Assembly: GCA_025041195.1 (NCBI GenBank) | Contig: JAKCFM010000001.1 | Coordinates: forward strand, 1,116,001 to 1,180,000 | Reading direction: 5' to 3' | DNA: 64,000 bases | DNA from: Halobacteriales archaeon YIM A00013 | GTDB lineage: Archaea; Halobacteriota; Halobacteria; Halobacteriales; Haloarculaceae | Shown here: piece by piece, positions 1-64,000 of the stretch | Position numbering within the stretch: position 1 is the stretch's first letter | How the letters are laid out: each line of letters opens with the position of its first letter | Translations under genes and position numbers: made by a program | The notes under the pieces: model-generated | The model's input: only the letters and a program-made list of their open reading frames with translations | Databases searched by the model: none | Told to the model about the DNA's origin: nothing

Positions 1-1024
1 GTCGCGCTCGTTTTTCAGCATCGAGCCGATCGATCTTGTTCAACACCGTTACGATTGGCGCTTCATTGCGTTCGTACAGCGTGTCGTGACAGGTAACGAG
101 CTTCTCTCTAATTGCTTCGATGGGTTCGGAAACATCAACGACTAATAACACCAGATCGGCGCGATACACCGCATCGAGCGTGGACTTAAAGGACTCAACA
201 AGCCAGTGGGGAAGTTCGGATACGAATCCGACGGTGTCAGTCAACAACACGTCTCGACGATCCATATCTACTCGCCGCGTTGTCGTGCCGAGGGTGGTGA
301 ACAGCTGATCCTCAGAGGCAGCCGTCGTATCGAGATCGGGGTGCCGATCTTCGTTCTCGTCGACGGCAAGATCGCTTGCAAGCTGGCGCAACAGGGTTGA
401 TTTTCCGGCGTTTGTGTATCCAGCGAGTGCAACGAGGTCAAACCCAGATTCACGTCGGTGTTCCCGACGCTGTTGTTCGTCAGCCGCAATCTGTGATAGC
501 TCCTCGTTGATCCGACTGATGCGCTTTTTGATATCCTGTTCTCGGCTATCATCGTACTCACCGAGTCCCATAAAGCCGGGACGCTCATCCCGTTTTGCCA
601 GGCTAACCTTCGCCTCAACACGAGGCAGCTCGTATCTCAACTCGGCTAGCTCAACCTGCAGCTGAGCGGTTTTCGTCTGTGCTCGCTGGCCAAAAATATC
701 CAGAATCAATCTGAATCGGTCGATAACGCTCACTCCATCCGGGAGACGAGTTCCCAGGTTGAACGTCTGATACGGCCCGAGTCGATTGTCGAAAATGACG
801 GCTGTGCTCTCAGTTTGTGAAACCAGTTGCGCGAGCTCGTCTACCTTCCCAGAACCGAGACAGAGCGCTGGATCTTCCGTTCGAGTCTGGGTGATCTCAC
901 CGGACACCGTGTAGCCACCGGAACGGGCGAGTTCTTTGATTTCGTCCGTTTCCGGTGGACCGGTGTTGGGATCTGCCCGCGCTGCGATTACGGCGTGGTC
1001 CGTAGCGGTCGGTGTTCCCGTCAC
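1..1024 (-). CDS. hflX: GTPase HflX, C-terminus cut by window edge
   Basis: A ribosome-associated GTPase of the HflX family, translated on the minus strand from a GTG at 1022-1024 and still open at base 1 (341 codons seen). The N-terminal domain includes the family-typical GSGKVDEL segment. The G1 P-loop reads GYTNAGKSTLLRQL and the G4 motif reads NKIDRLD near base 30, so the G domain is almost complete and only the C-terminal tail is missing. It lies downstream of the SBDS gene on the same strand, 53 bases away, so it may belong to the same translation-related operon. The GTG start is the first in-frame start that gives the known N-terminal fold. No Shine-Dalgarno sequence is evident. Identification is firm; the exact start is less so. 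Confidence 0.9.
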   Translation of the reverse strand, partial: MTGTPTATDHAVIAARADPNTGPPETDEIKELARSGGYTVSGEITQTRTEDPALCLGSGKVDELAQLVSQTESTAVIFDNRLGPYQTFNLGTRLPDGVSVIDRFRLILDIFGQRAQTKTAQLQVELAELRYELPRVEAKVSLAKRDERPGFMGLGEYDDSREQDIKKRISRINEELSQIAADEQQRREHRRESGFDLVALAGYTNAGKSTLLRQLASDLAVDENEDRHPDLDTTAASEDQLFTTLGTTTRRVDMDRRDVLLTDTVGFVSELPHWLVESFKSTLDAVYRADLVLLVVDVSEPIEAIREKLVTCHDTLYERNEAPIVTVLNKIDRLDAEKRAR

Positions 1025-1077
1025 TCACGAGGAGGTAGCAGGTCTGTATACTTAACAGTCCGGGCGTGGCTGGATTG

Positions 1078-1803
1078 TCACCTCGTTCCGAGTTCGTCCT
1101 CATCTTTTACAACTCGGGTTTCGGCTTCGCCGCTTGAAACCTCATTCACAAGATCGTAAAAGTCGTTTTGCATCCCTGCTGGGAACTCGATGACACCCAC
1201 CCACGAGCCGTCTGACTGCCACTCTTCGCGTTCTAGTTCGCCGAACTGTCGAATCTTTGCCTGGCCACTGCCGGCGTAATCGGAGGGGAGTCGAACGGCA
1301 ATTATGATTTCATCGAAGCGAATCGGAATGATTGGCCGAAGCGCATCCAGTGCGTCGTCTATCTGTCGTTCGACCGGTTCCATCGGATCAACGGAAAAGC
1401 CTGCTTCTTCGAGGGCCCGTTCGATCCGTTCTGGAGGATGGGGAGCATTGTCCATCTGTGGATTCACTGCGTTTCGCGTGATGCGATCGACGAGCTGGCG
1501 GTGTTTTCGATCCTGCATTTCCCGTCGCTGGTCGGCAGTGATCTGGATATCACCGCGTCGAATTACCTCGGGAATGATCTCAAGAGGGTCGGTCGTCTCA
1601 AAAACCGTCTCAAGATCATCGGCCGCCGGACGATCCCCAGTTGCTGCGTCCTCAAAGACGTCTTCAGCTGCGATAACGGCCTCAAGATCGCCATCGAACT
1701 CGTCACGTTTGATCGAAAGCGCAGCATCAGGATCAACAAGCACTTCGAATCTGGCACCATGTGACTCGAGTCGTGCGGTAACGGCTTCGTCAAGCGATAT
1801 CAT
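1078..1803 (-). CDS. Ribosome assembly factor SBDS (Sdo1 homologue)
   Basis: 241 residues, the usual length for archaeal SBDS. The N-terminal FYSH domain (about residues 1-90) starts MISLDEAVTARLE and contains the FEVLVDP strand. The middle helical domain has ISAxQR-like text (ITADQRREMQDRKHRQLVDRI), and the C-terminal ferredoxin-like domain covers about residues 165-235 (RPIIPIRFDEIIIAVRLP). In the family the protein helps release anti-association factor from the large ribosomal subunit together with an EF2-like GTPase. It follows psmA on the minus strand with a 72-base gap. Proteasome, RNase P and SBDS genes are commonly neighbours in archaea, which supports the call. Confidence 0.95.
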   Translation of the reverse strand: MISLDEAVTARLESHGARFEVLVDPDAALSIKRDEFDGDLEAVIAAEDVFEDAATGDRPAADDLETVFETTDPLEIIPEVIRRGDIQITADQRREMQDRKHRQLVDRITRNAVNPQMDNAPHPPERIERALEEAGFSVDPMEPVERQIDDALDALRPIIPIRFDEIIIAVRLPSDYAGSGQAKIRQFGELEREEWQSDGSWVGVIEFPAGMQNDFYDLVNEVSSGEAETRVVKDEDELGTR

Positions 1804-1875
1804 GGATACTGACTACAGGGAGCGACGGTAAGTGTGTTCTCCTGTGGACCGACGAACCGTTACGGTCGGCTACAG

Positions 1876-2628
1876 TTACTCCTCGGTGTCAGTCTCGTCA
1901 GCCAGCACGTCGTGTTCTTCGAGGTGTTCCGTCACGAGTTCGTCATCGAGCACGGAGTACTGCCCATCTGCGACGGTGACGGTCGCCACACTCAGGCCAG
2001 TCGCATCGAGGCCTTCCTCGGTGACAGACGCGAGCGCGGTGAGTGCGAGTCCAATGCCGGCATCGAGATCCATCCCCTCTTCGTACTCGTCTTGCAGGTA
2101 GGATTCGATGTCCGAGCGGTGTTCACCGACGGCAAGCGCCTTCCACTCACGTGGTGTACCGGACGGGTCGGTTTCGAACAGTCGTGGTGTCCCATCCTCT
2201 ACACCACCAATGATGAGTGCCACACCGAACGGGCGCGCACCGCCAACCTGGGTGTACTGCTGAATGTTGTCCGTAACCGCTTTGGTGAGCGTCTCGACGC
2301 CGATTGGCTCGTTGTAGCGAAGCTGATCAACCTGCGCACGCTGGCGCGCGTAATCGATCAGCTGTCGTGAATCAGCCACATGGCCGGCGCTCGCGATGCC
2401 AATGTGATCATCGGTTTTGTGGAGTTTTTCAACGCTGGATTCGACGAGCAGCGGCGATCGAATTCGCTTTTCGGCGACGAGCACGATGCCGTCTGCCGTT
2501 CGAATGCCGATACTCGCGGATCCTCGTCGGACTGCTTCGCGCGCGTATTCAACCTGATACAACCTGCCGTCCGGGGAGAAGATGGTAATTCCCCGATCGT
2601 ACGCTTGCTGTTGCGATTGTCCCTGCAT
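1876..2628 (-). CDS. psmA: Proteasome subunit alpha
   Basis: Alpha subunit of the archaeal 20S proteasome (250 residues), forming the outer gating rings around the beta-subunit protease chamber in the cytoplasm. The N-terminal alpha signature is clear: YDRGITIFSPDGRLYQVEYA, followed by the Ntn-hydrolase fold with no active-site Thr, as expected for alpha subunits. An acidic C-terminal tail (DVLADETDTEE) is typical of haloarchaea. It starts two bases after the stop of the RNase P component 2 gene, so the two are very likely co-transcribed. The ATG gives the conserved MQGQxQQQAYDRG start. Confidence 0.97.
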   Translation of the reverse strand: MQGQSQQQAYDRGITIFSPDGRLYQVEYAREAVRRGSASIGIRTADGIVLVAEKRIRSPLLVESSVEKLHKTDDHIGIASAGHVADSRQLIDYARQRAQVDQLRYNEPIGVETLTKAVTDNIQQYTQVGGARPFGVALIIGGVEDGTPRLFETDPSGTPREWKALAVGEHRSDIESYLQDEYEEGMDLDAGIGLALTALASVTEEGLDATGLSVATVTVADGQYSVLDDELVTEHLEEHDVLADETDTEE

Positions 2629-2630
2629 AG

Positions 2631-3110
2631 TTACTCGATATCGAAGTCAGTTGCACCCGCGAACCCCGAATCAGTACAGACTGCAACACGTTGCTGGCGA
2701 ACGAACGCCCGCTGTTCGGAATCCTCGAACGCAACGGTTCTCTCTTCTGGTGTTTCCAACGGGCGGCGTATATACCTTTCTTCGCAGGATCGGACCGTCC
2801 CCCCAACGCCTCGAACGCGAACCCGAACCGGCGTCTCGTCGATCGTCGCAATACAGGCGATCGCTGCCCGTGCTGGTTCAACCTCTCCACGTCGAACACG
2901 GACCACTGCAGTCGCCATCCCGTCTACGGTGTCGAATCCAAGGAGGCGACAGTCCATCCGCGCACTGACAGCGTCTCCCAGCAGATTCTGTGCGCTGAAG
3001 TACAGCTCACGCTGGAACTGCCCCCGGGAAAGTTGCGTATTCGGCCAGGTCTCGATTTCGACCCCGAGATATCGCCATCGGGGCCGGAGGTGTTTCGGGA
3101 GATGGCGCAC
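2631..3110 (-). CDS. rnp2: Ribonuclease P protein component 2 (Pop5 family)
   Basis: A 159-residue Pop5-family protein subunit of archaeal RNase P, which processes the 5' ends of pre-tRNA with an RNA catalyst. The start MRHLPKHLRPRWRYLGVEIE is the typical N-terminus of haloarchaeal Rnp2, and the VVRVRRGEVEPARAAIACI segment is the conserved core. It is packed tightly: two bases after the methyltransferase gene and two before psmA. Its partner subunit Rnp3 is encoded two genes upstream in the same operon. Confidence 0.93.
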   Translation of the reverse strand: MRHLPKHLRPRWRYLGVEIETWPNTQLSRGQFQRELYFSAQNLLGDAVSARMDCRLLGFDTVDGMATAVVRVRRGEVEPARAAIACIATIDETPVRVRVRGVGGTVRSCEERYIRRPLETPEERTVAFEDSEQRAFVRQQRVAVCTDSGFAGATDFDIE

Positions 3111-3112
3111 GA

Positions 3113-3727
3113 TTAGTCCGATCCCACCGATCGTTCGGCTACCAGCACGCCAACCTGTGGTGAAATTGACTCGACCACGGTCAGAGAAAATCCAGAGTCG
3201 GTCAATGCATCGGCCAGCATCCCGACGGTTGCTGGATCATCAACCTCTGGGTCAAAAAATTCCGCAGCAGAATCGGGCTCGTCAAAAAGCATCACGTCAC
3301 CGAGCACGAACCGCTCGGGATCGAACGACGCGATCGTCGCTATTGCCTCCCGTTTTTCTTCATCACTAAGGTGATGCATTGCAAAATTCGAGACGACGAT
3401 GTCAACCGGCCCATCGTAGTTGGGTTCACGGAACGAGCCGTGCGCAAAGCTAACGTTCTCGATTCCTTGTTGGGTGGCTTTCTCGCTTGCGCGGTCCATC
3501 ATCCCTTCGCTAATGTCTCGACCGATCACCTGGGCGGCTGACTCGGCGAGTGAAAGTGCGATCGCTCCTGTTCCGGTGCCGAGGTCGAGAATAACGGCAT
3601 CGTCTGCTTGCGCGTGTCTACAAACGTTATCAACACAAGCCGTATACTCCGCACTGTTTTGTGACTCGTCATACTGGGTGGCGTGATCGTCAAAGCGCGC
3701 AGCGTGTTCTTCAATCGTTTTCTTCAT
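3113..3727 (-). CDS. Class I SAM-dependent methyltransferase
   Basis: A 204-residue Rossmann-fold methyltransferase. Motif I is LDLGTGTGAIALSLAE (residues about 48-63), followed by an acidic residue in VIGRDISEGMM and the motif IV-like VVSNFAMHHLSDEEK. The ATG at 3727 is chosen because it gives the MKKTIEEHAARFDDHA start and overlaps the rnp3 stop by 17 bases; the open frame runs 126 bases further upstream but only inside rnp3. It is sandwiched between the two RNase P protein genes, so an RNA or ribosome substrate is attractive, but sequence alone also fits a small-molecule methyltransferase. The substrate is unknown. Confidence 0.85.
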   Translation of the reverse strand: MKKTIEEHAARFDDHATQYDESQNSAEYTACVDNVCRHAQADDAVILDLGTGTGAIALSLAESAAQVIGRDISEGMMDRASEKATQQGIENVSFAHGSFREPNYDGPVDIVVSNFAMHHLSDEEKREAIATIASFDPERFVLGDVMLFDEPDSAAEFFDPEVDDPATVGMLADALTDSGFSLTVVESISPQVGVLVAERSVGSD

Positions 3728-4427
3728 ACGAATCAGTATAGACCCCTGGCTCAATGAACGACTCGGACTGTCGGACCCGATTTCGTTCTGCAATTTTCCC
3801 CCACTGTTCGAAGCCAGCCTGGATCTGTGAGCGCGAAAAGCCAACTGTCTCACCGACTGCGTTCAGTTCCCTGGGACTGCGTAGTTCCAGATGGCTGGAG
3901 GGGTCAGCTGAAACCACGAACGGAACGTCGTACTTCTCGACGAGCGTTCGTAATTTCTGCAGTCCGGAAATGGCATGCACACGCTCGCCACCGGTCGCGC
4001 GCAGTACGCGTCCGAAATTGAATTCGACAGCGACCTCGTTTGCGGCCGCCGCGGCTGCGAGCACGTGATTGAACGCTCCATCAGCCATTGGATGGCAGAG
4101 AACGTCCACACGTGGGTCTTCACAGGCCATCCGATTGAACTGGCCGCCGTGAACGCCAACAATTGTCCGCTCTGGTCGATATTTCGTGATCGCGCTTGCG
4201 ACCGACGATCGGTCGTCGCTTCTGATTTCGATTGCGTTCACGACATCTATATCGTACGCAGCACCGATCGCGGCCCGGTCGAAGGTCGATTTGTAGTCGT
4301 CGTGGTTGCGGACGATGAGCCCATCGAAGCCACTCTCTCGTGCAGTGAGAGCGAATCGTGCAACAGAACTGACACCGTCGGGGCGCGCGTGGGCGGTCGC
4401 ATACATGGATGTCGATTCGTGTGCCAT
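3711..4427 (-). CDS. rnp3: Ribonuclease P protein component 3 (Rpp30 family)
   Basis: A 238-residue Rpp30-family protein with a PHP-like TIM-barrel fold, a structural subunit of RNase P that pairs with Pop5. Recognisable segments are HARPDGVSSVARFALTA, GLIVRNHDD, IVGVHGGQFNR and VEFNFGRVLR. The C-terminus overlaps the methyltransferase start by 17 bases, which implies translational coupling. An internal ATG seven codons in (4406) starts MYATAHARPDG and matches the usual N-terminus better, so the true start may be 4406. Confidence 0.92.
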   Translation of the reverse strand: MAHESTSMYATAHARPDGVSSVARFALTARESGFDGLIVRNHDDYKSTFDRAAIGAAYDIDVVNAIEIRSDDRSSVASAITKYRPERTIVGVHGGQFNRMACEDPRVDVLCHPMADGAFNHVLAAAAAANEVAVEFNFGRVLRATGGERVHAISGLQKLRTLVEKYDVPFVVSADPSSHLELRSPRELNAVGETVGFSRSQIQAGFEQWGKIAERNRVRQSESFIEPGVYTDSYEEND

Positions 4428-4441
4428 CTGTGTGTTTCAGA

Positions 4442-4870
4442 TCAGTCCTGTTCGAACGCCTCGCGGACGTTCTTTACTGCGCCTTCTTTCGTTGCTGGAT
4501 ACGCTTCGACTTTGCCTCGAACGGAGAGTCCATTCCCAAGCGTCACCGTTCCATGAAACGCCCGCTGTTTATCGAGATACAGATAGAACTCACAGTTGTC
4601 GGTGATCCGGTTTGCTATCTGAGCGACCACCGTTTCCCATTCGGACTCGTCCATTGACTGGAGATTGCCGAGTACGGTTCGAAGCTCCTGCGCGCGTTCA
4701 ACGCGAGCTGAGAGGACCGTGATTGGATCGCCAGCATAGCCCGTGTTCTCGACGCGCTCGACCGGAACGTCATCTGGAAGTAGCTTTCGCATCGACGCTG
4801 TAACACGTTCTTCGTCCTCGGTGGCGTAGCTGAACGCCTGGAGATCGATGTAGTGGAATGGAACTGTCAC
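4442..4870 (-). CDS. COG1325-family RNA-binding protein (predicted exosome subunit)
   Basis: 142 residues, first gene of the minus-strand operon. The start MTVPFHYIDLQAFSYATEDEER and the segment LYLDKQRAFHGTVTLG are characteristic of the archaeal COG1325 (DUF54-like) family, annotated as RNA binding and predicted to be exosome associated because of its conserved neighbourhood with RNase P and proteasome genes. No catalytic motif is visible. It ends 14 bases before rnp3. The function is known only by context. Confidence 0.85.
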   Translation of the reverse strand: MTVPFHYIDLQAFSYATEDEERVTASMRKLLPDDVPVERVENTGYAGDPITVLSARVERAQELRTVLGNLQSMDESEWETVVAQIANRITDNCEFYLYLDKQRAFHGTVTLGNGLSVRGKVEAYPATKEGAVKNVREAFEQD

Positions 4871-4877
4871 GATAGCG

Positions 4878-5060
4878 CTACTCGGATGCGGCTTCCAGAG
4901 AATCCTCCGGAACGCCCTGTTCCTGTCCGTCCTCGAAGCTCACCGTGTACGTTGCGTCTCCGAACATCGTTTCCATTACCTGTGTAATCGTTCCAACATC
5001 GCCGTCGTACTCACTGTGCTGATCGTGCAAGACGACTTCGTCGTCCTCCTCGAATGCCAT
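4878..5060 (-). CDS. DUF1918-family small acidic protein
   Basis: A 60-residue acidic protein beginning MAFEEDDEVVLHDQHSEYDG. It is a small beta-barrel (KOW/SH3-like) domain with the conserved GTITQVMETMFGDATYTVSF core. The open frame extends nine codons upstream (to 5087), but the internal ATG at 5060 fits the family start. Homologues are common single genes in haloarchaea, and the role is unknown. It sits directly before the COG1325 gene on the same strand with a 7-base gap, so it may be co-transcribed with the RNase P operon. Confidence 0.75.
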   Translation of the reverse strand: MAFEEDDEVVLHDQHSEYDGDVGTITQVMETMFGDATYTVSFEDGQEQGVPEDSLEAASE

Positions 5061-5156
5061 ACCGTGGCCTATCCAACCCCTGGACAAAAAGACCCTGATT
5101 TCACCGCCAGGAGCTCCACTCGGTCAGGGGATCACGGATCGATATTGAGACAGCTC

Positions 5157-5170
5157 AATAAACATATTTA
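5157..5170 (+). promoter_or_regulatory. TATA-like promoter of the DUF899 gene
   Basis: An AT-rich element reading AATAAACATATTTAG lies about 60 bases before the ATG at 5224. It is preceded by a small inverted repeat TTGAG-ACAG-CTCAA (5144-5157). This is the only TATA-like run in the divergent gap between the DUF1918 and DUF899 genes. The position predicts a leader of roughly 30 bases. Confidence 0.4.
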
Positions 5171-5223
5171 GTTCCATATATGAGGGCGATAGGCTTTTGC
5201 CAGTAGTTGCGATCATAGTAATC

Positions 5224-5997
5224 ATGACAGACCCTGAAATCGAACTGCCGCCCGTTGTGTCTCGCGAGGAGTGGCGTAACGATCGCATAGCACTCCTTGA
5301 ACAGGAAAAAGCACTCACACGGAAACGCGATGCGTTGAGTGCCGAACGCCGCCGGCTGCCGATGGTTGCGGTTGATACGGAGTACACCTTCGATGGGCCC
5401 GACGGCGAAGCGAGCCTTCTCGATATGTTCGAGGGCCGACGCCAGCTCATCATTCAGCATTTCATGTTCGATCCAGAGTGGGAGGAGGGCTGTCCGAACT
5501 GTTCAATGTGGACGGATAATATCGCTCGTGGCCACCGCAATCATCTTCACGATCGTACCACCACTCTCGCACTGGTCTCTCGGGCACCCAGAGAGAAAAT
5601 CGAGCCGTTCCAGGAACGAATGGGCTGGTCGCTCCCCTGGTACTCCTCCTACGGAAGCGACTTCAACTATGACTTTCACGTCACGATAGATGAAGATGTA
5701 GCCCCGATCGAATACAACTATATGGACGCAGAAACGCTCGAACGAAAAGGCGCCGAGGATCATCTAGACGGTGAACGGCCAGGCCTTAGCGTTTTTCTCC
5801 GGGATGGAGGTACCGTCTATCACACCTACTCGACGTACGCTCGGGGAATCGAACAGGTCGGCGGGGCGAACTACTTCCTCGATCTTACGCCGCTCGGCCG
5901 GCAAGAAGCGTGGGAGGAGCCAGCCCAACGCGTGTCGACTAAACGCTCCAAAGCTGGCGGTGAGGGGATCCGGTATCCCGACGAGTACGACGAGTGA
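5224..5997 (+). CDS. DUF899 family thioredoxin-like protein
   Basis: 257 residues of the DUF899 (DUF899/AhpC-TSA-like) family. The segments LPPVVSREEWRNDRIALLEQEK and GCPNCSMWTDN are family hallmarks; the CPNC pair lies where thioredoxin-like folds have their redox site. Other landmarks are FDPEWEEGCP and NYFLDLTPLGRQEAWEE. ATG at 5224 is chosen over an upstream in-frame ATG (5197) because it gives the family N-terminus. Members are predicted cytoplasmic redox or dithiol-binding proteins without an established reaction. It is divergent from the RNase P operon and is likely monocistronic. Confidence 0.88.
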   Translation: MTDPEIELPPVVSREEWRNDRIALLEQEKALTRKRDALSAERRRLPMVAVDTEYTFDGPDGEASLLDMFEGRRQLIIQHFMFDPEWEEGCPNCSMWTDNIARGHRNHLHDRTTTLALVSRAPREKIEPFQERMGWSLPWYSSYGSDFNYDFHVTIDEDVAPIEYNYMDAETLERKGAEDHLDGERPGLSVFLRDGGTVYHTYSTYARGIEQVGGANYFLDLTPLGRQEAWEEPAQRVSTKRSKAGGEGIRYPDEYDE

Positions 5998-6151
5998 GGT
6001 GGTTCCATTTTTGCAGCGCTCGCTGTGGTGGCATGCCAGCGATGGCAAAAAACGAGAATGGACCACTGTTCTCAGATGAGGTGTATGGTACAAATATGAG
6101 GTGAGATTGGGTAACTCGATTCTATATGGGTGAGGTCCGTACCGATAGACT

Positions 6152-7357
6152 ATGGGATCGATGGATTCGGATGGGCCACCAGCACGGCCGAGCGCTCTAG
6201 ACAGTCGGAAACGCAAGCTGGCTCCGTTCGACTGGTATCGCCAGATGCGATCGGAAACACCGGTTCGATACGATGAAGAGCGAGACGTGTGGGACGTGTT
6301 CCGGTATGACGAAACAAAACAGATCCTTGAAGATTACGAGACGTTCTCATCAGAGCGACCGGTTACAACGGAAACAGAGACGGAGTATGGCACGTTCGCG
6401 ACTGATCTGATGATAAACACCGATCCACCCCGTCACGACGAACTCAGGGATGTCGTCGACGATGCGTTCACACCAGGTTCTATAAAAAAGCTCGGTCCCC
6501 ACGTTCGTGAGGTTACGATCGACCTCCTGGACGAGGCGACGCGTTCCGGTACCGAAATCGACCTCGTCTCCACTTTGGCAGCACCACTTCCAGTGACGGT
6601 CATCGCAGAGTTGCTTGGAATACCAACCGACGATCGCGCGACATTCAAGCGGTGGTCAGACACCATCATCGCGGGGACTACAGGCGACTCTACGGTTGCG
6701 ACCCGACAGCAAGCGACACAAGAGGAGATGGCCGAGTATTTCATGGAACTGTTCGAGCGCAGGAAATCGGATCCACAAGAGGATCTCCTCTCCACAATTC
6801 TCAATGCAAACAGCGAGGAACACCAATTAGCACCAACAGAACTGCTCGGGTTTGTGGCGCTGTTACTGATAGCTGGCAACGTCACAACAACGAATCTGAT
6901 CACCAACGCCATGGTCGTTTTTTCGGAGGATACAGACAGAATGGAGTCGATCAGATCAAATGGCTCGCTCGATCTCGCGATCGAAGAGGTGCTCAGAACG
7001 CGCGCGCCAATCCAAGCGGTTACTCGGGTCTCAACCCGCGACGTTGCGGTCGGTGATAAATCGATCAAAGAAGCTGATCGAGTTGTTGCCTGGATCGGAT
7101 CGGCAAACAGGGATGCATCCACGTTTGCGGACGCAGAACAGTTCATTCCGGATCGAAACCCAAATCACCATCTCGCGTTTGGCTCTGGCATTCATTACTG
7201 TCTGGGTGCGCATCTGGCCAGACTTGAGGCACGAACCGCGCTTTCAACCCTCTTCGAGCAGTATAGCCGAATCGAACTCCCGGACGAGCGGCGAATCCCA
7301 CTCGACAGCGGGTTCGTCTACGGAATCAAACAGTTACCTGTTCGGCTCCACGAATAA
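6152..7357 (+). CDS. Cytochrome P450
   Basis: A 401-residue soluble class I-type P450. The heme-binding loop FGSGIHYCLGAHLAR (about residues 347-361) has the thiolate Cys, the K-helix ExxR is present as EVLR, and the I-helix reads IAGNVTTTNLI near residue 247. Most P450s of this group have AGNETT there, so the conserved acidic residue of the acid-alcohol pair is a Val here. The N-terminus has no membrane anchor. No ferredoxin or reductase gene is adjacent, so the electron donor is not indicated. The substrate is unknown; haloarchaeal homologues are mostly uncharacterised. Confidence 0.95.
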   Translation: MGSMDSDGPPARPSALDSRKRKLAPFDWYRQMRSETPVRYDEERDVWDVFRYDETKQILEDYETFSSERPVTTETETEYGTFATDLMINTDPPRHDELRDVVDDAFTPGSIKKLGPHVREVTIDLLDEATRSGTEIDLVSTLAAPLPVTVIAELLGIPTDDRATFKRWSDTIIAGTTGDSTVATRQQATQEEMAEYFMELFERRKSDPQEDLLSTILNANSEEHQLAPTELLGFVALLLIAGNVTTTNLITNAMVVFSEDTDRMESIRSNGSLDLAIEEVLRTRAPIQAVTRVSTRDVAVGDKSIKEADRVVAWIGSANRDASTFADAEQFIPDRNPNHHLAFGSGIHYCLGAHLARLEARTALSTLFEQYSRIELPDERRIPLDSGFVYGIKQLPVRLHE

Positions 7358-7370
7358 ACCACGGGTCGGC

Positions 7371-7847
7371 TCACTCTGGCGTTTCCTTTTCCTTTTGAAC
7401 GACGTGAACGTCCTCGATAGCCGTCGTGGGATACTCGCCAGCCTCGTCTTTCTCGCTGGATTTGACCATATCCCAGATGACGTTGAGGCCAGTGGTAACG
7501 CCCATGAGCGCCTCCATTTCACAGCCAGTTTTCCCCGTCGTATCGACGGTTACGGTGAGCGTTACGAACGGCTCCGCACAGTCGAACTCGGTATCAATGT
7601 TCGTTATCGGAATCTGATGACAGAGTGGAATCGTCTCCCAGGTGTGTTTGATGGCTTGAATTGCACCAATCCGTGCCGTTGCGAGGACATTTCCCTTGCC
7701 AACAGTGTTGGCTTCGATCGCGTCGATGGTTGCTGGTGACAGTCGAATCTTGCCGCGTGCGCGTGCGCGACGGTAGCTATCCGGTTTTGACCCAATATCG
7801 ACCATCTGCACCGAATCATCCGCAATGTGAGTGAACTCGTCAGTCAT
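7371..7847 (-). CDS. moaC: Cyclic pyranopterin monophosphate synthase MoaC
   Basis: A 158-residue second enzyme of molybdenum cofactor synthesis. The family core is clear: MVDIGSKPDSYRRA at the N-terminus, KGNVLATARIGAIQA, then PLCHQIPITNI and GCEMEALMGVTTGLNVIWDMVKS carrying the catalytic region. It overlaps the start of the downstream-numbered nnr gene by eight bases (nnr ends at 7840), so both are likely one transcript. It is relevant to the window because two molybdopterin enzymes are encoded at 29.6-33.4 kb. Confidence 0.96.
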   Translation of the reverse strand: MTDEFTHIADDSVQMVDIGSKPDSYRRARARGKIRLSPATIDAIEANTVGKGNVLATARIGAIQAIKHTWETIPLCHQIPITNIDTEFDCAEPFVTLTVTVDTTGKTGCEMEALMGVTTGLNVIWDMVKSSEKDEAGEYPTTAIEDVHVVQKEKETPE

Positions 7848-9273
7848 CTGCGAGCACCTCCGGGATCGCCGCGAGCAACGACGATGGCGTTATCGTCGCC
7901 TGGGTTCGTGTGGCGCGTTCTCCCGCCCGTCCGTTGACGTAGGCGGCCAGCCCTGCTGCATGGTGTGGTTCGAGCGAGACCGCAAACGCACCAGTTAGTC
8001 CAGCAAGCACGTCCCCTGTGCCCCCAACGGTCATAGCCGGCGTTCCGTGCCGGTTGATCCGTTCGTGTCCGCTGGGGTCCGCGATGAGATCGTGGCGGCC
8101 TTTCAGCGCAATTGTGCAGTCGAGATCCACTGCGAGATCACTCACCGCCGCGAGCTGTGCAGCCCTGTCGTCGTAGAGCGTCCCGCCCATTCGTTCGAAC
8201 TCACCGGCGTGCGGTGTGCAGATGACCGTCGCCTCTGCAGGAAGCGAATCAGTGACAACCCCAAGCGGGTCGGCATCGATCACGCACGTTCCGGTGAACT
8301 GTTGGAGATACTCCGTGAGCGCGGCCATCGTTTCATCCGCTGTGCCCAGGCCAGGACCGAGAACGACAACATCGGCCGACGCCGTCGCCTCACGCACGAC
8401 CGAGAGCTGTTCAGGTTCCAGTCGGTCGCCTGGATACGATTGGGTGATAATTGCAGGCGCAAATCCCTGTACTGTGTCGGCGACGCGTTCTGGACAAACA
8501 ATTCGAACGAGATCAGCACCACCGCGGAGTGCAGCCTGCCCAGCAAGGGCAGGTGCGCCGGTGTACGGACCCCCGCCAACGATCGTAACCGTTCCGTGAT
8601 CGCCCTTGTGGCTCGTGGGCGATCGCTGTAAACGGCGAAGGTCGCCGCACTCGACGACGGTTTCAGCGAGTTCGGGGATGCCGATGTCTGCAACTGTTAT
8701 GGGAACGTCCAGCGCATCAAGGCCTGGTTTGCTGTCGTGAAACGTCACCACATGATCGCTCTGGACGGCAACTGAGTCAGTCGAGCCGGTGTCGGGATTC
8801 ATCCCAGACGGAACGTCGACCGAGACGACTGTCGCACGACTGGCGTTAATCAGCTCTATTGCAGTCCGCTCGGGCTCGCGAGGACTACCACGGACGCCGG
8901 TGCCTAGCAACGCATCGACAATCATCGCCGGTGAATCGAACGTGAGATCGGTTACGTCTCGCCCAATCCGAACGTCGTACTCGCCTTGTTCGAGTGCATC
9001 CCAGTTTTCGCGGGCGATGGCCGTCGAAATCGCTGCGGGCCGGCCCAGCAACAGTATCGTCGGATCGTAGGAATCGAGAAACCGGGCGGCAACAAACGCA
9101 TCGCCGCCATTGTTCCCACGACCGGCAACGATGACAACGTCATCGTCAGGACTCGCAATGGTGTCGACCACCCTCGCGATCGCGTTGCCGGCAGACTCCA
9201 TGAGCTGTTTCTGTGGGACGCCCAGGGCGGTGGCATTGCGATCGACGATTGCCATTTCTTTGGCAGTGATCAT
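7840..9273 (-). CDS. nnr: Bifunctional NAD(P)HX epimerase / dehydratase
   Basis: A 477-residue two-domain repair enzyme. The N-terminal YjeF_N epimerase domain (about 1-205) has VVIVAGRGNNGGDAFVAAR. The C-terminal ribokinase-like dehydratase domain (about 215-475) has VTIVGGGPYTGAPALAGQAALRGGADLV, CTPHAGEFERM and MTVGGTGDVLAGLTGAF. It restores NAD(P)H from its hydrated, damaged form. The length matches the fused bacterial/archaeal type. Its stop overlaps the moaC start, giving a two-gene operon. Confidence 0.95.
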   Translation of the reverse strand: MITAKEMAIVDRNATALGVPQKQLMESAGNAIARVVDTIASPDDDVVIVAGRGNNGGDAFVAARFLDSYDPTILLLGRPAAISTAIARENWDALEQGEYDVRIGRDVTDLTFDSPAMIVDALLGTGVRGSPREPERTAIELINASRATVVSVDVPSGMNPDTGSTDSVAVQSDHVVTFHDSKPGLDALDVPITVADIGIPELAETVVECGDLRRLQRSPTSHKGDHGTVTIVGGGPYTGAPALAGQAALRGGADLVRIVCPERVADTVQGFAPAIITQSYPGDRLEPEQLSVVREATASADVVVLGPGLGTADETMAALTEYLQQFTGTCVIDADPLGVVTDSLPAEATVICTPHAGEFERMGGTLYDDRAAQLAAVSDLAVDLDCTIALKGRHDLIADPSGHERINRHGTPAMTVGGTGDVLAGLTGAFAVSLEPHHAAGLAAYVNGRAGERATRTQATITPSSLLAAIPEVLADD

Positions 9274-9320
9274 AGCTGGACTCTCTTTTCACGGACTGTA
9301 AGCCTACGGACGGTCGCAAA

Positions 9321-9599
9321 CTACCGCCGAACGCGAAAGTCAGAGAGTCCCTCGGGAGATTCGTAATCGACCGTGACCGAGTCGACCGTCGCCCCAGGAC
9401 TGCCGGTGTGACACCACTCGATCATCTCCTCAACGGCATCCGTTTCCCCTTCGAAGATGGCTTCGACACGCCCGTCATCGAGATTTTGCACCCACCCATC
9501 GACTCCGTGTTCGTTCGCCTGCTCCCGTGTCGTGGCCCTGAAGTAGACGCCCTGGACAGTTCCGGAGACGAATACATGGGCCCGCGTGTTCGACGACAT
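9321..9599 (-). CDS. acyP: Acylphosphatase
   Basis: A 92-residue acylphosphatase with the complete signature: VFVSGTVQGVYFRATTREQA holds the phosphate loop and catalytic Arg, and GWVQNLDDGRVEAIFEG holds the catalytic Asn. It hydrolyses carboxyl-phosphate bonds in small metabolites. It sits between nnr and ogg on the minus strand with short gaps (47 and 39 bases). Confidence 0.95.
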   Translation of the reverse strand: MSSNTRAHVFVSGTVQGVYFRATTREQANEHGVDGWVQNLDDGRVEAIFEGETDAVEEMIEWCHTGSPGATVDSVTVDYESPEGLSDFRVRR

Positions 9600-9638
9600 G
9601 AATTGGAATTGCGCAACGGCACTGGTAAGAATTTGGGG

Positions 9639-10559
9639 TCACACGGACGCTGTTTCGTTCGTCCGTAAATGGTGGAATAAATATGTCTGGGCATAGCCAG
9701 CATACGTGTCGCCAAGCCGAGTCCGGATGGCGCGTGAGGTCTCGGCATAGCTTCCGCGATCACAGTCGGGAAATCGGTCGGCAATTGCACGACGAATCCA
9801 CGTATCGAGCGGAACGGCCTCCAGAAAGTCAAGCGAAAACAACAGCACACAGTCTGCCACTTTCTCGCCGACACCGACGAACTCCGTGAGTGACCGCCGA
9901 GCCGCCTCGTACGATAGGTTCTGGACATCAGTCGGATCGCGTGTGCCCGAAGCGACCATTGCTGCGCTCTCACGCACGTAAGGTGCACGATAGCCGAGCT
10001 TGAGTGATCTGAGCGCCGACTCTGACGCGCTGGCTAGCTGTTCAGGTGTCGGAAAGGCGTGATACGTTGCTCCATCGAATGTCACACTGGTTCCGAACGA
10101 TTCGGCGAGCCGTCGTTGCATCTGGTGGATGCGCGACACCCGCATCTGAGCCGAACAGATGAACGAGATGAGCGTCGGAAACGGCGGATCGCGGACGAGT
10201 CGCATCCCATCGAATCTCTCAAGCGCCCTCGACAACGCTGGCTCCTCTGGAAACGATTCGATGATCGCATCGAGATCATCATCGAGTCGTAACAACGCAC
10301 AGAGCTCATCGTGCGCATCGATCGAAGATTCCCATTCGAGTCGATCGTCAGTCTGCCTGACGCGCACGAAGGCTTCCGTCCCGACCACCGACCGTGGGAT
10401 GACTGTGTGATACCAGGCCGTGGAACCAACCGCACCTGGGCGCTCATACATTCGACCGTCAGCTCGATCCCAGGTGTAACTTTGCCCACTCTCTAGTGTC
10501 GACTGTAAGTCGAACGATCCGACACGTTCCAGAGAAATTGTCCCCGATTCCATTAACAC
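9639..10559 (-). CDS. ogg: 8-oxoguanine DNA glycosylase (Ogg1-like)
   Basis: A 306-residue helix-hairpin-helix GPD glycosylase/AP lyase of base excision repair. The N-terminal OGG_N-like domain (residues 1-110) is followed by the HhH-GPD domain, where FVGVGEKVADCVLLFSLD supplies the hairpin and the catalytic Lys and AVPLDTWIRR the catalytic Asp. The order and spacing match Ogg1 rather than MutY or Nth; no Fe-S cluster cysteines are seen. A second ATG two codons in (10553) is an alternative start. Confidence 0.92.
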   Translation of the reverse strand: MLMESGTISLERVGSFDLQSTLESGQSYTWDRADGRMYERPGAVGSTAWYHTVIPRSVVGTEAFVRVRQTDDRLEWESSIDAHDELCALLRLDDDLDAIIESFPEEPALSRALERFDGMRLVRDPPFPTLISFICSAQMRVSRIHQMQRRLAESFGTSVTFDGATYHAFPTPEQLASASESALRSLKLGYRAPYVRESAAMVASGTRDPTDVQNLSYEAARRSLTEFVGVGEKVADCVLLFSLDFLEAVPLDTWIRRAIADRFPDCDRGSYAETSRAIRTRLGDTYAGYAQTYLFHHLRTNETASV

Positions 10560-10634
10560 ATCAGAGGGGCGAGATGGTTTTCGAGCTTTCGATCGAGGCG
10601 AAGGTTCATACGGTCAGACAGCGAAAAGGAAACT

Positions 10635-11120
10635 ATGGACTGTCGCGTCGTCGTCGAGGCGGCGATTCCCGTCTACGATGTCGGCTCTGCCGATGAAGCC
10701 GTGCGCATCGCAATTTCGAAGACAGGTGACATGCTCAATCCAGATCTCAACTACGTTGAGATTTCGATGAGTGAACGCACGTGTCCCCACTGCGAGGAGT
10801 CACACGATCCCGCATTCGTGGCAGCCGATGAGGCACTCGTCGCACTCGAACTCGAAATGACGGTGTTCAACGTCGAAGATGGTGAACATGCCTCTCGGAT
10901 TGCACGGAAAGAAATCGGACAGCGGATGCAGAAAGTACCACTCGATATCGTCGGTGTAGAGCGAGTCGAATCAGACGATGATAGCACATCGTCGGATGAG
11001 GAATCCGATACCCAGTCACTCGACGAATCAGCCGAGGACGCAACGCCCGACACCTCCGATCCCGAATCGGACGACGAAACACCAGTCCCTGAGTTCGAAG
11101 ACGTTTTCGACGAAGACTAA
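10635..11120 (+). CDS. DUF555 (UPF0212) family protein
   Basis: 161 residues. The conserved archaeal DUF555 domain fills residues 1-115 (MDCRVVVEAAIPVYDV, DMLNPDLNYVEI, TCPHCEESHDPAFVAADEALVAL) and includes a CxxC pair suggesting a metal site. The last 45 residues are a low-complexity acidic tail of Asp, Ser and Glu, a haloarchaeal addition. Function is unknown. The gene diverges from ogg, and an oligo-T stretch 12 bases after the stop probably terminates it. Confidence 0.88.
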   Translation: MDCRVVVEAAIPVYDVGSADEAVRIAISKTGDMLNPDLNYVEISMSERTCPHCEESHDPAFVAADEALVALELEMTVFNVEDGEHASRIARKEIGQRMQKVPLDIVGVERVESDDDSTSSDEESDTQSLDESAEDATPDTSDPESDDETPVPEFEDVFDED

Positions 11121-11131
11121 TCGGGGACAGA

Positions 11132-11138
11132 TTTTTTT
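11132..11138 (+). terminator. Oligo-T terminator after the DUF555 gene
   Basis: A run of seven T follows 12 bases after the DUF555 stop codon, preceded by a GC-containing stretch. Archaeal RNA polymerase commonly terminates at such T-runs without a stem, so this is a plausible intrinsic terminator. Confidence 0.5.
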
Positions 11139-11237
11139 ACACACCGACGACACTGGTCGTCGGTATGGTACCCATACCTACCGGTCAAAGCAGGTCGTCA
11201 CTACCCGAAGAACGAACATCACCGCACGCCAGCAATA

Positions 11238-11474
11238 TCAATCAGCAGTTGCAGAAATGGGCTGCTCCTCAACGACAGTAATTTCGCTTGTAATTCCCTG
11301 CGCCAACGCAAAAACAGCTTCTTTGTGATCGGTTTTTGATTTATGAATTGATGTCGGCTGCACACCGAGGTCGTCGTAGGCAGTATGATCGACCTTATTG
11401 TCGCTTCGAAGTTCGTAATGATTGGCTACCTCTGCGAGCAGACCGTGAAGGTGGATCAACTCCTGCTTTTTCAT
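11238..11474 (-). CDS. UPF0058 family protein
   Basis: 78 residues starting MKKQELIHLHGLLAEVANHYE, which is the conserved N-terminus of archaeal UPF0058. The frame opens four codons earlier at 11486, but the MKKQEL start is the family norm. Two His residues in HLHGLL and the segment HKSKTDHKEAVFALAQGI are typical. The protein is small, probably helical, of unknown function. It reads on its own between intergenic stretches. Confidence 0.82.
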   Translation of the reverse strand: MKKQELIHLHGLLAEVANHYELRSDNKVDHTAYDDLGVQPTSIHKSKTDHKEAVFALAQGITSEITVVEEQPISATAD

Positions 11475-11681
11475 GGTCGGAAACACATAGTAACTCCGGG
11501 CATATAGTATTACCCTGAGTCACGTTACCACATGTCGGCAATAGAGCGTCTGTGAAGCCTGCTCATAGGGGTTTCATCGTTCTGGAGAGTAACCAGTGGA
11601 AAGAATGGTGCACGATTCATTAAACAATGTATATCAACTACGCTACTCATAGGATCGTCCTACCGAGGGAATAAGTGTAGG

Positions 11682-11864
11682 TTACGAAAATTGTTTCATG
11701 GTTTCGAGATCGTGTTCGGTACGGGCGAACTCCGCGAGTGATTTGGTTGACCCACAATCTGGGCAATCGAAGTCGTCGTTTGCCTCTGGAAGCGTTCCAG
11801 GTCGGCCGGTCCACTGTTTCGAACAGTTCGGACACTGGAGTCGAACGTAGGTTTCTGGTGGCAT
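11682..11864 (-). CDS. Small haloarchaeal zinc-ribbon protein
   Basis: About 60 residues with two cysteine pairs, CPNCSKQW and CPDCGST, forming a probable zinc ribbon. The sequence MPPETYVRLQCPNC is a typical start for a haloarchaea-restricted family (DUF7836-like, by memory). Alternative starts lie two codons upstream (11870) and slightly beyond. Such proteins are often nucleic-acid or transcription-linked, but nothing here proves it. It is convergent with no neighbour and about 200 bases from UPF0058. Confidence 0.65.
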   Translation of the reverse strand: MPPETYVRLQCPNCSKQWTGRPGTLPEANDDFDCPDCGSTKSLAEFARTEHDLETMKQFS

Positions 11865-12008
11865 ACCCACTGGTGGAGAGCCACTGCAAAAAAGATTGGC
11901 GCGGCGCTACCGCTCTGCCGTGTTGTTTGTCGTTCGAAGAATACGACTTAGAAACCGCCGTTAGCTATCAACGAGTCGATCGACTGCCACCGAACCGAAC
12001 GAGAGAGA

Positions 12009-12989
12009 TCAGGCAGATGGATTGGCATCGGCTTCGAGGATCTCCTTATAGCGGTTGCGGATCGTCACTTCTGAGATGTTCGCCACCTCGGAGACGTCGC
12101 TCTGTGTCACCTTCTGATTACACAGCAGCGATGCGGCGTAGATGGCCGCCGCTGCGAGGCCAACCGGGCTCTTCCCACTGAGGATACCCGCTTCTCGGGC
12201 ATTGCCGATCAGCGTACGTGCGCGCCGTGTGACCTCTTCAGTAAGATCGAGATCGCTGGCGAATCGAGGGACGTAGCTTTCTGGATCAGCGGGCTTGATC
12301 TCCAGGTTGAGCTGCCGGACGACGTATCGATACGTCCGCGTGAGCTCCATTTTATCGACACGCGAAACCATCGTGATCTCATCGAGGCTGCGCGGCGTTC
12401 CGGCCTGTCGCGCCGATGCGTACAGTGCGGCCGTCGCGACACCCTCGATTGAGCGTCCCGGGAGCAGATTGTCCGACAGTGCGCGTCGATAGATGACACT
12501 CGCAGTTTCACGGACGGTCTCGGGCAGTCCGAGCGCAGAGGCCATCCGGTCGATCTCACCGAGTGCCTGTTTCAGGTTTCGTTCTTTCGAGTCACGGGTT
12601 CGGAACCGCTCGTTCCACGTCCGAAGTCGCTGCATCTTCTGGCGCTGTCGGGACGAGAGCGAGTTACCGTACGCGTCTTTGTTCTGCCAGCCAATGTTGG
12701 TAGACAGCCCCTTGTCGTGCATCATCGTCGTGGTTGGGGCACCAACACGGCTCTTCTGGTCTTTTTCCTGTGCGTCGAATGCTCGCCACTCCGGTCCGCG
12801 GTCGATCGAATCTTCTTCGACCACGAGCCCGCACTCTTCACACACCGTTTCACCGTGTTCGGAGTCGGTGATCAACCGGCCACCACACTCCGGACACGTC
12901 GACACCGATTCGGATTCGGATTCTGTTTCCTCCTCCGTGGTGGACTCGGTCGTCTCCTTCGTGTATTCTCGAATTGTTGAATCACTCAT
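12009..12989 (-). CDS. tfb: Transcription initiation factor IIB (TFB)
   Basis: A 326-residue general transcription factor that binds TBP-DNA and recruits RNA polymerase. After an acidic, Ser/Thr/Glu-rich N-terminus come the zinc ribbon (CPECGGRLI then CEECGLVVEEDSIDRGPEWRAF), the B-finger region, and two cyclin repeats (about 125-215 and 220-310) ending in the BRE-reading HTH VTQSDVSEVANISEVTIRNRYKEI. The start at 12989 (MSDSTIREYTKE) is preferred to the in-frame 13052 because a TATA-like TTTATTTA lies 30 bases upstream. Haloarchaea usually carry several tfb paralogues, so this is one of a set. Confidence 0.95.
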   Translation of the reverse strand: MSDSTIREYTKETTESTTEEETESESESVSTCPECGGRLITDSEHGETVCEECGLVVEEDSIDRGPEWRAFDAQEKDQKSRVGAPTTTMMHDKGLSTNIGWQNKDAYGNSLSSRQRQKMQRLRTWNERFRTRDSKERNLKQALGEIDRMASALGLPETVRETASVIYRRALSDNLLPGRSIEGVATAALYASARQAGTPRSLDEITMVSRVDKMELTRTYRYVVRQLNLEIKPADPESYVPRFASDLDLTEEVTRRARTLIGNAREAGILSGKSPVGLAAAAIYAASLLCNQKVTQSDVSEVANISEVTIRNRYKEILEADANPSA

Positions 12990-13018
12990 GGTTTCACCAG
13001 ATGAGCACGGCTCGCGGG

Positions 13019-13026
13019 TAAATAAA
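13019..13026 (-). promoter_or_regulatory. TATA box of tfb
   Basis: On the minus strand TTTATTTA is centred about 33 bases upstream of the tfb ATG at 12989, the spacing expected for a near-leaderless haloarchaeal transcript. A second AT-rich element, TTTATATAG, lies farther upstream near 13078-13086 and could drive a longer transcript. Confidence 0.5.
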
Positions 13027-13125
13027 CCAGGACCCACGCCCGCACCAATCACCTAACACACAGTAAGTCCGTAAACTATATAAATATTTCGACATCCTAA
13101 ATGGGTAAATCGCCATACGGCAGAG

Positions 13126-13144
13126 GGATTACCGATAGTAATCC
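13126..13144. promoter_or_regulatory. Inverted repeat, candidate operator
   Basis: A perfect inverted repeat GGATTAC-CGATA-GTAATCC with seven-base arms sits in the divergent gap between tfb and the sodium symporter, about 140 bases from each start. Its size and spacing fit a dimeric regulator site. Confidence 0.4.
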
Positions 13145-13166
13145 TTCTGGAATTGCAAACGCATCG

Positions 13167-13188
13167 GTATGGTGTGGTAACCCCATAC
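13167..13188. promoter_or_regulatory. GTATGG/CCATAC inverted repeat upstream of symporter
   Basis: Arms GTATGG (13167-13172) and CCATAC (13183-13188) are separated by 10 bases, one DNA turn. A third copy, CCATAC, lies at 13113-13118. The element is about 40 bases upstream of the symporter TATA-like sequence, where an activator would bind. Confidence 0.4.
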
Positions 13189-13226
13189 AGTATTAAAGTT
13201 TCGACCGTGAACTGCAGACACCACAT

Positions 13227-13234
13227 CTATATAT
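13227..13234 (+). promoter_or_regulatory. TATA box of the sodium:solute symporter gene
   Basis: CTATATAT lies 50 bases before the GTG start, predicting a leader of about 25 bases. A GAGGAG Shine-Dalgarno sequence at 13268-13273, nine bases before the GTG at 13283, supports that start and a leadered mRNA, which is less usual in haloarchaea. Confidence 0.5.
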
Positions 13235-13282
13235 CCCTGGGAGATATCACTGAGTAATGTTTAGACAGAGGAGTGTTCTACA

Positions 13283-14770
13283 GTGACGTCCGCGTCAATC
13301 GTGTTGGCAATTACCGCCTTCGTGGTGGCGACGTTCACTGCAGTCGGTGTGTGGACACTCAGGGGGGGAGTCAGTGGAATCGAGGAGTTCATCAGCGCAC
13401 GTAACAGCGCAGGCGCTGGGACGCTCACGGCGACGGTGATCGCCTCCAGCATGGGTGCGTGGATATTGCTATCACCAGCAGAGGCCGGTGCGGCCTACGG
13501 TGGAATTTCAGCCATCCTGGGCTACGCGTTCGGTAGCGCACTGCCGCTTCTGGCATTTGCCGTGATCGGCCCTCGAATACGGTCGTTGATCCCAGAGGGC
13601 CACTCACTCACCGAGTACACGTATGCCCGATTCGGGCCGGTGATGTACGGCTACGTCCTTCTGGTCAGCGTTGGATACATGTTCGCCTTTTTGGCGGCCG
13701 AAATGACCGGTATCACCCTGGCACTGTCGATGATTGGTGGCGTTCCGATGTGGCAGACCTCGGTGATAATTGGCGTGTTCGTCCTGGTGTATACGACGTA
13801 TGGAGGGCTCAGGGCGAGTATTGCAACGGATACGATTCAGGCACTCGTCATCCTTCCATTGCTAGCGGTGACGTTCGTGTTCTCACTGCGGGCGCTTGGT
13901 GGAACAGGTGCCATCTACGAGACGGTCACCGCACAGCAGCCGGAGTTGCTCGATCTCACGTTCGGCATGGGTCTGGAATCGGGGATCTATCTCACGGTCG
14001 CGGTGATGGGCGCAGAGATGTTGAACCAGGCCTGGTGGCAGCGGCTCTACGCCGCCCGCGATTCAGAAACGCTCCGTCGATCGTTCGCTGTCGCGGCCGT
14101 TGCGGTGGTGCCGATGATCTTCGTTGCGGGGTTGTTTGGGCTGGCAGCACAGGGGCTTGGCCTCGTTGAAAATGATCCGAGCATCGCGTTTTTCCTCGTT
14201 GTGAACGAGGTGTTCTCTGAGCCGGTGGTGCTCGCCATTGTCGTCCTCGCAGTGTTGCTCGTAATGTCGAGTGCCGATACGCTGTTCAACGCGATTTCGA
14301 GCGTTGTTACCGTGGACCTTCCGCGACTTGCGGAGCTTGATGACGAGTCGCTCACGACGGGCGCGCGGGCGTTGACCGTGATCGTGGCGTTGGCTGTGAT
14401 CGTAATCGGTGCACAGGGCTACAGCGTCTTGACGATCTTTTTCGTGGCCGATCTGCTTGCGGTCGCCACGTTCATTCCGTTGATAGCTGGGCTGTACACC
14501 AGTCGGCTTTCGGGAACCGGGGCATTCGTTGGGGCGTTCGTGAGCCTGTTGGTTGGCACCGCGGTGTTTCCGATCACGCGGCCATTACTGACACCGATCG
14601 CCGGATCGTTGCCCCCAGCAACGTACTTCAACGCGTTTGTCTGGACTGCCATCGTCTCAACCGTCTTGACACTCCTGGCCATTGCGGTCGGCGACGAATC
14701 GGCTGTGCTCTCTGAACTGGGCGATTCAATCGATCGGCTGGACGCCACACAGGGAGGTGATGGCCAATGA
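13283..14770 (+). CDS. Sodium:solute symporter (SSF family)
   Basis: A 495-residue integral membrane protein with about 13 hydrophobic segments. The SSF core is visible: GGVSGIEEFISARNSAGAGTL near the start, then GAWILLSPAEAGAAYGG, and GGLRASIATDTIQALVI, the typical SSF segment after TM5/6. SADTLFNAISSVVTVDL near residue 335 is the conserved TM8-loop. It probably imports an organic solute with Na+; sequence does not define which. The GTG start has a good GAGGAG site. Its TGA stop overlaps the ATG of a 38-residue membrane protein, which may be an accessory subunit. Confidence 0.92.
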   Translation: MTSASIVLAITAFVVATFTAVGVWTLRGGVSGIEEFISARNSAGAGTLTATVIASSMGAWILLSPAEAGAAYGGISAILGYAFGSALPLLAFAVIGPRIRSLIPEGHSLTEYTYARFGPVMYGYVLLVSVGYMFAFLAAEMTGITLALSMIGGVPMWQTSVIIGVFVLVYTTYGGLRASIATDTIQALVILPLLAVTFVFSLRALGGTGAIYETVTAQQPELLDLTFGMGLESGIYLTVAVMGAEMLNQAWWQRLYAARDSETLRRSFAVAAVAVVPMIFVAGLFGLAAQGLGLVENDPSIAFFLVVNEVFSEPVVLAIVVLAVLLVMSSADTLFNAISSVVTVDLPRLAELDDESLTTGARALTVIVALAVIVIGAQGYSVLTIFFVADLLAVATFIPLIAGLYTSRLSGTGAFVGAFVSLLVGTAVFPITRPLLTPIAGSLPPATYFNAFVWTAIVSTVLTLLAIAVGDESAVLSELGDSIDRLDATQGGDGQ

Positions 14771-14883
14771 GCGTGCTTACTGAGCCGGTGTTTTCTGCGC
14801 TGGCGTGGGGATCGCTCGGGCTCGTGGCGCTGGTCTTTTGTTATGAGTGCTACGTCATCGTGACGGAATTTGTGGATCGGTAG
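14767..14883 (+). CDS. Small membrane protein coupled to the symporter
   Basis: A 38-residue ORF (MSVLTEPVFSALAWGSLG at the N-terminus) whose ATGA start overlaps the symporter stop. It is one hydrophobic helix (about residues 8-30) followed by a short charged end (EFVDR). Overlap and composition suggest a translated, co-expressed companion, similar in concept to the small accessory proteins found with other SSF transporters. I cannot assign a named family with certainty. Confidence 0.6.
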   Translation: MSVLTEPVFSALAWGSLGLVALVFCYECYVIVTEFVDR

Positions 14884-14885
14884 CG

Positions 14886-15170
14886 CTACACCGTGAAGAG
14901 GTGGCCGTCCGTTGGCACGTCAAACACACCGATTCGTGCGCCTGCATCAAGCCAGGCGTGACCATACGAGAAGGCGGCAAGCGCATTCACGAGATCGTCG
15001 TTTTCGCGAAACTGTCTGCCATCTTCGAGATATGCCTGCGCCATGGTTTCGAACTCCATTGCGCTGTTGCCGAGGGGACTCTCCGGTGGTGGTGCAACCG
15101 TGGCAACGTCGAGGGCCTCTGCGAGCAGCCGTTCGTATCTGTCCGTCTTTTCTTCGAGGTCGGCGGCCAT
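14886..15170 (-). CDS. DUF357 domain protein
   Basis: 94 residues, starting MAADLEEKTDRYERLLAEAL, with the DUF357 core AYLEDGRQFRENDDLVNALAAFSYGHAWLDAGARIGVF. The all-helical domain is archaeal and of unknown function. The open frame reaches upstream to 15317, but that extension overlaps the divergent thioredoxin-reductase gene region and has atypical composition, so 15170 is the likely start. Its stop is three bases from the end of the small symporter companion on the other strand. Confidence 0.85.
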   Translation of the reverse strand: MAADLEEKTDRYERLLAEALDVATVAPPPESPLGNSAMEFETMAQAYLEDGRQFRENDDLVNALAAFSYGHAWLDAGARIGVFDVPTDGHLFTV

Positions 15171-15301
15171 ACCGTCGGTGGGGTGAGCATTCGGGTTAAT
15201 CGTTCGGAACGCATCAAGCGAGTGATTGCGACACGCACAGAGTGCGAACGATTCCCCCGAAGAAAAGCCTGAAATGGCGTCCATGGCTACGTACTGTACG
15301 A

Positions 15302-16348
15302 ATGACCGAGGCCACACATCATCGGCTCATCATCGCTGGAACAGGTATTGCGGGGCTGTCGGCTGCGATCTACGCAGGGCGGGCGAACAATGATCCGCTG
15401 GTGATCGAAGGGTCCGAACCGGGCGGGCAGCTGACGCTCACCACAGACGTGGCAAACTACCCAGGGTTTCCGGACGGAATCTCCGGTCCCGAGCTCGTCC
15501 AGCAGATGAAAGAACAGGCGACGACCTTTGGCGCTGAGATCGAACACGGCGTCATCGAGGCGATCGACGATTCCAGCAGGCCATTTGTCGTTACGCTCCA
15601 GGATGGCACCGAATACACCGCCGATGCTATTATTGCTGCGTCCGGTGCCAGCGCACGAACACTCGACATTCCGGGTGAAGACGAACTGATTGGCTATGGC
15701 GTCTCAACGTGTGCCACCTGTGATGGCGCGTTCTTCCGTGACGAAGAGATGATCGTCGTGGGCGGGGGCGACGCTGCTATGGAGGAGGCCAGCTTTCTCA
15801 CCAAATTCGCCTCGAAAGTCTATCTCGTCCATCGGCGCGAGGAGTTTCGGGCCGAGCAGTACTGGATCGACCGTCTCCACGAACACGTCGAAAATGACGA
15901 GATCGAGGTCATGAAAAACACCGAACTCATTGAGATCCATGGCTCTCCCGATGAAGGCGTCTCTCACGTGACTTTCGCGCAGAACGAATCGGGGTATCCA
16001 TCGGAACAGTTAGAGATGCCAGAGACGACGACGACGGAATTCGACGTGGGGGCTGTGTTCATCGCGATCGGACACACGCCCAACACCGGCTTTCTCGAAG
16101 CCACCGGCGTCGAAATGGATGCCGATGGATACATCAGCACCCATGGTGGCGACGGTGGTGGCCAGACGAAAACTGATGTTGCGGGGCTGTTCGGAGCGGG
16201 CGACGTTGTCGATTATCACTATCAGCAGGCTGCAACCGCAGGCGGGATGGGTGTAAAAGCCGCACTCGATGCTGATGCGTATCTCGAACAGCACGCCCCA
16301 GAGCAGTCCGAACGAGAAGATGCACGGACGATCGGCTCCGAACAGTGA
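15302..16348 (+). CDS. trxB: Thioredoxin reductase-like FAD/NAD(P)-disulfide oxidoreductase
   Basis: 348 residues. The FAD-binding GxGxxG motif is GTGIAGLSAAIYAGRA at residues 13-28, the redox-active pair is CATCDGAFF near residue 140, the NAD(P) Rossmann motif is VVGGGDAAMEEASFL, and the C-terminal FAD motif is GLFGAGDVVD. ATG at 15302 fixes the N-terminal motif close to the start; an earlier in-frame start (15242) adds unlike sequence. It reduces a thioredoxin-like partner with NAD(P)H. No thioredoxin gene is adjacent. Confidence 0.94.
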   Translation: MTEATHHRLIIAGTGIAGLSAAIYAGRANNDPLVIEGSEPGGQLTLTTDVANYPGFPDGISGPELVQQMKEQATTFGAEIEHGVIEAIDDSSRPFVVTLQDGTEYTADAIIAASGASARTLDIPGEDELIGYGVSTCATCDGAFFRDEEMIVVGGGDAAMEEASFLTKFASKVYLVHRREEFRAEQYWIDRLHEHVENDEIEVMKNTELIEIHGSPDEGVSHVTFAQNESGYPSEQLEMPETTTTEFDVGAVFIAIGHTPNTGFLEATGVEMDADGYISTHGGDGGGQTKTDVAGLFGAGDVVDYHYQQAATAGGMGVKAALDADAYLEQHAPEQSEREDARTIGSEQ

Positions 16349-16407
16349 AAATATCCAACCATTTCAAACCCAACAGAGGTTAAAGTGCCCTCACCGAATC
16401 GGCGGGT

Positions 16408-16698
16408 ATGACGGCAGAACCAGAGACGATCGACATCACCATCGAGACCCCGGACGGCAACGAAGACGTGACCCTCCCTGAGCCGTTGTTCGACGTGCTC
16501 GCAAACGGCGATGAGTCAAACGCAGAGGTCGCTGGCGACATTCTCGTGCTGTCGTGTGCACAGCGTGTGCACGCACTGGTTCACCACGGCGAAGGCGAGA
16601 TTGGCGCCGAGCTCGAATCGGTTGAGGACGAAATGCTTTCGCTGTTCGAAGCGCGCTTTGGCGTCTCATTCGCCGAAGCAACCGGCCACAGCCACTGA
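16408..16698 (+). CDS. Conserved haloarchaeal protein (DUF7545-like)
   Basis: A 96-residue acidic protein, MTAEPETIDITIETPDGNED at the start, with one central helix-rich part (LVLSCAQRVHALVHHGEGEIG). It matches a small uncharacterised haloarchaeal family in my memory but has no motif that implies a reaction. It follows the thioredoxin-reductase gene on the same strand after 59 bases. Confidence 0.7.
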   Translation: MTAEPETIDITIETPDGNEDVTLPEPLFDVLANGDESNAEVAGDILVLSCAQRVHALVHHGEGEIGAELESVEDEMLSLFEARFGVSFAEATGHSH

Positions 16699-16738
16699 TC
16701 ACAGCCATTTTTCCAGCGACAGTTGTGCACACAACGTC

Positions 16739-17407
16739 TCAGCGGGAGACCATCGAGTCGACGGCCCACGAAATGACGACTCCGTCGTCCAGCTGCTCAA
16801 CCGACGCAAGCGACAACGACGGAAATGTATCGACAAATCCGTTTCCATCGGCGAGGGTGGGCGCATCGCGGCCACCGATGATGAGTCCGCCGAGATACGT
16901 TGTCAGTTTGTCGACGAGGCCAGCCTCTAGCAGCGAAAAGATCAGCTCTCCACCTCCCTCCACGAAGCAGTGTTCGATGCCGATCCGTTCGAGTGCTGCG
17001 AACCCAGCAGAAAGCGCCACTCGATCAGTGCCGGCGGTCAGGACGGTCACGCCTGCTGATTCGTAGGCGTTTTTGCGCTCCGTGGAGAGCCCAGCAGAGC
17101 TCAACAGCACCGTCGGGGCATCGTCAGAACAGACGGCCCCATCGATGGGCGTGCGCCCGGTAGAGTCCACAACAACGCGGGTGGGGACGCCATCCTTGCC
17201 AATGGAATCGCGGTGTTCGCGGTCGAAGCGAACGAGCGAGGGATCGTCTGCAAGCACCGTCCCCACCCCAACCACAATCGCGTCGGATTCTGCTCGCAGT
17301 CGGTCGACACGCGCAAAATCGTCCGTGTCGCTGATTTTGAGCTGCTCGCGCCGCCGGCTCGATAGCTTTCCGTCGGCACTCATCGCCGCATTGACCAGCA
17401 CGTGCAT
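16739..17407 (-). CDS. 2,5-diamino-6-ribosylamino-pyrimidinone 5'-phosphate reductase
   Basis: A 222-residue RibD C-terminal-type (dihydrofolate-reductase fold) reductase of archaeal riboflavin and F420 synthesis. It starts MHVLVNAAMSADGKLSS; the NADPH-binding loops IVVGVGTVLADDPSL and CFVEGGGELIFSLLEAGLVDKL are typical of the archaeal enzyme (ArfC/Rib7). The frame extends to 17740 upstream, but that part lies within the next gene and has foreign composition. It is 34 bases downstream of the OYE-family gene on the same strand. Confidence 0.9.
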   Translation of the reverse strand: MHVLVNAAMSADGKLSSRRREQLKISDTDDFARVDRLRAESDAIVVGVGTVLADDPSLVRFDREHRDSIGKDGVPTRVVVDSTGRTPIDGAVCSDDAPTVLLSSAGLSTERKNAYESAGVTVLTAGTDRVALSAGFAALERIGIEHCFVEGGGELIFSLLEAGLVDKLTTYLGGLIIGGRDAPTLADGNGFVDTFPSLSLASVEQLDDGVVISWAVDSMVSR

Positions 17408-17441
17408 ACGGCCGGTTGGATTTCCCAGCGGAAAGCGGTTT

Positions 17442-18551
17442 TCAGTCGCTAGTGAGCGACGGATAGGCACGCGCGTACTGCGATGGGACGGACTGCTCGT
17501 CCGTTTGGAGTTCGGTGGCCGCACGCAGTGTAAACTGTGGATCGCGGAGATGTTCCCGTCCGACGATTGCCAGGTCTGCCGTTCCAGTTCGGATGACGGC
17601 ATCTGCGAGTGCAGGATCACCAAGCCCCCCGACGGCCCCGACCGCGCAGTCAGTCGCTTCGGAAATTTCGTCGGCGTAGTCGAGTTGGTAGCCTGGACCC
17701 GTGTCGGGAATCGATTGGTCGGGATGAATGGCACCCGCACTGACGTCGATCAGGTCCACGCCACAATCGGAGAGCTGTGTGGCGAGCCGAACCGACTGCT
17801 CGACGGTCCAGGATGGACGATCATCGAGCCAATCGGTCGCCGAGAGTCGCACGAACACCGGTTTGTCGTCGGGCCACACCGACCGAACGGCCGTGACTAC
17901 CTCCGTGAGCAGGCGAATGCGGTTTTCGAAGCTCCCTCCATACTCGTCCGTCCGGTCGTTGGTAACTGGGGAAAGGAACTCGTGGAGCAGATAGCCGTGG
18001 GCTGCGTGAATCTCAGCGATCTCGAAGCCAGCCAGCAGAGCCCGTTCTGCGGCCGATCTGAACGCTGCAATCACGCCCTCGATTGCCGTCTCATCCATTG
18101 CGTCTGGCGTCGGTGCGTCGGTCTCGTAGGGCCAGGCGCTCGCTGTTGGAGCGATCGGTCGCCATCCACCCTCGGACGGCGAGATCGGCGTCGATCCCTC
18201 CCACGGCCGATGTTTAGAGGCCTTTCGTCCCGCGTGAGCGAGCTGTATCGCCGGAACGGAGCCCTGAGAACGAATGAACGAGGTGATCGGCGTGAACGCC
18301 TCGGCCTGCTCGTCGTTCCAGATGCCAAGATCCTCGGGGGAGATCCGACCACGAGGCTCGACGGCCGTTGCCTCCGTCATCACCACACCCGCACCGCCTA
18401 TCGCACGACTCCCGAGATGGACAAAATGCCAGTCCGTGGCAACACCATCCCGATTCTCACAGGAATACTGACACATTGGAGAGACCATCACCCGATTTCG
18501 AACGGGAGTCTCGCGTAACTGTAGTTGGGAAAACAATGATCTCATCGTCAT
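17442..18551 (-). CDS. NADH:flavin oxidoreductase, YqjM-type Old Yellow Enzyme
   Basis: 369 residues forming a TIM-barrel FMN enzyme. YqjM-like markers are VSPMCQYSCENRDGVATDWH with the redox-sensing Cys, IQLAHAGRKAS, and GFEIAEIHAAHGYLLHEFLSPVTNDR in the middle. It probably reduces activated C=C bonds with NAD(P)H. Starts at 18551 (MTMRSLF) or 18545 (MRSLF) are close alternatives; 18560 is also in frame. It may be co-transcribed with the riboflavin-pathway reductase downstream, and both concern flavins. Confidence 0.92.
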   Translation of the reverse strand: MTMRSLFSQLQLRETPVRNRVMVSPMCQYSCENRDGVATDWHFVHLGSRAIGGAGVVMTEATAVEPRGRISPEDLGIWNDEQAEAFTPITSFIRSQGSVPAIQLAHAGRKASKHRPWEGSTPISPSEGGWRPIAPTASAWPYETDAPTPDAMDETAIEGVIAAFRSAAERALLAGFEIAEIHAAHGYLLHEFLSPVTNDRTDEYGGSFENRIRLLTEVVTAVRSVWPDDKPVFVRLSATDWLDDRPSWTVEQSVRLATQLSDCGVDLIDVSAGAIHPDQSIPDTGPGYQLDYADEISEATDCAVGAVGGLGDPALADAVIRTGTADLAIVGREHLRDPQFTLRAATELQTDEQSVPSQYARAYPSLTSD

Positions 18552-18663
18552 AATGTACAACTAGTTTCCGTAGGAACCTGTTGGAAGCAGCTGAAGTTGC
18601 TGGTAGTATTTCGTATTTGGACGGTAAATAGCGGCGATTACGGAGATATGGAAGCTGCGATAG

Positions 18664-19092
18664 TTATTCTTCTGCGACAATTTCCCATGAATGTTCCTGC
18701 ATTTCATCCTCGGCAAACACGAACACGCGACCCTCCGCGACCCCAGGGTCTGCCGTGATTGTTTCACGATAGTTCGACGCCGATGCAGTAACCCCTGGAA
18801 AGAGCGTGGTTTCCTCGCCGTTATCGACGAGAACACGACCGACACCGCTAGATTCGAGGATTTCGTCCGCCGTTTTCCGGTCGTTGACGTAGATCATCAC
18901 GCCCTCTGTGTGTGAACGATCCGTGATCAGCACCTGGACCTGCGTTCCGGGCGGCGGAGACACCGCCTCGGTTGTCTTCGTCGGAACGCCGTGATAGAAC
19001 ACGCTCCGATCGTCGTGATACCGAACGTCGATTCCCTCGGGGTCGAGTTCGATCGGGAGCGTGTCGGGAGAGATCTCGTTTCGAAAGCTCAT
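18664..19092 (-). CDS. Conserved haloarchaeal protein (DUF5796-like)
   Basis: 142 residues, MSFRNEISPDTLPIELDPEG start, rich in beta-strand text (VRYHDDRSVFYHGVP, QVQVLITDRSHTEGVMIYVNDRKTADEIL). It resembles a haloarchaea-only uncharacterised family. No catalytic motif is visible. It is divergently placed to the shikimate kinase gene, with an 82-base gap holding both promoters. Confidence 0.75.
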   Translation of the reverse strand: MSFRNEISPDTLPIELDPEGIDVRYHDDRSVFYHGVPTKTTEAVSPPPGTQVQVLITDRSHTEGVMIYVNDRKTADEILESSGVGRVLVDNGEETTLFPGVTASASNYRETITADPGVAEGRVFVFAEDEMQEHSWEIVAEE

Positions 19093-19174
19093 AGTTGCTA
19101 GTATCGGTCAGAACACAAAATCGATACGCTGTGGAATTCGCACCGATCAGCAGTGGTAAGTGTCTTCCCGCCCC

Positions 19175-20029
19175 ATGAAACCTGTGAAGGGCCGAGCAAC
19201 TGCTCCTGCCGGTGGCACCATACTGAACGCATTGGCGACTGGAACTGGAGCCGCGTTCGCGATCGATATCACCACGACAGCCACGGTTGAGCTCACTGAA
19301 TCCGGACCGATCACCGGAAGCGTCGAGGGGGCCCCCGACGCGGACACCGCCCTCATCGAGCGCTGTGTCGAACGCGTCATCGAGCGATTCGGCGCAAACG
19401 AAGGGGCTACAGTCCACACGGAGAGCGATATTCCAATGGCCGCTGGGTTGAAAAGCTCCAGCGCAGCAGCAAATGCGACCGTGCTCGCGACGCTGTCGGC
19501 ACTCGATGTCGACTGTCCGCGAACGACGGCGACACGAATTGGTGTCCAGGCAGCCCGGGACGCAGGGGTAACGGTTACAGGCGCATTTGATGACGCCAGT
19601 GCGAGCATGCTCGGCGGTATTACGATCACTGACAACACGAACGACGAACTCCTCCAACACGACGAACGAGAGTGGGATGTCCTCGTCTGGTCACCGGATG
19701 ACCGCGCCTACAGCGCCGACGCCGATGTCGACCGATGCAACGCGATCGCCCCAATGGCACGACTGGTCGAGTCGCTTGCGCTAGACGGTGCGTACGGCCA
19801 GGCAATGACCGTCAACGGACTGGCGTTCTGTGGAGCGCTGGAGTTTCCCACCGCACCGTTGATTGACGCAATGAACGCCGCAGTAGGAGTTTCACTCTCC
19901 GGGACCGGCCCAAGCTACATTGCCGTCGGTGACCGGACAGCACTCACGACAGTTCGATCACACTGGAACGAATACGACGGACGAACATGGATGACACAAA
20001 CGCGGACGACGGGAGCACAGATCAAATGA
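19175..20029 (+). CDS. aroK: Archaeal shikimate kinase (GHMP type)
   Basis: A 284-residue GHMP-superfamily kinase that phosphorylates shikimate in aromatic amino-acid synthesis; it is unrelated to bacterial AroK. The GHMP phosphate loop is PMAAGLKSSSAAANATVLA (about residue 90), and the C-terminal motif is VGVSLSGTGPSYIAVG. ATG at 19175 yields the expected MKPVKGRATAPAGGTILNAL start; an in-frame GTG at 19160 is less likely. It overlaps chorismate mutase by 43 bases, a coupled two-gene shikimate-pathway operon. Confidence 0.95.
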   Translation: MKPVKGRATAPAGGTILNALATGTGAAFAIDITTTATVELTESGPITGSVEGAPDADTALIERCVERVIERFGANEGATVHTESDIPMAAGLKSSSAAANATVLATLSALDVDCPRTTATRIGVQAARDAGVTVTGAFDDASASMLGGITITDNTNDELLQHDEREWDVLVWSPDDRAYSADADVDRCNAIAPMARLVESLALDGAYGQAMTVNGLAFCGALEFPTAPLIDAMNAAVGVSLSGTGPSYIAVGDRTALTTVRSHWNEYDGRTWMTQTRTTGAQIK

Positions 20030-20292
20030 ATCTTGAACAGCTACGCGATGAAATCGAAGCGATTGATCGACAGATCGTCGAACTAATCGCTGAACGGACG
20101 TACGTGGCCGACTCCATTGCAAAAGTCAAAACTGAACAGGGGGTGCCCACCACCGTCGAATCGCAAGAACAGCGTGTAATGGACCGCGCTGGAGAGAACG
20201 CGAGTCGATTCGATGTGGATGCCAACCTCGTTAAAGCCGTGTTTCGGCTTCTCATCGAGATAAACAAGGTTGAACAGCGCGAATCCAGCTGA
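19987..20292 (+). CDS. Chorismate mutase (AroQ class)
   Basis: A 101-residue all-helical AroQ-type mutase converting chorismate to prephenate. The signature LEQLRDEIEAIDRQIVELIAERT with VKTEQGVPTTVESQEQRVMD is unmistakable. The ATG at 19987 lies inside the shikimate kinase gene; the next ATG at 20026 (MNLEQL) is a shorter alternative. Expression is probably translationally coupled to aroK. Confidence 0.93.
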   Translation: MDDTNADDGSTDQMNLEQLRDEIEAIDRQIVELIAERTYVADSIAKVKTEQGVPTTVESQEQRVMDRAGENASRFDVDANLVKAVFRLLIEINKVEQRESS

Positions 20293-20304
20293 GGCGGTCG
20301 ACGA

Positions 20305-20574
20305 TCACCACGACGACAGTTCGGCAAACGCTTGATCGATCACACACTCAACAGCCGTCGCCACCGATCGGTCAGTTATTCGCGTTGTGTCAAGCGTTGC
20401 TTGCAGATCCAGTACGTCTTCGAGTCTAACACCAGGATGTTCTCGATAGATCGCCGTAAGCGACGCTCGTTGGATTGTCGAAGGAGACGGCTCTCCCGGC
20501 ACCGTAGCTAACGCACGGAGCGCACGAGTCCGAACCGCAGTCCGTCGATTACTGTTCGTGGCTCGAATGCTCAT
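20305..20574 (-). CDS. Hypothetical protein
   Basis: An 89-residue ORF, MSIRATNSNRRTAVRTRAL at the start. Codon and residue use (Asp, Val, Arg, Thr) resemble neighbours, and helices are predicted from LEDVLDLQATLDTT and ATAVECVIDQAFAELS. An extended frame goes up to 20682, but that part looks less protein-like. I recognise no family. It reads toward the chorismate mutase stop. Confidence 0.45.
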   Translation of the reverse strand: MSIRATNSNRRTAVRTRALRALATVPGEPSPSTIQRASLTAIYREHPGVRLEDVLDLQATLDTTRITDRSVATAVECVIDQAFAELSSW

Positions 20575-20682
20575 GAGTGATCGGCCTCGGACTGTCGGTC
20601 CATTCTGACGGCAGGAGGTGAGTCCCCGCCGACCGGTTGGTGTGACGACATCTTCCCAGTGACGACCTATATTACACATCAT

Positions 20683-21042
20683 GGTCTATAAGTATTAAAT
20701 TTTTCTACGTAAAAATGAGTGTTCGGCAGACAATTAGGGGCTGTTGGTTAGATGCCACAGATGAACCGACAAATATCTGGGCGCGGTCTTTATTCCATAT
20801 ATTCTTGTAGTTATTTATTCTGATCCAGCTAACGGTTACAATGCTACGGTTGTAACGTAATGTGACCAGCTGTGCGAGAAGCGACATGCCGCCCGTTGCA
20901 GGACGACAGTGGTGACATCCATCGAACCGCAGTGTATTGACAACAAGCGTTTTTATAACCATTGTTAAAATATTATTATATGTCATATTTGAAAATTATT
21001 GTTAGAGACACTCCCCTCCTGCGTCTTTGCCTTCCGTTGCGT
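20683..21042. other. AT-rich non-coding stretch with inverted repeat
   Basis: About 360 bases with no convincing gene. It is AT-rich near both ends. An inverted repeat GTTACAA-TGCTACGG-TTGTAAC (20834-20855) has perfect seven-base arms. A minus-strand open frame of 93 codons (20705-20986) has no recognisable protein and is not counted. The stretch may hold the promoter of the gene at 20305-20574 or a degraded element. Confidence 0.5.
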
Positions 21043-21423
21043 TTACTCAGATAGCGAGTCGTGTTCATACTGCGGACCGCCACCCGCATCCGATCGTCGG
21101 CTGTCGGATTGACAGGCGGCGTGAACACCACTTGCAAGCTTAGAAAACGTCTGTTTGTCGACCATGAGCAGTCGCTCGACGGAGCGGCCACTGACAGTGC
21201 TGTCGTCCCGTTCGCTCTCGATGAATTCCGATCGATACTCTGGTGAGTGGAACACTCGATACAGATCCTTTCCGGAGTACGACTCGGAGCTCGCAGCCAT
21301 TGCCAGAATTGTGGTCCTCGCGACAGATTCGTATTCAATACCCCAGACCTCGCTGTCTGAGTGGAGGGCACTAATCCAGGCGTCGATGTCGTCGGCGTCA
21401 ATTGTTTTGCTCCAATTCGACAT
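21043..21423 (-). CDS. Hypothetical protein
   Basis: 126 residues, MSNWSKTIDADDIDAWISAL, an acidic helical protein with charge and codon use like haloarchaeal genes. It lies 109 bases downstream of the SMC-like ATPase gene on the same strand and could be its third partner, but the gap has its own AT-rich sequence. No family is recognised, and no catalytic or membrane motif is visible. Confidence 0.55.
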   Translation of the reverse strand: MSNWSKTIDADDIDAWISALHSDSEVWGIEYESVARTTILAMAASSESYSGKDLYRVFHSPEYRSEFIESERDDSTVSGRSVERLLMVDKQTFSKLASGVHAACQSDSRRSDAGGGPQYEHDSLSE

Positions 21424-21532
21424 CCAATGCGCAACTAACCAATCAATTACTATAATACTTCCGGGAATATCAGGTGCAAATTAATCTGAGATGAGTGCTA
21501 TCGTTGTCGTCGTGGTCAATTCGGTTATCGTT

Positions 21533-24376
21533 TCAGTGATACGAGAGTGTCTCGACAACGCTCTGGGGCGAAGTGGGCCCAGAAAACGAGCCGTCCTCAA
21601 GCGCGTAAAACGTGCATTCGTTGAACGTCTCGCTGCATCTAGTGATGACCATGGGTTGTGAACTCAGAATGAACAGCTGGGTGTCACTGAACTGATTGGC
21701 ACAGACGGTTATCGCCCGTCGTCTGTGCACCGGGTCAAACTGTGCGAATGCGCCATCAAAAATGAGTGGTGCGTCGTGAGCTTCACTGAGCGCCATTCGG
21801 ATTGCGAGATACAACAGTGCGGCCGTGCAGTTACTCAGTGTCGTCGGCTCGAACGAACTGCCGCTCTCGTTGATGGCGAGAAAGCGAGGGATTGCCTCCG
21901 ATTCATCCACCGTGATACCGGCGAACTCGCCACCGGTCAGGCTGGAAAACAGGTCACTGCTTCGCTCAAGCAGGGGTCCTGCCGTTCGCTGGACGTACGA
22001 TTCGGCCAGTTCATCGAGAAACAGTGCTGCGAGCCGGGTTGTGGCGTACCGGTCCCCTTGAGCTCGCAGCTGTGATCGCCCCGCACGAATTGGAACTGCG
22101 GCTGCCTCAATGTGGCCCGCATCGCTGAGTGCCGAACATTTCCGTTCAAGCGTCCGCGCTCGATTGGCCCGCGTTTCGTTCGTTTCGATGCAGTGGTTCA
22201 ATCGGTCCGCAAGCTGTGATTGTCGCGCCGCCAGGGTTGCTTCGCTGTCGAACGCCGCTACCAACTGCTGAATGCGTTCAACGGGCGAGTTGTCAGCAAC
22301 TTCAGTTGTTTCGTCGAGGAGTTCCTGTACCTGCTGTGAATCAAAGAGCAATTCTTGCTTGGTAGCACCGGAAAGCTGCCTGGTGATTCGATCCCGACAA
22401 CGGTCTGCTCGCTTGAGCAGCGGTCGCATCGTCTGGACAGTTTTTGCACGGCGTTCAACACGATTGACACACTCAGCTATCGAATCCGACGGCGTGGGAA
22501 ACGATTCGTGCTGGTCCAGTAGCTCATTCACTGCCGCGCGTTTCGAATCCACCTCTTCGCGGCGGTCGACAACCACCGAAGCACGCTCGATGAGCGTGCT
22601 GGTTGCTGAAAGCGCTTCGAGGAGCTCTGGAGCCGCCTCGATAGGATCCGTGGGTGTGGTTTCGCGTATCCCTGCCTGGTGGAGGTCTTCACTGACGGTT
22701 TCGAGTGTCGATCGAAGCGTTGACCGACGACGGTCGAGCGCGTCCAATTGCTCGTCAAACGCGCGCACTCTGCGTTTACACGCTACGATACGGTCGTAGT
22801 TCTCAAGGACGGCATCGGGGGCTAACGTTTCCAGCGACAGATCAGCAACGAGTGATTCGAACGAATCCCTGGCCATCTCTCGCTCAGTTTCGCGCTCAGC
22901 CCGTTGTTCGCGCAAGGTTTCAATCTCGCTGCGTGTGGTTCGAATCGACGTCTCAAGCTGCACAACGGAGTCCATTGCAGATTCGATCCGATTGTTGATC
23001 CGATTGGCACACGTTCCGACCGCAAGGAGCCCCACAACCGTGAGGACGACGCCGACCATCGGATCGAGGATTGCGACGCCGAGGCTACCGATACTCAGCG
23101 CACCGAGTATCCCACCAATCGTAATAGCGTGCCCTCGTCGTGACTGCGTGTACGTTGCGGGTGGATTCGCGGTTGAACGTTCGGATTCGAGCTGCTGGCG
23201 TCGTCGTTCGGCCAACGCGAGCTCATGTGTGAGTTCAGAGAGCGCTGCGTTCGCCTCGACGTACGATGAAACGATCTGCTGGACGTCAGCGCGGGCGTAT
23301 GCGTCCGTCGTAATTGATCTGATGGCATCGAGATCAGTGTACCAGTCGTCGTTTACTGACGCTGCCGCCCCACGGAGCTGTGACTCTTCGCGTTCGAGCG
23401 CCACCTCCTGCGCGTCGATCGCCTCGTACTGCTCGCGCAACCGGGGCAGGCGGTGACAGTGGGCTCTGAGCGCGTTCGAATGGTTCGTGATGGAGTTGAC
23501 TGTCGGTGTTCCGTTCACGTGTGAAATCGCCGTCTGAAACGCTATTGTTGCGGATTCATACCGCTCGCGAGCCTGCGCAAGCCGGTCGTATCGCGCACGG
23601 ACCACTGGTACCGCCGCCAGTGGAAAGCCGTTGATCTGATCTGCATCGACTGCCGCAGTTTTGGCCGCAAGTTCGGTGAGCGTTGCTGCGTCCGCGTAGC
23701 ATTGGTGGATGATATCCAGGAGTTCCAATCGCTCAGATAGCTGCTCGATCGTGTCGTTGGTGGCCCGTTGGCGTTCCCGGAGGCGTTCGCGCTCGGTTAC
23801 CGTTGCCTCGTACCGGTCGACTCGCTCAGTGGCCTGCGTGCGCTGGTCAACACCCGCACGGATTCGGGAAACGGGATCTGCGAGTGAACTCCCCGCACGT
23901 CCATGTGTGCCACCAACCTCTGTGGCTTTTGCAGCAAGTGTGTCACGGATTTCGGAGACCGTTTCGACCGTCTCGTAGTGTTCACCGAGCAGCTGCGCCC
24001 CCAGATGCTCATTTTCGGACGCGGTGAGCGACGACGGTGTGATCGTGCACCACTTTCGCTGTCGCAGTGGCTCGACAGCAGGCCGTGACCCGTTTGCAGT
24101 GGTTTCCCCAATCGGTTCAATAAGTAGCGACGCGTCGCCGTCCAACGAACACCGAAACCGTCCAGATTCGGTTTCGATTCGCCAGCGCACGTTCGATTGG
24201 GCCTCGCTGGATAGGTCGGTTGACTGGTTGCCAACGAGCAGACCGAGCAGCTCCCGCAACGACGTTTTTCCAGCCCTCTGTGGAGCGCCCACGACGGTGA
24301 CCGATGGTGAGAGCGGGTCGAATGCTTCGTTTTCGAACGGACCAACCGCGTCGATCGAGAGTCCTTCAATCCGCAT
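21533..24376 (-). CDS. SMC/YhaN-like coiled-coil ATPase with mid-protein membrane hairpin
   Basis: A 947-residue protein with terminal ATPase halves separated by long coiled coil (about 170-410 and 460-800), as in Rad50/SbcC. Two adjacent hydrophobic segments at about residues 415-455 (around AITIGGILGALSIGSLG) sit mid-coil, as in the membrane-linked YhaN subfamily. The P-loop region reads VVGAPQRAGKT (28-38), not the canonical GxxxxGK spacing. The signature is LSNCTAALL (about 847-855) instead of LSxGT, and Walker B ends FDGAFAQFD (873-881) with Gly where the catalytic acid is usual. It overlaps its nuclease-like partner by 11 bases. The start MRIEGLSIDAVGPFE fits the family; the frame extends upstream only within the partner gene. 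Confidence 0.82.
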   Translation of the reverse strand: MRIEGLSIDAVGPFENEAFDPLSPSVTVVGAPQRAGKTSLRELLGLLVGNQSTDLSSEAQSNVRWRIETESGRFRCSLDGDASLLIEPIGETTANGSRPAVEPLRQRKWCTITPSSLTASENEHLGAQLLGEHYETVETVSEIRDTLAAKATEVGGTHGRAGSSLADPVSRIRAGVDQRTQATERVDRYEATVTERERLRERQRATNDTIEQLSERLELLDIIHQCYADAATLTELAAKTAAVDADQINGFPLAAVPVVRARYDRLAQARERYESATIAFQTAISHVNGTPTVNSITNHSNALRAHCHRLPRLREQYEAIDAQEVALEREESQLRGAAASVNDDWYTDLDAIRSITTDAYARADVQQIVSSYVEANAALSELTHELALAERRRQQLESERSTANPPATYTQSRRGHAITIGGILGALSIGSLGVAILDPMVGVVLTVVGLLAVGTCANRINNRIESAMDSVVQLETSIRTTRSEIETLREQRAERETEREMARDSFESLVADLSLETLAPDAVLENYDRIVACKRRVRAFDEQLDALDRRRSTLRSTLETVSEDLHQAGIRETTPTDPIEAAPELLEALSATSTLIERASVVVDRREEVDSKRAAVNELLDQHESFPTPSDSIAECVNRVERRAKTVQTMRPLLKRADRCRDRITRQLSGATKQELLFDSQQVQELLDETTEVADNSPVERIQQLVAAFDSEATLAARQSQLADRLNHCIETNETRANRARTLERKCSALSDAGHIEAAAVPIRAGRSQLRAQGDRYATTRLAALFLDELAESYVQRTAGPLLERSSDLFSSLTGGEFAGITVDESEAIPRFLAINESGSSFEPTTLSNCTAALLYLAIRMALSEAHDAPLIFDGAFAQFDPVHRRRAITVCANQFSDTQLFILSSQPMVITRCSETFNECTFYALEDGSFSGPTSPQSVVETLSYH

Positions 24377-25646
24377 CGATTCCTCGTTCAGCGAGCCGAT
24401 CGATTGCGAGCGCGAGCGCCTCGTCCGTGAGCCGATCGAGCGTTTGATCGGTGAGCGCGCATCCCTCGGCGGGAACGGTGTCGCGCGCACTCGCAGGACA
24501 GTCCTGAAAGCGCGCTCCTGTCGCCGCACGAAGTCGCGAACGCGCGTCCGTGCGCATGGTTTCGACGACACGTTCGAGTGCATCGACAACGGCACCTGAC
24601 GGATTCTCAGCAGTCCGGCGCGTCCGATCACGGAGACTATCGAGGACAACTGGCGTGGGATGTGGTTCGAGACGCGACCGAATTCGGTCGAATAACCAGT
24701 CGAGTCGCCGGCGAGTGAGCTGTGTCACGATCGGAGCGTGGCCAACCAGCTCGATACGAACGACCAAACCGGCTGGCGACCACGTACTCGCATCCTGAGT
24801 AACACCATCGGGGAGATACAGAGTGGGTCTGGGTGGGCTCTCCTGAAGCGATTTAATTGCCCGGAGCGCAGCAGAGACCACTGCTCCGAGCGACCGGACC
24901 GGCTCGTCTGTATGAGAGCCAACAGCCACCGAGACCGTGTGAAAGCTGATCGGTGCCGTCGGAATGAACGACACCGACGGCGATTGGTCCGTCAGCTCGA
25001 CGAGATAGCAGCCCCCAACGTGACGCGTATCGAATCGACGGGGCTGTGGCGAACCAGGAACCCCACCAGGAACGGATGGCCAATACCGAGGTCGGTGGGG
25101 GCCACCGCCAGCCCAGTAATCCATCCCAAGGGAGTCCGGAACGGTTTGGTGTGTCCGGCCTGGCGGTCGGTGAACCACGCCGATCGAGGGCTGTGGACGA
25201 TCCGACTCGGCCGTGAAAGCTGTAGCAGCAGGCCAGTCGCTGGCAGTTGATTGGCCCACCAGCTGCGGTGACGATTGCCGATCGGTCCCGAGTTCGAACG
25301 TCTCGACCGATTTCGCATCGAAACAGCTGACGGGGTCCGGCCACTGATTCGAGATCCGCGTAAACTCGGTGGCGTCGCCGCCAAGCATGTACACCGGGCA
25401 AACAGCGCTCGAAAGGATCTCCATCAACCGCTCGGTCAGCTCAACCGATCGATACTGCGTATCGAACACGTCGCCGGCGATCACGACACAATCGACCGAT
25501 TCCGTCCGGGCAATGGAGAGTATGCGCTCAACTGCCCCCAGTCCGCACCGACGGAACGGCCGATCCAACGCTCCATCCTTCGGCCGACCACATTCCAGTG
25601 GGCGACCAACGTGGAGATCGCCAGTGTGTACAAATCGAACTCCCAT
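24366..25646 (-). CDS. YhaO/Mre11-like metallophosphoesterase with altered metal motifs
   Basis: 426 residues, upstream partner of the SMC-like ATPase. The calcineurin-like motifs are HTGDLHVG (D10, H12), VIAGDVFD (D59), then YMLGGDATE where the family has GNHD, and VVHRPPG (H159). The last motif DYWAGGGPHRPR replaces GHxH with GGPH. So the first two metal motifs persist, but the catalytic His/Asn of motif III and one metal His of motif V are gone. The rest (190-426) is a basic-to-neutral capping region without known motifs. It could be an inactivated or re-purposed Mre11-like partner. The start ATG at 25646 gives the MGVRFVHTGDLH core. Confidence 0.8.
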   Translation of the reverse strand: MGVRFVHTGDLHVGRPLECGRPKDGALDRPFRRCGLGAVERILSIARTESVDCVVIAGDVFDTQYRSVELTERLMEILSSAVCPVYMLGGDATEFTRISNQWPDPVSCFDAKSVETFELGTDRQSSPQLVGQSTASDWPAATAFTAESDRPQPSIGVVHRPPGRTHQTVPDSLGMDYWAGGGPHRPRYWPSVPGGVPGSPQPRRFDTRHVGGCYLVELTDQSPSVSFIPTAPISFHTVSVAVGSHTDEPVRSLGAVVSAALRAIKSLQESPPRPTLYLPDGVTQDASTWSPAGLVVRIELVGHAPIVTQLTRRRLDWLFDRIRSRLEPHPTPVVLDSLRDRTRRTAENPSGAVVDALERVVETMRTDARSRLRAATGARFQDCPASARDTVPAEGCALTDQTLDRLTDEALALAIDRLAERGIDAD

Positions 25647-25719
25647 TACGCACTGCTAATAGTAAGGTACATATATAATTTTTTGAGATCACTTTAGAAA
25701 ATTTATTTCCAGTTTTGAT

Positions 25720-26346
25720 TTACAAAGGGGTCGATTCCGAATTGTTTCCGGTCGAAACCGGTGTTACGACCCCTGGATCGTCCGTTACAACGGTTGTTGC
25801 GCGCCCAGATTCGACGAGCCAGTCTCTATCGGTGTGGATATTGGACACGGAAACGAGACGATCGAACTGGCTCGCATCGAACAGCGTTGGATGGCCGACG
25901 GCACCGTTGTACAGTGGTGCAACGATTGAAGCGTCATCAGAGATATACGCTGACGTCAACCGCTCGATCGTTGCAGACTGAACGTTTGCAAACTCTCCTG
26001 GGGAAACGACAGCCGCGTCCCATCCCCGGTTCGTTCCAACCACTGCGCCACAGTTGACGGCAGAATTGGTTTCGTCGATGCCACCAGAGGCGTCGTGCAC
26101 AAACGTGACGTCAAGTCCAGCAAGCGAGCGTCTGACGGCGGTTTCGTGACCACCGATGACGACGATGACCTCCGTGAGCAACGATGTCAACTGCTCAACC
26201 GTGCGCCGGACGGCGACAGTGCCGTTGACATCGGCAAGCACTGGTGTGTTTTCACGCGATTCATTGTGCGATGAACACGCCAGCAGAATCCCGCCAATCC
26301 GGAGCCGGTCATCGATCCGCTCTGGCTGCCGCCTGGTGGACGTCAT
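25720..26346 (-). CDS. MobA/MocA-like nucleotidyltransferase-fold protein, degenerate
   Basis: 208 residues with the layout of a molybdopterin cytidylyl/guanylyltransferase: an N-terminal ILLACSS strand where the GxGxSxRxG loop should be, VIVVIGGHETAVRRSL, and the GAVGHPTLFDASQFDRL motif of the C-terminal half. The nucleotide-binding RMGxxK, the middle metal Asp (here VVSPGEF) and the terminal DIDTPxD motif (here VTPVSTG) are not present. It may be a non-catalytic relative. It follows the nuclease pair on the same strand after a 73-base AT-rich gap. The ATG at 26346 follows a short in-frame MCSR extension. Confidence 0.65.
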   Translation of the reverse strand: MTSTRRQPERIDDRLRIGGILLACSSHNESRENTPVLADVNGTVAVRRTVEQLTSLLTEVIVVIGGHETAVRRSLAGLDVTFVHDASGGIDETNSAVNCGAVVGTNRGWDAAVVSPGEFANVQSATIERLTSAYISDDASIVAPLYNGAVGHPTLFDASQFDRLVSVSNIHTDRDWLVESGRATTVVTDDPGVVTPVSTGNNSESTPL

Positions 26347-26545
26347 CCGGCTACACATCGGTCGTCAGGGCCACGTTCGTTCGACCACGGATAGTGCCCC
26401 TCGATTGATTCCGACACGGCGACGACTGCACCATCATCTGTACCATACGAGGTGTTGACGGCCAACACCGTAAATTGTTTCTGTAGATGTAGTGAACAAA
26501 TGGAAGACCTGGAGATCCCCCATCACGAGTGGGGGAGCTGTCGAT

Positions 26546-27316
26546 TCAGTTTCCGGTGAATTCGGGCTGTCGGTCCTCTAGAAACGCTGAAACGCCCTCA
26601 ATGAAATCATCAGTCTGTAACATTCGTTTCTGCACTCGCGTTTCACTGGCAAGCGCTTCCTCGATCGATCGATGGCTGTTGCGGACGAGTAATCGCTTGA
26701 GCTCACCCACTGCCTTCGTTGGTCGGTTACAGAGGGTCCTAACGTGGTCCTCGACGGTCGACGCCAGGCTATCGTCCGGGACGATGGAATTTACGAGATC
26801 GAGATCTGCTGCTTCAGTTGCGGAGAGCCGTCGACCGGTCGTGAGCAACTCCATCGCCGTTCGATAGCCAACCAGTCGAGTCAGCACGTACGTAGCGCCA
26901 GTGTCTGGTGCGAGACCGATATCAGTAAACCCCCACCCGAACGTCGCTGACTCCGACGCGTAGACGAAATCACACGCCGTGGCAATCGCTGCACCAGCAC
27001 CGACTGCTGGGCCAGTGACACTCGCGACGGTGGGTTTTTCCATCGTCAGTAGCTGTCTGGCGATCACGTTGAGCCCCTTTTCCAGCTCGTCTCCTGCACC
27101 GTCAGTTCCAGCACCACCCGCGAGATCGATTCCAGAACAAAACGCATCGTTTGCTCCCGTCACGACAACACACCGCACCGATTCATCGTTCGCCAGAGCA
27201 ACGAGGGCATCGGCAAACTCCACACACGCCTCCCCCGTCAGTGAGTTTTTCCGTCCAGGGTGATCGATCGTCACCCACCCAGCCCCATCGTCGTGCTCGA
27301 CAGTAATTTCAGTCAC
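26546..27316 (-). CDS. Enoyl-CoA hydratase/isomerase (crotonase family)
   Basis: 256 residues with the crotonase fold. The oxyanion-hole region is FCSGIDLAGG and GPAVGAGAAIATACDFVYASE, and the catalytic loop is FTDIGLAPDTGATYVLTRLVG, where the Asp position resembles PaaG-type isomerases more than classical hydratases with two Glu. The acyl-CoA substrate is unknown. It is 52 bases downstream of the Gfo/Idh/MocA gene on the same strand. Confidence 0.93.
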   Translation of the reverse strand: MTEITVEHDDGAGWVTIDHPGRKNSLTGEACVEFADALVALANDESVRCVVVTGANDAFCSGIDLAGGAGTDGAGDELEKGLNVIARQLLTMEKPTVASVTGPAVGAGAAIATACDFVYASESATFGWGFTDIGLAPDTGATYVLTRLVGYRTAMELLTTGRRLSATEAADLDLVNSIVPDDSLASTVEDHVRTLCNRPTKAVGELKRLLVRNSHRSIEEALASETRVQKRMLQTDDFIEGVSAFLEDRQPEFTGN

Positions 27317-27368
27317 ATAATCAACTTCGAACGGAGCACCGTAACTCCGTTGGGTCCGATGAGGGGGA

Positions 27369-28454
27369 TTACTCGACGGTCAGAACTGGTTTGCTCTCGA
27401 TCGGGATATCGTCTTCCGTTTCACTCGACTGGTAGATCGCGCTCATCAGTTGCTGTGTGGTGAGTGCCTGATCGGGTGTCGCCAGACAGTCATCGTCGCC
27501 AGTAGCGATCGCGTTGATGAACTGCTGTTGTTCTATCGAGTGTGGATCGTCGTCACTGGTGCGAATCTCACTGTCCGAGAAATGCGGTGCCCCATCTCCT
27601 GCTGTTTCGTAGATCGTCAGCTCACCGGTACTGAGATCGAGTGTCGCACCCGCCTGTGAACCACGGACCACAAAGGCGGAGTTTGATGGGCGATTGGCCG
27701 CCCACGCCACATCGAGCGCGATCGTCTGCCCGTCCGAACACCGGATGAACGCGTTTGCCGAGTCATCCACGTCAAACGGGCCATCGCCCCGCGTGCCGTG
27801 CATATCGAGATACGTGTACTCCGATCGATCGCCGAATGTCGATCGCGTGATTCCTGAAACGGAGTCAATCTCCGGAAAGTCGAGAACGTACAGCGCAAGG
27901 TCGATCACGTGTGCTCCAATGTCCACGAGGGCACCGCCACCAGCAGCATCTTCACGCGTAAACCATGACCCTCGGCCAGGGATGCCTCGACGTCTGAGAT
28001 AGTTCGCTTCGATGTGGTAGATATCACCGAATCGACCGGCTTCGAGATAGCTCAGTAGCACAGAGACCGGCTCAGTGACTCGGTTGTGAAATCCAACCCG
28101 ACAGAGGGTGTCTGCCCCACGTGCGCGTTCGGCAATCCGTTCTGCGCTGTCAATGGTGTGTGCAAGCGGCTTCTCGATCAACACATCAAGTCCAGCATCA
28201 AGCGCCCCAATCGCATACTCCTCGTGGAATCGATTCGGCGTGGTGATTATCACCGCATCAGCATTCGCAAACAACGCTTCGTGCGCATCGTATGCAGGAA
28301 CGTCGAACTCGCGCTCAAATCGATCACGGGCGTTGCCGGCGACGTCCATTCCACCCACCAGAGTTGCTCCATTTTCAGTATTAGTTACTCGCGTCGCGTG
28401 TGAGTGTCCGATCGATCCGAGTCCGACGATCCCGACAGAGACGGTTCCCACCAT
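27369..28454 (-). CDS. Gfo/Idh/MocA family oxidoreductase
   Basis: 361 residues. The N-terminal Rossmann motif VGIVGLGSIGHSHATRV binds NAD(P), DVLIEKPLAHTIDSAERI holds the conserved EKP catalytic Lys, and GGGALVDIGAHVIDLALYVL is the C-terminal active-site segment with Asp and His. Family members oxidise or reduce sugars, inositols or sugar nucleotides. ATG at 28454 (MVGTVSVGIVG) is preferred to an upstream in-frame start. The substrate is not evident from neighbours (crotonase downstream). Confidence 0.93.
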   Translation of the reverse strand: MVGTVSVGIVGLGSIGHSHATRVTNTENGATLVGGMDVAGNARDRFEREFDVPAYDAHEALFANADAVIITTPNRFHEEYAIGALDAGLDVLIEKPLAHTIDSAERIAERARGADTLCRVGFHNRVTEPVSVLLSYLEAGRFGDIYHIEANYLRRRGIPGRGSWFTREDAAGGGALVDIGAHVIDLALYVLDFPEIDSVSGITRSTFGDRSEYTYLDMHGTRGDGPFDVDDSANAFIRCSDGQTIALDVAWAANRPSNSAFVVRGSQAGATLDLSTGELTIYETAGDGAPHFSDSEIRTSDDDPHSIEQQQFINAIATGDDDCLATPDQALTTQQLMSAIYQSSETEDDIPIESKPVLTVE

Positions 28455-28496
28455 GTCAACTGTTACCTCATGTGTGAGCAATGCTAATGAATATTG

Positions 28497-28898
28497 CTAT
28501 CGAGGACTGGACTGGTTCAACCGATTCATCTGCATCCCATCGATCGTCCGTAGAATCGTTGCATACCGATCGAACGATGGACCACGACTGATCGTATCAT
28601 TTGCCGGGCGCTCGACGACGGCAGCCAGCGACAGTCGCGTGAGGTCGCGCTGTCTGAGCCCCTGTAACAGACGCCTGAACGATGCATCGGAAACCTCCGC
28701 GATCGGCTGGTTATCCTCCACTGCTGCACAGAGCCATGCCAGCTCTCGCGAAGTCGTCGTCGCAGTGGGTTCCAATCGAGCCAGATACCGAACGATCGTT
28801 CGTCGACGGACAGAGTTGATCGGACTGAAAAACGAATCCGCGTCGAGTAACGACCGCAGCCACTCTACGTGGTCAGTCGGATCGCGACGCGACGTCAT
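28497..28898 (-). CDS. Hypothetical haloarchaeal HTH-like protein
   Basis: 133 residues. The central part LLDADSFFSPINSVRRRTIVRYLARLEP followed by SRELAWLCAAVE resembles the winged-helix DUF7344-type proteins, which start with a residues-RR-RYVLRYL pattern. This is weak similarity. It lies upstream of the Gfo/Idh/MocA gene on the same strand (42-base gap) and could regulate it. The frame opens 21 codons earlier (28961), but MTSRRDPTDHVEWLRSLL is a natural start. Confidence 0.5.
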   Translation of the reverse strand: MTSRRDPTDHVEWLRSLLDADSFFSPINSVRRRTIVRYLARLEPTATTTSRELAWLCAAVEDNQPIAEVSDASFRRLLQGLRQRDLTRLSLAAVVERPANDTISRGPSFDRYATILRTIDGMQMNRLNQSSPR

Positions 28899-29187
28899 CG
28901 ATCCATCCCCACACGCGAACTCGCCGCATACAACCGCGTGGCTTCGAAACAACAACCGCAACGCTGTCTATCCATGGAACAGAAGTGGCCCAGGACAACA
29001 TATAATTTTTGTATGCTTATCTATTGGAAAATTATGCATGGACGTGTATGGTGAGAACTAGCATAGTGAACGCCAATAGCCTCTACCTACTGTCAGTTCA
29101 TCGCGCCTACTGGATTGCGAACCGGCAGCTGCAGTTCTGTGGGTGTGACTAACTATCATTCCGAATGACGAATTGGGCTGGTGTCCC

Positions 29188-29568
29188 GTGACCACTCTCA
29201 CCAACACGCTCAGGAAGATCCAGACGGTCAGACTTTCTGAGCGATCTGACCAGTCGTCCAGATTCGTCATCCAAATAACTGATGCAATACGGGCCACTGG
29301 GCTCGGACCAGGCTCACAGTTCTACTTCGATCCTTCATCTGTGGACGCCGTCGGACTGCTGATCGCATTTGGGGAGCCACGGAGTGGGCCAGCGGCCGAA
29401 TCTCGGTTTACTGCCACGGTCGAGCGCTGCCAAGTTGAAGACACGCTTTCGCTCACAGTTCCGAAGGCCGCACTCGATGCACTCGGGTATGAGACGCCTG
29501 AGGTCGGGGGAACCCTCTCGGTCTGGGCCGGGTCCCAGATGCTGGGCTTTGGGTGTGACAATCAATGA
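29188..29568 (+). CDS. Hypothetical protein, possible AbrB-like tandem
   Basis: 126 residues from a GTG at 29188 (alternative ATG at 29173). Two similar beta-hairpin halves appear: ATGLGPGSQFYFDPSSVD and TVPKAALDALGYETPEVGG, the latter like the TIPxxxRxxLGL core of SpoVT/AbrB swapped-hairpin domains. If right, it would be a DNA-binding regulator. Its end overlaps the last seven bases of the molybdopterin oxidoreductase gene on the other strand, so the two converge. Confidence 0.45.
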   Translation: MTTLTNTLRKIQTVRLSERSDQSSRFVIQITDAIRATGLGPGSQFYFDPSSVDAVGLLIAFGEPRSGPAAESRFTATVERCQVEDTLSLTVPKAALDALGYETPEVGGTLSVWAGSQMLGFGCDNQ

Positions 29569-31166
29569 ATCGGCCCGAACGGAAACGGACGTGAGCGAAG
29601 CCCAACGGCGGGATCCTCATCCACTGGCCACTGGACACCACCGTCGTTCACTTCGTCGTATCGAATTCCGTGATAGCGACGCCCAACGTCGGCGAGTTCT
29701 TCAAACACCGCACGAGAATCCCTGCTCGCAAACGAGCCCGACGTGAGTAGCCGTCCAACCTCAGTAAGTATTTTCCAGTCCTGTTTCACACCCGCGGGGC
29801 CCTCGCGCTGTGGCTGGCGCAGCTGAATCCGTCGTTCTAGATTTGTGACGGTTCCTGTCGTTTCGGCCCAGGTTGTGGCAGGGAGGACAATATCCGCCTG
29901 TTCGACGGTTTCAGTGACGAACGGATCCTGAACGACGAGGACGGAGAGGCCCTCAAGCGCTGGGTTTTGGGGTCCACGAACAACGGCCGGATTCTCACCC
30001 ATGACATAGAGGCCGTTGATATCTGATCCGATCGTCCCAAGCTGCTCGCGTTCGTTCAGTCCTGGGGTTGTGGGCGGTTCAACGCCCCATGTCGACCTGA
30101 TTCGGTCGCGAGCGGCTTCATTGTCGATCGGGTGACCACCGGGGAGGCGGTCAGGTCGCACCCCCACATCGAGTGCTCCCTGTTCGTTTCCAACGCCACG
30201 AAGGAGGGTCACACCTGCGCCACGGCGGCCTGCATTGCCGGTGAGCAACGACAGATCCACGAGTCGGTCGGCGGCTGGCGTTCCGTTGTGATCGCAGCTG
30301 CCAATACCGGTTGCAGTGAGAATTGCGCCCCGATCAGCCGTTGCAAACGTTCGTGCGAACGGTTCGAGGTCATCTACCGCCACGCCAGCGGCTTCACAGA
30401 GCGCAGCGACTGACGGCCCCCGAACTGCGGCGTGCAGTCGGTCGGAGCCGGTGGTGTGTGCTGTGATAAACGATTTATCGGCGAAACCCTGATCGATGAT
30501 CGACAAACACAGCGCATCCAACAGGGTGTGATCCGCTCCAGGTGGTGGATGAAGGGTGCGATCCGCACACGCGGTCGTTACAGTGGGTTCGGGATCGACG
30601 GCGAGCAACGGCGAGCCGCTTTCAATAGCCGGACGACAGAAGCGTTCGAACGCCACAGGCTGTCGAGCAACCGGATTCGCACCGATCACCAGAAACGCGT
30701 CGGTCAATCTGAAATCGGATAATGAACTGATCGTCGTGCTGGATCCAAGCCGTTGCTCACAGACGGTTGCAACCGACGCGTGACAGAGTCGAGCCCGTGT
30801 ATCAACGTGATTTGATCCGAAACAGCGCGCAAGCTTTCCCAGCAAGTAGTTGGCCTCGTTCGTTGCGTGCGGAGAGCCCAGAAAGCCGACGGAATCCGGA
30901 TCCAGCCCACTGAACGCGGATTCGAGACGCGTAAACGCTCGTTTCCACGAGACGGGGACAAGCTCGCCGTCGATCCGAACCATCGGCGACCGTATTCGCT
31001 GTGTATCCGCGTGTGCATCGAAGCAGTCCGCGCCGTGGTGACAGAGCATCCCGCCGCGATTGACCGGACCCTCCGTGACAGGAATGACCGCGTCGTTCGC
31101 CGGCGAGATCCGTAATCGACAGCCGACCGAACACGCCGGACAGACCGTTGGTAACGGATCAGTCAT
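29562..31166 (-). CDS. Short molybdopterin oxidoreductase, FdhA paralogue lacking C-terminal domain
   Basis: 534 residues. The N-terminal [4Fe-4S] site has C9, C12 and C16 (CPACSVGC) and C42 in GGMLCHHG; the CxKG after the last Cys of most family members is CHHG here. The Mo ligand equivalent is C128 in ARLCHASV. The core domains continue to VLPATTWAETTGTVTNLERR, but the usual C-terminal molybdopterin-dinucleotide-binding barrel (about 120-150 residues) is absent, so the protein ends at residue 534 against about 700. It overlaps FdhA by eight bases and is the last gene of the operon. It may be a non-catalytic subunit or a reduced enzyme. Confidence 0.87.
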   Translation of the reverse strand: MTDPLPTVCPACSVGCRLRISPANDAVIPVTEGPVNRGGMLCHHGADCFDAHADTQRIRSPMVRIDGELVPVSWKRAFTRLESAFSGLDPDSVGFLGSPHATNEANYLLGKLARCFGSNHVDTRARLCHASVATVCEQRLGSSTTISSLSDFRLTDAFLVIGANPVARQPVAFERFCRPAIESGSPLLAVDPEPTVTTACADRTLHPPPGADHTLLDALCLSIIDQGFADKSFITAHTTGSDRLHAAVRGPSVAALCEAAGVAVDDLEPFARTFATADRGAILTATGIGSCDHNGTPAADRLVDLSLLTGNAGRRGAGVTLLRGVGNEQGALDVGVRPDRLPGGHPIDNEAARDRIRSTWGVEPPTTPGLNEREQLGTIGSDINGLYVMGENPAVVRGPQNPALEGLSVLVVQDPFVTETVEQADIVLPATTWAETTGTVTNLERRIQLRQPQREGPAGVKQDWKILTEVGRLLTSGSFASRDSRAVFEELADVGRRYHGIRYDEVNDGGVQWPVDEDPAVGLRSRPFPFGPIH

Positions 31167-33399
31167 CCGCTGGGGCCGGTTCGACGGTGACAGGAGTCAC
31201 CTTGAACGCTGGTGCACGACTCGGCTCATCGAGCGGTTCGGCTTTTGTCAGCGCGTTTGCGCCGCCGTGGAGATAATGCATCGGCATGAACACGGTGTCT
31301 GGTCTGGGACGGTCCGTCACTGCAATCTCGGATATCGTCGAGCCGTGCCGAGAGGTGACCCGAACCCGCTCGCCCTCCGTGAGCTCGTGTTCACGAGCGG
31401 TTTCGGGGTGCATTTCGAGAAACGTTCCGTCGCTGTACTCGGTCATCCCCTCAGTTCTGCGTGTCATCGTTCCCGTGTGATACTGATAGAGCACGCGTCC
31501 ACTCGTGAGAACGAGCGGAAACTCTGGAGTGGGCGTTTCTGCTGGCTCGACAGGTGTGGCTGGGTGGAGCTGTGCCTTTCCATCCGCGGTCGGGAACGAG
31601 TCCGCATAGAGATACGGCGTTCCTGGGTGGTCGTCGTCCCAACAGGGCCACTGTAACGGTTCTTGTTCGAGGCGATCGTGGCTAATCCCGCCGTAAATGG
31701 GGGTGAGAGCTGCGATTTCGTCCATGATTTCCGCCGGCGAGTCGTACTCCCACTGATATCCAAACGTTTCTGCGAGCAGCTGAGTGATCTTCCAGTCCGG
31801 CTTGGCGTCGCCAATGGGGTCGATCGCTGGCTTGAGAAGCTGTACATGTCGGCTCGAAGCGGTGTACGTTCCGCGTGATTCGACGGTTGACGTCGCAGGA
31901 AGTACCACGTCGGCGTGTTTTGCCGTGTCCGTAAGAAATAGATCCTGAACCACGAGAAACTCCAACTCCTCAAGCACGGACTCAGCGTGGGCGGTGTTGG
32001 GCTCGGAGATTGCGGGATTTTCGCCCTGGATAAACATTCCCCGGATATCGCCGCTATCAGCCGCCAGAAACTGTTCAGTGGTGCGTAAGCCTTCAGTGTC
32101 CGGCAGTGATTCGGACTCCATTCCCCAGGCAGTGGCAAATTTTTCACGGACCGTGGGATCGGTGACTGGCTGGTAGCCGGGAAAGCTGTCGGGAAGCGGA
32201 CCCATATCACCGCCGCCGCCCTGGACGTTGTTTTGCCCGCGAAACGGACAGAGTCCGTTGCGGGGCTCGCCGACGTTGCCGGTGATGAGTGCCAGATTCG
32301 CCATAGCGAGCACGTTTTCCGTTCCATGGGTGTGCTCAACCAGTCCGAGCGTCCAGCAGAACGTCACCGTCTCTGCGTTGGCAATCGTTTCTGCAGCCTC
32401 AATGAGCGCATCGGCCGGAAAGCCGGTCTGTGCCTCGACGTAGGATGGAGTGAACTGATCGATGGACGCTCGTAGCTCATCGAAGCCGTTCGTTCTGCGC
32501 TCAACGAACGCCTCGTCGTACAGCTCATTGGTTATAATGTGTCGGATCATCCCATTGATCCACGTCGCGTCGTATCCGGGCTCGATCCGACAGTACTGGT
32601 CTGCATACTCGGCGATCTGGACCCGACGTGGATCAACAACGATCAGCGTGGCGTCGTCGTGAACGACGTTCTGTTTGATCTTCGTCGCCAGCACAGGGTG
32701 GGCCTCCGTCGTGTTCGAGCCCGTAATGAGATAGCAATCGGTTGATTCGATCGCCGCAAGCCCCGAAGAGGCGGCCCCATAGCCAACGGATTGTGACAGC
32801 CCGGCGACTGTCGCCGCATGACAGAGGCGATTGCAGTTGTCGATATTGTTGGTGTTGAGGACCTGCCGGGCGAACTTTTGCATAACGTAGTTGTCTTCGT
32901 TGGTTGCTCTTGACGAGCTAATCACCGAGACGGCATCGGTGCCGTACGTGGTCTGAATCCGCCGAAGCCCCGTTGCGACCCGTTCAAGCGCCTCGTCCCA
33001 GGATCCAATGCGAAACGTTCCATCCTCGTTGATGAGCGGCTGGGTAAGCCGATCGGGGCTGTTGACGTAGCCGTAGCCGAACTTTCCTTTCACGCAGGTA
33101 GAGATGCCGTTGATCGGCGCCTTCTCCGGATTCGGTCGCACGCCCAGAATCTCACCGTCCTTTGCGTAGATGTCGAATCGACAGCCAACCGCACAGTAGC
33201 CACACGTGGTGTCGGTGACCGTCACATCTGCGAGCCGGAGATCGCTAATGAACTTTGCGATGCCAAACAGTTGGCCTTCGGTGAACGTGGTCGCTGCGAC
33301 GTCCGCTGCGGTGTATTCCAGTCGGCGTGCGGTTTTCCCGGTTGTCGCCCGCCGTTTGATCGACGCTAGCCTCGAAGACAGACCGTCATCGTCGCTCAT
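31159..33399 (-). CDS. fdhA: Formate dehydrogenase alpha subunit-like molybdopterin oxidoreductase
   Basis: 746 residues, complete. C66, C69, C73 and C102 (CGYCAVGC ... CVKG) bind a [4Fe-4S] cluster; the Mo ligand is C193 in NCNRLCHAAT, i.e. Cys rather than selenocysteine. The C-terminal molybdopterin barrel (about 625-740) is present (LTSGRVLYQYHTGTMTRR). It lies between the Fe-S subunit (overlap 4 bases) and the short paralogue (overlap 8 bases). Family members oxidise formate to CO2; nitrate or other oxyanion substrates are possible relatives, but the NRLCHA text and the NuoF-like neighbour favour formate. Confidence 0.9.
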   Translation of the reverse strand: MSDDDGLSSRLASIKRRATTGKTARRLEYTAADVAATTFTEGQLFGIAKFISDLRLADVTVTDTTCGYCAVGCRFDIYAKDGEILGVRPNPEKAPINGISTCVKGKFGYGYVNSPDRLTQPLINEDGTFRIGSWDEALERVATGLRRIQTTYGTDAVSVISSSRATNEDNYVMQKFARQVLNTNNIDNCNRLCHAATVAGLSQSVGYGAASSGLAAIESTDCYLITGSNTTEAHPVLATKIKQNVVHDDATLIVVDPRRVQIAEYADQYCRIEPGYDATWINGMIRHIITNELYDEAFVERRTNGFDELRASIDQFTPSYVEAQTGFPADALIEAAETIANAETVTFCWTLGLVEHTHGTENVLAMANLALITGNVGEPRNGLCPFRGQNNVQGGGGDMGPLPDSFPGYQPVTDPTVREKFATAWGMESESLPDTEGLRTTEQFLAADSGDIRGMFIQGENPAISEPNTAHAESVLEELEFLVVQDLFLTDTAKHADVVLPATSTVESRGTYTASSRHVQLLKPAIDPIGDAKPDWKITQLLAETFGYQWEYDSPAEIMDEIAALTPIYGGISHDRLEQEPLQWPCWDDDHPGTPYLYADSFPTADGKAQLHPATPVEPAETPTPEFPLVLTSGRVLYQYHTGTMTRRTEGMTEYSDGTFLEMHPETAREHELTEGERVRVTSRHGSTISEIAVTDRPRPDTVFMPMHYLHGGANALTKAEPLDEPSRAPAFKVTPVTVEPAPADD

Positions 33400-34295
33400 T
33401 TGTCCGCCTCCGTGTCGGCTGTATCAGTTCCCTTCATTGGGGTGAGCTGACGAGGATGGGGATCGTCGGGTGCCGCTATCCGTTTTCCAACGGCGTTTTT
33501 GTGCGTGAACCCGGGGAGCGGTATTGTGGATGCGTCTACGAGCCCCTGTTCGAGTAACGAGCCCGTCGGACAGACCGTAACGCAGTGGCCACAAGAGACA
33601 CACGTCGACTCGGCCATCGATTCGGCCCCGTTCTGAAACCCGATTCGTGTGTCACCCGCACTGTTAACCATCCGAAGGACACCTTCTACCTGGACGTCAT
33701 TGCACGCCTCCACGCACCGATTGCAGAGAATGCATTTGTTCCGGTCGATCTGTATGAACGGCGAGGAGTCATCGATCGGTTCGTAGGCCTCCCGGTCGTG
33801 GAACACACCAAAGCGTGGCGTCGTAACCCCGCTGTCGATCGATGCATCCTGTAACTCACAGCGGCCGTTTTTCCCGCAGGTGGTACAGAGCAGGTTGTGG
33901 TCGGACAGCTGGAGATCCAGATTCACCGACCGCGCTTCGCGCGCGCGTGAACTATCGGTTGTAATTGACATCCCGTCGGTCGGTCGCGTCGAACACGCCG
34001 GAATAAGCGATCCGTCCACTCGCTCAACCATACAGGTCCGACACGTTCCCCGTGGGCCAATCTGCTCGTTCTCTTCATACGTACAGAGCGCGGCGAGTTC
34101 ATCGACGGGATCAGTGCGTTCGATTCCGTCGAGCAGAGTCTGTCCTGCACCAAGCGTCACCGTTGTGCCGTCGATGCTGACCGTCGTCGTCGTGGCCGCT
34201 CCGACGGGTGGATCGTTCGCCGTTCCAGTCTCGAAGCTGTTTGCTATCGATTCAGTTTCGTCATGGGATTGCTCCCAGATGGGATCACTACTCAT
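33396..34295 (-). CDS. Fe-S subunit (NuoG N-terminal/HoxU-like) of formate dehydrogenase
   Basis: 299 residues. After a 40-residue acidic N-terminus comes a [2Fe-2S] ferredoxin domain (LCTYEENEQIGPRGTCRTCMV), the NADH-G type H-x3-C-x2-C-x5-C motif (DHNLLCTTCGKNGRCELQD), and two [4Fe-4S] motifs CILCNRCVEAC and CVSCGHCVTVCPTG. This is the wiring between the formate active site and the NuoF-like subunit. It overlaps FdhA by four bases and is five bases after the NuoF-like gene, so one transcript is very likely. Confidence 0.92.
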   Translation of the reverse strand: MSSDPIWEQSHDETESIANSFETGTANDPPVGAATTTTVSIDGTTVTLGAGQTLLDGIERTDPVDELAALCTYEENEQIGPRGTCRTCMVERVDGSLIPACSTRPTDGMSITTDSSRAREARSVNLDLQLSDHNLLCTTCGKNGRCELQDASIDSGVTTPRFGVFHDREAYEPIDDSSPFIQIDRNKCILCNRCVEACNDVQVEGVLRMVNSAGDTRIGFQNGAESMAESTCVSCGHCVTVCPTGSLLEQGLVDASTIPLPGFTHKNAVGKRIAAPDDPHPRQLTPMKGTDTADTEADK

Positions 34296-34300
34296 GGTTG

Positions 34301-35821
34301 CTAGTACAGATCGCAGGTTCCGCTGGGACAGTGCCCCGACGCGTGTTGGTGGAACTCGGGTTCGAACAGATCGAATCCGGTTGCGATCGGTCGCGCTGCA
34401 TCCCGACCGAAGGCACAGAGACTCGTCTCCGACAGCACTCGTGTGAGCTGACTGAGTAGCTGTGTGTCCGGATCGCCCCCATAGAACTGACGGAGCAGCT
34501 TCTGGAGCTGTTTTGATCCTTCACGACAGGTTACACACCGCCCACAGTTGTTCTCGGCGGCAAACGTCACCCGATTACCGACGATGGCGAGTGGGCACTG
34601 ATCGTGTGTGAACAGCTCGATGACGCCGTTGGTGCCACACCTGGCCGACCGAAAGCCGTTCGCACTCACCGGGATTTCGAGCGATCTGACGAGCCCACCG
34701 AAGATGTCGCCAACACAGGCGCCTTTGAGTCGTCCAGTGAGCGAAACTGCATCAGTAACACGCGAAAGTGCCGATCCCGTTGGGAGTTCGATCGTTATCG
34801 GCGTTTCGACCGCTCCAGCAACGGTCAACAGCCGCGTTCCGGGATCGCCGCTCGTCCCCGGCGGTGTATCGTCGGTTCGGAGCAGCTCAACGAGCTGTGC
34901 GAGTGTTCGCGGCGTGTGAACGACCGTTGGCCGTCCGTTCAATCCCCACTCGCTTGGCTGGGGTGGTCGCAGTCGTGCCTCAAGACGGTCTGCTCCCTCG
35001 ATCGCCTCAATCGCCATCGTCACCTCGCCGGCCAAATACGAGGATGGTCCCGTTGCCACACGAATCGGCGGAGAATCGACGGCAGCTTCGAACTGTTCAA
35101 TCGCACCCTCCGTTCGCTCGATTGCGAGCGACTCTCGTTCCGTACAGTAGACGATGATCTCCGAAGCATTGAGTGCGCGCGCAGTGAGCAACGCGCCGTC
35201 GAGGACCGAAAGCGGCGTCGATTCGAGGAGTGCGCGATCGGCGTGTCCGTACGGCGTCGTTTCATTGGCGTTGACGACGACGATTGGTTCACCACTCGTT
35301 TCGATCGCGGTTTCCCAGTGGTTCCAGAGCGGGATGTCCGCCGCCACGTCGCCGCGACCTCGTCCACGCAGTGGCGTTGCTTCGATCCGATCACGGATCC
35401 ATGACGGGTCACCACTGTTAGCGACCACTCCACGTGCTTCCTGATAGGTATCGATGTCGGTTGGAGATAGCCAGCCGGCCGGTCCACTCACCCACCGGTG
35501 ACTGGTGGAGAGTGGCTCCTCGTCCGTTGCTGGGAGCTCCTGCATTGAGCGCTCATGCGTGAACGCAACGTCTGGGGTGGGTATCGCATCAGCTGAGTCA
35601 AGCGAGTGGACGATCGACGTGACCAGCTCCGTGGCGGGCTCGAAATACAATCCCGTCGTCTCTCCACTCGTCGCAAAAACGACCTGGCGAGCGCCAGCAC
35701 CGATCGCCGGACCGACGGTTTGCACCGTTGTCTCGGCTGCGGTAGCCGTTGCTATGCGGTGGAGTTCGCTCGCCGTCGAGCCGTGCGAGCGCCCGTGCGA
35801 AATTCGAACCACAGGCGCCAC
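34301..35821 (-). CDS. NuoF-like diaphorase subunit with altered flavin loop
   Basis: 506 residues, similar in layout to the 51-kDa FMN/NADH subunit of complex I and NAD-dependent hydrogenases. Recognised parts are VNANETTPYGHADRALLES (cf. the NuoF NADExxPG region), YLAGEVTMAIEAIEG, GRPTVVHTPRTLAQL and the Fe-S site NCGRCVTCREG with the fourth Cys in TSLCAFGRDAARP. The usual GRGGAGFPTG flavin loop reads GRGRGDVAADIP, so FMN/NADH binding may be changed. The first ATG (35821) adds an unlike N-terminal 110 residues resembling a NuoE remnant (a thioredoxin-like fold); no four-Cys cluster motif is seen there. Confidence 0.88.
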   Translation of the reverse strand: MAPVVRISHGRSHGSTASELHRIATATAAETTVQTVGPAIGAGARQVVFATSGETTGLYFEPATELVTSIVHSLDSADAIPTPDVAFTHERSMQELPATDEEPLSTSHRWVSGPAGWLSPTDIDTYQEARGVVANSGDPSWIRDRIEATPLRGRGRGDVAADIPLWNHWETAIETSGEPIVVVNANETTPYGHADRALLESTPLSVLDGALLTARALNASEIIVYCTERESLAIERTEGAIEQFEAAVDSPPIRVATGPSSYLAGEVTMAIEAIEGADRLEARLRPPQPSEWGLNGRPTVVHTPRTLAQLVELLRTDDTPPGTSGDPGTRLLTVAGAVETPITIELPTGSALSRVTDAVSLTGRLKGACVGDIFGGLVRSLEIPVSANGFRSARCGTNGVIELFTHDQCPLAIVGNRVTFAAENNCGRCVTCREGSKQLQKLLRQFYGGDPDTQLLSQLTRVLSETSLCAFGRDAARPIATGFDLFEPEFHQHASGHCPSGTCDLY

Positions 35822-35900
35822 TCAGTGGTACACCTCTTGTCGTGGCATAGCTCCAGTGGACTGGCGAACCAGGTAAGCTTTATTTTCGATATTGTGAAAT

Positions 35901-35910
35901 AGTATAAAAA
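35901..35910 (-). promoter_or_regulatory. TATA-like promoter of the formate dehydrogenase operon
   Basis: TTTTTATACT on the minus strand lies about 80 bases upstream of the NuoF-like start and downstream of the HTH gene stop, so the operon may start here rather than at the HTH gene. Confidence 0.35.
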
Positions 35911-35942
35911 CTCAATTACTGGTGGTCGGAGGGTGTCTCGAA

Positions 35943-36221
35943 TTACCCATCAACGGTGTGATACTGGTACTGCCGCGGGTCGTCAGGACAGACGTTCCGA
36001 GTGACGATCCCCGCCTCACGGAGTCGCCCCAGCGCATACCGTGTTGTCCGCGATGAGAGCAATGTTCGTTCGCTAACCTCGCGAGTAGTTAGTGGACGGT
36101 TCGTCTCGTGTAGGACGCGATAAACGAGCTTTGCGCTCGGAGATTCGTCTCGGAGTCGTTCGGCGTGGTCGTGACACGGTGGACTGCCTGTGTTAGGACC
36201 CGACGTGTCTGTTGGTGACAT
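35943..36221 (-). CDS. Winged-helix DNA-binding protein, probable regulator
   Basis: 92 residues with one winged helix: AKLVYRVLHETNRPLTTREVSERTLLSSRTTRYALGRLREAGIV, the shape of MarR/ArsR-like archaeal regulators, ending in the wing VTRNVCPDDPRQYQYHTVDG. The C-terminus lacks a ligand-binding domain. It stands immediately upstream of the formate dehydrogenase operon on the same strand and is its likely regulator. ATG at 36221 (MSPTDTSG) is used; the frame opens at 36254. Confidence 0.8.
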   Translation of the reverse strand: MSPTDTSGPNTGSPPCHDHAERLRDESPSAKLVYRVLHETNRPLTTREVSERTLLSSRTTRYALGRLREAGIVTRNVCPDDPRQYQYHTVDG

Positions 36222-36290
36222 GCCTTTCACCTGTTGGACGTTTTCAAACCACACTGATACCGGTTCCCATTCTACACAGTCCGATTGAAA

Positions 36291-37724
36291 TCACTCGATT
36301 GCCTTGAGGTTGTGAACCACTTCAAGCCGGTCGATGATCTCTGCTGTCGGCTCAATGGCCCGCTCGATCGCGTCAGCCGGTTTGTACGCCTGCGGTGCTT
36401 CATCAAGGACGTCTTCGACGATCGATTCGGAGTAGATCCCGTCCATGGCACGTTCGAATTCCTCCATCGTTGTTGTTTTCGCGGCTTCCCGACGGCTCAT
36501 CGTTCGACCTGCACCATGGGGGGCGGTCTGGTGATACGCTTGGGTCCCCCGGCCCCGTGCGATGATCGACCCCTCAGCCATGTTGAACGGAATGACCAGT
36601 CGCTGGTCCTGTCGAGCCGGTGTGGCACCCTTTCTGACGATGAGATCCTCGAAATCGATGTAGTTGTGGATCGACTCGATTCGGTCGGTCGGCTCCACAC
36701 CGAGGGCGTCACAGATTGCCGAGCACATCAGCTGTCGGTTCCACCGGGCGTACTGCTGTCCGAACAGCAGATCCACGTAGTAGCCGTGTGCCTCCTGGCC
36801 GATGAGCCAGTCGAGATCGGTGTTTCGCTCGGACGGCGAGAGATTCGTCAGCGTCTCGAACACTGCCTCCGGATTCGCAGCCTGCGCTCGAATTCGGTCC
36901 TTTCGGAGCGCGGATTTGCCCATCCCGCCAGTCATCCAGGCGAACATTTCGCTATCGCTGACCGACTCGGGATCGAAGCGGAGATACTCATAATACTCCT
37001 CGGGAATCGACGACCGCACGGCCGCCCCGTTTCGTCTGTCGGTTGCCATCGACTGATAGTGCTCGGCGATCGCTTTCCCGAGATATCGAGAACCACTATG
37101 AACGACGATCCAGTAGGTACCTGCAGACTGCGCACGGGCAAATTCGACGAAATGGTTGCCACCACCGAGCGTCCCAGCACTGCGGATCACGTGGCCCATT
37201 CCAGTCGAGCGCCCGCCGAGCACTCGCCGACAGAGCGATTTGAAATACTCGCCGTCATAGCCATCGAAGTCGAACGATTGGGGGTCGATCGGCTCACCGA
37301 ACTCATCCTCGAACCGGCGTGCAAACCGATCGAACTGTCGATTCGCCCGCTCGAACGGGAATTCGTTCACGAAATGGACCGACTCATCGTACTCGTGCAC
37401 CGATCGACCCATCGGAACCACGTTGCGAACCAGTCGCTCTCGGTCAGCCCCGTCATACGGGAGGGTCTTACCAATCTCTACCGCGGTGACACCACAGCCC
37501 ACGTCGACGCCCACAATGTTCGGGACGATTCGCTCGCCCATCGGCATCGTAAATCCGACCGGACCACCGGCACCAGGGTGGCAGTCGGGCTGCATAACGA
37601 TCGGCTCTGTGAACGCCGGATGGTCGACGAGATCCTGGACCTGGTCGATGACAGCAGCCTCAAGCAGCGAGGGGTCATCGCCAACGAATCGGGCTTCTGT
37701 GTAGGCACCCTGAATCGTCTGCAT
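36291..37724 (-). CDS. rtcB: RtcB family RNA ligase
   Basis: A 477-residue RtcB-type ligase joining 2',3'-cyclic phosphate/3'-phosphate and 5'-OH RNA ends with GTP and Mn2+. The sites are PDCHPGAGGPVGF, NIVGVDVGCGVTAVEI (metal Cys), GTLGGGNHFVEF (His), VVHSGSRYLG (His) and HQTAPHGAGRTMSRREA with the guanylylated His. All are intact. The text is closer to the bacterial-type RtcB than the canonical tRNA-splicing archaeal one, so this is probably a second RNA ligase for repair. No archease gene is adjacent. Confidence 0.92.
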   Translation of the reverse strand: MQTIQGAYTEARFVGDDPSLLEAAVIDQVQDLVDHPAFTEPIVMQPDCHPGAGGPVGFTMPMGERIVPNIVGVDVGCGVTAVEIGKTLPYDGADRERLVRNVVPMGRSVHEYDESVHFVNEFPFERANRQFDRFARRFEDEFGEPIDPQSFDFDGYDGEYFKSLCRRVLGGRSTGMGHVIRSAGTLGGGNHFVEFARAQSAGTYWIVVHSGSRYLGKAIAEHYQSMATDRRNGAAVRSSIPEEYYEYLRFDPESVSDSEMFAWMTGGMGKSALRKDRIRAQAANPEAVFETLTNLSPSERNTDLDWLIGQEAHGYYVDLLFGQQYARWNRQLMCSAICDALGVEPTDRIESIHNYIDFEDLIVRKGATPARQDQRLVIPFNMAEGSIIARGRGTQAYHQTAPHGAGRTMSRREAAKTTTMEEFERAMDGIYSESIVEDVLDEAPQAYKPADAIERAIEPTAEIIDRLEVVHNLKAIE

Positions 37725-37788
37725 ATTGACCCATTGCAGTGACCAGTTACTATCTCTTTCGTCATGATGAGAACAGTACGCACACCGT

Positions 37789-38334
37789 TCAGAACGGGCC
37801 ACTCCCGGAGAAGACATCGATCGCGTACGGCGAGATGACCACCGTCGCGACCTGATACCAGACGACCGCCCCAACGAGAATGCCAATCGTCCTGCGGTCG
37901 TGGCGGTGGGTGTTCCAGTCGATTCCGAGCGGACCGGAGGCGACTCTGAGGGCCACGATCACGCACAACGGATAGACGATCGCCAATCCAGCGGTAGCGA
38001 TTCGCATCATCTGAAAGCGTTGATCTGGGGCAGCAATTTCGACCGCAAGGAGCCCAATGCCAGTGCCGAACAGCCCGATCTGTAGCCCACCAATCAGCCA
38101 CACCCAGAGCAGAGCGTTCACCGCGAAGGTTCCGGTTGGCCCCGCCGCTCTGAACAGGGCTCGGAATCGATCACTCAGAAAAAATGGCGTCAGTAGCGCC
38201 GACGCCGGAAGCCCTAGCAGGAGGCCCCCCAATAGAACGCGGACAATTCCGACCCCAATCGTTGGTGAGATAAATCCAGGGACAGCCCAGCTGCTCATAC
38301 ACCGATCCGTTTCGTCCCAGTTACCAAAAACCAT
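37789..38334 (-). CDS. Multi-pass membrane protein (Yip1-like)
   Basis: About 181 residues with four to five hydrophobic segments: ISPTIGVGIVRVLLGGLLLGL near the N-terminus, then FAVNALLWVWLIGGLQIGLF, IATAGLAIVYPLCVIVALRV and TIGILVGAVVWYQVATVVI. It resembles the Yip1/YIF-type fold in haloarchaea; no catalytic residues are seen. Start is uncertain: GTG at 38343, ATG at 38334 or ATG at 38301; a TATA-like CTTATACATAAC (38376-38387, minus) supports one of the first two. Confidence 0.65.
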   Translation of the reverse strand: MVFGNWDETDRCMSSWAVPGFISPTIGVGIVRVLLGGLLLGLPASALLTPFFLSDRFRALFRAAGPTGTFAVNALLWVWLIGGLQIGLFGTGIGLLAVEIAAPDQRFQMMRIATAGLAIVYPLCVIVALRVASGPLGIDWNTHRHDRRTIGILVGAVVWYQVATVVISPYAIDVFSGSGPF

Positions 38335-38436
38335 CCGGGTCACTCACGGCAGCCAATTGAAAGTGCAGAATCCTGTTATGTATAAGTGAGCATCAGTATT
38401 CTTTTAGAACTGGATAGGATCAGTAGGAAGGGGTAT

Positions 38437-38443
38437 CATTATA
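38437..38443 (+). promoter_or_regulatory. TATA box of the secreted metallopeptidase
   Basis: ATTATAG centred 35 bases before the ATG at 38475 fits a short-leader transcript, and thereby supports 38475 rather than the in-frame ATG at 38445. Confidence 0.4.
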
Positions 38444-38474
38444 GATGCGCCATAGAAACGATCTATTGCACCCT

Positions 38475-40766
38475 ATGAAGTTGCTATCCGTTCTTGTAGC
38501 GGTGTGTGTGGTGAGTGGTGCAGTCGTTGCCACCACCAGTGTATCAGTTGACGATACATCATTCACAATCGAACCATTCTCTGAAGTAGAACCGGGAGCT
38601 GCTGTCGCCAGTCCGGATACTCCGCCGACGGCTGGAGATCGATTGCAACCCCAACAACGCGGCGTTGCGATCGATCAACAGCTACAGAACAGCGAGGCTC
38701 GTGGTCGGACGCTCGAACACGGGACGCTTTCGAATCATTCGGTTGATCGAACGACAGCACCCCGCGTCTCACCCGACCAGTATCGCAGGATGTCGGCTGG
38801 TGACGAACCGACGGTCGGGACCTCAAAATCGTTTCCGACGCTGAATCACAGCGAGAGCGAATTTACCTATCGACCCTTCACCTTGCGGGCTGTAACTGCG
38901 AACAGTTCGGTGTGGGTTGCGAAGAATCTCTCATTTCCAGCGAACGATTCGCGAGCAAACCCGTCAGTGACTGACGACCAACTCGAACATCTCAGCCAGG
39001 CGTTCGAATCGACGATTTATCCGTCGGATAGACGGCTGTTCGGTGCCCCAACGCCACGATTTGGAACAAACAGTTCGCTCGCGGCAGACGGTACCGTGCC
39101 TGCAAGCTACTATCAGTCACCCGACAACGAGAGTCGGACGGTTATCCTCGTCGATAATATCCGAGACGAAAACTACTACAATGAAAGCTACCCAGTGTTT
39201 ACGGCTGGATTCTACTCACCAGTCATCCAGAACGAAACCGATCGGAACGTTGTGACGATCGACGCTGCAGAGTGGGACGAACGACTGGGCCCGATGAACG
39301 CGTCCTGGCGGCCTCCTGCAAACGAAACGAACGAGAGCGACAGCGAGGACGCCTTCGCCGTCGAGGGGACGCTCACCCACGAATACCAGCATCTGATCCA
39401 CAATGATCAGGACAGCGATGAAACGTCCTGGGTCAACGAAGGACTCTCCGATTACGCGGAGTATGCTGCGGGCTATGGGCTGCCATCGGATCACGTGCAG
39501 GCATTCGAAAACCGACCGAACAACTCGCTCGTGGAGTGGGGAGACCAGGGAGACAAACACATCCTTGCCGATTACGGCGGCGCCGCGCTGTTTCACGTCT
39601 ATTTCGCCCAGCAGTATGGTGAAGACGCGATCAAGCGGCTCATACGAACGCAAGCCAACGGGATTGACGGCTTCGAGACCGTCCTCGACGGCACTGCGCA
39701 GCCCCGCTCGTTCTATCAACTGTATCAGGATTTTGCAACGGCTCTGGTCGTCGATTCGGCTTCCACGTCCCATGAATCGGACCGATATCAGTTTGATGAC
39801 GTTTCCCTGAACGTTTCGGTCGCTAATAGTACGAACAGCACCGAAACCACCGCGTGGGGCCTCCAGGCAACGACATTGGAGGATCTGGACGAGTCGCTTC
39901 TCAGAATTACGGCCAACGGAAGTCGGTATCAGCCGGTAGCATGGGAGACGACGACCCCACCAACCGCTCCGAACGGCTCGAACGAGTCGGTTCTCTGGAG
40001 CGGTTCGAGCCATCTCCGGGACGAAATGGCAATCATGCCGGTTGATCTCCGCGACACCAGTGATCCAACACTGTCGTTCGAGACGATGTACAACATCGAA
40101 CAGGGTTGGGATGTCGGGGCAGTACAGGTCTCGACGGACGGTGGCGAGAGTTGGGAATCGCTCTCGAATCAGAACACCACCGAAGAGCTTGCTGCGCCCG
40201 AAAGCGCCCATCCGGCTGTCGCTCGTCATCATCCCGGCTTTGCTGGCGATACGAACGGCCACTGGGTGCGAGAATCGTTCGATCTCTCCGCGTATCAAGA
40301 CCAGTCGGTGCTCGTCTCATTCCGGTATCTCACTGACTGGGCCACCGCCGGCAATGACAGCAATCACCCCGGAACTGGCTGGTATCTGAGAAACGTTCGC
40401 ATCCCCGACGCCGGTGTATCGCATACCGGTGGTTCGACGGCTCCCTTCGTTGATCTGAGTGCGGTCCGTGACCAGCCGAGTCGCTATCAGTTCACGGCAA
40501 TCGCCAGCAACGATAGTGGCGGAGTGGCTGTCGAGCAGTTCAGCCCAACGTTGTTCACCCGTGGTGAACCACGAAACATGAACGCCCTCTTCGATAGTCC
40601 ACCGTATGACCGCGTCGTGGTGGTCGGTACCTGGGCAGCGAGGACGAACGAAACGGGGACCGTCCCGTACTCCGTGGAGCTTACGCCGTTCAGTGACGTG
40701 GTCGGTCCGGACGGCGGTGACAACGGTGCGATCGATGGCGCCGAGCACCGCAAATCCGTCGGCTGA
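38475..40766 (+). CDS. Secreted zinc metallopeptidase, immune inhibitor A-like
   Basis: 763 residues. An N-terminal signal peptide (MKLLSVLVAVCVVSGAVVAT) is followed by a long Thr/Asn/Ser-rich pro-region. The zinc site HEYQHLIH (about residues 302-309) with NEGLSDYAEYAAGYGL some 18 residues on is the gluzincin/M6-like arrangement. The C-terminal third includes WDVGAVQVSTDGGESWESLS and GHWVRESFDLSAYQDQSVLVSF, the carbohydrate-binding-like beta domain of immune inhibitor A peptidases. No cell-wall anchor or PGF-CTERM is seen. It probably degrades extracellular proteins. Confidence 0.85.
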   Translation: MKLLSVLVAVCVVSGAVVATTSVSVDDTSFTIEPFSEVEPGAAVASPDTPPTAGDRLQPQQRGVAIDQQLQNSEARGRTLEHGTLSNHSVDRTTAPRVSPDQYRRMSAGDEPTVGTSKSFPTLNHSESEFTYRPFTLRAVTANSSVWVAKNLSFPANDSRANPSVTDDQLEHLSQAFESTIYPSDRRLFGAPTPRFGTNSSLAADGTVPASYYQSPDNESRTVILVDNIRDENYYNESYPVFTAGFYSPVIQNETDRNVVTIDAAEWDERLGPMNASWRPPANETNESDSEDAFAVEGTLTHEYQHLIHNDQDSDETSWVNEGLSDYAEYAAGYGLPSDHVQAFENRPNNSLVEWGDQGDKHILADYGGAALFHVYFAQQYGEDAIKRLIRTQANGIDGFETVLDGTAQPRSFYQLYQDFATALVVDSASTSHESDRYQFDDVSLNVSVANSTNSTETTAWGLQATTLEDLDESLLRITANGSRYQPVAWETTTPPTAPNGSNESVLWSGSSHLRDEMAIMPVDLRDTSDPTLSFETMYNIEQGWDVGAVQVSTDGGESWESLSNQNTTEELAAPESAHPAVARHHPGFAGDTNGHWVRESFDLSAYQDQSVLVSFRYLTDWATAGNDSNHPGTGWYLRNVRIPDAGVSHTGGSTAPFVDLSAVRDQPSRYQFTAIASNDSGGVAVEQFSPTLFTRGEPRNMNALFDSPPYDRVVVVGTWAARTNETGTVPYSVELTPFSDVVGPDGGDNGAIDGAEHRKSVG

Positions 40767-40778
40767 CTCGGAAGCTGG

Positions 40779-41219
40779 CTACTCTTTTTTCGGCCAGAAC
40801 GGTTCGCCACCAAACAGGAGATTCGTCAGCGAAGGCGATCCAGGACCAGTGATCACCAGCGAAAGCGCCATCGCCAGCAGTGCAACGGCGTACTCATACC
40901 CACCAACCGTGTAGGCAAAGCCCCGCGGAAGGTGGACGAGCACGATCGCACCGACCATGTCGATTGCCACGGCGAGCGCCGCAAATCTGGTGAGAAAGCC
41001 AAGCACTAACAGAATGCCACCGCCGAATTCGACGAGCCCGACGAGCCACGCCCAGACTGCAGGCCCCGGAAGCCCGTGACTCGCAAGAAAGGTGGTGAAC
41101 TCCGGGATAGGTTGGGGTACCGGTCCAACGCCGAACAGTTTCCCGACTCCGTGAACGAACAGTATTGCTCCGAGCGTCACCCTGAGTACTGTCGACCCCC
41201 ACTCCGTGTTCCGTGTCAT
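40779..41219 (-). CDS. DoxX family membrane protein
   Basis: 146 residues with four membrane segments and the DoxX/SURF4-like pattern TVLRVTLGAILFVHGVGKLF at the N-terminus followed by GLVEFGGGILLVLGFLTRFAALAVAIDM. The start MTRNTEWGS at 41219 is chosen; the frame extends upstream. Function is not established; some members are redox or membrane-stress related. It converges with the metallopeptidase gene (12 bases apart); a T-run at 40788-40793 lies within the shared end region. Confidence 0.88.
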   Translation of the reverse strand: MTRNTEWGSTVLRVTLGAILFVHGVGKLFGVGPVPQPIPEFTTFLASHGLPGPAVWAWLVGLVEFGGGILLVLGFLTRFAALAVAIDMVGAIVLVHLPRGFAYTVGGYEYAVALLAMALSLVITGPGSPSLTNLLFGGEPFWPKKE

Positions 41220-41353
41220 CGTGTGTGATACAACCAGCAACTGGGTAATAGTACTTTGTACAGTGGAAAAAGAACTTGTTGTAAAGCACAACAATTATGA
41301 TAAAATTCTAATTAATGATAAATAATATTAGGTAGAGCAAACCATACAACAGC

Positions 41354-42208
41354 ATGGACCGACGCGATCTGTTCACGACTGTTGATGGACTTGAGATTCA
41401 CCACACTGCGTGGGGTGACGACTCGGCTCCACCCGTCGTGTGCGTCCACGGGCTCTCTCGAAACGGTCGTGATTTTGATCCGATCGCTGCTGAACTGTCC
41501 AGCACCTACCACGTTCTCTGTCCGGATCTGCCCGGGCGTGGACTGAGCGAGTGGTCCGATGACACGAGTCGGTACACGAATGCATCGATGATCGAGCTCC
41601 TCATTGCGTGGCTTGATAGCCAGGATCTCGACACCATTCGCTGGATCGGGACATCGATGGGGGCCGGACTGGGGATGGCACTCGCTGGTGGGCCATTGGG
41701 TGATCGAATCACGAAGCTTGTGATCAACGATATGTGTCCAGATCCCGGTACAGACGCAGAGCCTGCGGCGATCGAACGGATCGCCACTTACGTTGGTGCA
41801 CCGCCGGTCGTCGATACGATCTCCGAATTTGAATCGTATCTCAGGGAGATCTACGGCGGGCGCGTTAGCCCGATGACTGACGCGGAGTACCGACGAATGG
41901 CCGTCACATCGAGTCGACGAACGGACGATGGACGGATTACCGCAAACTACGACCCGGCGATCGTCGACGGACTCACGCAGGCACCGAATGATGATTCCGG
42001 CGGTGATCCATGGGCTGTGTACGAATCGATCGACGCCGACATCTGTCTCGTGCAGGGAACCGAATCCGCCATTTGTACGGATTCGACGTTCGAGCGAATG
42101 ACTGCGATCCATCCGGATTGTTCCACGCTTCGTGTGGCGTGTGGACACCACCCAGCACTCAACACACCAGAACTGATAGCACCAGTAGCGACCTTTCTCG
42201 CCGATTGA
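41354..42208 (+). CDS. Alpha/beta hydrolase
   Basis: 284 residues of the alpha/beta hydrolase fold. VVCVHGLSRNGRDFDPIAAEL has the oxyanion HG, CPDLPGRGLSEW follows, and WIGTSMGAGLGMALAGGP bears the nucleophile Ser in GxSxG. A late Asp-containing part (CLVQGTESAICTDSTFERM) and final His in RVACGHHPALN complete the triad. Substrate is unknown; meta-cleavage hydrolases, esterases and haloperoxidase-like enzymes share this pattern. It diverges from DoxX. Confidence 0.9.
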   Translation: MDRRDLFTTVDGLEIHHTAWGDDSAPPVVCVHGLSRNGRDFDPIAAELSSTYHVLCPDLPGRGLSEWSDDTSRYTNASMIELLIAWLDSQDLDTIRWIGTSMGAGLGMALAGGPLGDRITKLVINDMCPDPGTDAEPAAIERIATYVGAPPVVDTISEFESYLREIYGGRVSPMTDAEYRRMAVTSSRRTDDGRITANYDPAIVDGLTQAPNDDSGGDPWAVYESIDADICLVQGTESAICTDSTFERMTAIHPDCSTLRVACGHHPALNTPELIAPVATFLAD

Positions 42209-42630
42209 GGAGACGTTTGGACTCCCAAACGACCGGAGAGCGGCTGGGAGACACCCCAACACACTGCGGCGGCAAACATACCTATTACTAATACATCATA
42301 GAATAATTATGAGGCCTAATTTACTTATTTCAAGTGGAATATTATAGGTCATATTCCTTCGAATTTTGCGCTTATTTTCCTATCTACGTTGGTTTTTGTA
42401 GCATATACGCACATATTTTCTATATTTAAAAAGTCCCCATTAGATCAAGATGTTCTTACATATTTGGAGTCTAGTTAATTCTGATATCTCTCTATGATAT
42501 GATGGGAGTTCTGTGGGCACTCCACATCGACGAACCGTCTCACATCCCATTACACACGTACGATCGTAACACCACGCTGGCGCTCAACCGACGCATCAGC
42601 ACAGAACTGTTCACACTATCGAAACGTCGC
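42209..42630. other. AT-rich non-coding stretch, two hairpins
   Basis: About 420 bases between the hydrolase and IclR stops. No credible gene. A stem CGTTTGG-ACTC-CCAAACG (42214-42231) sits just after the hydrolase stop and may end its transcript. Another inverted repeat, GGAATAT-TATAGGTC-ATATTCC (42336-42357), lies in the very AT-rich middle. The AT bias is stronger than in neighbouring gaps, which could mark a degraded or acquired segment. Confidence 0.5.
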
Positions 42631-43383
42631 CTACAGATCGGGGAGAAATCGCTTGACAGTGCTGATGAGGATGCCAGGGAGGTCTTCTTCAAACCGCTTG
42701 CTCTTGAGGCGATCGCTCGTGCCCGCGACGTAGACCGCACCAAGCACGGAGCCGTTCTGCGTGATTGGCACCGCAACAGCCCGTCGTGACGGCCGCTGTT
42801 CGCCACGTTCGAACGCGATCCCTCGCTCGTCGATCCGGTCGAGCTTCTCTCTGAGTGCAGACCGGTCGCTGAGTGTTCGGTCGGTCTTCTGGGGCAACCC
42901 AGTCTCATCGAGAATCTCCATAACGCGTTCGGATGATAACGACGCCAAAATCGCCTTTCCTGGCGCACTGCAGTGGAGATACCGAGAGTTCGGGAGCTGA
43001 ACCTGTATCTGTCGCGCCGGTGTCGTGCGATACAGATCAACAGCAAGCCCCTCGTGTTCAATCACCAGGCCAGCGGGCTGGTCGGTGACGGAAACGAGCT
43101 GGTCAATGTGGGGTCTGGCCGTCCGATACAGGGGATCAGTCGCACGCGCCCGCTCGCCGAGATCCGCCAGTCGGAGCCCGAGCTCGTACTTTCTGCCAGT
43201 TTTGTTCACGAATCCAACCTCATACAGCGTGTTGAGATGCTTATACGCCGTGCTCTTCGGTATCGACAGCCGGTTTGCCAACTCCGTAACCCCGACCGTA
43301 TCATCGGCTTCTGCCAGCGCTTCGAGCACTGACACACTCGTTTGTGTCGCATTCACCGTCCGTTGGGAGTCCGGCTCACTCAT
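42631..43383 (-). CDS. IclR family transcriptional regulator
   Basis: 250 residues. An N-terminal winged helix (VTELANRLSIPKSTAYKHLNTLYEVGFV) is followed by the IclR effector domain (about 85-250; PNSRYLHCSAPGKAILASL, AVAVPITQNGSVLGAVYVAG). It is divergent from the sugar-acid dehydratase and surely controls that cluster; IclR proteins usually respond to sugar acids or aromatic acids. A perfect palindrome lies 25 bases upstream of its ATG, where autoregulation would act. The MSEPDSQ start at 43383 is used; the frame opens at 43416. Confidence 0.94.
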   Translation of the reverse strand: MSEPDSQRTVNATQTSVSVLEALAEADDTVGVTELANRLSIPKSTAYKHLNTLYEVGFVNKTGRKYELGLRLADLGERARATDPLYRTARPHIDQLVSVTDQPAGLVIEHEGLAVDLYRTTPARQIQVQLPNSRYLHCSAPGKAILASLSSERVMEILDETGLPQKTDRTLSDRSALREKLDRIDERGIAFERGEQRPSRRAVAVPITQNGSVLGAVYVAGTSDRLKSKRFEEDLPGILISTVKRFLPDL

Positions 43384-43407
43384 GTACACCAACAATACAC
43401 TCGTACT

Positions 43408-43424
43408 CATAAACATTGTTTATG
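43408..43424. promoter_or_regulatory. Palindrome CATAAAC-ATT-GTTTATG, probable IclR operator
   Basis: A perfect 17-base inverted repeat with seven-base arms, overlapping the expected TATA region of the IclR gene and 109 bases upstream of the dehydratase ATG. IclR family operators are typically short palindromes near their own promoters, so this is the best candidate site in the divergent gap. Confidence 0.55.
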
Positions 43425-43501
43425 TGTGATGAACGACACCAGAATGGACTCCAGTCGCGCTCCGGTTTCCCCTGGATCTGTATCGGTCTACCGCCCCGAC
43501 A

Positions 43502-43510
43502 GTTATATTC
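43502..43510 (+). promoter_or_regulatory. TATA box of the sugar-acid operon
   Basis: GTTATATTC centred about 27 bases before the ATG at 43533 predicts an essentially leaderless transcript and supports that start over the in-frame ATG at 43416. Confidence 0.5.
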
Positions 43511-43532
43511 GTGTTCGATCAATCCACCGTAT

Positions 43533-44684
<1,152 letters not shown>

Positions 44685-44751
44685 GCCACCGAAATACACT
44701 GGTGTGACTCGAAACTGATTTTATGGAGGACCGAATCGTGAGTGACACGGT

Positions 44752-45786
44752 ATGGATGACGAGTTGGACACTACCACCGACACGCTCGAAACCGGGACCA
44801 GCTACTTTGGGGTCCGAGACCCCACTCACGTGGAAGCGGATCTCGACCGATTCGTGGACAGCGGGCTGACGAGCGTTCTGCACACGTTCAGTGAGGCAGA
44901 TCTGGAGTACTATCGCGAAACAATGAGTGAGATCGTCGCGGCAAGCCACGAGCGCGGGCTCACAGTGTATATGAATCCCTGGGGCGTCGGTCGCGTCTTT
45001 GGTGGCGAGGCGTTCTCTGAGTTCATCGGTCGCAATCCCGAGGACTGTCAGGTGATGTCGACCGGTGAGCGGCTCCCGGCCGCGTGTTTCAATGCGCCTG
45101 GATTTCGGTCGTACATGCGTGACTGGACCGAGGCTGGGGCGTCGGTGGGTGCTGACGTCCTGTTCTGGGATGAGCCACACTGGTATATCCCAGAGTGGCA
45201 CGACGAACAGGATTGCTATCCAGATGAAGCCTGGAGCTGTCGTTGTGAACACTGTCAGGAGCGTTTTTTCGAGCAGTACGGCGAGCCAATGGACGCTGCG
45301 CATACGGACCGCGTTGAGCAGTTCCGTGAGCAATCACTGCTCTCGTTTTTGGTCGAAATGATGCAAGTAGGCAGTGCGGCGGGCTGTTCGAACGCCGTCT
45401 GCCTGCTGCCGAGTGAGGACTCAAAGCACGGCCTTCGTAACTGGGATGAGCTGGCAAAACGCCCAGAACTCGACGTGCTCGCAACGGATCCGTACTGGAC
45501 GCTCCACGGCGACGGCTCCGTCGGGGAGTTCGTCTCATACTTCTCTGAGATGGTGGCCTCACTCGCCCGAACACACGACTGCGACAGTCAGATCTGGATC
45601 CAGGGCTTTCGGCTTCCGGCCGGTGGTGAGACGACCGACGCCGTCCGTACCGCAACGCAGGCCGCAGTCGATTCAGACGTCGATAGCGTGTTCATGTGGG
45701 GCTACGACGCCTGCCGGACGATCTCATCGATCGCCAGTGAGGAGCCCGACGCCGTCTGGAACACCTATCTGGAGACGCTCCCATGA
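44752..45786 (+). CDS. TIM-barrel glycoside hydrolase-like protein
   Basis: 344 residues. No catalytic family is certain, but the layout reads as a barrel: TVYMNPWGVGRVFGGE, then GADVLFWDEPHWYIPEW with a probable acid/base Glu or Asp, then SCRCEHCQERFFEQYG, a CxCxxC pattern that I have seen in putative GH10/GH42-like hypothetical glycosidases, and LDVLATDPYWTLHGDGSV, CDSQIWIQGFRLPAGGE, VFMWGYDACRT near the end. It lacks a signal peptide, so it acts in the cytoplasm, perhaps on an imported glycoside. Its ATG is 67 bases after the dehydratase stop. Confidence 0.6.
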   Translation: MDDELDTTTDTLETGTSYFGVRDPTHVEADLDRFVDSGLTSVLHTFSEADLEYYRETMSEIVAASHERGLTVYMNPWGVGRVFGGEAFSEFIGRNPEDCQVMSTGERLPAACFNAPGFRSYMRDWTEAGASVGADVLFWDEPHWYIPEWHDEQDCYPDEAWSCRCEHCQERFFEQYGEPMDAAHTDRVEQFREQSLLSFLVEMMQVGSAAGCSNAVCLLPSEDSKHGLRNWDELAKRPELDVLATDPYWTLHGDGSVGEFVSYFSEMVASLARTHDCDSQIWIQGFRLPAGGETTDAVRTATQAAVDSDVDSVFMWGYDACRTISSIASEEPDAVWNTYLETLP

Positions 45787-45869
45787 GCCCCCACGCCCCG
45801 GTCGTGTAACCATATCCAATCGACCATACGAGTGTGCAAAAACTACGAAATGATTGTCGAGGATCAATC

Positions 45870-47114
45870 GTGAATTCACAGGACTCAATCTATCGAACGT
45901 ACAACGTGTCGCCCGTGATCAACGCCGCAGGAACGAAAACACGGATCGGCGGAAGCCGAATCCGTCCCGAGGCCATCGACGCGATGGAGCGTGCAGCAGA
46001 GTCGTTCGTCGTGCTCTCGGAGCTGCAATCGGCTGCGAGCGAGCGTATCAGCGAACTAACTGGCGCCGAAGCTGGCTATGTGACTGCTGGTGCTAGCGCT
46101 GGGTTGCTGTTAGCTGCGGCCGCCACAATTGCCGGCGACGATTTCGAGGCCATGGCGCAGTTGCCAGTCACCGATGGGGTTGCCGACGAGATCATCATGC
46201 CACGCACCCACCGGACGGCGTATGATCACGCGTTCACAGCAGCCGGCGGGACGATCGTCGACGTTGGAACGAACGACGTAGAGCTCGGCACTGGCGCCGC
46301 AACCGTCGAACCGTGGGAGCTTCACGGAGCTATATCCGAACAAACGGCGGCGATCGGATACGTCGAAAAATCCTACACCCAGCCCCCGCTGTCAGTCGTC
46401 ACCGAGATCGCCCACGAGCACGACGTTCCGGTGATCGTCGATGCGGCTGCAGAAGTTCCACCGGTGGCAAACTTTGAGCGATTTATCGACGCCGGGGCGG
46501 ATCTGGTGGTGTTCAGTGGCGGGAAGGCGATCCGTGGGCCACAGACCACGGGCATCGTTGCCGGTCGATCGGCGTTGATCGAGTCGATCGCGCTCCAGAA
46601 TCTCGATATGCATATTGCGCGTGATATCTGGGACGCACCTTCGATCATCGATTCTGTCGCACTTGAGGAGGGCGTCCCTCGCCATGGCATCGGTCGCTCA
46701 GCAAAGGTTGGCAAAGAAGAGCTCGCTGGGCTCCTTGCCGCACTAGAGAGCTTCGTAACCGAAGACCAGGACGCCGTATACGAAACGTGGATGGCGCGGT
46801 CGACGTATTTCCACCAGCAGTTGGGTGGCATCGAGGGCGTAGAGACGACGATCGACACCTCCGGAGAGTCGCGTGCACCGGTGGTCGAGCTGTCGCTCGA
46901 TCCCGCAGTGATTGACCACTCTGCAACAGAGATTGCCGCAGATCTTCGTAGCCAGGATCCACGACTCTTCGTGGGCAGTGATCGACTCACTGAGGAAATG
47001 ATCGTTCTCAACCCAATGTGTCTGACCGACGAAGAGGTCGAATACGTCCTCGAACGGCTCCTAGAAGCAATTACCCCCAAGGCCACGAGCAATGTCGAAC
47101 CGTTTACGGAGTAA
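45870..47114 (+). CDS. SelA-family PLP-dependent enzyme (sugar-acid ammonia lyase-like)
   Basis: 414 residues from a GTG at 45870, giving VNSQDSIYRTYNVSPVINA; an in-frame GTG at 45834 adds 12 residues. The PLP Lys motif is VVFSGGKAIRGPQTTGI, and VPVIVDAAAEVPPVANFERF is the cofactor Asp region of SelA-type folds. In bacteria the nearest functional relatives are DgaE (2-amino-2-deoxy-gluconate-6-phosphate ammonia lyase) and related dehydratases. That fits ammonia elimination from an amino sugar acid, but L-serine/selenocysteine relatives exist; substrate is inferred from context only. Confidence 0.8.
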   Translation: MNSQDSIYRTYNVSPVINAAGTKTRIGGSRIRPEAIDAMERAAESFVVLSELQSAASERISELTGAEAGYVTAGASAGLLLAAAATIAGDDFEAMAQLPVTDGVADEIIMPRTHRTAYDHAFTAAGGTIVDVGTNDVELGTGAATVEPWELHGAISEQTAAIGYVEKSYTQPPLSVVTEIAHEHDVPVIVDAAAEVPPVANFERFIDAGADLVVFSGGKAIRGPQTTGIVAGRSALIESIALQNLDMHIARDIWDAPSIIDSVALEEGVPRHGIGRSAKVGKEELAGLLAALESFVTEDQDAVYETWMARSTYFHQQLGGIEGVETTIDTSGESRAPVVELSLDPAVIDHSATEIAADLRSQDPRLFVGSDRLTEEMIVLNPMCLTDEEVEYVLERLLEAITPKATSNVEPFTE

Positions 47115-47160
47115 CTGAATCCACGTTCGTGTCGTGCCCATAAGCAGTCCAAATGAAAAG

Positions 47161-47170
47161 TTATATATAG
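47161..47170 (+). promoter_or_regulatory. TATA box of the sugar ABC transporter
   Basis: TTATATATAG lies 25-34 bases before the substrate-binding protein ATG at 47195, preceded by an A-rich BRE-like AAATGAAAAG. A leaderless start is predicted, so the transporter can be transcribed apart from the dehydratase genes. Confidence 0.55.
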
Positions 47171-47194
47171 TGTGTAATCTAACCGAAGCTGTAC

Positions 47195-48508
47195 ATGTTC
47201 GATGATGCTTCATCGCAGCCGTCTCGCCGTGCATTTCTGAAGACGGCCGGTGTCACGACAGCCACGATGGCGCTCGCTGGCTGTACGAACGTTCTGGGCC
47301 CGTCACAATCGACCGATTCGAAGTCTGTGACCATCAAAACCCGACACTACGGCACGGGTGAGATGGAAGAATATCTCGATACACACACCACGCAGTTCGA
47401 GAAAGAGGAGGGCATTACGGTCGAATACGAAATCATCGGCTGGGGAGATGGTCCTGACGCACAGAAACAGGATATGCGAACGCAGTCCGGGCCGGATGTG
47501 GACGAGATCCCGTCGTCGTTCATTCCAGGCTACTCGGCTCTGGAGGGATTCCAGGACCTCAATCAGGTCAACGTCGACATCAACACTGACGCCTTTTTCG
47601 ACAACCCGCTCGGAATTGGCAAATATAATGATAAATTCATCGGCATTCCGTGGTTCTGGGGCCCACGCGCACACATCAGCTACATGCCCGAGCTTGAGAA
47701 AGCGGGGATCGATGCACCACCAACAACCTGGGATGAGCTCGTCTCGAAGGGGAATGCCTACAACGAGGCCAACTCCGATACGCATCTGTTCGGTATCCCA
47801 ACCCAGTCGAACGTCAGCCAGTTCTTCGCGGATTTCGTCTGGCAGAACGGCGGTGCGCTCCTCAACGACGACAACTCGAAAGCGACGTTCGATTCGTCCG
47901 AAGCCGTTGCGGCGCTAAACTACTACAAGGATCTCCAGTCCACCCACTCGGTGATGCCAAAGGACACCGCCGAATGGGACGGTGAACAGCGCGACAGCCG
48001 CTTTTTGAACCACAAGATCCAGTCGACGTGGGCCTCGCTCGCAACGGTCGATAACTTCACGAGCAAGGAGTCGATCTCGAAGGAGGACATCACAATCACG
48101 AAACCACCAGCCGGGCCAAACGGCGACTCGGCGATCTTCTACGGGCTCGAACTCGTCGGTATTCACCCGTGGACCGACCACCCAGAAGAAGCCGCAAAGT
48201 GGCTGAACTACCTGGCCAAGCCGTCCGTGAACGCAGAAGTCGCACAGACGACCGGCTTTTTGCCGGCCGTCGAGAAATCGTTCGAACAGGATTCGTTCGA
48301 CGACCCCGTCTGGCAGGGCTTTTACGACATCACGGAGATCGGCAAGACGTTCCCACAGGTCGAAAACTGGGGGAAGGTCGAGGACATCATGAACGGTGCC
48401 GTCAAAGGCGTTCTCCAGGACGCAGCGACCGGAAAGTGGAGCGACGGCGACACCAAGAAAGCGCTCACAGACGCGGCCAAGCAGGCCAACAGCGAACTCG
48501 GCAACTAA
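47195..48508 (+). CDS. Sugar ABC transporter substrate-binding lipoprotein
   Basis: 437 residues. A Tat signal (SRRAFLKTAGVTTATMALAGC) ends in a lipobox Cys, so it is a membrane-anchored lipoprotein typical of haloarchaea. The rest is the family 1 (MalE/UgpB-type) extracellular binding protein: PPTTWDELVSKGNAYNEANS, IGIPWFWGPRAHISYMPEL and TGFLPAVEKSFEQDSF. It captures a sugar or oligosaccharide. It is followed by two permeases and, after 65 bases, the ATPase. Confidence 0.93.
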   Translation: MFDDASSQPSRRAFLKTAGVTTATMALAGCTNVLGPSQSTDSKSVTIKTRHYGTGEMEEYLDTHTTQFEKEEGITVEYEIIGWGDGPDAQKQDMRTQSGPDVDEIPSSFIPGYSALEGFQDLNQVNVDINTDAFFDNPLGIGKYNDKFIGIPWFWGPRAHISYMPELEKAGIDAPPTTWDELVSKGNAYNEANSDTHLFGIPTQSNVSQFFADFVWQNGGALLNDDNSKATFDSSEAVAALNYYKDLQSTHSVMPKDTAEWDGEQRDSRFLNHKIQSTWASLATVDNFTSKESISKEDITITKPPAGPNGDSAIFYGLELVGIHPWTDHPEEAAKWLNYLAKPSVNAEVAQTTGFLPAVEKSFEQDSFDDPVWQGFYDITEIGKTFPQVENWGKVEDIMNGAVKGVLQDAATGKWSDGDTKKALTDAAKQANSELGN

Positions 48509-48580
48509 CGACACCGATTCGATTCACCCCTCGGTCCATCCTTTTGGATACAACACAGCCATAGTGTGACATATTCTTCA

Positions 48581-48592
48581 CTCACGTGTGAG
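48581..48592 (+). other. Short hairpin between binding protein and permease genes
   Basis: CTCAC-GT-GTGAG, a small inverted repeat 44 bases before the permease ATG. Stem-loops between binding-protein and permease genes commonly lower permease levels by partial termination or processing; here it is weak. Confidence 0.3.
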
Positions 48593-48635
48593 AAAAACCG
48601 ACAGTAAAATACGTACGGAATTGAAACGAGCGAGT

Positions 48636-49613
48636 ATGTCGGTTTCGATAGAGCAATTCACACAGTCCCTTCGAGAACGGTTGACCGTTCCATCGTTGGG
48701 ATTTGACGACGATTCCCGGTTTGCCTACTGGCTGTTGCTGCCATCGATCGCGATGATGGCGCTGATTCACTTCATCCCGATGGTGTGGGGCTTCGTGATC
48801 AGCTTCATGGAAGTCAACGACAGCACATTCATCGACTGGATGAATGCGCCCATCTCCCCGCTCAAACAGTACAGTGCGATCTTCCAGCCGAACACCGCAG
48901 TGGGGGCCGAGTTCTGGAGCTCACTGGTTGAGACGTTTCTGTTCGCCTTTGGAACGACGATCGGCGTCTATGTGTTGGGGCTCACCACGGCCCTCCTGTT
49001 GAACAAATCCTTCCGTGGGAAGCTCACCGCACGGACGCTCGTGTTGATTCCGTATTTCGCACCGGCAGTGGCGACGATCTACATCTGGCGGATGATGTTC
49101 ACTGCGGATACGGGCGTGATCAATGAGCTACTCGTCTGGCTTGGTGTGATCAACTCCACCGATGAAATGTTCTGGCTCATCGGCAACAACGCGCTCATTT
49201 CGATGATCGTGGTCAACGTCTGGAAGAACTTCCCGTTCGCAGCGATCATGCTGTACGCTGGGCTGCAGTCGATTCCCGAACAGCTGTACGAAGCGGCTTC
49301 GATTGATGGAGCGAGCCGCTGGGCGACGTTCCGATACGTCACACTTCCACAGCTCAAGCCGGTTACCGCCGTGATTGTCCTGCTCATGATCGTCTGGTCG
49401 TTCATCAATTTCACCATCCCGTATCTGTTACTCGATAAAAATCCGGAGAACGGCGAGGTTCTCATGCTGTTTATCTACAACTTTGCCTTCCAGAACGGTG
49501 ATTACTCGCTAGGCGCTGCGCTCTCGATCATTCTGCTCGTGATCTCAATGACCATCTCCTATGGCTACTACCGGGCGACGATGAAATCGTCCGTGCAAGG
49601 AGGTGCGGTCTAA
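48636..49613 (+). CDS. Sugar ABC transporter permease, MalF/UgpA type
   Basis: 325 residues with six predicted membrane segments and the EAA loop EQLYEAASIDGASRWATFRYVTLPQL, whose EAA---G pattern contacts the ATPase. ATG at 48636 (MSVSIEQF) is preferred to a GTG at 48588. Its TAA stop shares an A with the ATG of the next permease gene, so the pair is translationally coupled. Confidence 0.94.
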   Translation: MSVSIEQFTQSLRERLTVPSLGFDDDSRFAYWLLLPSIAMMALIHFIPMVWGFVISFMEVNDSTFIDWMNAPISPLKQYSAIFQPNTAVGAEFWSSLVETFLFAFGTTIGVYVLGLTTALLLNKSFRGKLTARTLVLIPYFAPAVATIYIWRMMFTADTGVINELLVWLGVINSTDEMFWLIGNNALISMIVVNVWKNFPFAAIMLYAGLQSIPEQLYEAASIDGASRWATFRYVTLPQLKPVTAVIVLLMIVWSFINFTIPYLLLDKNPENGEVLMLFIYNFAFQNGDYSLGAALSIILLVISMTISYGYYRATMKSSVQGGAV

Positions 49614-50494
49614 TGGCCGGTGTTCCCTCGGAGTTCGAGCTGTCCACGAACGCCAGAGATTTCCTCATCGACGCGTTCCAGAAGTTTGTCCTCGGGCTCA
49701 TACTCACATTCACGCTCTTTCCGATCTTCATGATGATTGCAACCAGTCTGAAATCGGAATCAGAGCTCTATCGTGATGGACTGCATCTGCTTCCATCGGC
49801 ACTCAACGTCCAGAACTACGTCGATATGTGGGCTCGATTCGATCTGGTCGGGTTTTTCATCAACAGTCTCATCATTGCCGGGACGACCACGGTCATCTGT
49901 TTAACCGTTGCAAGCCTCGCAGCGTATGCGTTTTCGCGGTATGAGTTCCCTGGGAAGGGACTGTTTGGGCTGACGATTCTCTCGACGCAGATGATTCCTG
50001 GTGTCCTGATTCTCATCCCAATCTTCATCCTCTTTCTCACCATCCAGAGAGAGTTCGGCGTCCCGATGATCAATACGTATCACGGAATTATCTTCATCTA
50101 CTCGACATTCACCGTTCCGTTCGCAATCTGGATGCTGCGGGGCTATTTCGACACGATACCGGCTGCGCTTGAGGACGCCGCCCGGATCGACGGCTGTACG
50201 CGCTTACAAGCGCTCTATCGGATCGTCCTGCCGCTTGCGATGCCGGGTATCGCAGCCACTGGAATGTTTGTGTTCATCATCGCATTCAACGAAGTGCTGT
50301 TCGCCTCAGCGTTCGCAAACGACGGCGTCACCCCGTTTGCCATCGGGATACAGGAGTTCCAGACCAATACGGGGACACACTGGACGGAGATGATGGCCGC
50401 AGCCACCGTCTCGTCTGTGCCACTGTTGTTGATCTTCGCGCTCTTCCAGAAACAGATCGTCTCGGGGCTTACCGCCGGTAGCATGAAGCAGTAA
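49613..50494 (+). CDS. Sugar ABC transporter permease, MalG/UgpE type
   Basis: 293 residues, about six membrane segments, with EAA loop PAALEDAARIDGCTRLQALYRI. Partner of the preceding permease; together they form the translocation pore. The ATG at 49613 overlaps the previous stop. Confidence 0.94.
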   Translation: MAGVPSEFELSTNARDFLIDAFQKFVLGLILTFTLFPIFMMIATSLKSESELYRDGLHLLPSALNVQNYVDMWARFDLVGFFINSLIIAGTTTVICLTVASLAAYAFSRYEFPGKGLFGLTILSTQMIPGVLILIPIFILFLTIQREFGVPMINTYHGIIFIYSTFTVPFAIWMLRGYFDTIPAALEDAARIDGCTRLQALYRIVLPLAMPGIAATGMFVFIIAFNEVLFASAFANDGVTPFAIGIQEFQTNTGTHWTEMMAAATVSSVPLLLIFALFQKQIVSGLTAGSMKQ

Positions 50495-50523
50495 CCTACA
50501 GGCGAGTCAGAGATATAGACCAA

Positions 50524-50535
50524 CTATTATATACG
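50524..50535 (+). promoter_or_regulatory. TATA-like promoter of the ABC ATPase gene
   Basis: CTATTATATACG lies 25-36 bases before the ATG at 50560, so the ATPase may have its own near-leaderless promoter as well as read-through from the permeases. Confidence 0.4.
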
Positions 50536-50559
50536 GGTGTTGCCAATAGACAAGCAGAA

Positions 50560-51681
50560 ATGGGAACTGTTGAACTGCAGCAGCTGCGAAAGCGATTTGG
50601 ATCTGGTGACGACGCGGTCGTCGCCGTCGATGACCTCTCGCTCGAGCTCGAAGACGGGGAGTTTCTGGTGCTCGTCGGGCCATCGGGCTGTGGGAAATCA
50701 ACGACGCTGCGAATGATCGCCGGACTCGAAAGCGCAACCGACGGCGACATCCGAATCGGAAGGGAGTCTGTCACAGAGTCCGAACCCCGAGACCGGGACA
50801 TCGCCATGGTGTTTCAGAACTACGCGCTCTACCCCCACATGACTGCGCGTGAGAACATGGCGTTCGGGCTGAAAATGAACTCCTCGCTTGATGACGCAAC
50901 GATCGACAGCCGGGTCACCGAGGTGGCACAGACGCTATCGATCGAGCCGTTGCTCGACGATACACCCAGTGAGCTCTCCGGGGGCCAACAACAGCGCGTT
51001 GCGCTCGGGCGGGCGATCGTCCGCGAACCGGCGGTGTTCCTGATGGACGAGCCGTTATCGAATCTCGACGCCAAGCTTCGATCGCAGATGCGAACCGAAC
51101 TCCAGGCACTGCAAGCGTCGCTCGAAACGACCACCATCTACGTCACCCACGACCAGACCGAAGCGATGACGATGGGCGATCGAATCGCCATTCTGGACGA
51201 AGGCGAGCTCCAGCAGGTCGGAACGCCTCTTGAGTGTTACAATACGCCCGCCAACCAGTTCGTCGCCGGATTCATTGGCTCGCCCTCAATGAACTTCCTG
51301 GATGTTACGCACGACGACGGGACCCTTACCCACGAAGCGTTCACCTACGAGCTCTCCGAGTCGACCACAGAGCTGCTCGAAGACCAGACGGACTACGTCA
51401 TGGGAGTTCGACCAGAGGATCTCGATCTTGCTCCCGACGGTGCGATCGATGCGGACGCAGAAGTCGTTGAGCCGCTTGGAGATCTCTCGCACGTCCACAC
51501 CCGAGTGGGAGAGACACTCGTGACCGCGACCGTTCCAGCAGGCACACAGCTCCCAGCTGGCGAATCGCTGACGCTCTCAGTTCCCGAATCTCGACTGCAT
51601 ATTTTCGATCAGTTGAGCGGCGAGGCCATCAAAAACTCCGATGGTCCAACAGAGGAACAGCCACTGATTGCTGCGGAGTGA
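50560..51681 (+). CDS. Sugar ABC transporter ATP-binding protein (MsmK/UgpC type)
   Basis: 373 residues. Walker A VGPSGCGKSTTLRMIAGLE, the signature ELSGGQQQRVALGRAI, Walker B VFLMDEPLSNLDAKLR and switch His THDQTEAM are all present. The C-terminal 130 residues are the TOBE/OB regulatory part of sugar-type ATPases (YVMGVRPEDLDLAP). It powers import with the two permeases upstream. Confidence 0.95.
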   Translation: MGTVELQQLRKRFGSGDDAVVAVDDLSLELEDGEFLVLVGPSGCGKSTTLRMIAGLESATDGDIRIGRESVTESEPRDRDIAMVFQNYALYPHMTARENMAFGLKMNSSLDDATIDSRVTEVAQTLSIEPLLDDTPSELSGGQQQRVALGRAIVREPAVFLMDEPLSNLDAKLRSQMRTELQALQASLETTTIYVTHDQTEAMTMGDRIAILDEGELQQVGTPLECYNTPANQFVAGFIGSPSMNFLDVTHDDGTLTHEAFTYELSESTTELLEDQTDYVMGVRPEDLDLAPDGAIDADAEVVEPLGDLSHVHTRVGETLVTATVPAGTQLPAGESLTLSVPESRLHIFDQLSGEAIKNSDGPTEEQPLIAAE

Positions 51682-51684
51682 CAC

Positions 51685-52761
51685 TCAGCGCTGTCCGAAC
51701 TCGATCACTGTTTTGATTCGGTCGTCTCCGCCAGCAAACGCGTCATCGATTGCCGTCGGTTCGAATACGTCCGTGATGAGCGCCTCGGGCAACCAGTCCG
51801 GATACGCCTGCAGCGTCTCAATCGCGCGCTCGTATTGGGCGACGTTGGAATTGACACTCCCAACGATCGCTTTGTTCTGCAACACCAGTTCACTGTGAAG
51901 GGCACCCCCATCAATTTCGAACGTCCAGTCAGCAGGGAGCCCGAGCAACGCAGCCACACCGTTTGGCGCGAGCGCATACACCGATTCGAATGCGTGTTTT
52001 GCATAGCCGGTTGCCTCATAGACGAAATCAACGGGGGGATGGGTGTCGGCAAACTCCCCAACCGGTGTTTCTCGGGAGTCGACGTACGTACCGCCCAACC
52101 GCTCGATGATATCGATCGTCGGATCCGGTCGGTCTCGACGACCCAGACAGTACGTTCGCTCGAAGCCGTCGTCATGTAGCATCGCGAGCGTTAGCAGCCC
52201 GAGCGGCCCGTTCCCCAGGACGAACGCGCTGTCAGGCTGCCACTCGAACGCAGAGCGACTCGCCCGTGCGTGTTCGAGTGCCTTTTCGGCGTTGCTGATC
52301 GGTTCAACGAGAAAGCCATGCGAAGCAAGCGACTCGGGAATTTTGACGAGATACTCCGGACGGCTGGTGAAATACTCCGCCATATACCCGTGCGCACCGA
52401 CGATCCCGCGCTCAACGTACTCGTCTGCCGGTGCCATGTCCGGTTCGTCTCGACTGAACCACGCTGGTGGCTGCTCGTATCGACCGTTCGGTGGCCGACG
52501 AACCGTTGGAACGACGATATCGCCTGCAGAAAATGACGTTCCATTTGCCTCCTCCACAACAGCCACCGCCTCGTGGCCGAGAATCTGGAACGAATCAGCC
52601 GCCGGGAACCCGCCGTGGGAACCGCTGAGAACCTCGAAATCGGTTCCATCAATCCCGACCCGGAGCGTTCGCAACAGCAGTTCGGAAGGACCCGGCTCTG
52701 GAACCGCAAGGTCTCGAAGCGTCGGTGTCGTAGCGCCGCGCTCGACGACGATCGCCTTCAT
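51685..52761 (-). CDS. gdh: Glucose 1-dehydrogenase-like zinc alcohol dehydrogenase (MDR)
   Basis: 358 residues. TDFEVLSGSHGG, LGHEAVAVVEE and VPTVRRP match haloarchaeal glucose dehydrogenase; the NADP loop is VLGNGPLGLL and GRRDRPDPTIDIIERL is the arginine-rich NADP-phosphate segment. It oxidises an aldose C1 to a lactone; the substrate here could be an imported sugar. ATG at 52761 (MKAIVVERGA) is used; upstream in-frame text is unlike the family. It converges with the ATPase gene (3 bases apart). Confidence 0.9.
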   Translation of the reverse strand: MKAIVVERGATTPTLRDLAVPEPGPSELLLRTLRVGIDGTDFEVLSGSHGGFPAADSFQILGHEAVAVVEEANGTSFSAGDIVVPTVRRPPNGRYEQPPAWFSRDEPDMAPADEYVERGIVGAHGYMAEYFTSRPEYLVKIPESLASHGFLVEPISNAEKALEHARASRSAFEWQPDSAFVLGNGPLGLLTLAMLHDDGFERTYCLGRRDRPDPTIDIIERLGGTYVDSRETPVGEFADTHPPVDFVYEATGYAKHAFESVYALAPNGVAALLGLPADWTFEIDGGALHSELVLQNKAIVGSVNSNVAQYERAIETLQAYPDWLPEALITDVFEPTAIDDAFAGGDDRIKTVIEFGQR

Positions 52762-53276
52762 CGGCGACCACCACGAACGGCAGTGCGTACAGAATCGATG
52801 CTGTCGGCAGTGTTGCTCGGCGAACCCATGAAAACTCGTTCTGGCGGAGAAGATATGAATCCACCGACACAATCCCGACTCGCCAGAAAGACGCCTTGTC
52901 CGCCATGAAATCGAGCGATTTGTGGTGTTCAATCAGTCCGAACTAACAGGAGGATCTTCGATGCTTCGTCCGAACGTTCATCTCCTGTGGACAACCCGCC
53001 GGATGGAGCACCAGCAATTCATGTCCCACCAACGACACAATCCGTCTGAAACAGTTACAGTACTGAAATTTGATAGAAACCCGAAGAATGAATGTGGGTG
53101 CTGGAACGTAGCCGGTGGTTGTGTTCCCCAGTGATGACTGGTGAACGCGTATCCGACCTGGAACACCTGGTTTGGGCAATGTTTCGTTGGTATGAACGAC
53201 GGATATGCAACTACCAATACGTGGTAGTGAAACTGATCAAAAGGTATTTGTGTACAGTGTCCTGTTAGGAAGCTGT
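52762..53276. other. Non-coding divergent region upstream of gdh and deacetylase
   Basis: About 515 bases without a credible gene. It must hold both promoters. An open frame of 70 codons at 52922-53134 on the plus strand is seen but resembles no protein. Its length is larger than other divergent gaps here, so it may contain a remnant or a regulatory RNA; I see no conserved secondary structure apart from the repeat at 53210-53228. Confidence 0.45.
53210..53228. promoter_or_regulatory. Inverted repeat ACTACCA-ATACG-TGGTAGT, candidate operator
   Basis: Seven-base perfect arms, 49-67 bases before the deacetylase ATG (53277). This is a probable regulator-binding site for the deacetylase/RidA pair. 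It is different from the palindrome in front of IclR. Confidence 0.45.
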
Positions 53277-53990
53277 ATGCATTTGTTAGCCATCGTGGCC
53301 CACCCTGACGATGCCGACATTTTTTGTGGTGGGACGTTAGCGAAGCACGCCGACCGCGGTGACACCGTTACGATCGCCCACATGACACGCGGAGAGTACG
53401 GTGGATTCGGTGAGACCACCGAGTCGGAGGTGGCAGCCACACGCGAGACCGAGGCAGAAAACGCTGGGGCTGAACTCAACGCGGATGCGGTGTCGTTTTT
53501 GGGATTTGCTGACGGTCGGATCACACACACCTATGAAAACCGCGTTCGGATCGTGAACGCCATCCGCCAGTACGATCCCGACCTCATTCTTACACATTTC
53601 CGCGACGACTTACATCCAGACCACAAGGCCACAGCACGATTGGTAACAGACGCGTACTACATGGCCTCAATCGAGCTGTTCGAAAGCGAGTACGATCCGT
53701 GCGATCCGGAGAACGTGCTGTTTTTCGGCAAGCCGACATCTTCGTTCGAGCCCTCGCTGTTCGTTGATATCTCCGAGTACACCGACCAGAAACGGCGTGC
53801 GATTGAACAGCACGAATCGCAGATCGAATTTCTCACAGAGCACGGCGGCATCGATTCGGAGTTTGACAATCTGCTCGATGGAATCGCCGCAGAGGATACC
53901 GTTCGTGGTAAGCGTGTGGGCGTCGGGGCAGCCGAAGGATTTGCCACACTCCACGAAACGGCGCAGGAGTATCTGACGGTAGACCGGTAG
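53277..53990 (+). CDS. PIG-L (LmbE-like) family deacetylase
   Basis: 237 residues. Zinc and catalytic residues are intact: AHPDDADIFCGGTLAKHADRG (HPDD) and HFRDDLHPDHKATARLV (HPDH). Family members remove N-acetyl groups from N-acetylglucosamine moieties. It lies next to gdh, the ABC importer and a RidA protein, so N-acetylated sugar is a natural substrate. ATG at 53277 gives MHLLAIVAHPDD; an upstream in-frame start (53205) adds unlike residues. Confidence 0.92.
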   Translation: MHLLAIVAHPDDADIFCGGTLAKHADRGDTVTIAHMTRGEYGGFGETTESEVAATRETEAENAGAELNADAVSFLGFADGRITHTYENRVRIVNAIRQYDPDLILTHFRDDLHPDHKATARLVTDAYYMASIELFESEYDPCDPENVLFFGKPTSSFEPSLFVDISEYTDQKRRAIEQHESQIEFLTEHGGIDSEFDNLLDGIAAEDTVRGKRVGVGAAEGFATLHETAQEYLTVDR

Positions 53991-54047
53991 CGTTTTGCAA
54001 GCGCAGTGTCGTTGCAGAACTGCTGTACTGAACGCACCATTACATCC

Positions 54048-54428
54048 ATGGAAGAACTATCGACTGCGGACGCACCAGCAAGCATCGGACCGTTTTCACA
54101 GGGGATCATCGACGGTGAGACGATTTACGTCTCCGGGCAGGGGCCCGTCGATCCAGACACCGGTGATATTGTGGGCGATACCCCGGCCGAGCAGACGCGA
54201 CGGACGCTCGCAAACATCGAAGCCATACTCGAAGCCGCCGGTAGCTCTCTCGATGATATCGTAAAGGCCACCGTGTTCGTCAAAGACATGCGCTACTACG
54301 ACGCGGTTAACAACGTCTACGGCGAGGAGCTGTCGGAACCGTACCCAGCACGGAGTGCGGTTGAAGTCGTCAAGCTCCCCGTTGATATCGATGTAGAGAT
54401 CGAAGTGATCGCATCGCTCGCCGAGTGA
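54048..54428 (+). CDS. ridA: RidA family imine/enamine deaminase
   Basis: 126 residues, MEELSTADAPASIGPFSQGI start, with GQGPVDPDTGDIV, ANIEAILEAAGSSLDDIVK and YPARSAVEVVKL carrying the catalytic Arg. RidA hydrolyses reactive enamine/imine intermediates released by PLP-dependent dehydratases/ammonia lyases. Its location after the deacetylase agrees with the SelA-type PLP enzyme in this cluster. ATG at 54048 is preferred; an in-frame start lies at 54006. Confidence 0.94.
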   Translation: MEELSTADAPASIGPFSQGIIDGETIYVSGQGPVDPDTGDIVGDTPAEQTRRTLANIEAILEAAGSSLDDIVKATVFVKDMRYYDAVNNVYGEELSEPYPARSAVEVVKLPVDIDVEIEVIASLAE

Positions 54429-54733
54429 CCAATCGGGGCGGTTTTCGCGTGACAGTAATGAAAATAAATACAAATATTTGAATACCCAATGTTTTTGCCA
54501 ATTTATATATGTGCCCCAAACTGCAGTTTCTTCGCAAAGCACCCTCAAGAAGACGATAACAGCGGAGGTTCTGCGCAACTATTGGTGAGATTTCAACTAT
54601 TCGCTGATCGGATTGTACAAAGTATTTCATCGGAGTCGACGTTCGTAGCTGCTGCAAAACCACCGCTGGCAACACCATATCAAACCCCGCAATGGATACA
54701 GAACCAGATTGCGCTGGGAGTCAGATCTTCCGG
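54429..54733. other. Non-coding stretch between ridA and surface-glycan locus
   Basis: About 305 bases with an AT-rich patch around 54460-54510. No protein-like ORF is recognised; an 82-codon plus-strand frame (54489-54737) and a minus-strand frame are without family. It separates the sugar cluster from the glycan locus. Confidence 0.45.
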
Positions 54734-56278
54734 TTAACTCATATATCCCAGCTGCTCGAGCCTGTCGGTCACCTTCTCAGACTGGCCGGGATCATACCTA
54801 TCATCGAGCGATAGCGGTTCTCGGTGGTCGAACGTCGGCTCATTCACCAGCACATCGAGCACCGATCCACGCATATCGGTTGGAACGTCACACTCGAACG
54901 TCGCGAGCAGTGTCGGTGCCACATCGAGGATGCTGATGTCATCGATTTCGCCCCGGTCGCCGAAATCCGGCCCTTCGGCGACGAATATCCCATTGGGCGT
55001 GTTTTCGGCTGCCCACCGATCGGGCCCAGTCATGATTTCGCCACCACCCATGCCATCGTTGACGTGGACGCCCGGACGCTGATCAACGACGACCTGTGGT
55101 CCCTCAGCAGTAAACGGCCCAGAGTAGACCGCACTCCCGCGAACGACGCGGGTGAACAGTGGTCCATCCGAATCACGGACGGTTTCGAGATCAGCGATCA
55201 GCTCCTCAGCGACGGCATCGACATCGAACGCGGGGTTGATGTAGATCGGTCCTTGCGAGCTTGCGACTGCCTTCGTGCGATCGAGCTCGATGGCGTCGAG
55301 TTTCCTGGCCCGTTTGATTCCAGCGCTCTGTGGAACGAGCTGCTGAATTTGTTCGGGAACGATCGCCGCGAGTGGATCGACTAGCCCGGCGCGTTTTGCA
55401 AGCGCCAGGACGTTTTCTCTGTTGATGCCGAGCGGTCGCAGGAAGTCCTCGACGGTTTTGGTCCGTTGTTGGTAGCCGTTTTCGGCGAGCCACTCGTTGA
55501 TGTAAAACTCGGTAGTTGTCGGTGCGCTGCCGTGATCGGAGACGATCACCAGATTCACGTCATCGAGGTCGGTGAGCCGACCAATCCACTCATCGACGAG
55601 TTTCCACGCACGCTTGGTCGGTTCCTCGTCCCAGAAAAAGTGGTGGAGGACGTTGAGATAGAACAGGGTGACGTGAACGAGATCGAGCTGTTCGCGCTCG
55701 AACAGCTCAAGCGCGACAGTAAACCGCTGTTCGAGCACGTCGAGGATCGCATCGACCTCTTCGCCGCGTTCTTCGTTCGATGAGATCAGCGGATCGGGAT
55801 GGACGGCGTAGTCGTGCTCGCGTTCGAGCGTCGTCGCCAGCGCTTCGGGGTGCGTGTAGCCGGATTCGATCGACCGATACTCGCCCTCGACGGTTCCCGG
55901 ACCACCACAGACGAGCGGGCCATCGATCTCGCGTGGGGGATACATCGTCGGCATGTTGACGACGCCCGTCGTATACCCCTCGTCGTTCAGATAATCCCAC
56001 AGCTCTGCGGTTCGGTAATCACGGCTGTCGATCGTACTGATCTCGCCGGCTTCGAGGTCGACACGCTCGAACCAGTAGACGCCAAATCCACCGGGATCCT
56101 TTCCAGAAGAATAACACTTCCAGTTCGGAAACGTAACCGGCGGAAGACAGCTGTTGTGGCCGGCCCAGACGCCATCTTCCCGAAGGGCCTGTAGATTTGG
56201 AAGCTCTCCGGCCGCGATCCAGGGCTCAAGCAGCCGCCAGCTCGCACCGTCAAGACCCACGACAAACGTTCGGCTCAT
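54734..56278 (-). CDS. Alkaline phosphatase-superfamily phosphodiesterase
   Basis: 514 residues of the type I phosphodiesterase/nucleotide pyrophosphatase fold. FVVGLDGASWRLLEPWI has the first metal Asp, LPPVTFPNWKCYSSGKDPGG the nucleophile Thr, VIVSDHGSAPTTTEFYIN a DH metal pair, and HVNDGMGGGEIMTG the C-terminal site. No signal peptide or membrane anchor, so it is cytoplasmic. It may modify an isoprenoid- or nucleotide-linked sugar intermediate; the substrate is unknown. ATG at 56278 (MSRTFVV) is used; an in-frame ATG is at 56290. Confidence 0.87.
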   Translation of the reverse strand: MSRTFVVGLDGASWRLLEPWIAAGELPNLQALREDGVWAGHNSCLPPVTFPNWKCYSSGKDPGGFGVYWFERVDLEAGEISTIDSRDYRTAELWDYLNDEGYTTGVVNMPTMYPPREIDGPLVCGGPGTVEGEYRSIESGYTHPEALATTLEREHDYAVHPDPLISSNEERGEEVDAILDVLEQRFTVALELFEREQLDLVHVTLFYLNVLHHFFWDEEPTKRAWKLVDEWIGRLTDLDDVNLVIVSDHGSAPTTTEFYINEWLAENGYQQRTKTVEDFLRPLGINRENVLALAKRAGLVDPLAAIVPEQIQQLVPQSAGIKRARKLDAIELDRTKAVASSQGPIYINPAFDVDAVAEELIADLETVRDSDGPLFTRVVRGSAVYSGPFTAEGPQVVVDQRPGVHVNDGMGGGEIMTGPDRWAAENTPNGIFVAEGPDFGDRGEIDDISILDVAPTLLATFECDVPTDMRGSVLDVLVNEPTFDHREPLSLDDRYDPGQSEKVTDRLEQLGYMS

Positions 56279-56317
56279 ATCCACATCCACCCGATTGCCG
56301 GTGAAAGCTTTTGTTTT

Positions 56318-57343
56318 TCACTGCGAGGCGTCGTTCAGGATCGCAGACAAATTGAGGCGGCTGAGTGGAATCCATCCCGCCAGCGAGGGGAGATAGACGC
56401 CGAGGAATCGATCGGCGACGATCACTGGCGCGATCACTCCCTGGGGGACGCCAAGCGCAACGAAGACGAGCGTTGCCGACGCTTCTGCGACACCAATTCC
56501 ACCTGGGGTTAACGGCAACAGCGTCACGCTGTAGGCTGTTACAAGGACGACAGAGAGTGCTATCGGCGAGAACGGTTCGCCGAATACTGACAACAACAGC
56601 CACACCCTGAGCGCTGGAAACACCATTCGAGAGCCGACCCAGCCACCAACATAGCGAGCGACAACTACAGGATTTCCGAGCAAAACGGTGAACGTTGCGG
56701 TGACGCCGTTGCTAAACGCGGGCACTTGCGTTGATAGTCGGTTGAGAAGGCGATCAATCGGCCCAATTCGGCTGGCAACGGACGAAAGTGGCGCACAGAG
56801 TGCAACCAGCGCGTCAAACCGCCAGCCCGCAAGCAGCGATCCCACGCCGACAACGAGATAAAGCCCGATCGATCCCGCGAGGACGATCAGCAGGCCGGGT
56901 GAAAACGCATCCAGAAACCAGATCAAACCAGCCAGGGCGACGAATCCGTTACAGACGGCATACAGCGCGGTGTGAACGCCTGTAATCGACGTTACTGTGC
57001 TCCAGTCGTGGCCCGTAAAATGACGAAGCACGACCGGCGCGGCAGAGCGACCTGACAGCCGTGATGGAAGCAGCTGATTGATGTAGTTGGTGATCAGTGT
57101 CGTCCGAATCGCGGTCGAAAAGGGGGTCGGTTCGATGGCGTTGCAGAGGACGCTCCACATGGAAAACCGACAGACCGTTTCGCCGATCGAGACGACCACG
57201 AGTAGCACGACGATCGGCGGCTCTATGCCGACCAGCAGCTGCCGGACATGGTCCCAGTCGGCACTCGACAGTAGCCACGCGAGCGTGGCCAATCCAATCC
57301 CATACTGGAGGGCTTTGCCGAGCTGGCGCCGGCTGATTTCCAT
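56318..57343 (-). CDS. AglD-type LPG synthase membrane domain (UPF0104)
   Basis: 341 residues with about eight membrane helices. The family marks NQLLPSRLSGRSAAPVVLRHFTG, and VTLLPLTPGGIGVAEASATLVFVALG near the C-terminus (the PGGxGxxE motif) are present. This is the membrane half of haloarchaeal AglD; in AglD itself it is fused to a glycosyltransferase, but here it stands alone, next to a GT gene set. It may flip or transfer lipid-linked sugars. It is followed by the phosphodiesterase gene with a 39-base gap. Confidence 0.87.
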   Translation of the reverse strand: MEISRRQLGKALQYGIGLATLAWLLSSADWDHVRQLLVGIEPPIVVLLVVVSIGETVCRFSMWSVLCNAIEPTPFSTAIRTTLITNYINQLLPSRLSGRSAAPVVLRHFTGHDWSTVTSITGVHTALYAVCNGFVALAGLIWFLDAFSPGLLIVLAGSIGLYLVVGVGSLLAGWRFDALVALCAPLSSVASRIGPIDRLLNRLSTQVPAFSNGVTATFTVLLGNPVVVARYVGGWVGSRMVFPALRVWLLLSVFGEPFSPIALSVVLVTAYSVTLLPLTPGGIGVAEASATLVFVALGVPQGVIAPVIVADRFLGVYLPSLAGWIPLSRLNLSAILNDASQ

Positions 57344-57445
57344 TGGTTGTGTACACGATCAGATGCGCAAGGATACTTGCGTTGTGGTTTCGGACGCCCG
57401 ACGGATCGCAAGGGGTATCATTTGCGGGCCGAGCACTCATACATA

Positions 57446-58597
57446 ATGAACGACATCGTTCTCGTGACGGCCGACTCCGTTCGGTACGACCACGTCGATT
57501 CGATGGAGTTCGTCTCCTCGTTCGATCCGACGGTCGCCGTTACCGGGGCGCACTACACACGACCGAGTTTGAGTGCACTCCACAGTTCGAGTCTGCTGTC
57601 AGCGATCGAGTCACGCGTCGTCGGGACGACGATCGCCAGCGAGCTCTCTGACGGTGGGTACACAACGATCGGGCTTGCACCCACACCACAGACGGATCCT
57701 GCGTTCGGTTTCGACACCGGCTTTGACACGTTCGAAACGTTCAGCGACGGCGGTGGCGACAATCCTCTGAAAAACAGAAACAGCCGACTCCGGGAATTTC
57801 TTGGCGGGTTTGACTCCGTTCGACGACTCTATCGTCGGCTTGTCCCGATGGAGGCGGTGCTCGATGGGATCCCCACCGACGAAGCAGTGATCGATATGGC
57901 GATCAAGCGGTTCAACGAGGCCGCTTCCCCACGATTTCTCTGGGTACATCTGATGGAAAGCCACCGGCCGTACGGTACCGGCGACGACGCCCTGGATAAA
58001 GATCTCGACCGTCGCGCCGGTGCGGCCGGCAACGACGGCTTTCTCCGGTCCGTTTCGGTCGACGAATCCGAGATAGCGACGATCAAAGCAACCTACCGGG
58101 ATGCGCTTGGCCGCGTTGACACCCAGATCGAGCGATTGCTCTCCGAGATCGACGGCGACCCATCGTTCGTGTTCACATCCGACCACGGCGACGAGTTCGG
58201 CGAGGAGGGGTATTTCTACCACCAGGGATTCCGTCGGCGCGTGGCCGACACGCTCATCGATGTTCCAGTGGTCACGGACGGATTCGACCTCGATCGGCCG
58301 GAGCGAACGAGCCTGCTTGACGTTGGCCCAACGATTCTCGAACACGCAGACTGTGCGGTTCCGGATTCGTTCCATGGTCAATCGATCGCTACAGGCGGCT
58401 CTGAGACGCATATCACGATTGCTCCCTGGCACGACCAAGCGACGCTTTCGGTCCAGGACGGGACGAAAAAGATCGTGGCAGAAAACGCGTCGGTTTCGCT
58501 CAGCAGCGAGCACGGCAATTCAACAGCAGAGCGAGCGGACGTTCCCGACGAGATCGAACAGCGGCTGCGAAATCTTGGCTACACCGACGCCGGCTAG
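57446..58597 (+). CDS. Sulfatase/alkaline phosphatase-superfamily hydrolase
   Basis: 383 residues. DIVLVTADSVRYDHVD has the metal Asp, THYTRPSLSALHSSSL-like text (AHYTRPSLSALH) bears the Ser/Thr nucleophile position, FTSDHGDEFGEEGYFYHQGF holds the D-H-H metal site. No signal sequence is visible, so a cytoplasmic or membrane-associated role in surface polymer building is inferred. ATG at 57446 (MNDIVLVTADSV) is used. Divergent from the AglD-like gene; overlaps the deacetylase gene end by four bases. Confidence 0.86.
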   Translation: MNDIVLVTADSVRYDHVDSMEFVSSFDPTVAVTGAHYTRPSLSALHSSSLLSAIESRVVGTTIASELSDGGYTTIGLAPTPQTDPAFGFDTGFDTFETFSDGGGDNPLKNRNSRLREFLGGFDSVRRLYRRLVPMEAVLDGIPTDEAVIDMAIKRFNEAASPRFLWVHLMESHRPYGTGDDALDKDLDRRAGAAGNDGFLRSVSVDESEIATIKATYRDALGRVDTQIERLLSEIDGDPSFVFTSDHGDEFGEEGYFYHQGFRRRVADTLIDVPVVTDGFDLDRPERTSLLDVGPTILEHADCAVPDSFHGQSIATGGSETHITIAPWHDQATLSVQDGTKKIVAENASVSLSSEHGNSTAERADVPDEIEQRLRNLGYTDAG

Positions 58598-59412
58598 TCG
58601 TCGAGCAGCGACTGCATCGAGACGAACGAAAACGACGATTCGAGCAGTCGTGTCACCGCACGGCGCATCCACGAGCCAGTGCGAACGTACACCCGACGAG
58701 GAACGCCCGCGACGGCTGGGAGATCGACCAGTTCCCAGGGATGGACGTACAACACTGGCGTGATCCCACGACGTGCCAGCAGTCGCATGCCGTACAGGGT
58801 GTACTGCACGCCAAAGAACCGTATCCACGTCCCGGTCAGTGGCAGGGCGAGACCAGGCATCACCGCTATCGGGAGTTCGGTGATCGTTGCCGGTGCGTTT
58901 TCTTCGAACGCCGTCGCCGGCCCGGGACGGACTCGTCGATGGCTGCCACCGTACCAGCCGGGAATCGACCGACACGGCGCAATACTCGAATCGTACGTGT
59001 AGCCGGAGCGTTCGAGCGTCTGGAAATGATCCTCACCAATTGCAAACGATGGCGCCCTGAACCCCGTGACTTCGGTGTCAGACACAGCTGAGAGGGCGTC
59101 TCGGGCGCGTTCTACCTCACTGTACCGATCAGCTGCCGACAGCTCGTCGAGATGGGCGTGCGTCTGTGTGTGAGAGCCGATTTCGTGACCCGCACTGACG
59201 ATCCGCTCGATGAGCGCTGGGTGGGTATCCGCGATTTCACCGACGGCGAACACCGTGCTTTTAGCACTCGAAGAGTCAAATGAATCTAGTAAAAATGACA
59301 TCCCTTCGATCCCGACCGCCGTGCTGTCCACGGACCCGCGCGCACTCCGGTAGGCAGGAGTGTGCTGAAACCACTCACAATCGACCGACAGCACTGCAGT
59401 CCCCTGGCTCAT
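58594..59412 (-). CDS. Polysaccharide deacetylase (NodB family)
   Basis: 272 residues. VLSVDCEWFQHTPAYRSARG has the catalytic/metal Asp, GHEIGSHTQTHAHLDEL the HxxxH zinc pair, VTGFRAPSFAI the conserved Arg, and LYVHPWELVD the late His. It removes N-acetyl groups from surface polysaccharide. The ATG at 59412 (MSQGTAVLSVDCEW) is used; an upstream in-frame start is at 59502. Divergent from the GT2 gene, with 134 bases between them. Confidence 0.9.
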   Translation of the reverse strand: MSQGTAVLSVDCEWFQHTPAYRSARGSVDSTAVGIEGMSFLLDSFDSSSAKSTVFAVGEIADTHPALIERIVSAGHEIGSHTQTHAHLDELSAADRYSEVERARDALSAVSDTEVTGFRAPSFAIGEDHFQTLERSGYTYDSSIAPCRSIPGWYGGSHRRVRPGPATAFEENAPATITELPIAVMPGLALPLTGTWIRFFGVQYTLYGMRLLARRGITPVLYVHPWELVDLPAVAGVPRRVYVRTGSWMRRAVTRLLESSFSFVSMQSLLDD

Positions 59413-59508
59413 TCGTTGGAGTGGTGTCAGGCCTCCGGCCCGATGAAGCTGTCTGTTGAACACGCATCCAGTGGGCAATGCAGACTCCGTATTCGTCCGC
59501 AATTCACA

Positions 59509-59517
59509 ATATATTTA
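59509..59517 (+). promoter_or_regulatory. TATA box of the GT2 gene
   Basis: A TATATTTAT run about 30 bases before the ATG at 59547 in the divergent gap; predicts a near-leaderless transcript. Confidence 0.5.
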
Positions 59518-59546
59518 TCACTACACCGGGATAGTCGCCATATCCA

Positions 59547-60635
59547 ATGTGGTCGGCTTCAGTCGCGACAGAGATGTTTGCTAGTAATCCAGTTGTCCTT
59601 GCAGCAGGGCTCGACAGCGTCGCACTGACTGGTGTGTTGATAACGCTTGGGTTTGGCATTTTCTTCTGGGGGTTCGAACGCTACCGCACCACCTTCGCAA
59701 AGCCCGAGTTCATTCTCTCGATCTGTATCGCTCTGGGCGTCGTGATGCTTGCCGTCGCCCCAAGCGTGTTCGACCAGGTCGGCGATTTGCTCGCCATCGA
59801 ACGGCGGCCGTTTGCCATCTCACTGATTGCGAACGTAACGCTGGTCTGTCTGGTGCTCGCGCTGTTCGCCAGAACACGCGCGAATCAACAGTCCGTTGCA
59901 ACGCTGACACGGAATCTCACCATCGGCCAGGCAACTGACACTGAGGTGTCAGAACAGAGCGTTTACGTCGTCATACCGGCGTACAACGAGGCCGCATCGA
60001 TTCGCTCAGTCGTTGAATCGATCCCCGATACTGTAGCGGGCTATTTGATCCAGCCGGTCGTCGTCTCCGATGGCTCCTCCGATGGAACGGTCAGTGTGAT
60101 CAACGACACGGACGCAATCGTGGTCGATCACCCCGTGAATCAGGGCCAGGGTGGCGCACTGAAAACCGGCTTTTCGATCGCACAACAGCACGGCTGTGAT
60201 ATCGTCGTCACGATGGACGCAGACGGACAGCATCCCATTGACGAGCTCCCGAAGCTACTTGAGCCAGTCATTGACGGCAGAGCGGACTACGTGGTCGGTT
60301 CGCGCTACATTGGCGTGGACGAATCGAACAACAGTGCGACCCGGCAAGTCGGTATCCGTGCGTTCACCTGGCTGATCAACGTGATGACGAAAGCGGACGT
60401 GACCGACTGTACCAACGGCTACCGTGCGATACGAGCGACTGAACTGCAGAAAATGACGCTCTCGGAGGAGCGATTCAGCGCGCCAGAGCTGCTCATCGAA
60501 GCCAGAAAGAACGATCTTCGGATCAAAGAGGTGCCGATCACCATCGAAGAACGCGTGGCAGGAACGACGAAAAAGCCCAAACTCGGCTATGCAATGGGGC
60601 TCACGCGAGCAATATTCGTCACGTGGCTCCGCTAG
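59547..60635 (+). CDS. DUF2304-GT2 membrane-anchored glycosyltransferase
   Basis: 362 residues. Residues 1-115 are three membrane helices resembling DUF2304 (LITLGFGIFFWGFERYRTTF, LSICIALGVVMLAVAP). From about 130 a family-2 glycosyltransferase begins: VYVVIPAYNEAASIRSVVES, DGSSDGTVSVI, TMDADGQHPIDELPKLL (DxD), RYIG and TNGYRAI. Polyprenyl-phosphate sugar transferases (dolichyl-phosphate mannose synthase) have this GT2 text. It probably charges dolichyl phosphate with a sugar. Start could be 59547 or 59574. Confidence 0.92.
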   Translation: MWSASVATEMFASNPVVLAAGLDSVALTGVLITLGFGIFFWGFERYRTTFAKPEFILSICIALGVVMLAVAPSVFDQVGDLLAIERRPFAISLIANVTLVCLVLALFARTRANQQSVATLTRNLTIGQATDTEVSEQSVYVVIPAYNEAASIRSVVESIPDTVAGYLIQPVVVSDGSSDGTVSVINDTDAIVVDHPVNQGQGGALKTGFSIAQQHGCDIVVTMDADGQHPIDELPKLLEPVIDGRADYVVGSRYIGVDESNNSATRQVGIRAFTWLINVMTKADVTDCTNGYRAIRATELQKMTLSEERFSAPELLIEARKNDLRIKEVPITIEERVAGTTKKPKLGYAMGLTRAIFVTWLR

Positions 60636-60648
60636 AGTCCGAATAGAC

Positions 60649-60657
60649 ATATATTTA
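60649..60657 (+). promoter_or_regulatory. TATA box of the GT39-like gene
   Basis: A TATATTTAT element about 28 bases before the ATG at 60681 matches a near-leaderless haloarchaeal promoter. Confidence 0.5.
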
Positions 60658-60680
60658 TTTCCAATCTAACGATTTTCACT

Positions 60681-62540
60681 ATGTTCCGATCAGTGATCAC
60701 CAACGGAATTCGCCACTGCATCCGTCGATTCCGAAACGATCTCGAACGGGACAGCTATCTTCCAGTGCTATTGGTGTGTGCGGCCATTATCTGTGGCTTC
60801 TGGTTTTTTCATCTGATTCCGAACTTCGCCACGCAGGACGAACACGCGCGGTTACTTGATGTGTTTCCGCTGCTCGGTGGGCTCGTGGCCGATCCAGGAC
60901 TCCAGGCGCTTTCGAACGGGATAACGCAGGGTCGACTCTACGGCGCTACCCTCTACCTAAACCTACTAGCGATGCTTCCAGCGATCGCCTATGCGGTTTT
61001 CACCGGACAGATGGAGCTCTTTTTGCCGTTTTATCAACCCGACAACCCGATCAACACCTGGGCTGGCGACACCGATCTCTGGTGGCTCTGGCATTCAACT
61101 CCCGAATGGGTCTGGAGTTCGAGTCTGTTGCTGCTGCGGTTGTTTGCAGTGGTGTTTGCGGTTGTGAGCGTCTATCTGTGCTATCGGATCGGGACGGAGC
61201 TTCGTAATCGATATACCGGACGGCTTGCTGGTACGCTGTTGGCGCTCACGTTCGGATTCGTCGTCACCGCACACGAGGGAGGCGAAGACGTGCCAATGGT
61301 CTGTCTGTTGTTGCTCACGGTCTATCTCTCCCTTCGGTACCTCTCGACCGGCAATCGGCGGTATATCCTCGCTGGCTGTGTGAGTGGCGCAGTTGTAATC
61401 GGGCTCAAGTTAACGGGAGGGATCGCTGTGGTTGCACTCGGAGCGGCGCTGGTGCTTCGAGGGTACCGTGATCGATCACCGGACGACTCCCTGTTTAAAT
61501 CCATTCAGCCCCGACTCGTGCTTGCCTGCCTGACACTGGGGGCGGTGGTGGTAGTGCTGGGCTATCCGTCCGTGTTGTTTTCCGGACCAGAGGCGTTTAT
61601 TGACCGTATCACTCGGGGAACGACGAACAAAAGCGGCTCTGCCGGTGGGCGTGTGGCCCCCAGCTGGTGGTGGATCGTTCGCGGATACGCGAACGGCTAT
61701 GGCCTCCCGCTCATGATCGGCTCGATCGGTGGCCTGATTGGACTTGGTCCGCTGTTGGCCCGTCGAGAGCAGTCATTCGACGGACTCGTCGTCCTCACCA
61801 GTACGCTGGCGGCCTGTTTCGTCCTCATTTCGTGGTGGTCGTACGTCCGTGTCCATCATCTCCTCCCGACCATGGTGCTGTTAGTGATAGTGCTGGCCGT
61901 GGTGCTTGCGGACCTCGTCAGTCGGACGTCGTGGAGTGGCCGGGCGATCGTCGCCGTGTTGCTGGTGAGCAGTGCGCTGTACTCGGGTGTCGGAACGATG
62001 GGATACGCCGACCAGCCACGCGAAAACGCGGCCAACTGGCTTTCCGAGGCCGCTGGGCCAACGGATGCCGTCGAGGTGTACGAACGTGACATGCAGGATT
62101 CGGCCGTTCCCCACGGAATGACAACCAGTCACTATCGCCACCGGTATCCAAACGGAACGCTTGCCCACACGGACCAGCCCGAAGCCCAGTGGCAACGCAA
62201 CATCGAACAGCGCTGTCCAGCGTACGTCTTGCTCACCTGGGATGACCTCCGTCATCTTGCAAGCCCAGCACAGACACCGAACGCTAAATCGAGCGAGACA
62301 CCGTTTGCCAAACACGTCGCGGCCCTCGTTTCGACGAACGATGGCGAGTATACAGCCTACGAACCGGTGAAATCGTTCGGACCGACACCGACGTGGCTGA
62401 ACGGCACACAATCGGTTGGACTTCCGGAACTCCTTCGCGTCGGGATCGTGCCACGGACGATTCAGTACGGCGACGAACAGAATCTCGGGCCAGAGGGATA
62501 CGTGCTCATCATCAAACGGACAGCGCCCTGTACCCCGTGA
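60681..62540 (+). CDS. GT39-like membrane glycosyltransferase
   Basis: 619 residues with about 11 membrane helices. After helix 1 (LPVLLVCAAIICGFWFFHLI) an early loop has FATQDEHARLLDV, the Asp/Glu pair typical of lipid-sugar using PMT/ArnT transferases. A C-terminal soluble domain (about 470-619) follows the last helix. It probably transfers a sugar from dolichyl phosphate to a surface glycan; the preceding GT2 gene would supply the donor. No signal for substrate identity. Confidence 0.88.
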   Translation: MFRSVITNGIRHCIRRFRNDLERDSYLPVLLVCAAIICGFWFFHLIPNFATQDEHARLLDVFPLLGGLVADPGLQALSNGITQGRLYGATLYLNLLAMLPAIAYAVFTGQMELFLPFYQPDNPINTWAGDTDLWWLWHSTPEWVWSSSLLLLRLFAVVFAVVSVYLCYRIGTELRNRYTGRLAGTLLALTFGFVVTAHEGGEDVPMVCLLLLTVYLSLRYLSTGNRRYILAGCVSGAVVIGLKLTGGIAVVALGAALVLRGYRDRSPDDSLFKSIQPRLVLACLTLGAVVVVLGYPSVLFSGPEAFIDRITRGTTNKSGSAGGRVAPSWWWIVRGYANGYGLPLMIGSIGGLIGLGPLLARREQSFDGLVVLTSTLAACFVLISWWSYVRVHHLLPTMVLLVIVLAVVLADLVSRTSWSGRAIVAVLLVSSALYSGVGTMGYADQPRENAANWLSEAAGPTDAVEVYERDMQDSAVPHGMTTSHYRHRYPNGTLAHTDQPEAQWQRNIEQRCPAYVLLTWDDLRHLASPAQTPNAKSSETPFAKHVAALVSTNDGEYTAYEPVKSFGPTPTWLNGTQSVGLPELLRVGIVPRTIQYGDEQNLGPEGYVLIIKRTAPCTP

Positions 62541-62544
62541 GCAA

Positions 62545-63777
62545 TCACGAAAAGCCGAGCGCGTTTGTCACCGACAGCAGTCCACTTCCGGCCTCATTCT
62601 GTGAAAGCCCAATGTCTTCTGCGGTTGCGAGCAGTCGATCCTTGGCAGATTCGGCGGAGTAGCCCGATGCAAGCAACAGCCCGCCGGCCGCTCCAACGTG
62701 TGGCGATGCCATCGACGTTCCAGAGAGCGTTTTGTACGACGCAACGCTCGTGGCGTATGACGACCGGATGGATTGACCGGGGGCAACGATATCGGTGTTG
62801 GGGCCCCGCGCCGAGAACGAAGCGTACGAGTCGTCGGTTGTCGTCGCACCGACGCCGATCACCATTGGATAGGCTGCCGGATAGCGAACGCAGTTCGAAC
62901 ACGGGCCGTTGTTGCCAGTCGCCGCCACGAGCAAGGTGTCGTTCTCGATTGCGTGTTGACACGCGTCTTTTACCACGGCAGACGGCTGCGCTCCGCCGAG
63001 ACTGAGATTTGCCACGTCCCACCCCTGGTCGACCACATAGTCAATCCCAGCAGCGATATCGGACGTCGATCCAACGCCAAATGACCCGAGCACTCGAACT
63101 GCGTGTAACGTTGCCGACGGCGCAACGCCGACGATTCCGTTGTCGTCGTTCGAGCCAGCAGCAATCCCCGCAATGTGTGTCCCGTGCCCGGTGGTGTCGT
63201 GCCAGTCTGGCTGGTCCGAATCGAGCGGACCGACGAGCCCGGCGCCTAACGCCCCAGAAGCGTTCGGGCCTTCCGACAGCAGTCCAAGCGAGGACGTAAA
63301 CGACACCCCGTTTCCAACGTTCGATTGCAGGTCTGGATGTGTTGCATCGATACCGCTGTCGAGGATGGCAATGTCAACCGCTCCGGCGTCGATCGTTGTG
63401 GTGCGGTCTGGAGTGGCTCCCACCCTGTCGACCCCCCAGGGCGTCGTCTGCGAGAGTGGTCGGTAAGTCCGATCGAACTCCACGTACCGGACCGATGGAT
63501 GCGTCCGGAGCCGGTCAACGAGCCCGCTGGACAGATCCGTGAGCGAGACCGTCAACGCATCAAAAGAATACTCGTGGACCACGTCGTGGGCAAGTCCTGT
63601 CGCGTGGCGATAGCCACTCGACCCCGAATAACCTACTGTTACGGGAACGAGTTCGTCGGTGGATTCTGACACCCGCTCTCCGATCGGTCCAAGGAGGCCA
63701 AGTCCCCCCATCGAACGTAAGAGCGTGCGGCGATTCGTCGCTGGTGAATTCGTGGTTGATTGGTGATGATCGTTCAT
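62545..63777 (-). CDS. Subtilisin-like serine protease (S8, halolysin type)
   Basis: 410 residues. A Tat signal (NRRTLLRSMGGLGLLGP), an I9-like propeptide (about 45-110), then the S8 triad: AILDSGIDATHPDL (Asp), HGTHIAGIAAG (His), LSGTSMASPHVGAAG (Ser). Asn of the oxyanion hole is in ATGNNGPC. It lacks the C-terminal extension of classic halolysins. ATG at 63777 is used; an upstream in-frame start (63891) adds unlike residues. It converges with the GT39-like gene (4 bases apart). Confidence 0.95.
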   Translation of the reverse strand: MNDHHQSTTNSPATNRRTLLRSMGGLGLLGPIGERVSESTDELVPVTVGYSGSSGYRHATGLAHDVVHEYSFDALTVSLTDLSSGLVDRLRTHPSVRYVEFDRTYRPLSQTTPWGVDRVGATPDRTTTIDAGAVDIAILDSGIDATHPDLQSNVGNGVSFTSSLGLLSEGPNASGALGAGLVGPLDSDQPDWHDTTGHGTHIAGIAAGSNDDNGIVGVAPSATLHAVRVLGSFGVGSTSDIAAGIDYVVDQGWDVANLSLGGAQPSAVVKDACQHAIENDTLLVAATGNNGPCSNCVRYPAAYPMVIGVGATTTDDSYASFSARGPNTDIVAPGQSIRSSYATSVASYKTLSGTSMASPHVGAAGGLLLASGYSAESAKDRLLATAEDIGLSQNEAGSGLLSVTNALGFS

Positions 63778-63960
63778 GGTGTGAGTTTCCTCTGATTGCG
63801 TTTCGATGGACTCAAGGGACTGAAAACGGTGGATTCGCTCCGTTTTGGGACGGGTGATGCGTGGGCGCAAATGGAGCCGCTGTTGGCACAACGCACTTGG
63901 GGGCTACCGGTGGCACGTGAAATTGGTTCTCCATCCCCAGTGGATGCTGCTAGCTGCATA

Positions 63961-63977
63961 TTCGATATATAATCGAA
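63961..63977. promoter_or_regulatory. Inverted repeat TTCGAT-ATATA-ATCGAA near window end
   Basis: A perfect six-base-arm repeat centred on TATA-like ATATA, 184 bases from the subtilase start. It may regulate the subtilase or a gene beyond the window. Confidence 0.35.
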
Positions 63978-64000
63978 ATATGATATAGCAATACCCATTC

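Follow-up and report, generated by a model that had tools for sequence, protein, structure and literature searches.

Bacterial YhaO/YhaN pairs (AAA_27 head domain, PF13514) unite a phosphoesterase with a coiled-coil ABC-type ATPase that carries a hydrophobic mid-segment. The haloarchaeal gene pair described here shares this composition, the gene order and the overlap of the two genes, and aligns with such pairs over its full length. Unlike them, it is without the catalytic His, the second-metal His, the second Walker B acid, the signature and the H-loop His. Mre11-Rad50/SbcCD complexes are likewise similar in both subunit folds and in the layout of the metal site, but the pair scores far under their NCBIfam cut-offs and its catalytic residues are gone. 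The closest relatives by tree are intact haloarchaeal pairs, which have the same gene order. Their motifs are intact where those of our pair are altered, and most of them lie near defence-type genes, whereas our pair stands among ordinary chromosomal genes.

A phosphoesterase retained without its activity is known from the B-subunits of eukaryotic DNA polymerases, related to archaeal DP1, in which the Mre11-like domain is inactivated and kept as a scaffold (PMC4996933). The likeness is a functional analogy: the nuclease studied here shows neither an OB fold nor a polymerase partner, and its proposed inactivation is a separate event.

Results

Gene pair and its surroundings

We analysed a window of 64,000 nucleotides from Halobacteriales archaeon YIM A00013. 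It contains both long open reading frames noted in a sequence-only reading of the same DNA (Table 1). The phosphoesterase gene comes first and overlaps the ATPase gene by 11 nt, the order found in intact haloarchaeal and bacterial pairs. For the ATPase, the ATG at 24376 is very likely the start codon, and not a TTG at 24649.

Table 1. Features of the locus (window coordinates)
Feature	Position	Strand	Remarks
126-aa protein, directly downstream of the pair	21043..21423	(-)	
YhaN/Rad50-like coiled-coil ATPase	21533..24376	(-)	947 aa; APQRAGKT, LSNCTAALL, IFDGAFAQFDPVH, SSQP
Hydrophobic, hairpin-like segment of the ATPase	23011..23131	(-)	residues ~415-455
Mre11/SbcD/YhaO-like phosphoesterase	24366..25646	(-)	426 aa
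AT-rich promoter-like intergenic region	25647..25719	(-)	AAAAAATTATATATG ~25 nt ahead of start
MocA/MobA-like nucleotidyltransferase	25720..26358	(-)	212 aa, eroded motifs

The nuclease matches the Metallophos Pfam family (E 1.5e-6) and scores 14.6 bits with the canonical haloarchaeal Mre11 model NF041030 (cut-off 550); a separate canonical Mre11 is encoded on the chromosome of the same genome (G000:C1:1826012). With 12.8 bits, the ATPase does not reach the AAA_27 cut-off of 22, which an intact relative exceeds (38.1 bits). Structure prediction, run with the intact haloarchaeal homologues left out, gave Mre11-like and Rad50/SMC-like folds for the two window proteins. A sequence-profile search for a solved structure of the ATPase found none.

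The intergenic region ahead of the pair is strongly conserved in Actinarchaeum halophilum. This putative promoter suggests that the two genes have a transcript of their own, probably a leaderless one.

Nuclease motifs

Motifs were aligned against nine intact haloarchaeal and 9–16 bacterial homologues. The nuclease retains D10, H12, D59, H159 and H184. Motifs I and II (DxH and GDxxD) are present as DLH at 10 and GDVFD at 58, in agreement with the sequence-only reading, and the motif IV His is retained. In motif III, the family's GNHD aligns to G-D-[A/S]-[T/P] in the altered pair, and to G-D-A-T in the window. The catalytic His is thereby replaced by A92 and the Asn by D91, which may still bind metal. 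The reading had set GGDA against GNHD; the loss of the catalytic His stands, with the register shifted by one residue. In motif V, comparison with the intact homologues bears out the reported change of GHIH to GGPH, in which the first His is gone (G182) and the last one remains.

Overall, two functional residues of the nuclease are gone, the catalytic His (H85) and one ligand of the second metal (H206); the first-metal ligands D10, H12, D59 and H184 all survive. In place of the GNH[DE] that holds the catalytic His and the complete GHxH of an active nuclease, we find G-D-A-T and GGPH. An H85S mutant of Mre11 is dead as both exo- and endonuclease (PMC8007570, PMC8824468). The missing catalytic His strongly suggests that nucleolytic activity has been lost.

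ATPase motifs and the hydrophobic segment

The P-loop APQRAGKT at residue 31 agrees with the broad Walker A consensus [AG]x4GK[ST], though not with the stricter Gx4GK[ST]. Only the first Gly is replaced, by Ala; the Q and R occur in intact haloarchaeal relatives as well. In Walker B, the Mg-binding Asp (D874) is kept and the residue after it is changed (D875G; LDD in the intact family). The signature LSNCTAALL departs from LSRATAEQL, which, rather than LSGGQ, is the norm of the intact family. Two further changes escaped the earlier reading: TCHP to SSQP in the H-loop (H907Q) and NFDPNH to QFDPVH in the D-loop. An active ATPase would have an acidic residue behind the Walker B Asp, a His in the H-loop and the family signature; all three are missing here. 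The claim that every motif is off consensus was nevertheless too broad, as the ATP-binding residues persist, along with the first metal site of the nuclease. Given the Gly to Ala change in the P-loop, ATP binding could also be lost. No conventional replacement motifs were found at plausible positions elsewhere in either protein.

Both the coiled coils, which are long, and the hydrophobic mid-protein segment described previously are seen in the ATPase; the segment lies within the coiled coil and reaches a peak hydropathy of 2.31. Intact haloarchaeal homologues and several bacterial YhaN proteins already carry the same hairpin. It is therefore inherited, and the proposal of a new membrane role is not supported.

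Relatives and distribution

A. halophilum has an orthologous pair in syntenic position (73% identity for the nuclease and 69% for the ATPase) that shares the key substitutions. In nine intact haloarchaeal pairs, one of them on this genome's own plasmid, the motifs are canonical at every aligned position, and the bacterial homologues that we compared show the usual residues at the altered ones. Pairs of this intact haloarchaeal type are the one on a 256-kb plasmid-like contig (C3) of the same genome, loci L050–L057 and a Natrinema zhouii plasmid match. The altered form is known from two species only, and its conservation is measured in a single pairwise comparison.

In both trees, the altered pair is nested within the haloarchaeal clade (support 99/97 and 91/88) as sister of the L056/L057 type. 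It joins through one long stem (1.75 and 2.8 changes per site in the two trees); other inner haloarchaeal branches measure at most 0.6. This shared stem agrees with the earlier claim that the partners were altered together. Overall, 55–57% of the family-invariant positions are lost, so the catalytic residues have not been singled out.

Of the seven genomes in the genus, five do not have the pair. We considered diverged copies in other congeners and rejected them: in three, the syntenic interval of 4–4.6 kb is filled by other genes, namely a MoxR-type ATPase (2 of 3), the 126-aa gene and an arylsulfotransferase-like gene. The 126-aa protein is probably outside the unit, since congeners without the pair retain it in syntenic position. 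A link to spore or hypha formation in the lineage was also dismissed as a simple explanation, with the pair absent from most of the genus; the paper on that process (PMC10067837) mentions neither Mre11 nor Rad50.

Most of the intact homologues have anti-phage-type neighbours, namely restriction, Argonaute, DruE/TmtA-like, UvrD-type helicase or CRISPR genes. A single scan for viral relatives of the pair found none, and a plasmid search returned distant ones only.

Selection on the altered pair

Between the window and A. halophilum, dN/dS is 0.32 and 0.30 for the two genes and there are no stops. Without selection, means of about 10 and 4 stops would be expected at half the observed divergence. 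Constraint is weaker than in most neighbours (0.05–0.15). The block from signature to H-loop is 86% identical between the two species, a level that only 7 of 882 windows reach, against 67% elsewhere. Nuclease motif V is 97% identical (reached by 2 of 396), against 71% elsewhere. The altered sites are thus themselves constrained. Motif III is diverging (54% identity), and Walker A is conserved only to an average degree. Both trees show joint acceleration on the stem followed by constraint. Open frames, low dN/dS and altered motifs kept in a second genome support the earlier view that this is not random decay. Neither outcome that the sequence-only reading named as a refutation was observed: conventional motifs do not occur elsewhere in the two proteins, and, although there are intact homologues, the altered form is not restricted to a single genome under relaxed selection.

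The MocA-like neighbour

In the adjacent MocA-like gene, LLAAGxGTRFxEGNKLL has become LLACSSHNESRENTPVL and GLGDMPF has become SPGEFAN. The two species with the altered pair both have this eroded form; in three congeners, the orthologue in syntenic position has its motifs intact. Its product is an identity outlier (33–36% vs ~65–75% for most neighbours) with a dN/dS of 0.26; the nearby orf125 is also poorly conserved (36–42%). Contig C2 carries a second MocA-like gene close to a molybdenum hydroxylase. Loss of the hydroxylase as a simple cause of the erosion is not clear-cut across the genus: no hydroxylase is present in two congeners whose MocA-like gene is intact, and there is one in both species whose gene is eroded.

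Discussion

The two proteins very probably form a pseudo-enzyme pair held under selection, to judge from their sequences. Our preferred explanation as a whole, held with moderate confidence, is a non-cutting scaffold or switch that binds ATP, barely hydrolyses it and is linked to the membrane. A YhaO/YhaN-like pair would have been converted in the lineage of this species and A. halophilum. Its ATPase heads would be either engaged in a long-lived ATP-bound state or constitutively apo, and the coiled coils would touch the membrane or a partner through their hydrophobic tip. The phosphoesterase, with one metal site and a scaffold surface, would hold DNA ends or another ligand uncut, making the complex a membrane-linked tether, sensor or regulator. 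From motifs and comparisons we infer the loss of catalysis and the binding of ATP, complex formation and contacts with membrane and DNA; the scaffold or sensor role at the membrane is a more tentative part. In MRN signalling to ATM, ATP binding is enough, without hydrolysis or nuclease activity (PMC3642328).

The surviving residues might instead serve new catalysis: the phosphoesterase would have changed so as to act on another substrate, with the ATPase as a slow switch. The phosphoesterase site would be built from D10, H12, D59, H159, H184, the Asp that replaces Asn and the loop GGGPHRPRYWPS.PGGVPGSPQPRRFD, which is strictly conserved. All four first-metal ligands are present in both species, and the motif V loop, nearly invariant between them, is unlike that of the family. 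We nonetheless consider this unlikely: the His required for Mre11 hydrolysis is gone, motif III is drifting, and the structure model has low confidence at residues 183–198, near motif V. Additionally, phosphoesterases of this superfamily use two metals as a rule. Simple slow decay of a dispensable pair, with frames open by chance, is less probable still. The long stem, the many lost invariant positions and the eroded MocA-like gene would fit it, but neither species has stops, dN/dS is near 0.3, the altered sites are the most conserved ones and the upstream region is conserved.

The dead proteins could also mix with, and restrain, the intact plasmid pair or the canonical Mre11-Rad50, as a regulator or dominant-negative form. 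This genome does encode both an intact same-family pair and a canonical Mre11. In Haloferax volcanii, Mre11-Rad50 restrains recombination (PMC2700283), which makes end-binding itself a useful handle. We regard such mixing as improbable, because A. halophilum has the dead pair and a search of its genome (94% complete) gave only a more distant pair, no intact same-family copy. Identity to the intact plasmid pair is also low for mixed complexes (23–34%).

It is possible that the MocA-like protein is a third member of the unit, such as a subunit that binds a nucleotide or a partner. Its gene is the pair's neighbour and has the same orientation; it is eroded where the pair is altered and intact in three congeners, with a dN/dS and an outlying identity that would suit this. 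However, the pair has a conserved upstream region of its own, orf125 is poorly conserved too, and the second MocA-like gene could have freed the first copy. We give a three-protein unit a low probability.

Returning to the scaffold or switch, its broadest version remains speculative: a defence-type pair would have been domesticated on the chromosome and have taken up a new cellular role as a dead complex, gated by ATP and linked to the membrane, perhaps with an inactivated MocA-like transferase as a further part. If the preferred reading is true, the pair would be a natural separation-of-function mutant, in which tethering or sensing is split from cutting in a natural complex. Archaea would also have a counterpart to the phosphoesterase subunits that were inactivated in eukaryotic DNA polymerases, and the pair would illustrate how defence-type genes can be put to another use.

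Gene layout and kinship

The window (G000:C1:1116001-1180000) belongs to the chromosome of a haloarchaeon congeneric with Actinarchaeum halophilum YIM 93972, and the pair is flanked there by a MocA-like gene and a gene for a 126-aa protein. A mechanical 1038-aa ORF of the ATPase uses as its start a TTG that lies within the nuclease gene; the region alignable to all homologues begins with the ATG at 24376.

Features of the window and of related loci
Feature	Positions	Strand	Remarks
MocA/MobA-like nucleotidyltransferase	26358-25720	-	both hallmark motifs lost
Phosphoesterase (nuclease)	25646-24366	-	426 aa
ATPase	24376-21533	-	947 aa; 11-nt overlap with phosphoesterase gene
126-aa protein	21043-21423	-	no Pfam match
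125-aa ORF	20305-20682	-	36-42% vs congeners, poor relative to its own neighbours
L011, intact pair on C3	6667-10872		neighbours: type I CRISPR genes, identified by reading the sequence
L050, intact pair			neighbours: type IIG restriction enzyme, Argonaute-like gene
L051, intact pair			neighbours: DruE-like and TmtA-like genes
L052, L056, intact pairs			neighbours: UvrD/GajB-like helicases
L056 cassette	4378-15499		pair, 692-aa protein, UvrD-type helicase, AAA protein
L057 cassette	2268-13385		as L056
L072, third, more distant A. halophilum pair	G001:C2, about 459439		GNHD, GHIH, GPNATGKT intact

The nuclease matched the Metallophos model and, weakly, the SbcD/Mre11 models; its predicted structure (mean pLDDT 73) matched Mre11/SbcD with probability 1.00. 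ATPase matches to SMC_N, SbcC_Walker_B and AAA_23 all fell under the model cut-offs, and its predicted structure (mean 63.7 overall, head domain fairly well predicted) matched Rad50/SMC. Intact haloarchaeal relatives comprise one pair on the window genome's 256-kb contig C3, whose ATPase reaches the AAA_27 (YhaN-type) cut-off that the window ATPase misses, and eight more; bacterial YhaO/YhaN-type pairs are also among the intact relatives. In both trees, the window and Actinarchaeum pairs group together, and their sister within the haloarchaeal clade is the L056/L057 type (99/97, 91/88). Their shared stems measure 1.75 and 2.8 changes per site, the remaining inner haloarchaeal branches at most 0.6, and long-branch warnings concern mainly the bacterial outgroup.

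Altered active sites

Alignment with homologues showed that the nuclease preserves motifs I and II together with the His of motif IV and the final His of motif V. Family GHIH of motif V corresponds to GGPH, as the sequence-only reading had stated; its GGDA for motif III did not hold, since family GNHD aligns with G-D-A-T (G-D-S-P in Actinarchaeum). Judged by the established site in the P. furiosus Mre11 structure, this protein keeps the first-metal ligands and lacks the catalytic His and one second-metal ligand. The P. furiosus Mre11 H85S mutant is without exo- and endonuclease activity (PMC8007570, PMC8824468).

The same reading had placed all ATPase motifs off consensus. Compared with the intact family, this is right for the signature (LSRATAEQL to LSNCTAALL) and for the second acid of LDD (now DG), but GKT is preserved, as is the Walker B Asp. 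The first P-loop Gly is Ala, NFDPNH has become QFDPVH and TCHP has become SSQP. Hydrolysis looks lost; ATP binding is perhaps kept. Across the family comparison, 55-57% of the positions invariant in the intact set are lost, so the catalytic residues were not specially targeted; it was the constraint on the entire protein that changed.

Retention of the pair

Random decay had been doubted because both long ORFs remain open, and this view is borne out. Between the window species and A. halophilum, dN/dS is 0.32 for the ATPase and 0.30 for the nuclease, with zero stops in either species; without selection, half the observed divergence would give on average about 10 and 4 stops, respectively. Two altered stretches rank with the best-conserved segments in this comparison: the ATPase from signature to H-loop (86% vs 67% elsewhere) and motif V of the nuclease (97% vs 71%). 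Walker A is average and nuclease motif III is drifting (54%). Upstream of the nuclease, the intergenic region contains a TATA-like AAAAAATTATATATG and shows strong conservation. Together, the dN/dS values, open frames and conserved altered sites and upstream region argue that the pair is retained, under constraint weaker than that of most neighbours (0.05-0.15) and similar to that of the MocA-like gene (0.26).

In the MocA/MobA-like protein, the nucleotide-binding loop and GDMP motif are gone, and the MocA model score falls from 130 to 48 bits, the N-terminal loop lying outside the match. Syntenic orthologues in three congeners (G003, G004, G005) keep both motifs and share 33-36% identity with it, against about 65-75% for most neighbours; A. 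halophilum carries the same eroded form (76%). Throughout the genus, the 126-aa protein keeps its position and is conserved, with 90% identity for A. halophilum and 53-56% for three others.

Distribution and possible origin

The pair was not found in five of the seven genomes of the genus, and almost all other members of the family and order lack it too. Its syntenic place holds a MoxR-type ATPase gene in G003 and G004, and neither pair nor MoxR-type gene in G005. Within the genome sample, G002 and G006 give matches with the same contig coordinates; the sequence of G002 may therefore be included in G006, which is listed with 9% contamination.

The distribution of intact pairs is scattered, and defence-type genes surround most of them, which makes it plausible that the window pair arose from a defence system; the intact haloarchaeal pairs (L011, L050-L057) are a candidate undescribed defence module. 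The larger L056/L057 cassette is common to two genomes of different families, with ATPases 90% identical, which suggests recent transfer.

A proposed non-cutting role

A new membrane role had also been proposed, but the hydrophobic hairpin is found in intact relatives too and is hence no novelty of the window pair. Altered catalysis through the surviving metal site is improbable in our judgement, and we give an equally small chance to the pair acting as a restraining partner of active homologues.

The best-supported account of the pair is a non-cutting tether, sensor or regulator. Such a complex would bind DNA ends or another ligand, with the ATPase head dimer in an ATP-bound or apo state and the coiled-coil hairpin as a link to the membrane or to a partner. 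Precedents are MRN, in which ATM activation requires ATP binding, hydrolysis and nuclease activity both being dispensable (PMC3642328), and the polymerase B-subunits, inactivated phosphoesterases kept as scaffolds (PMC4996933).
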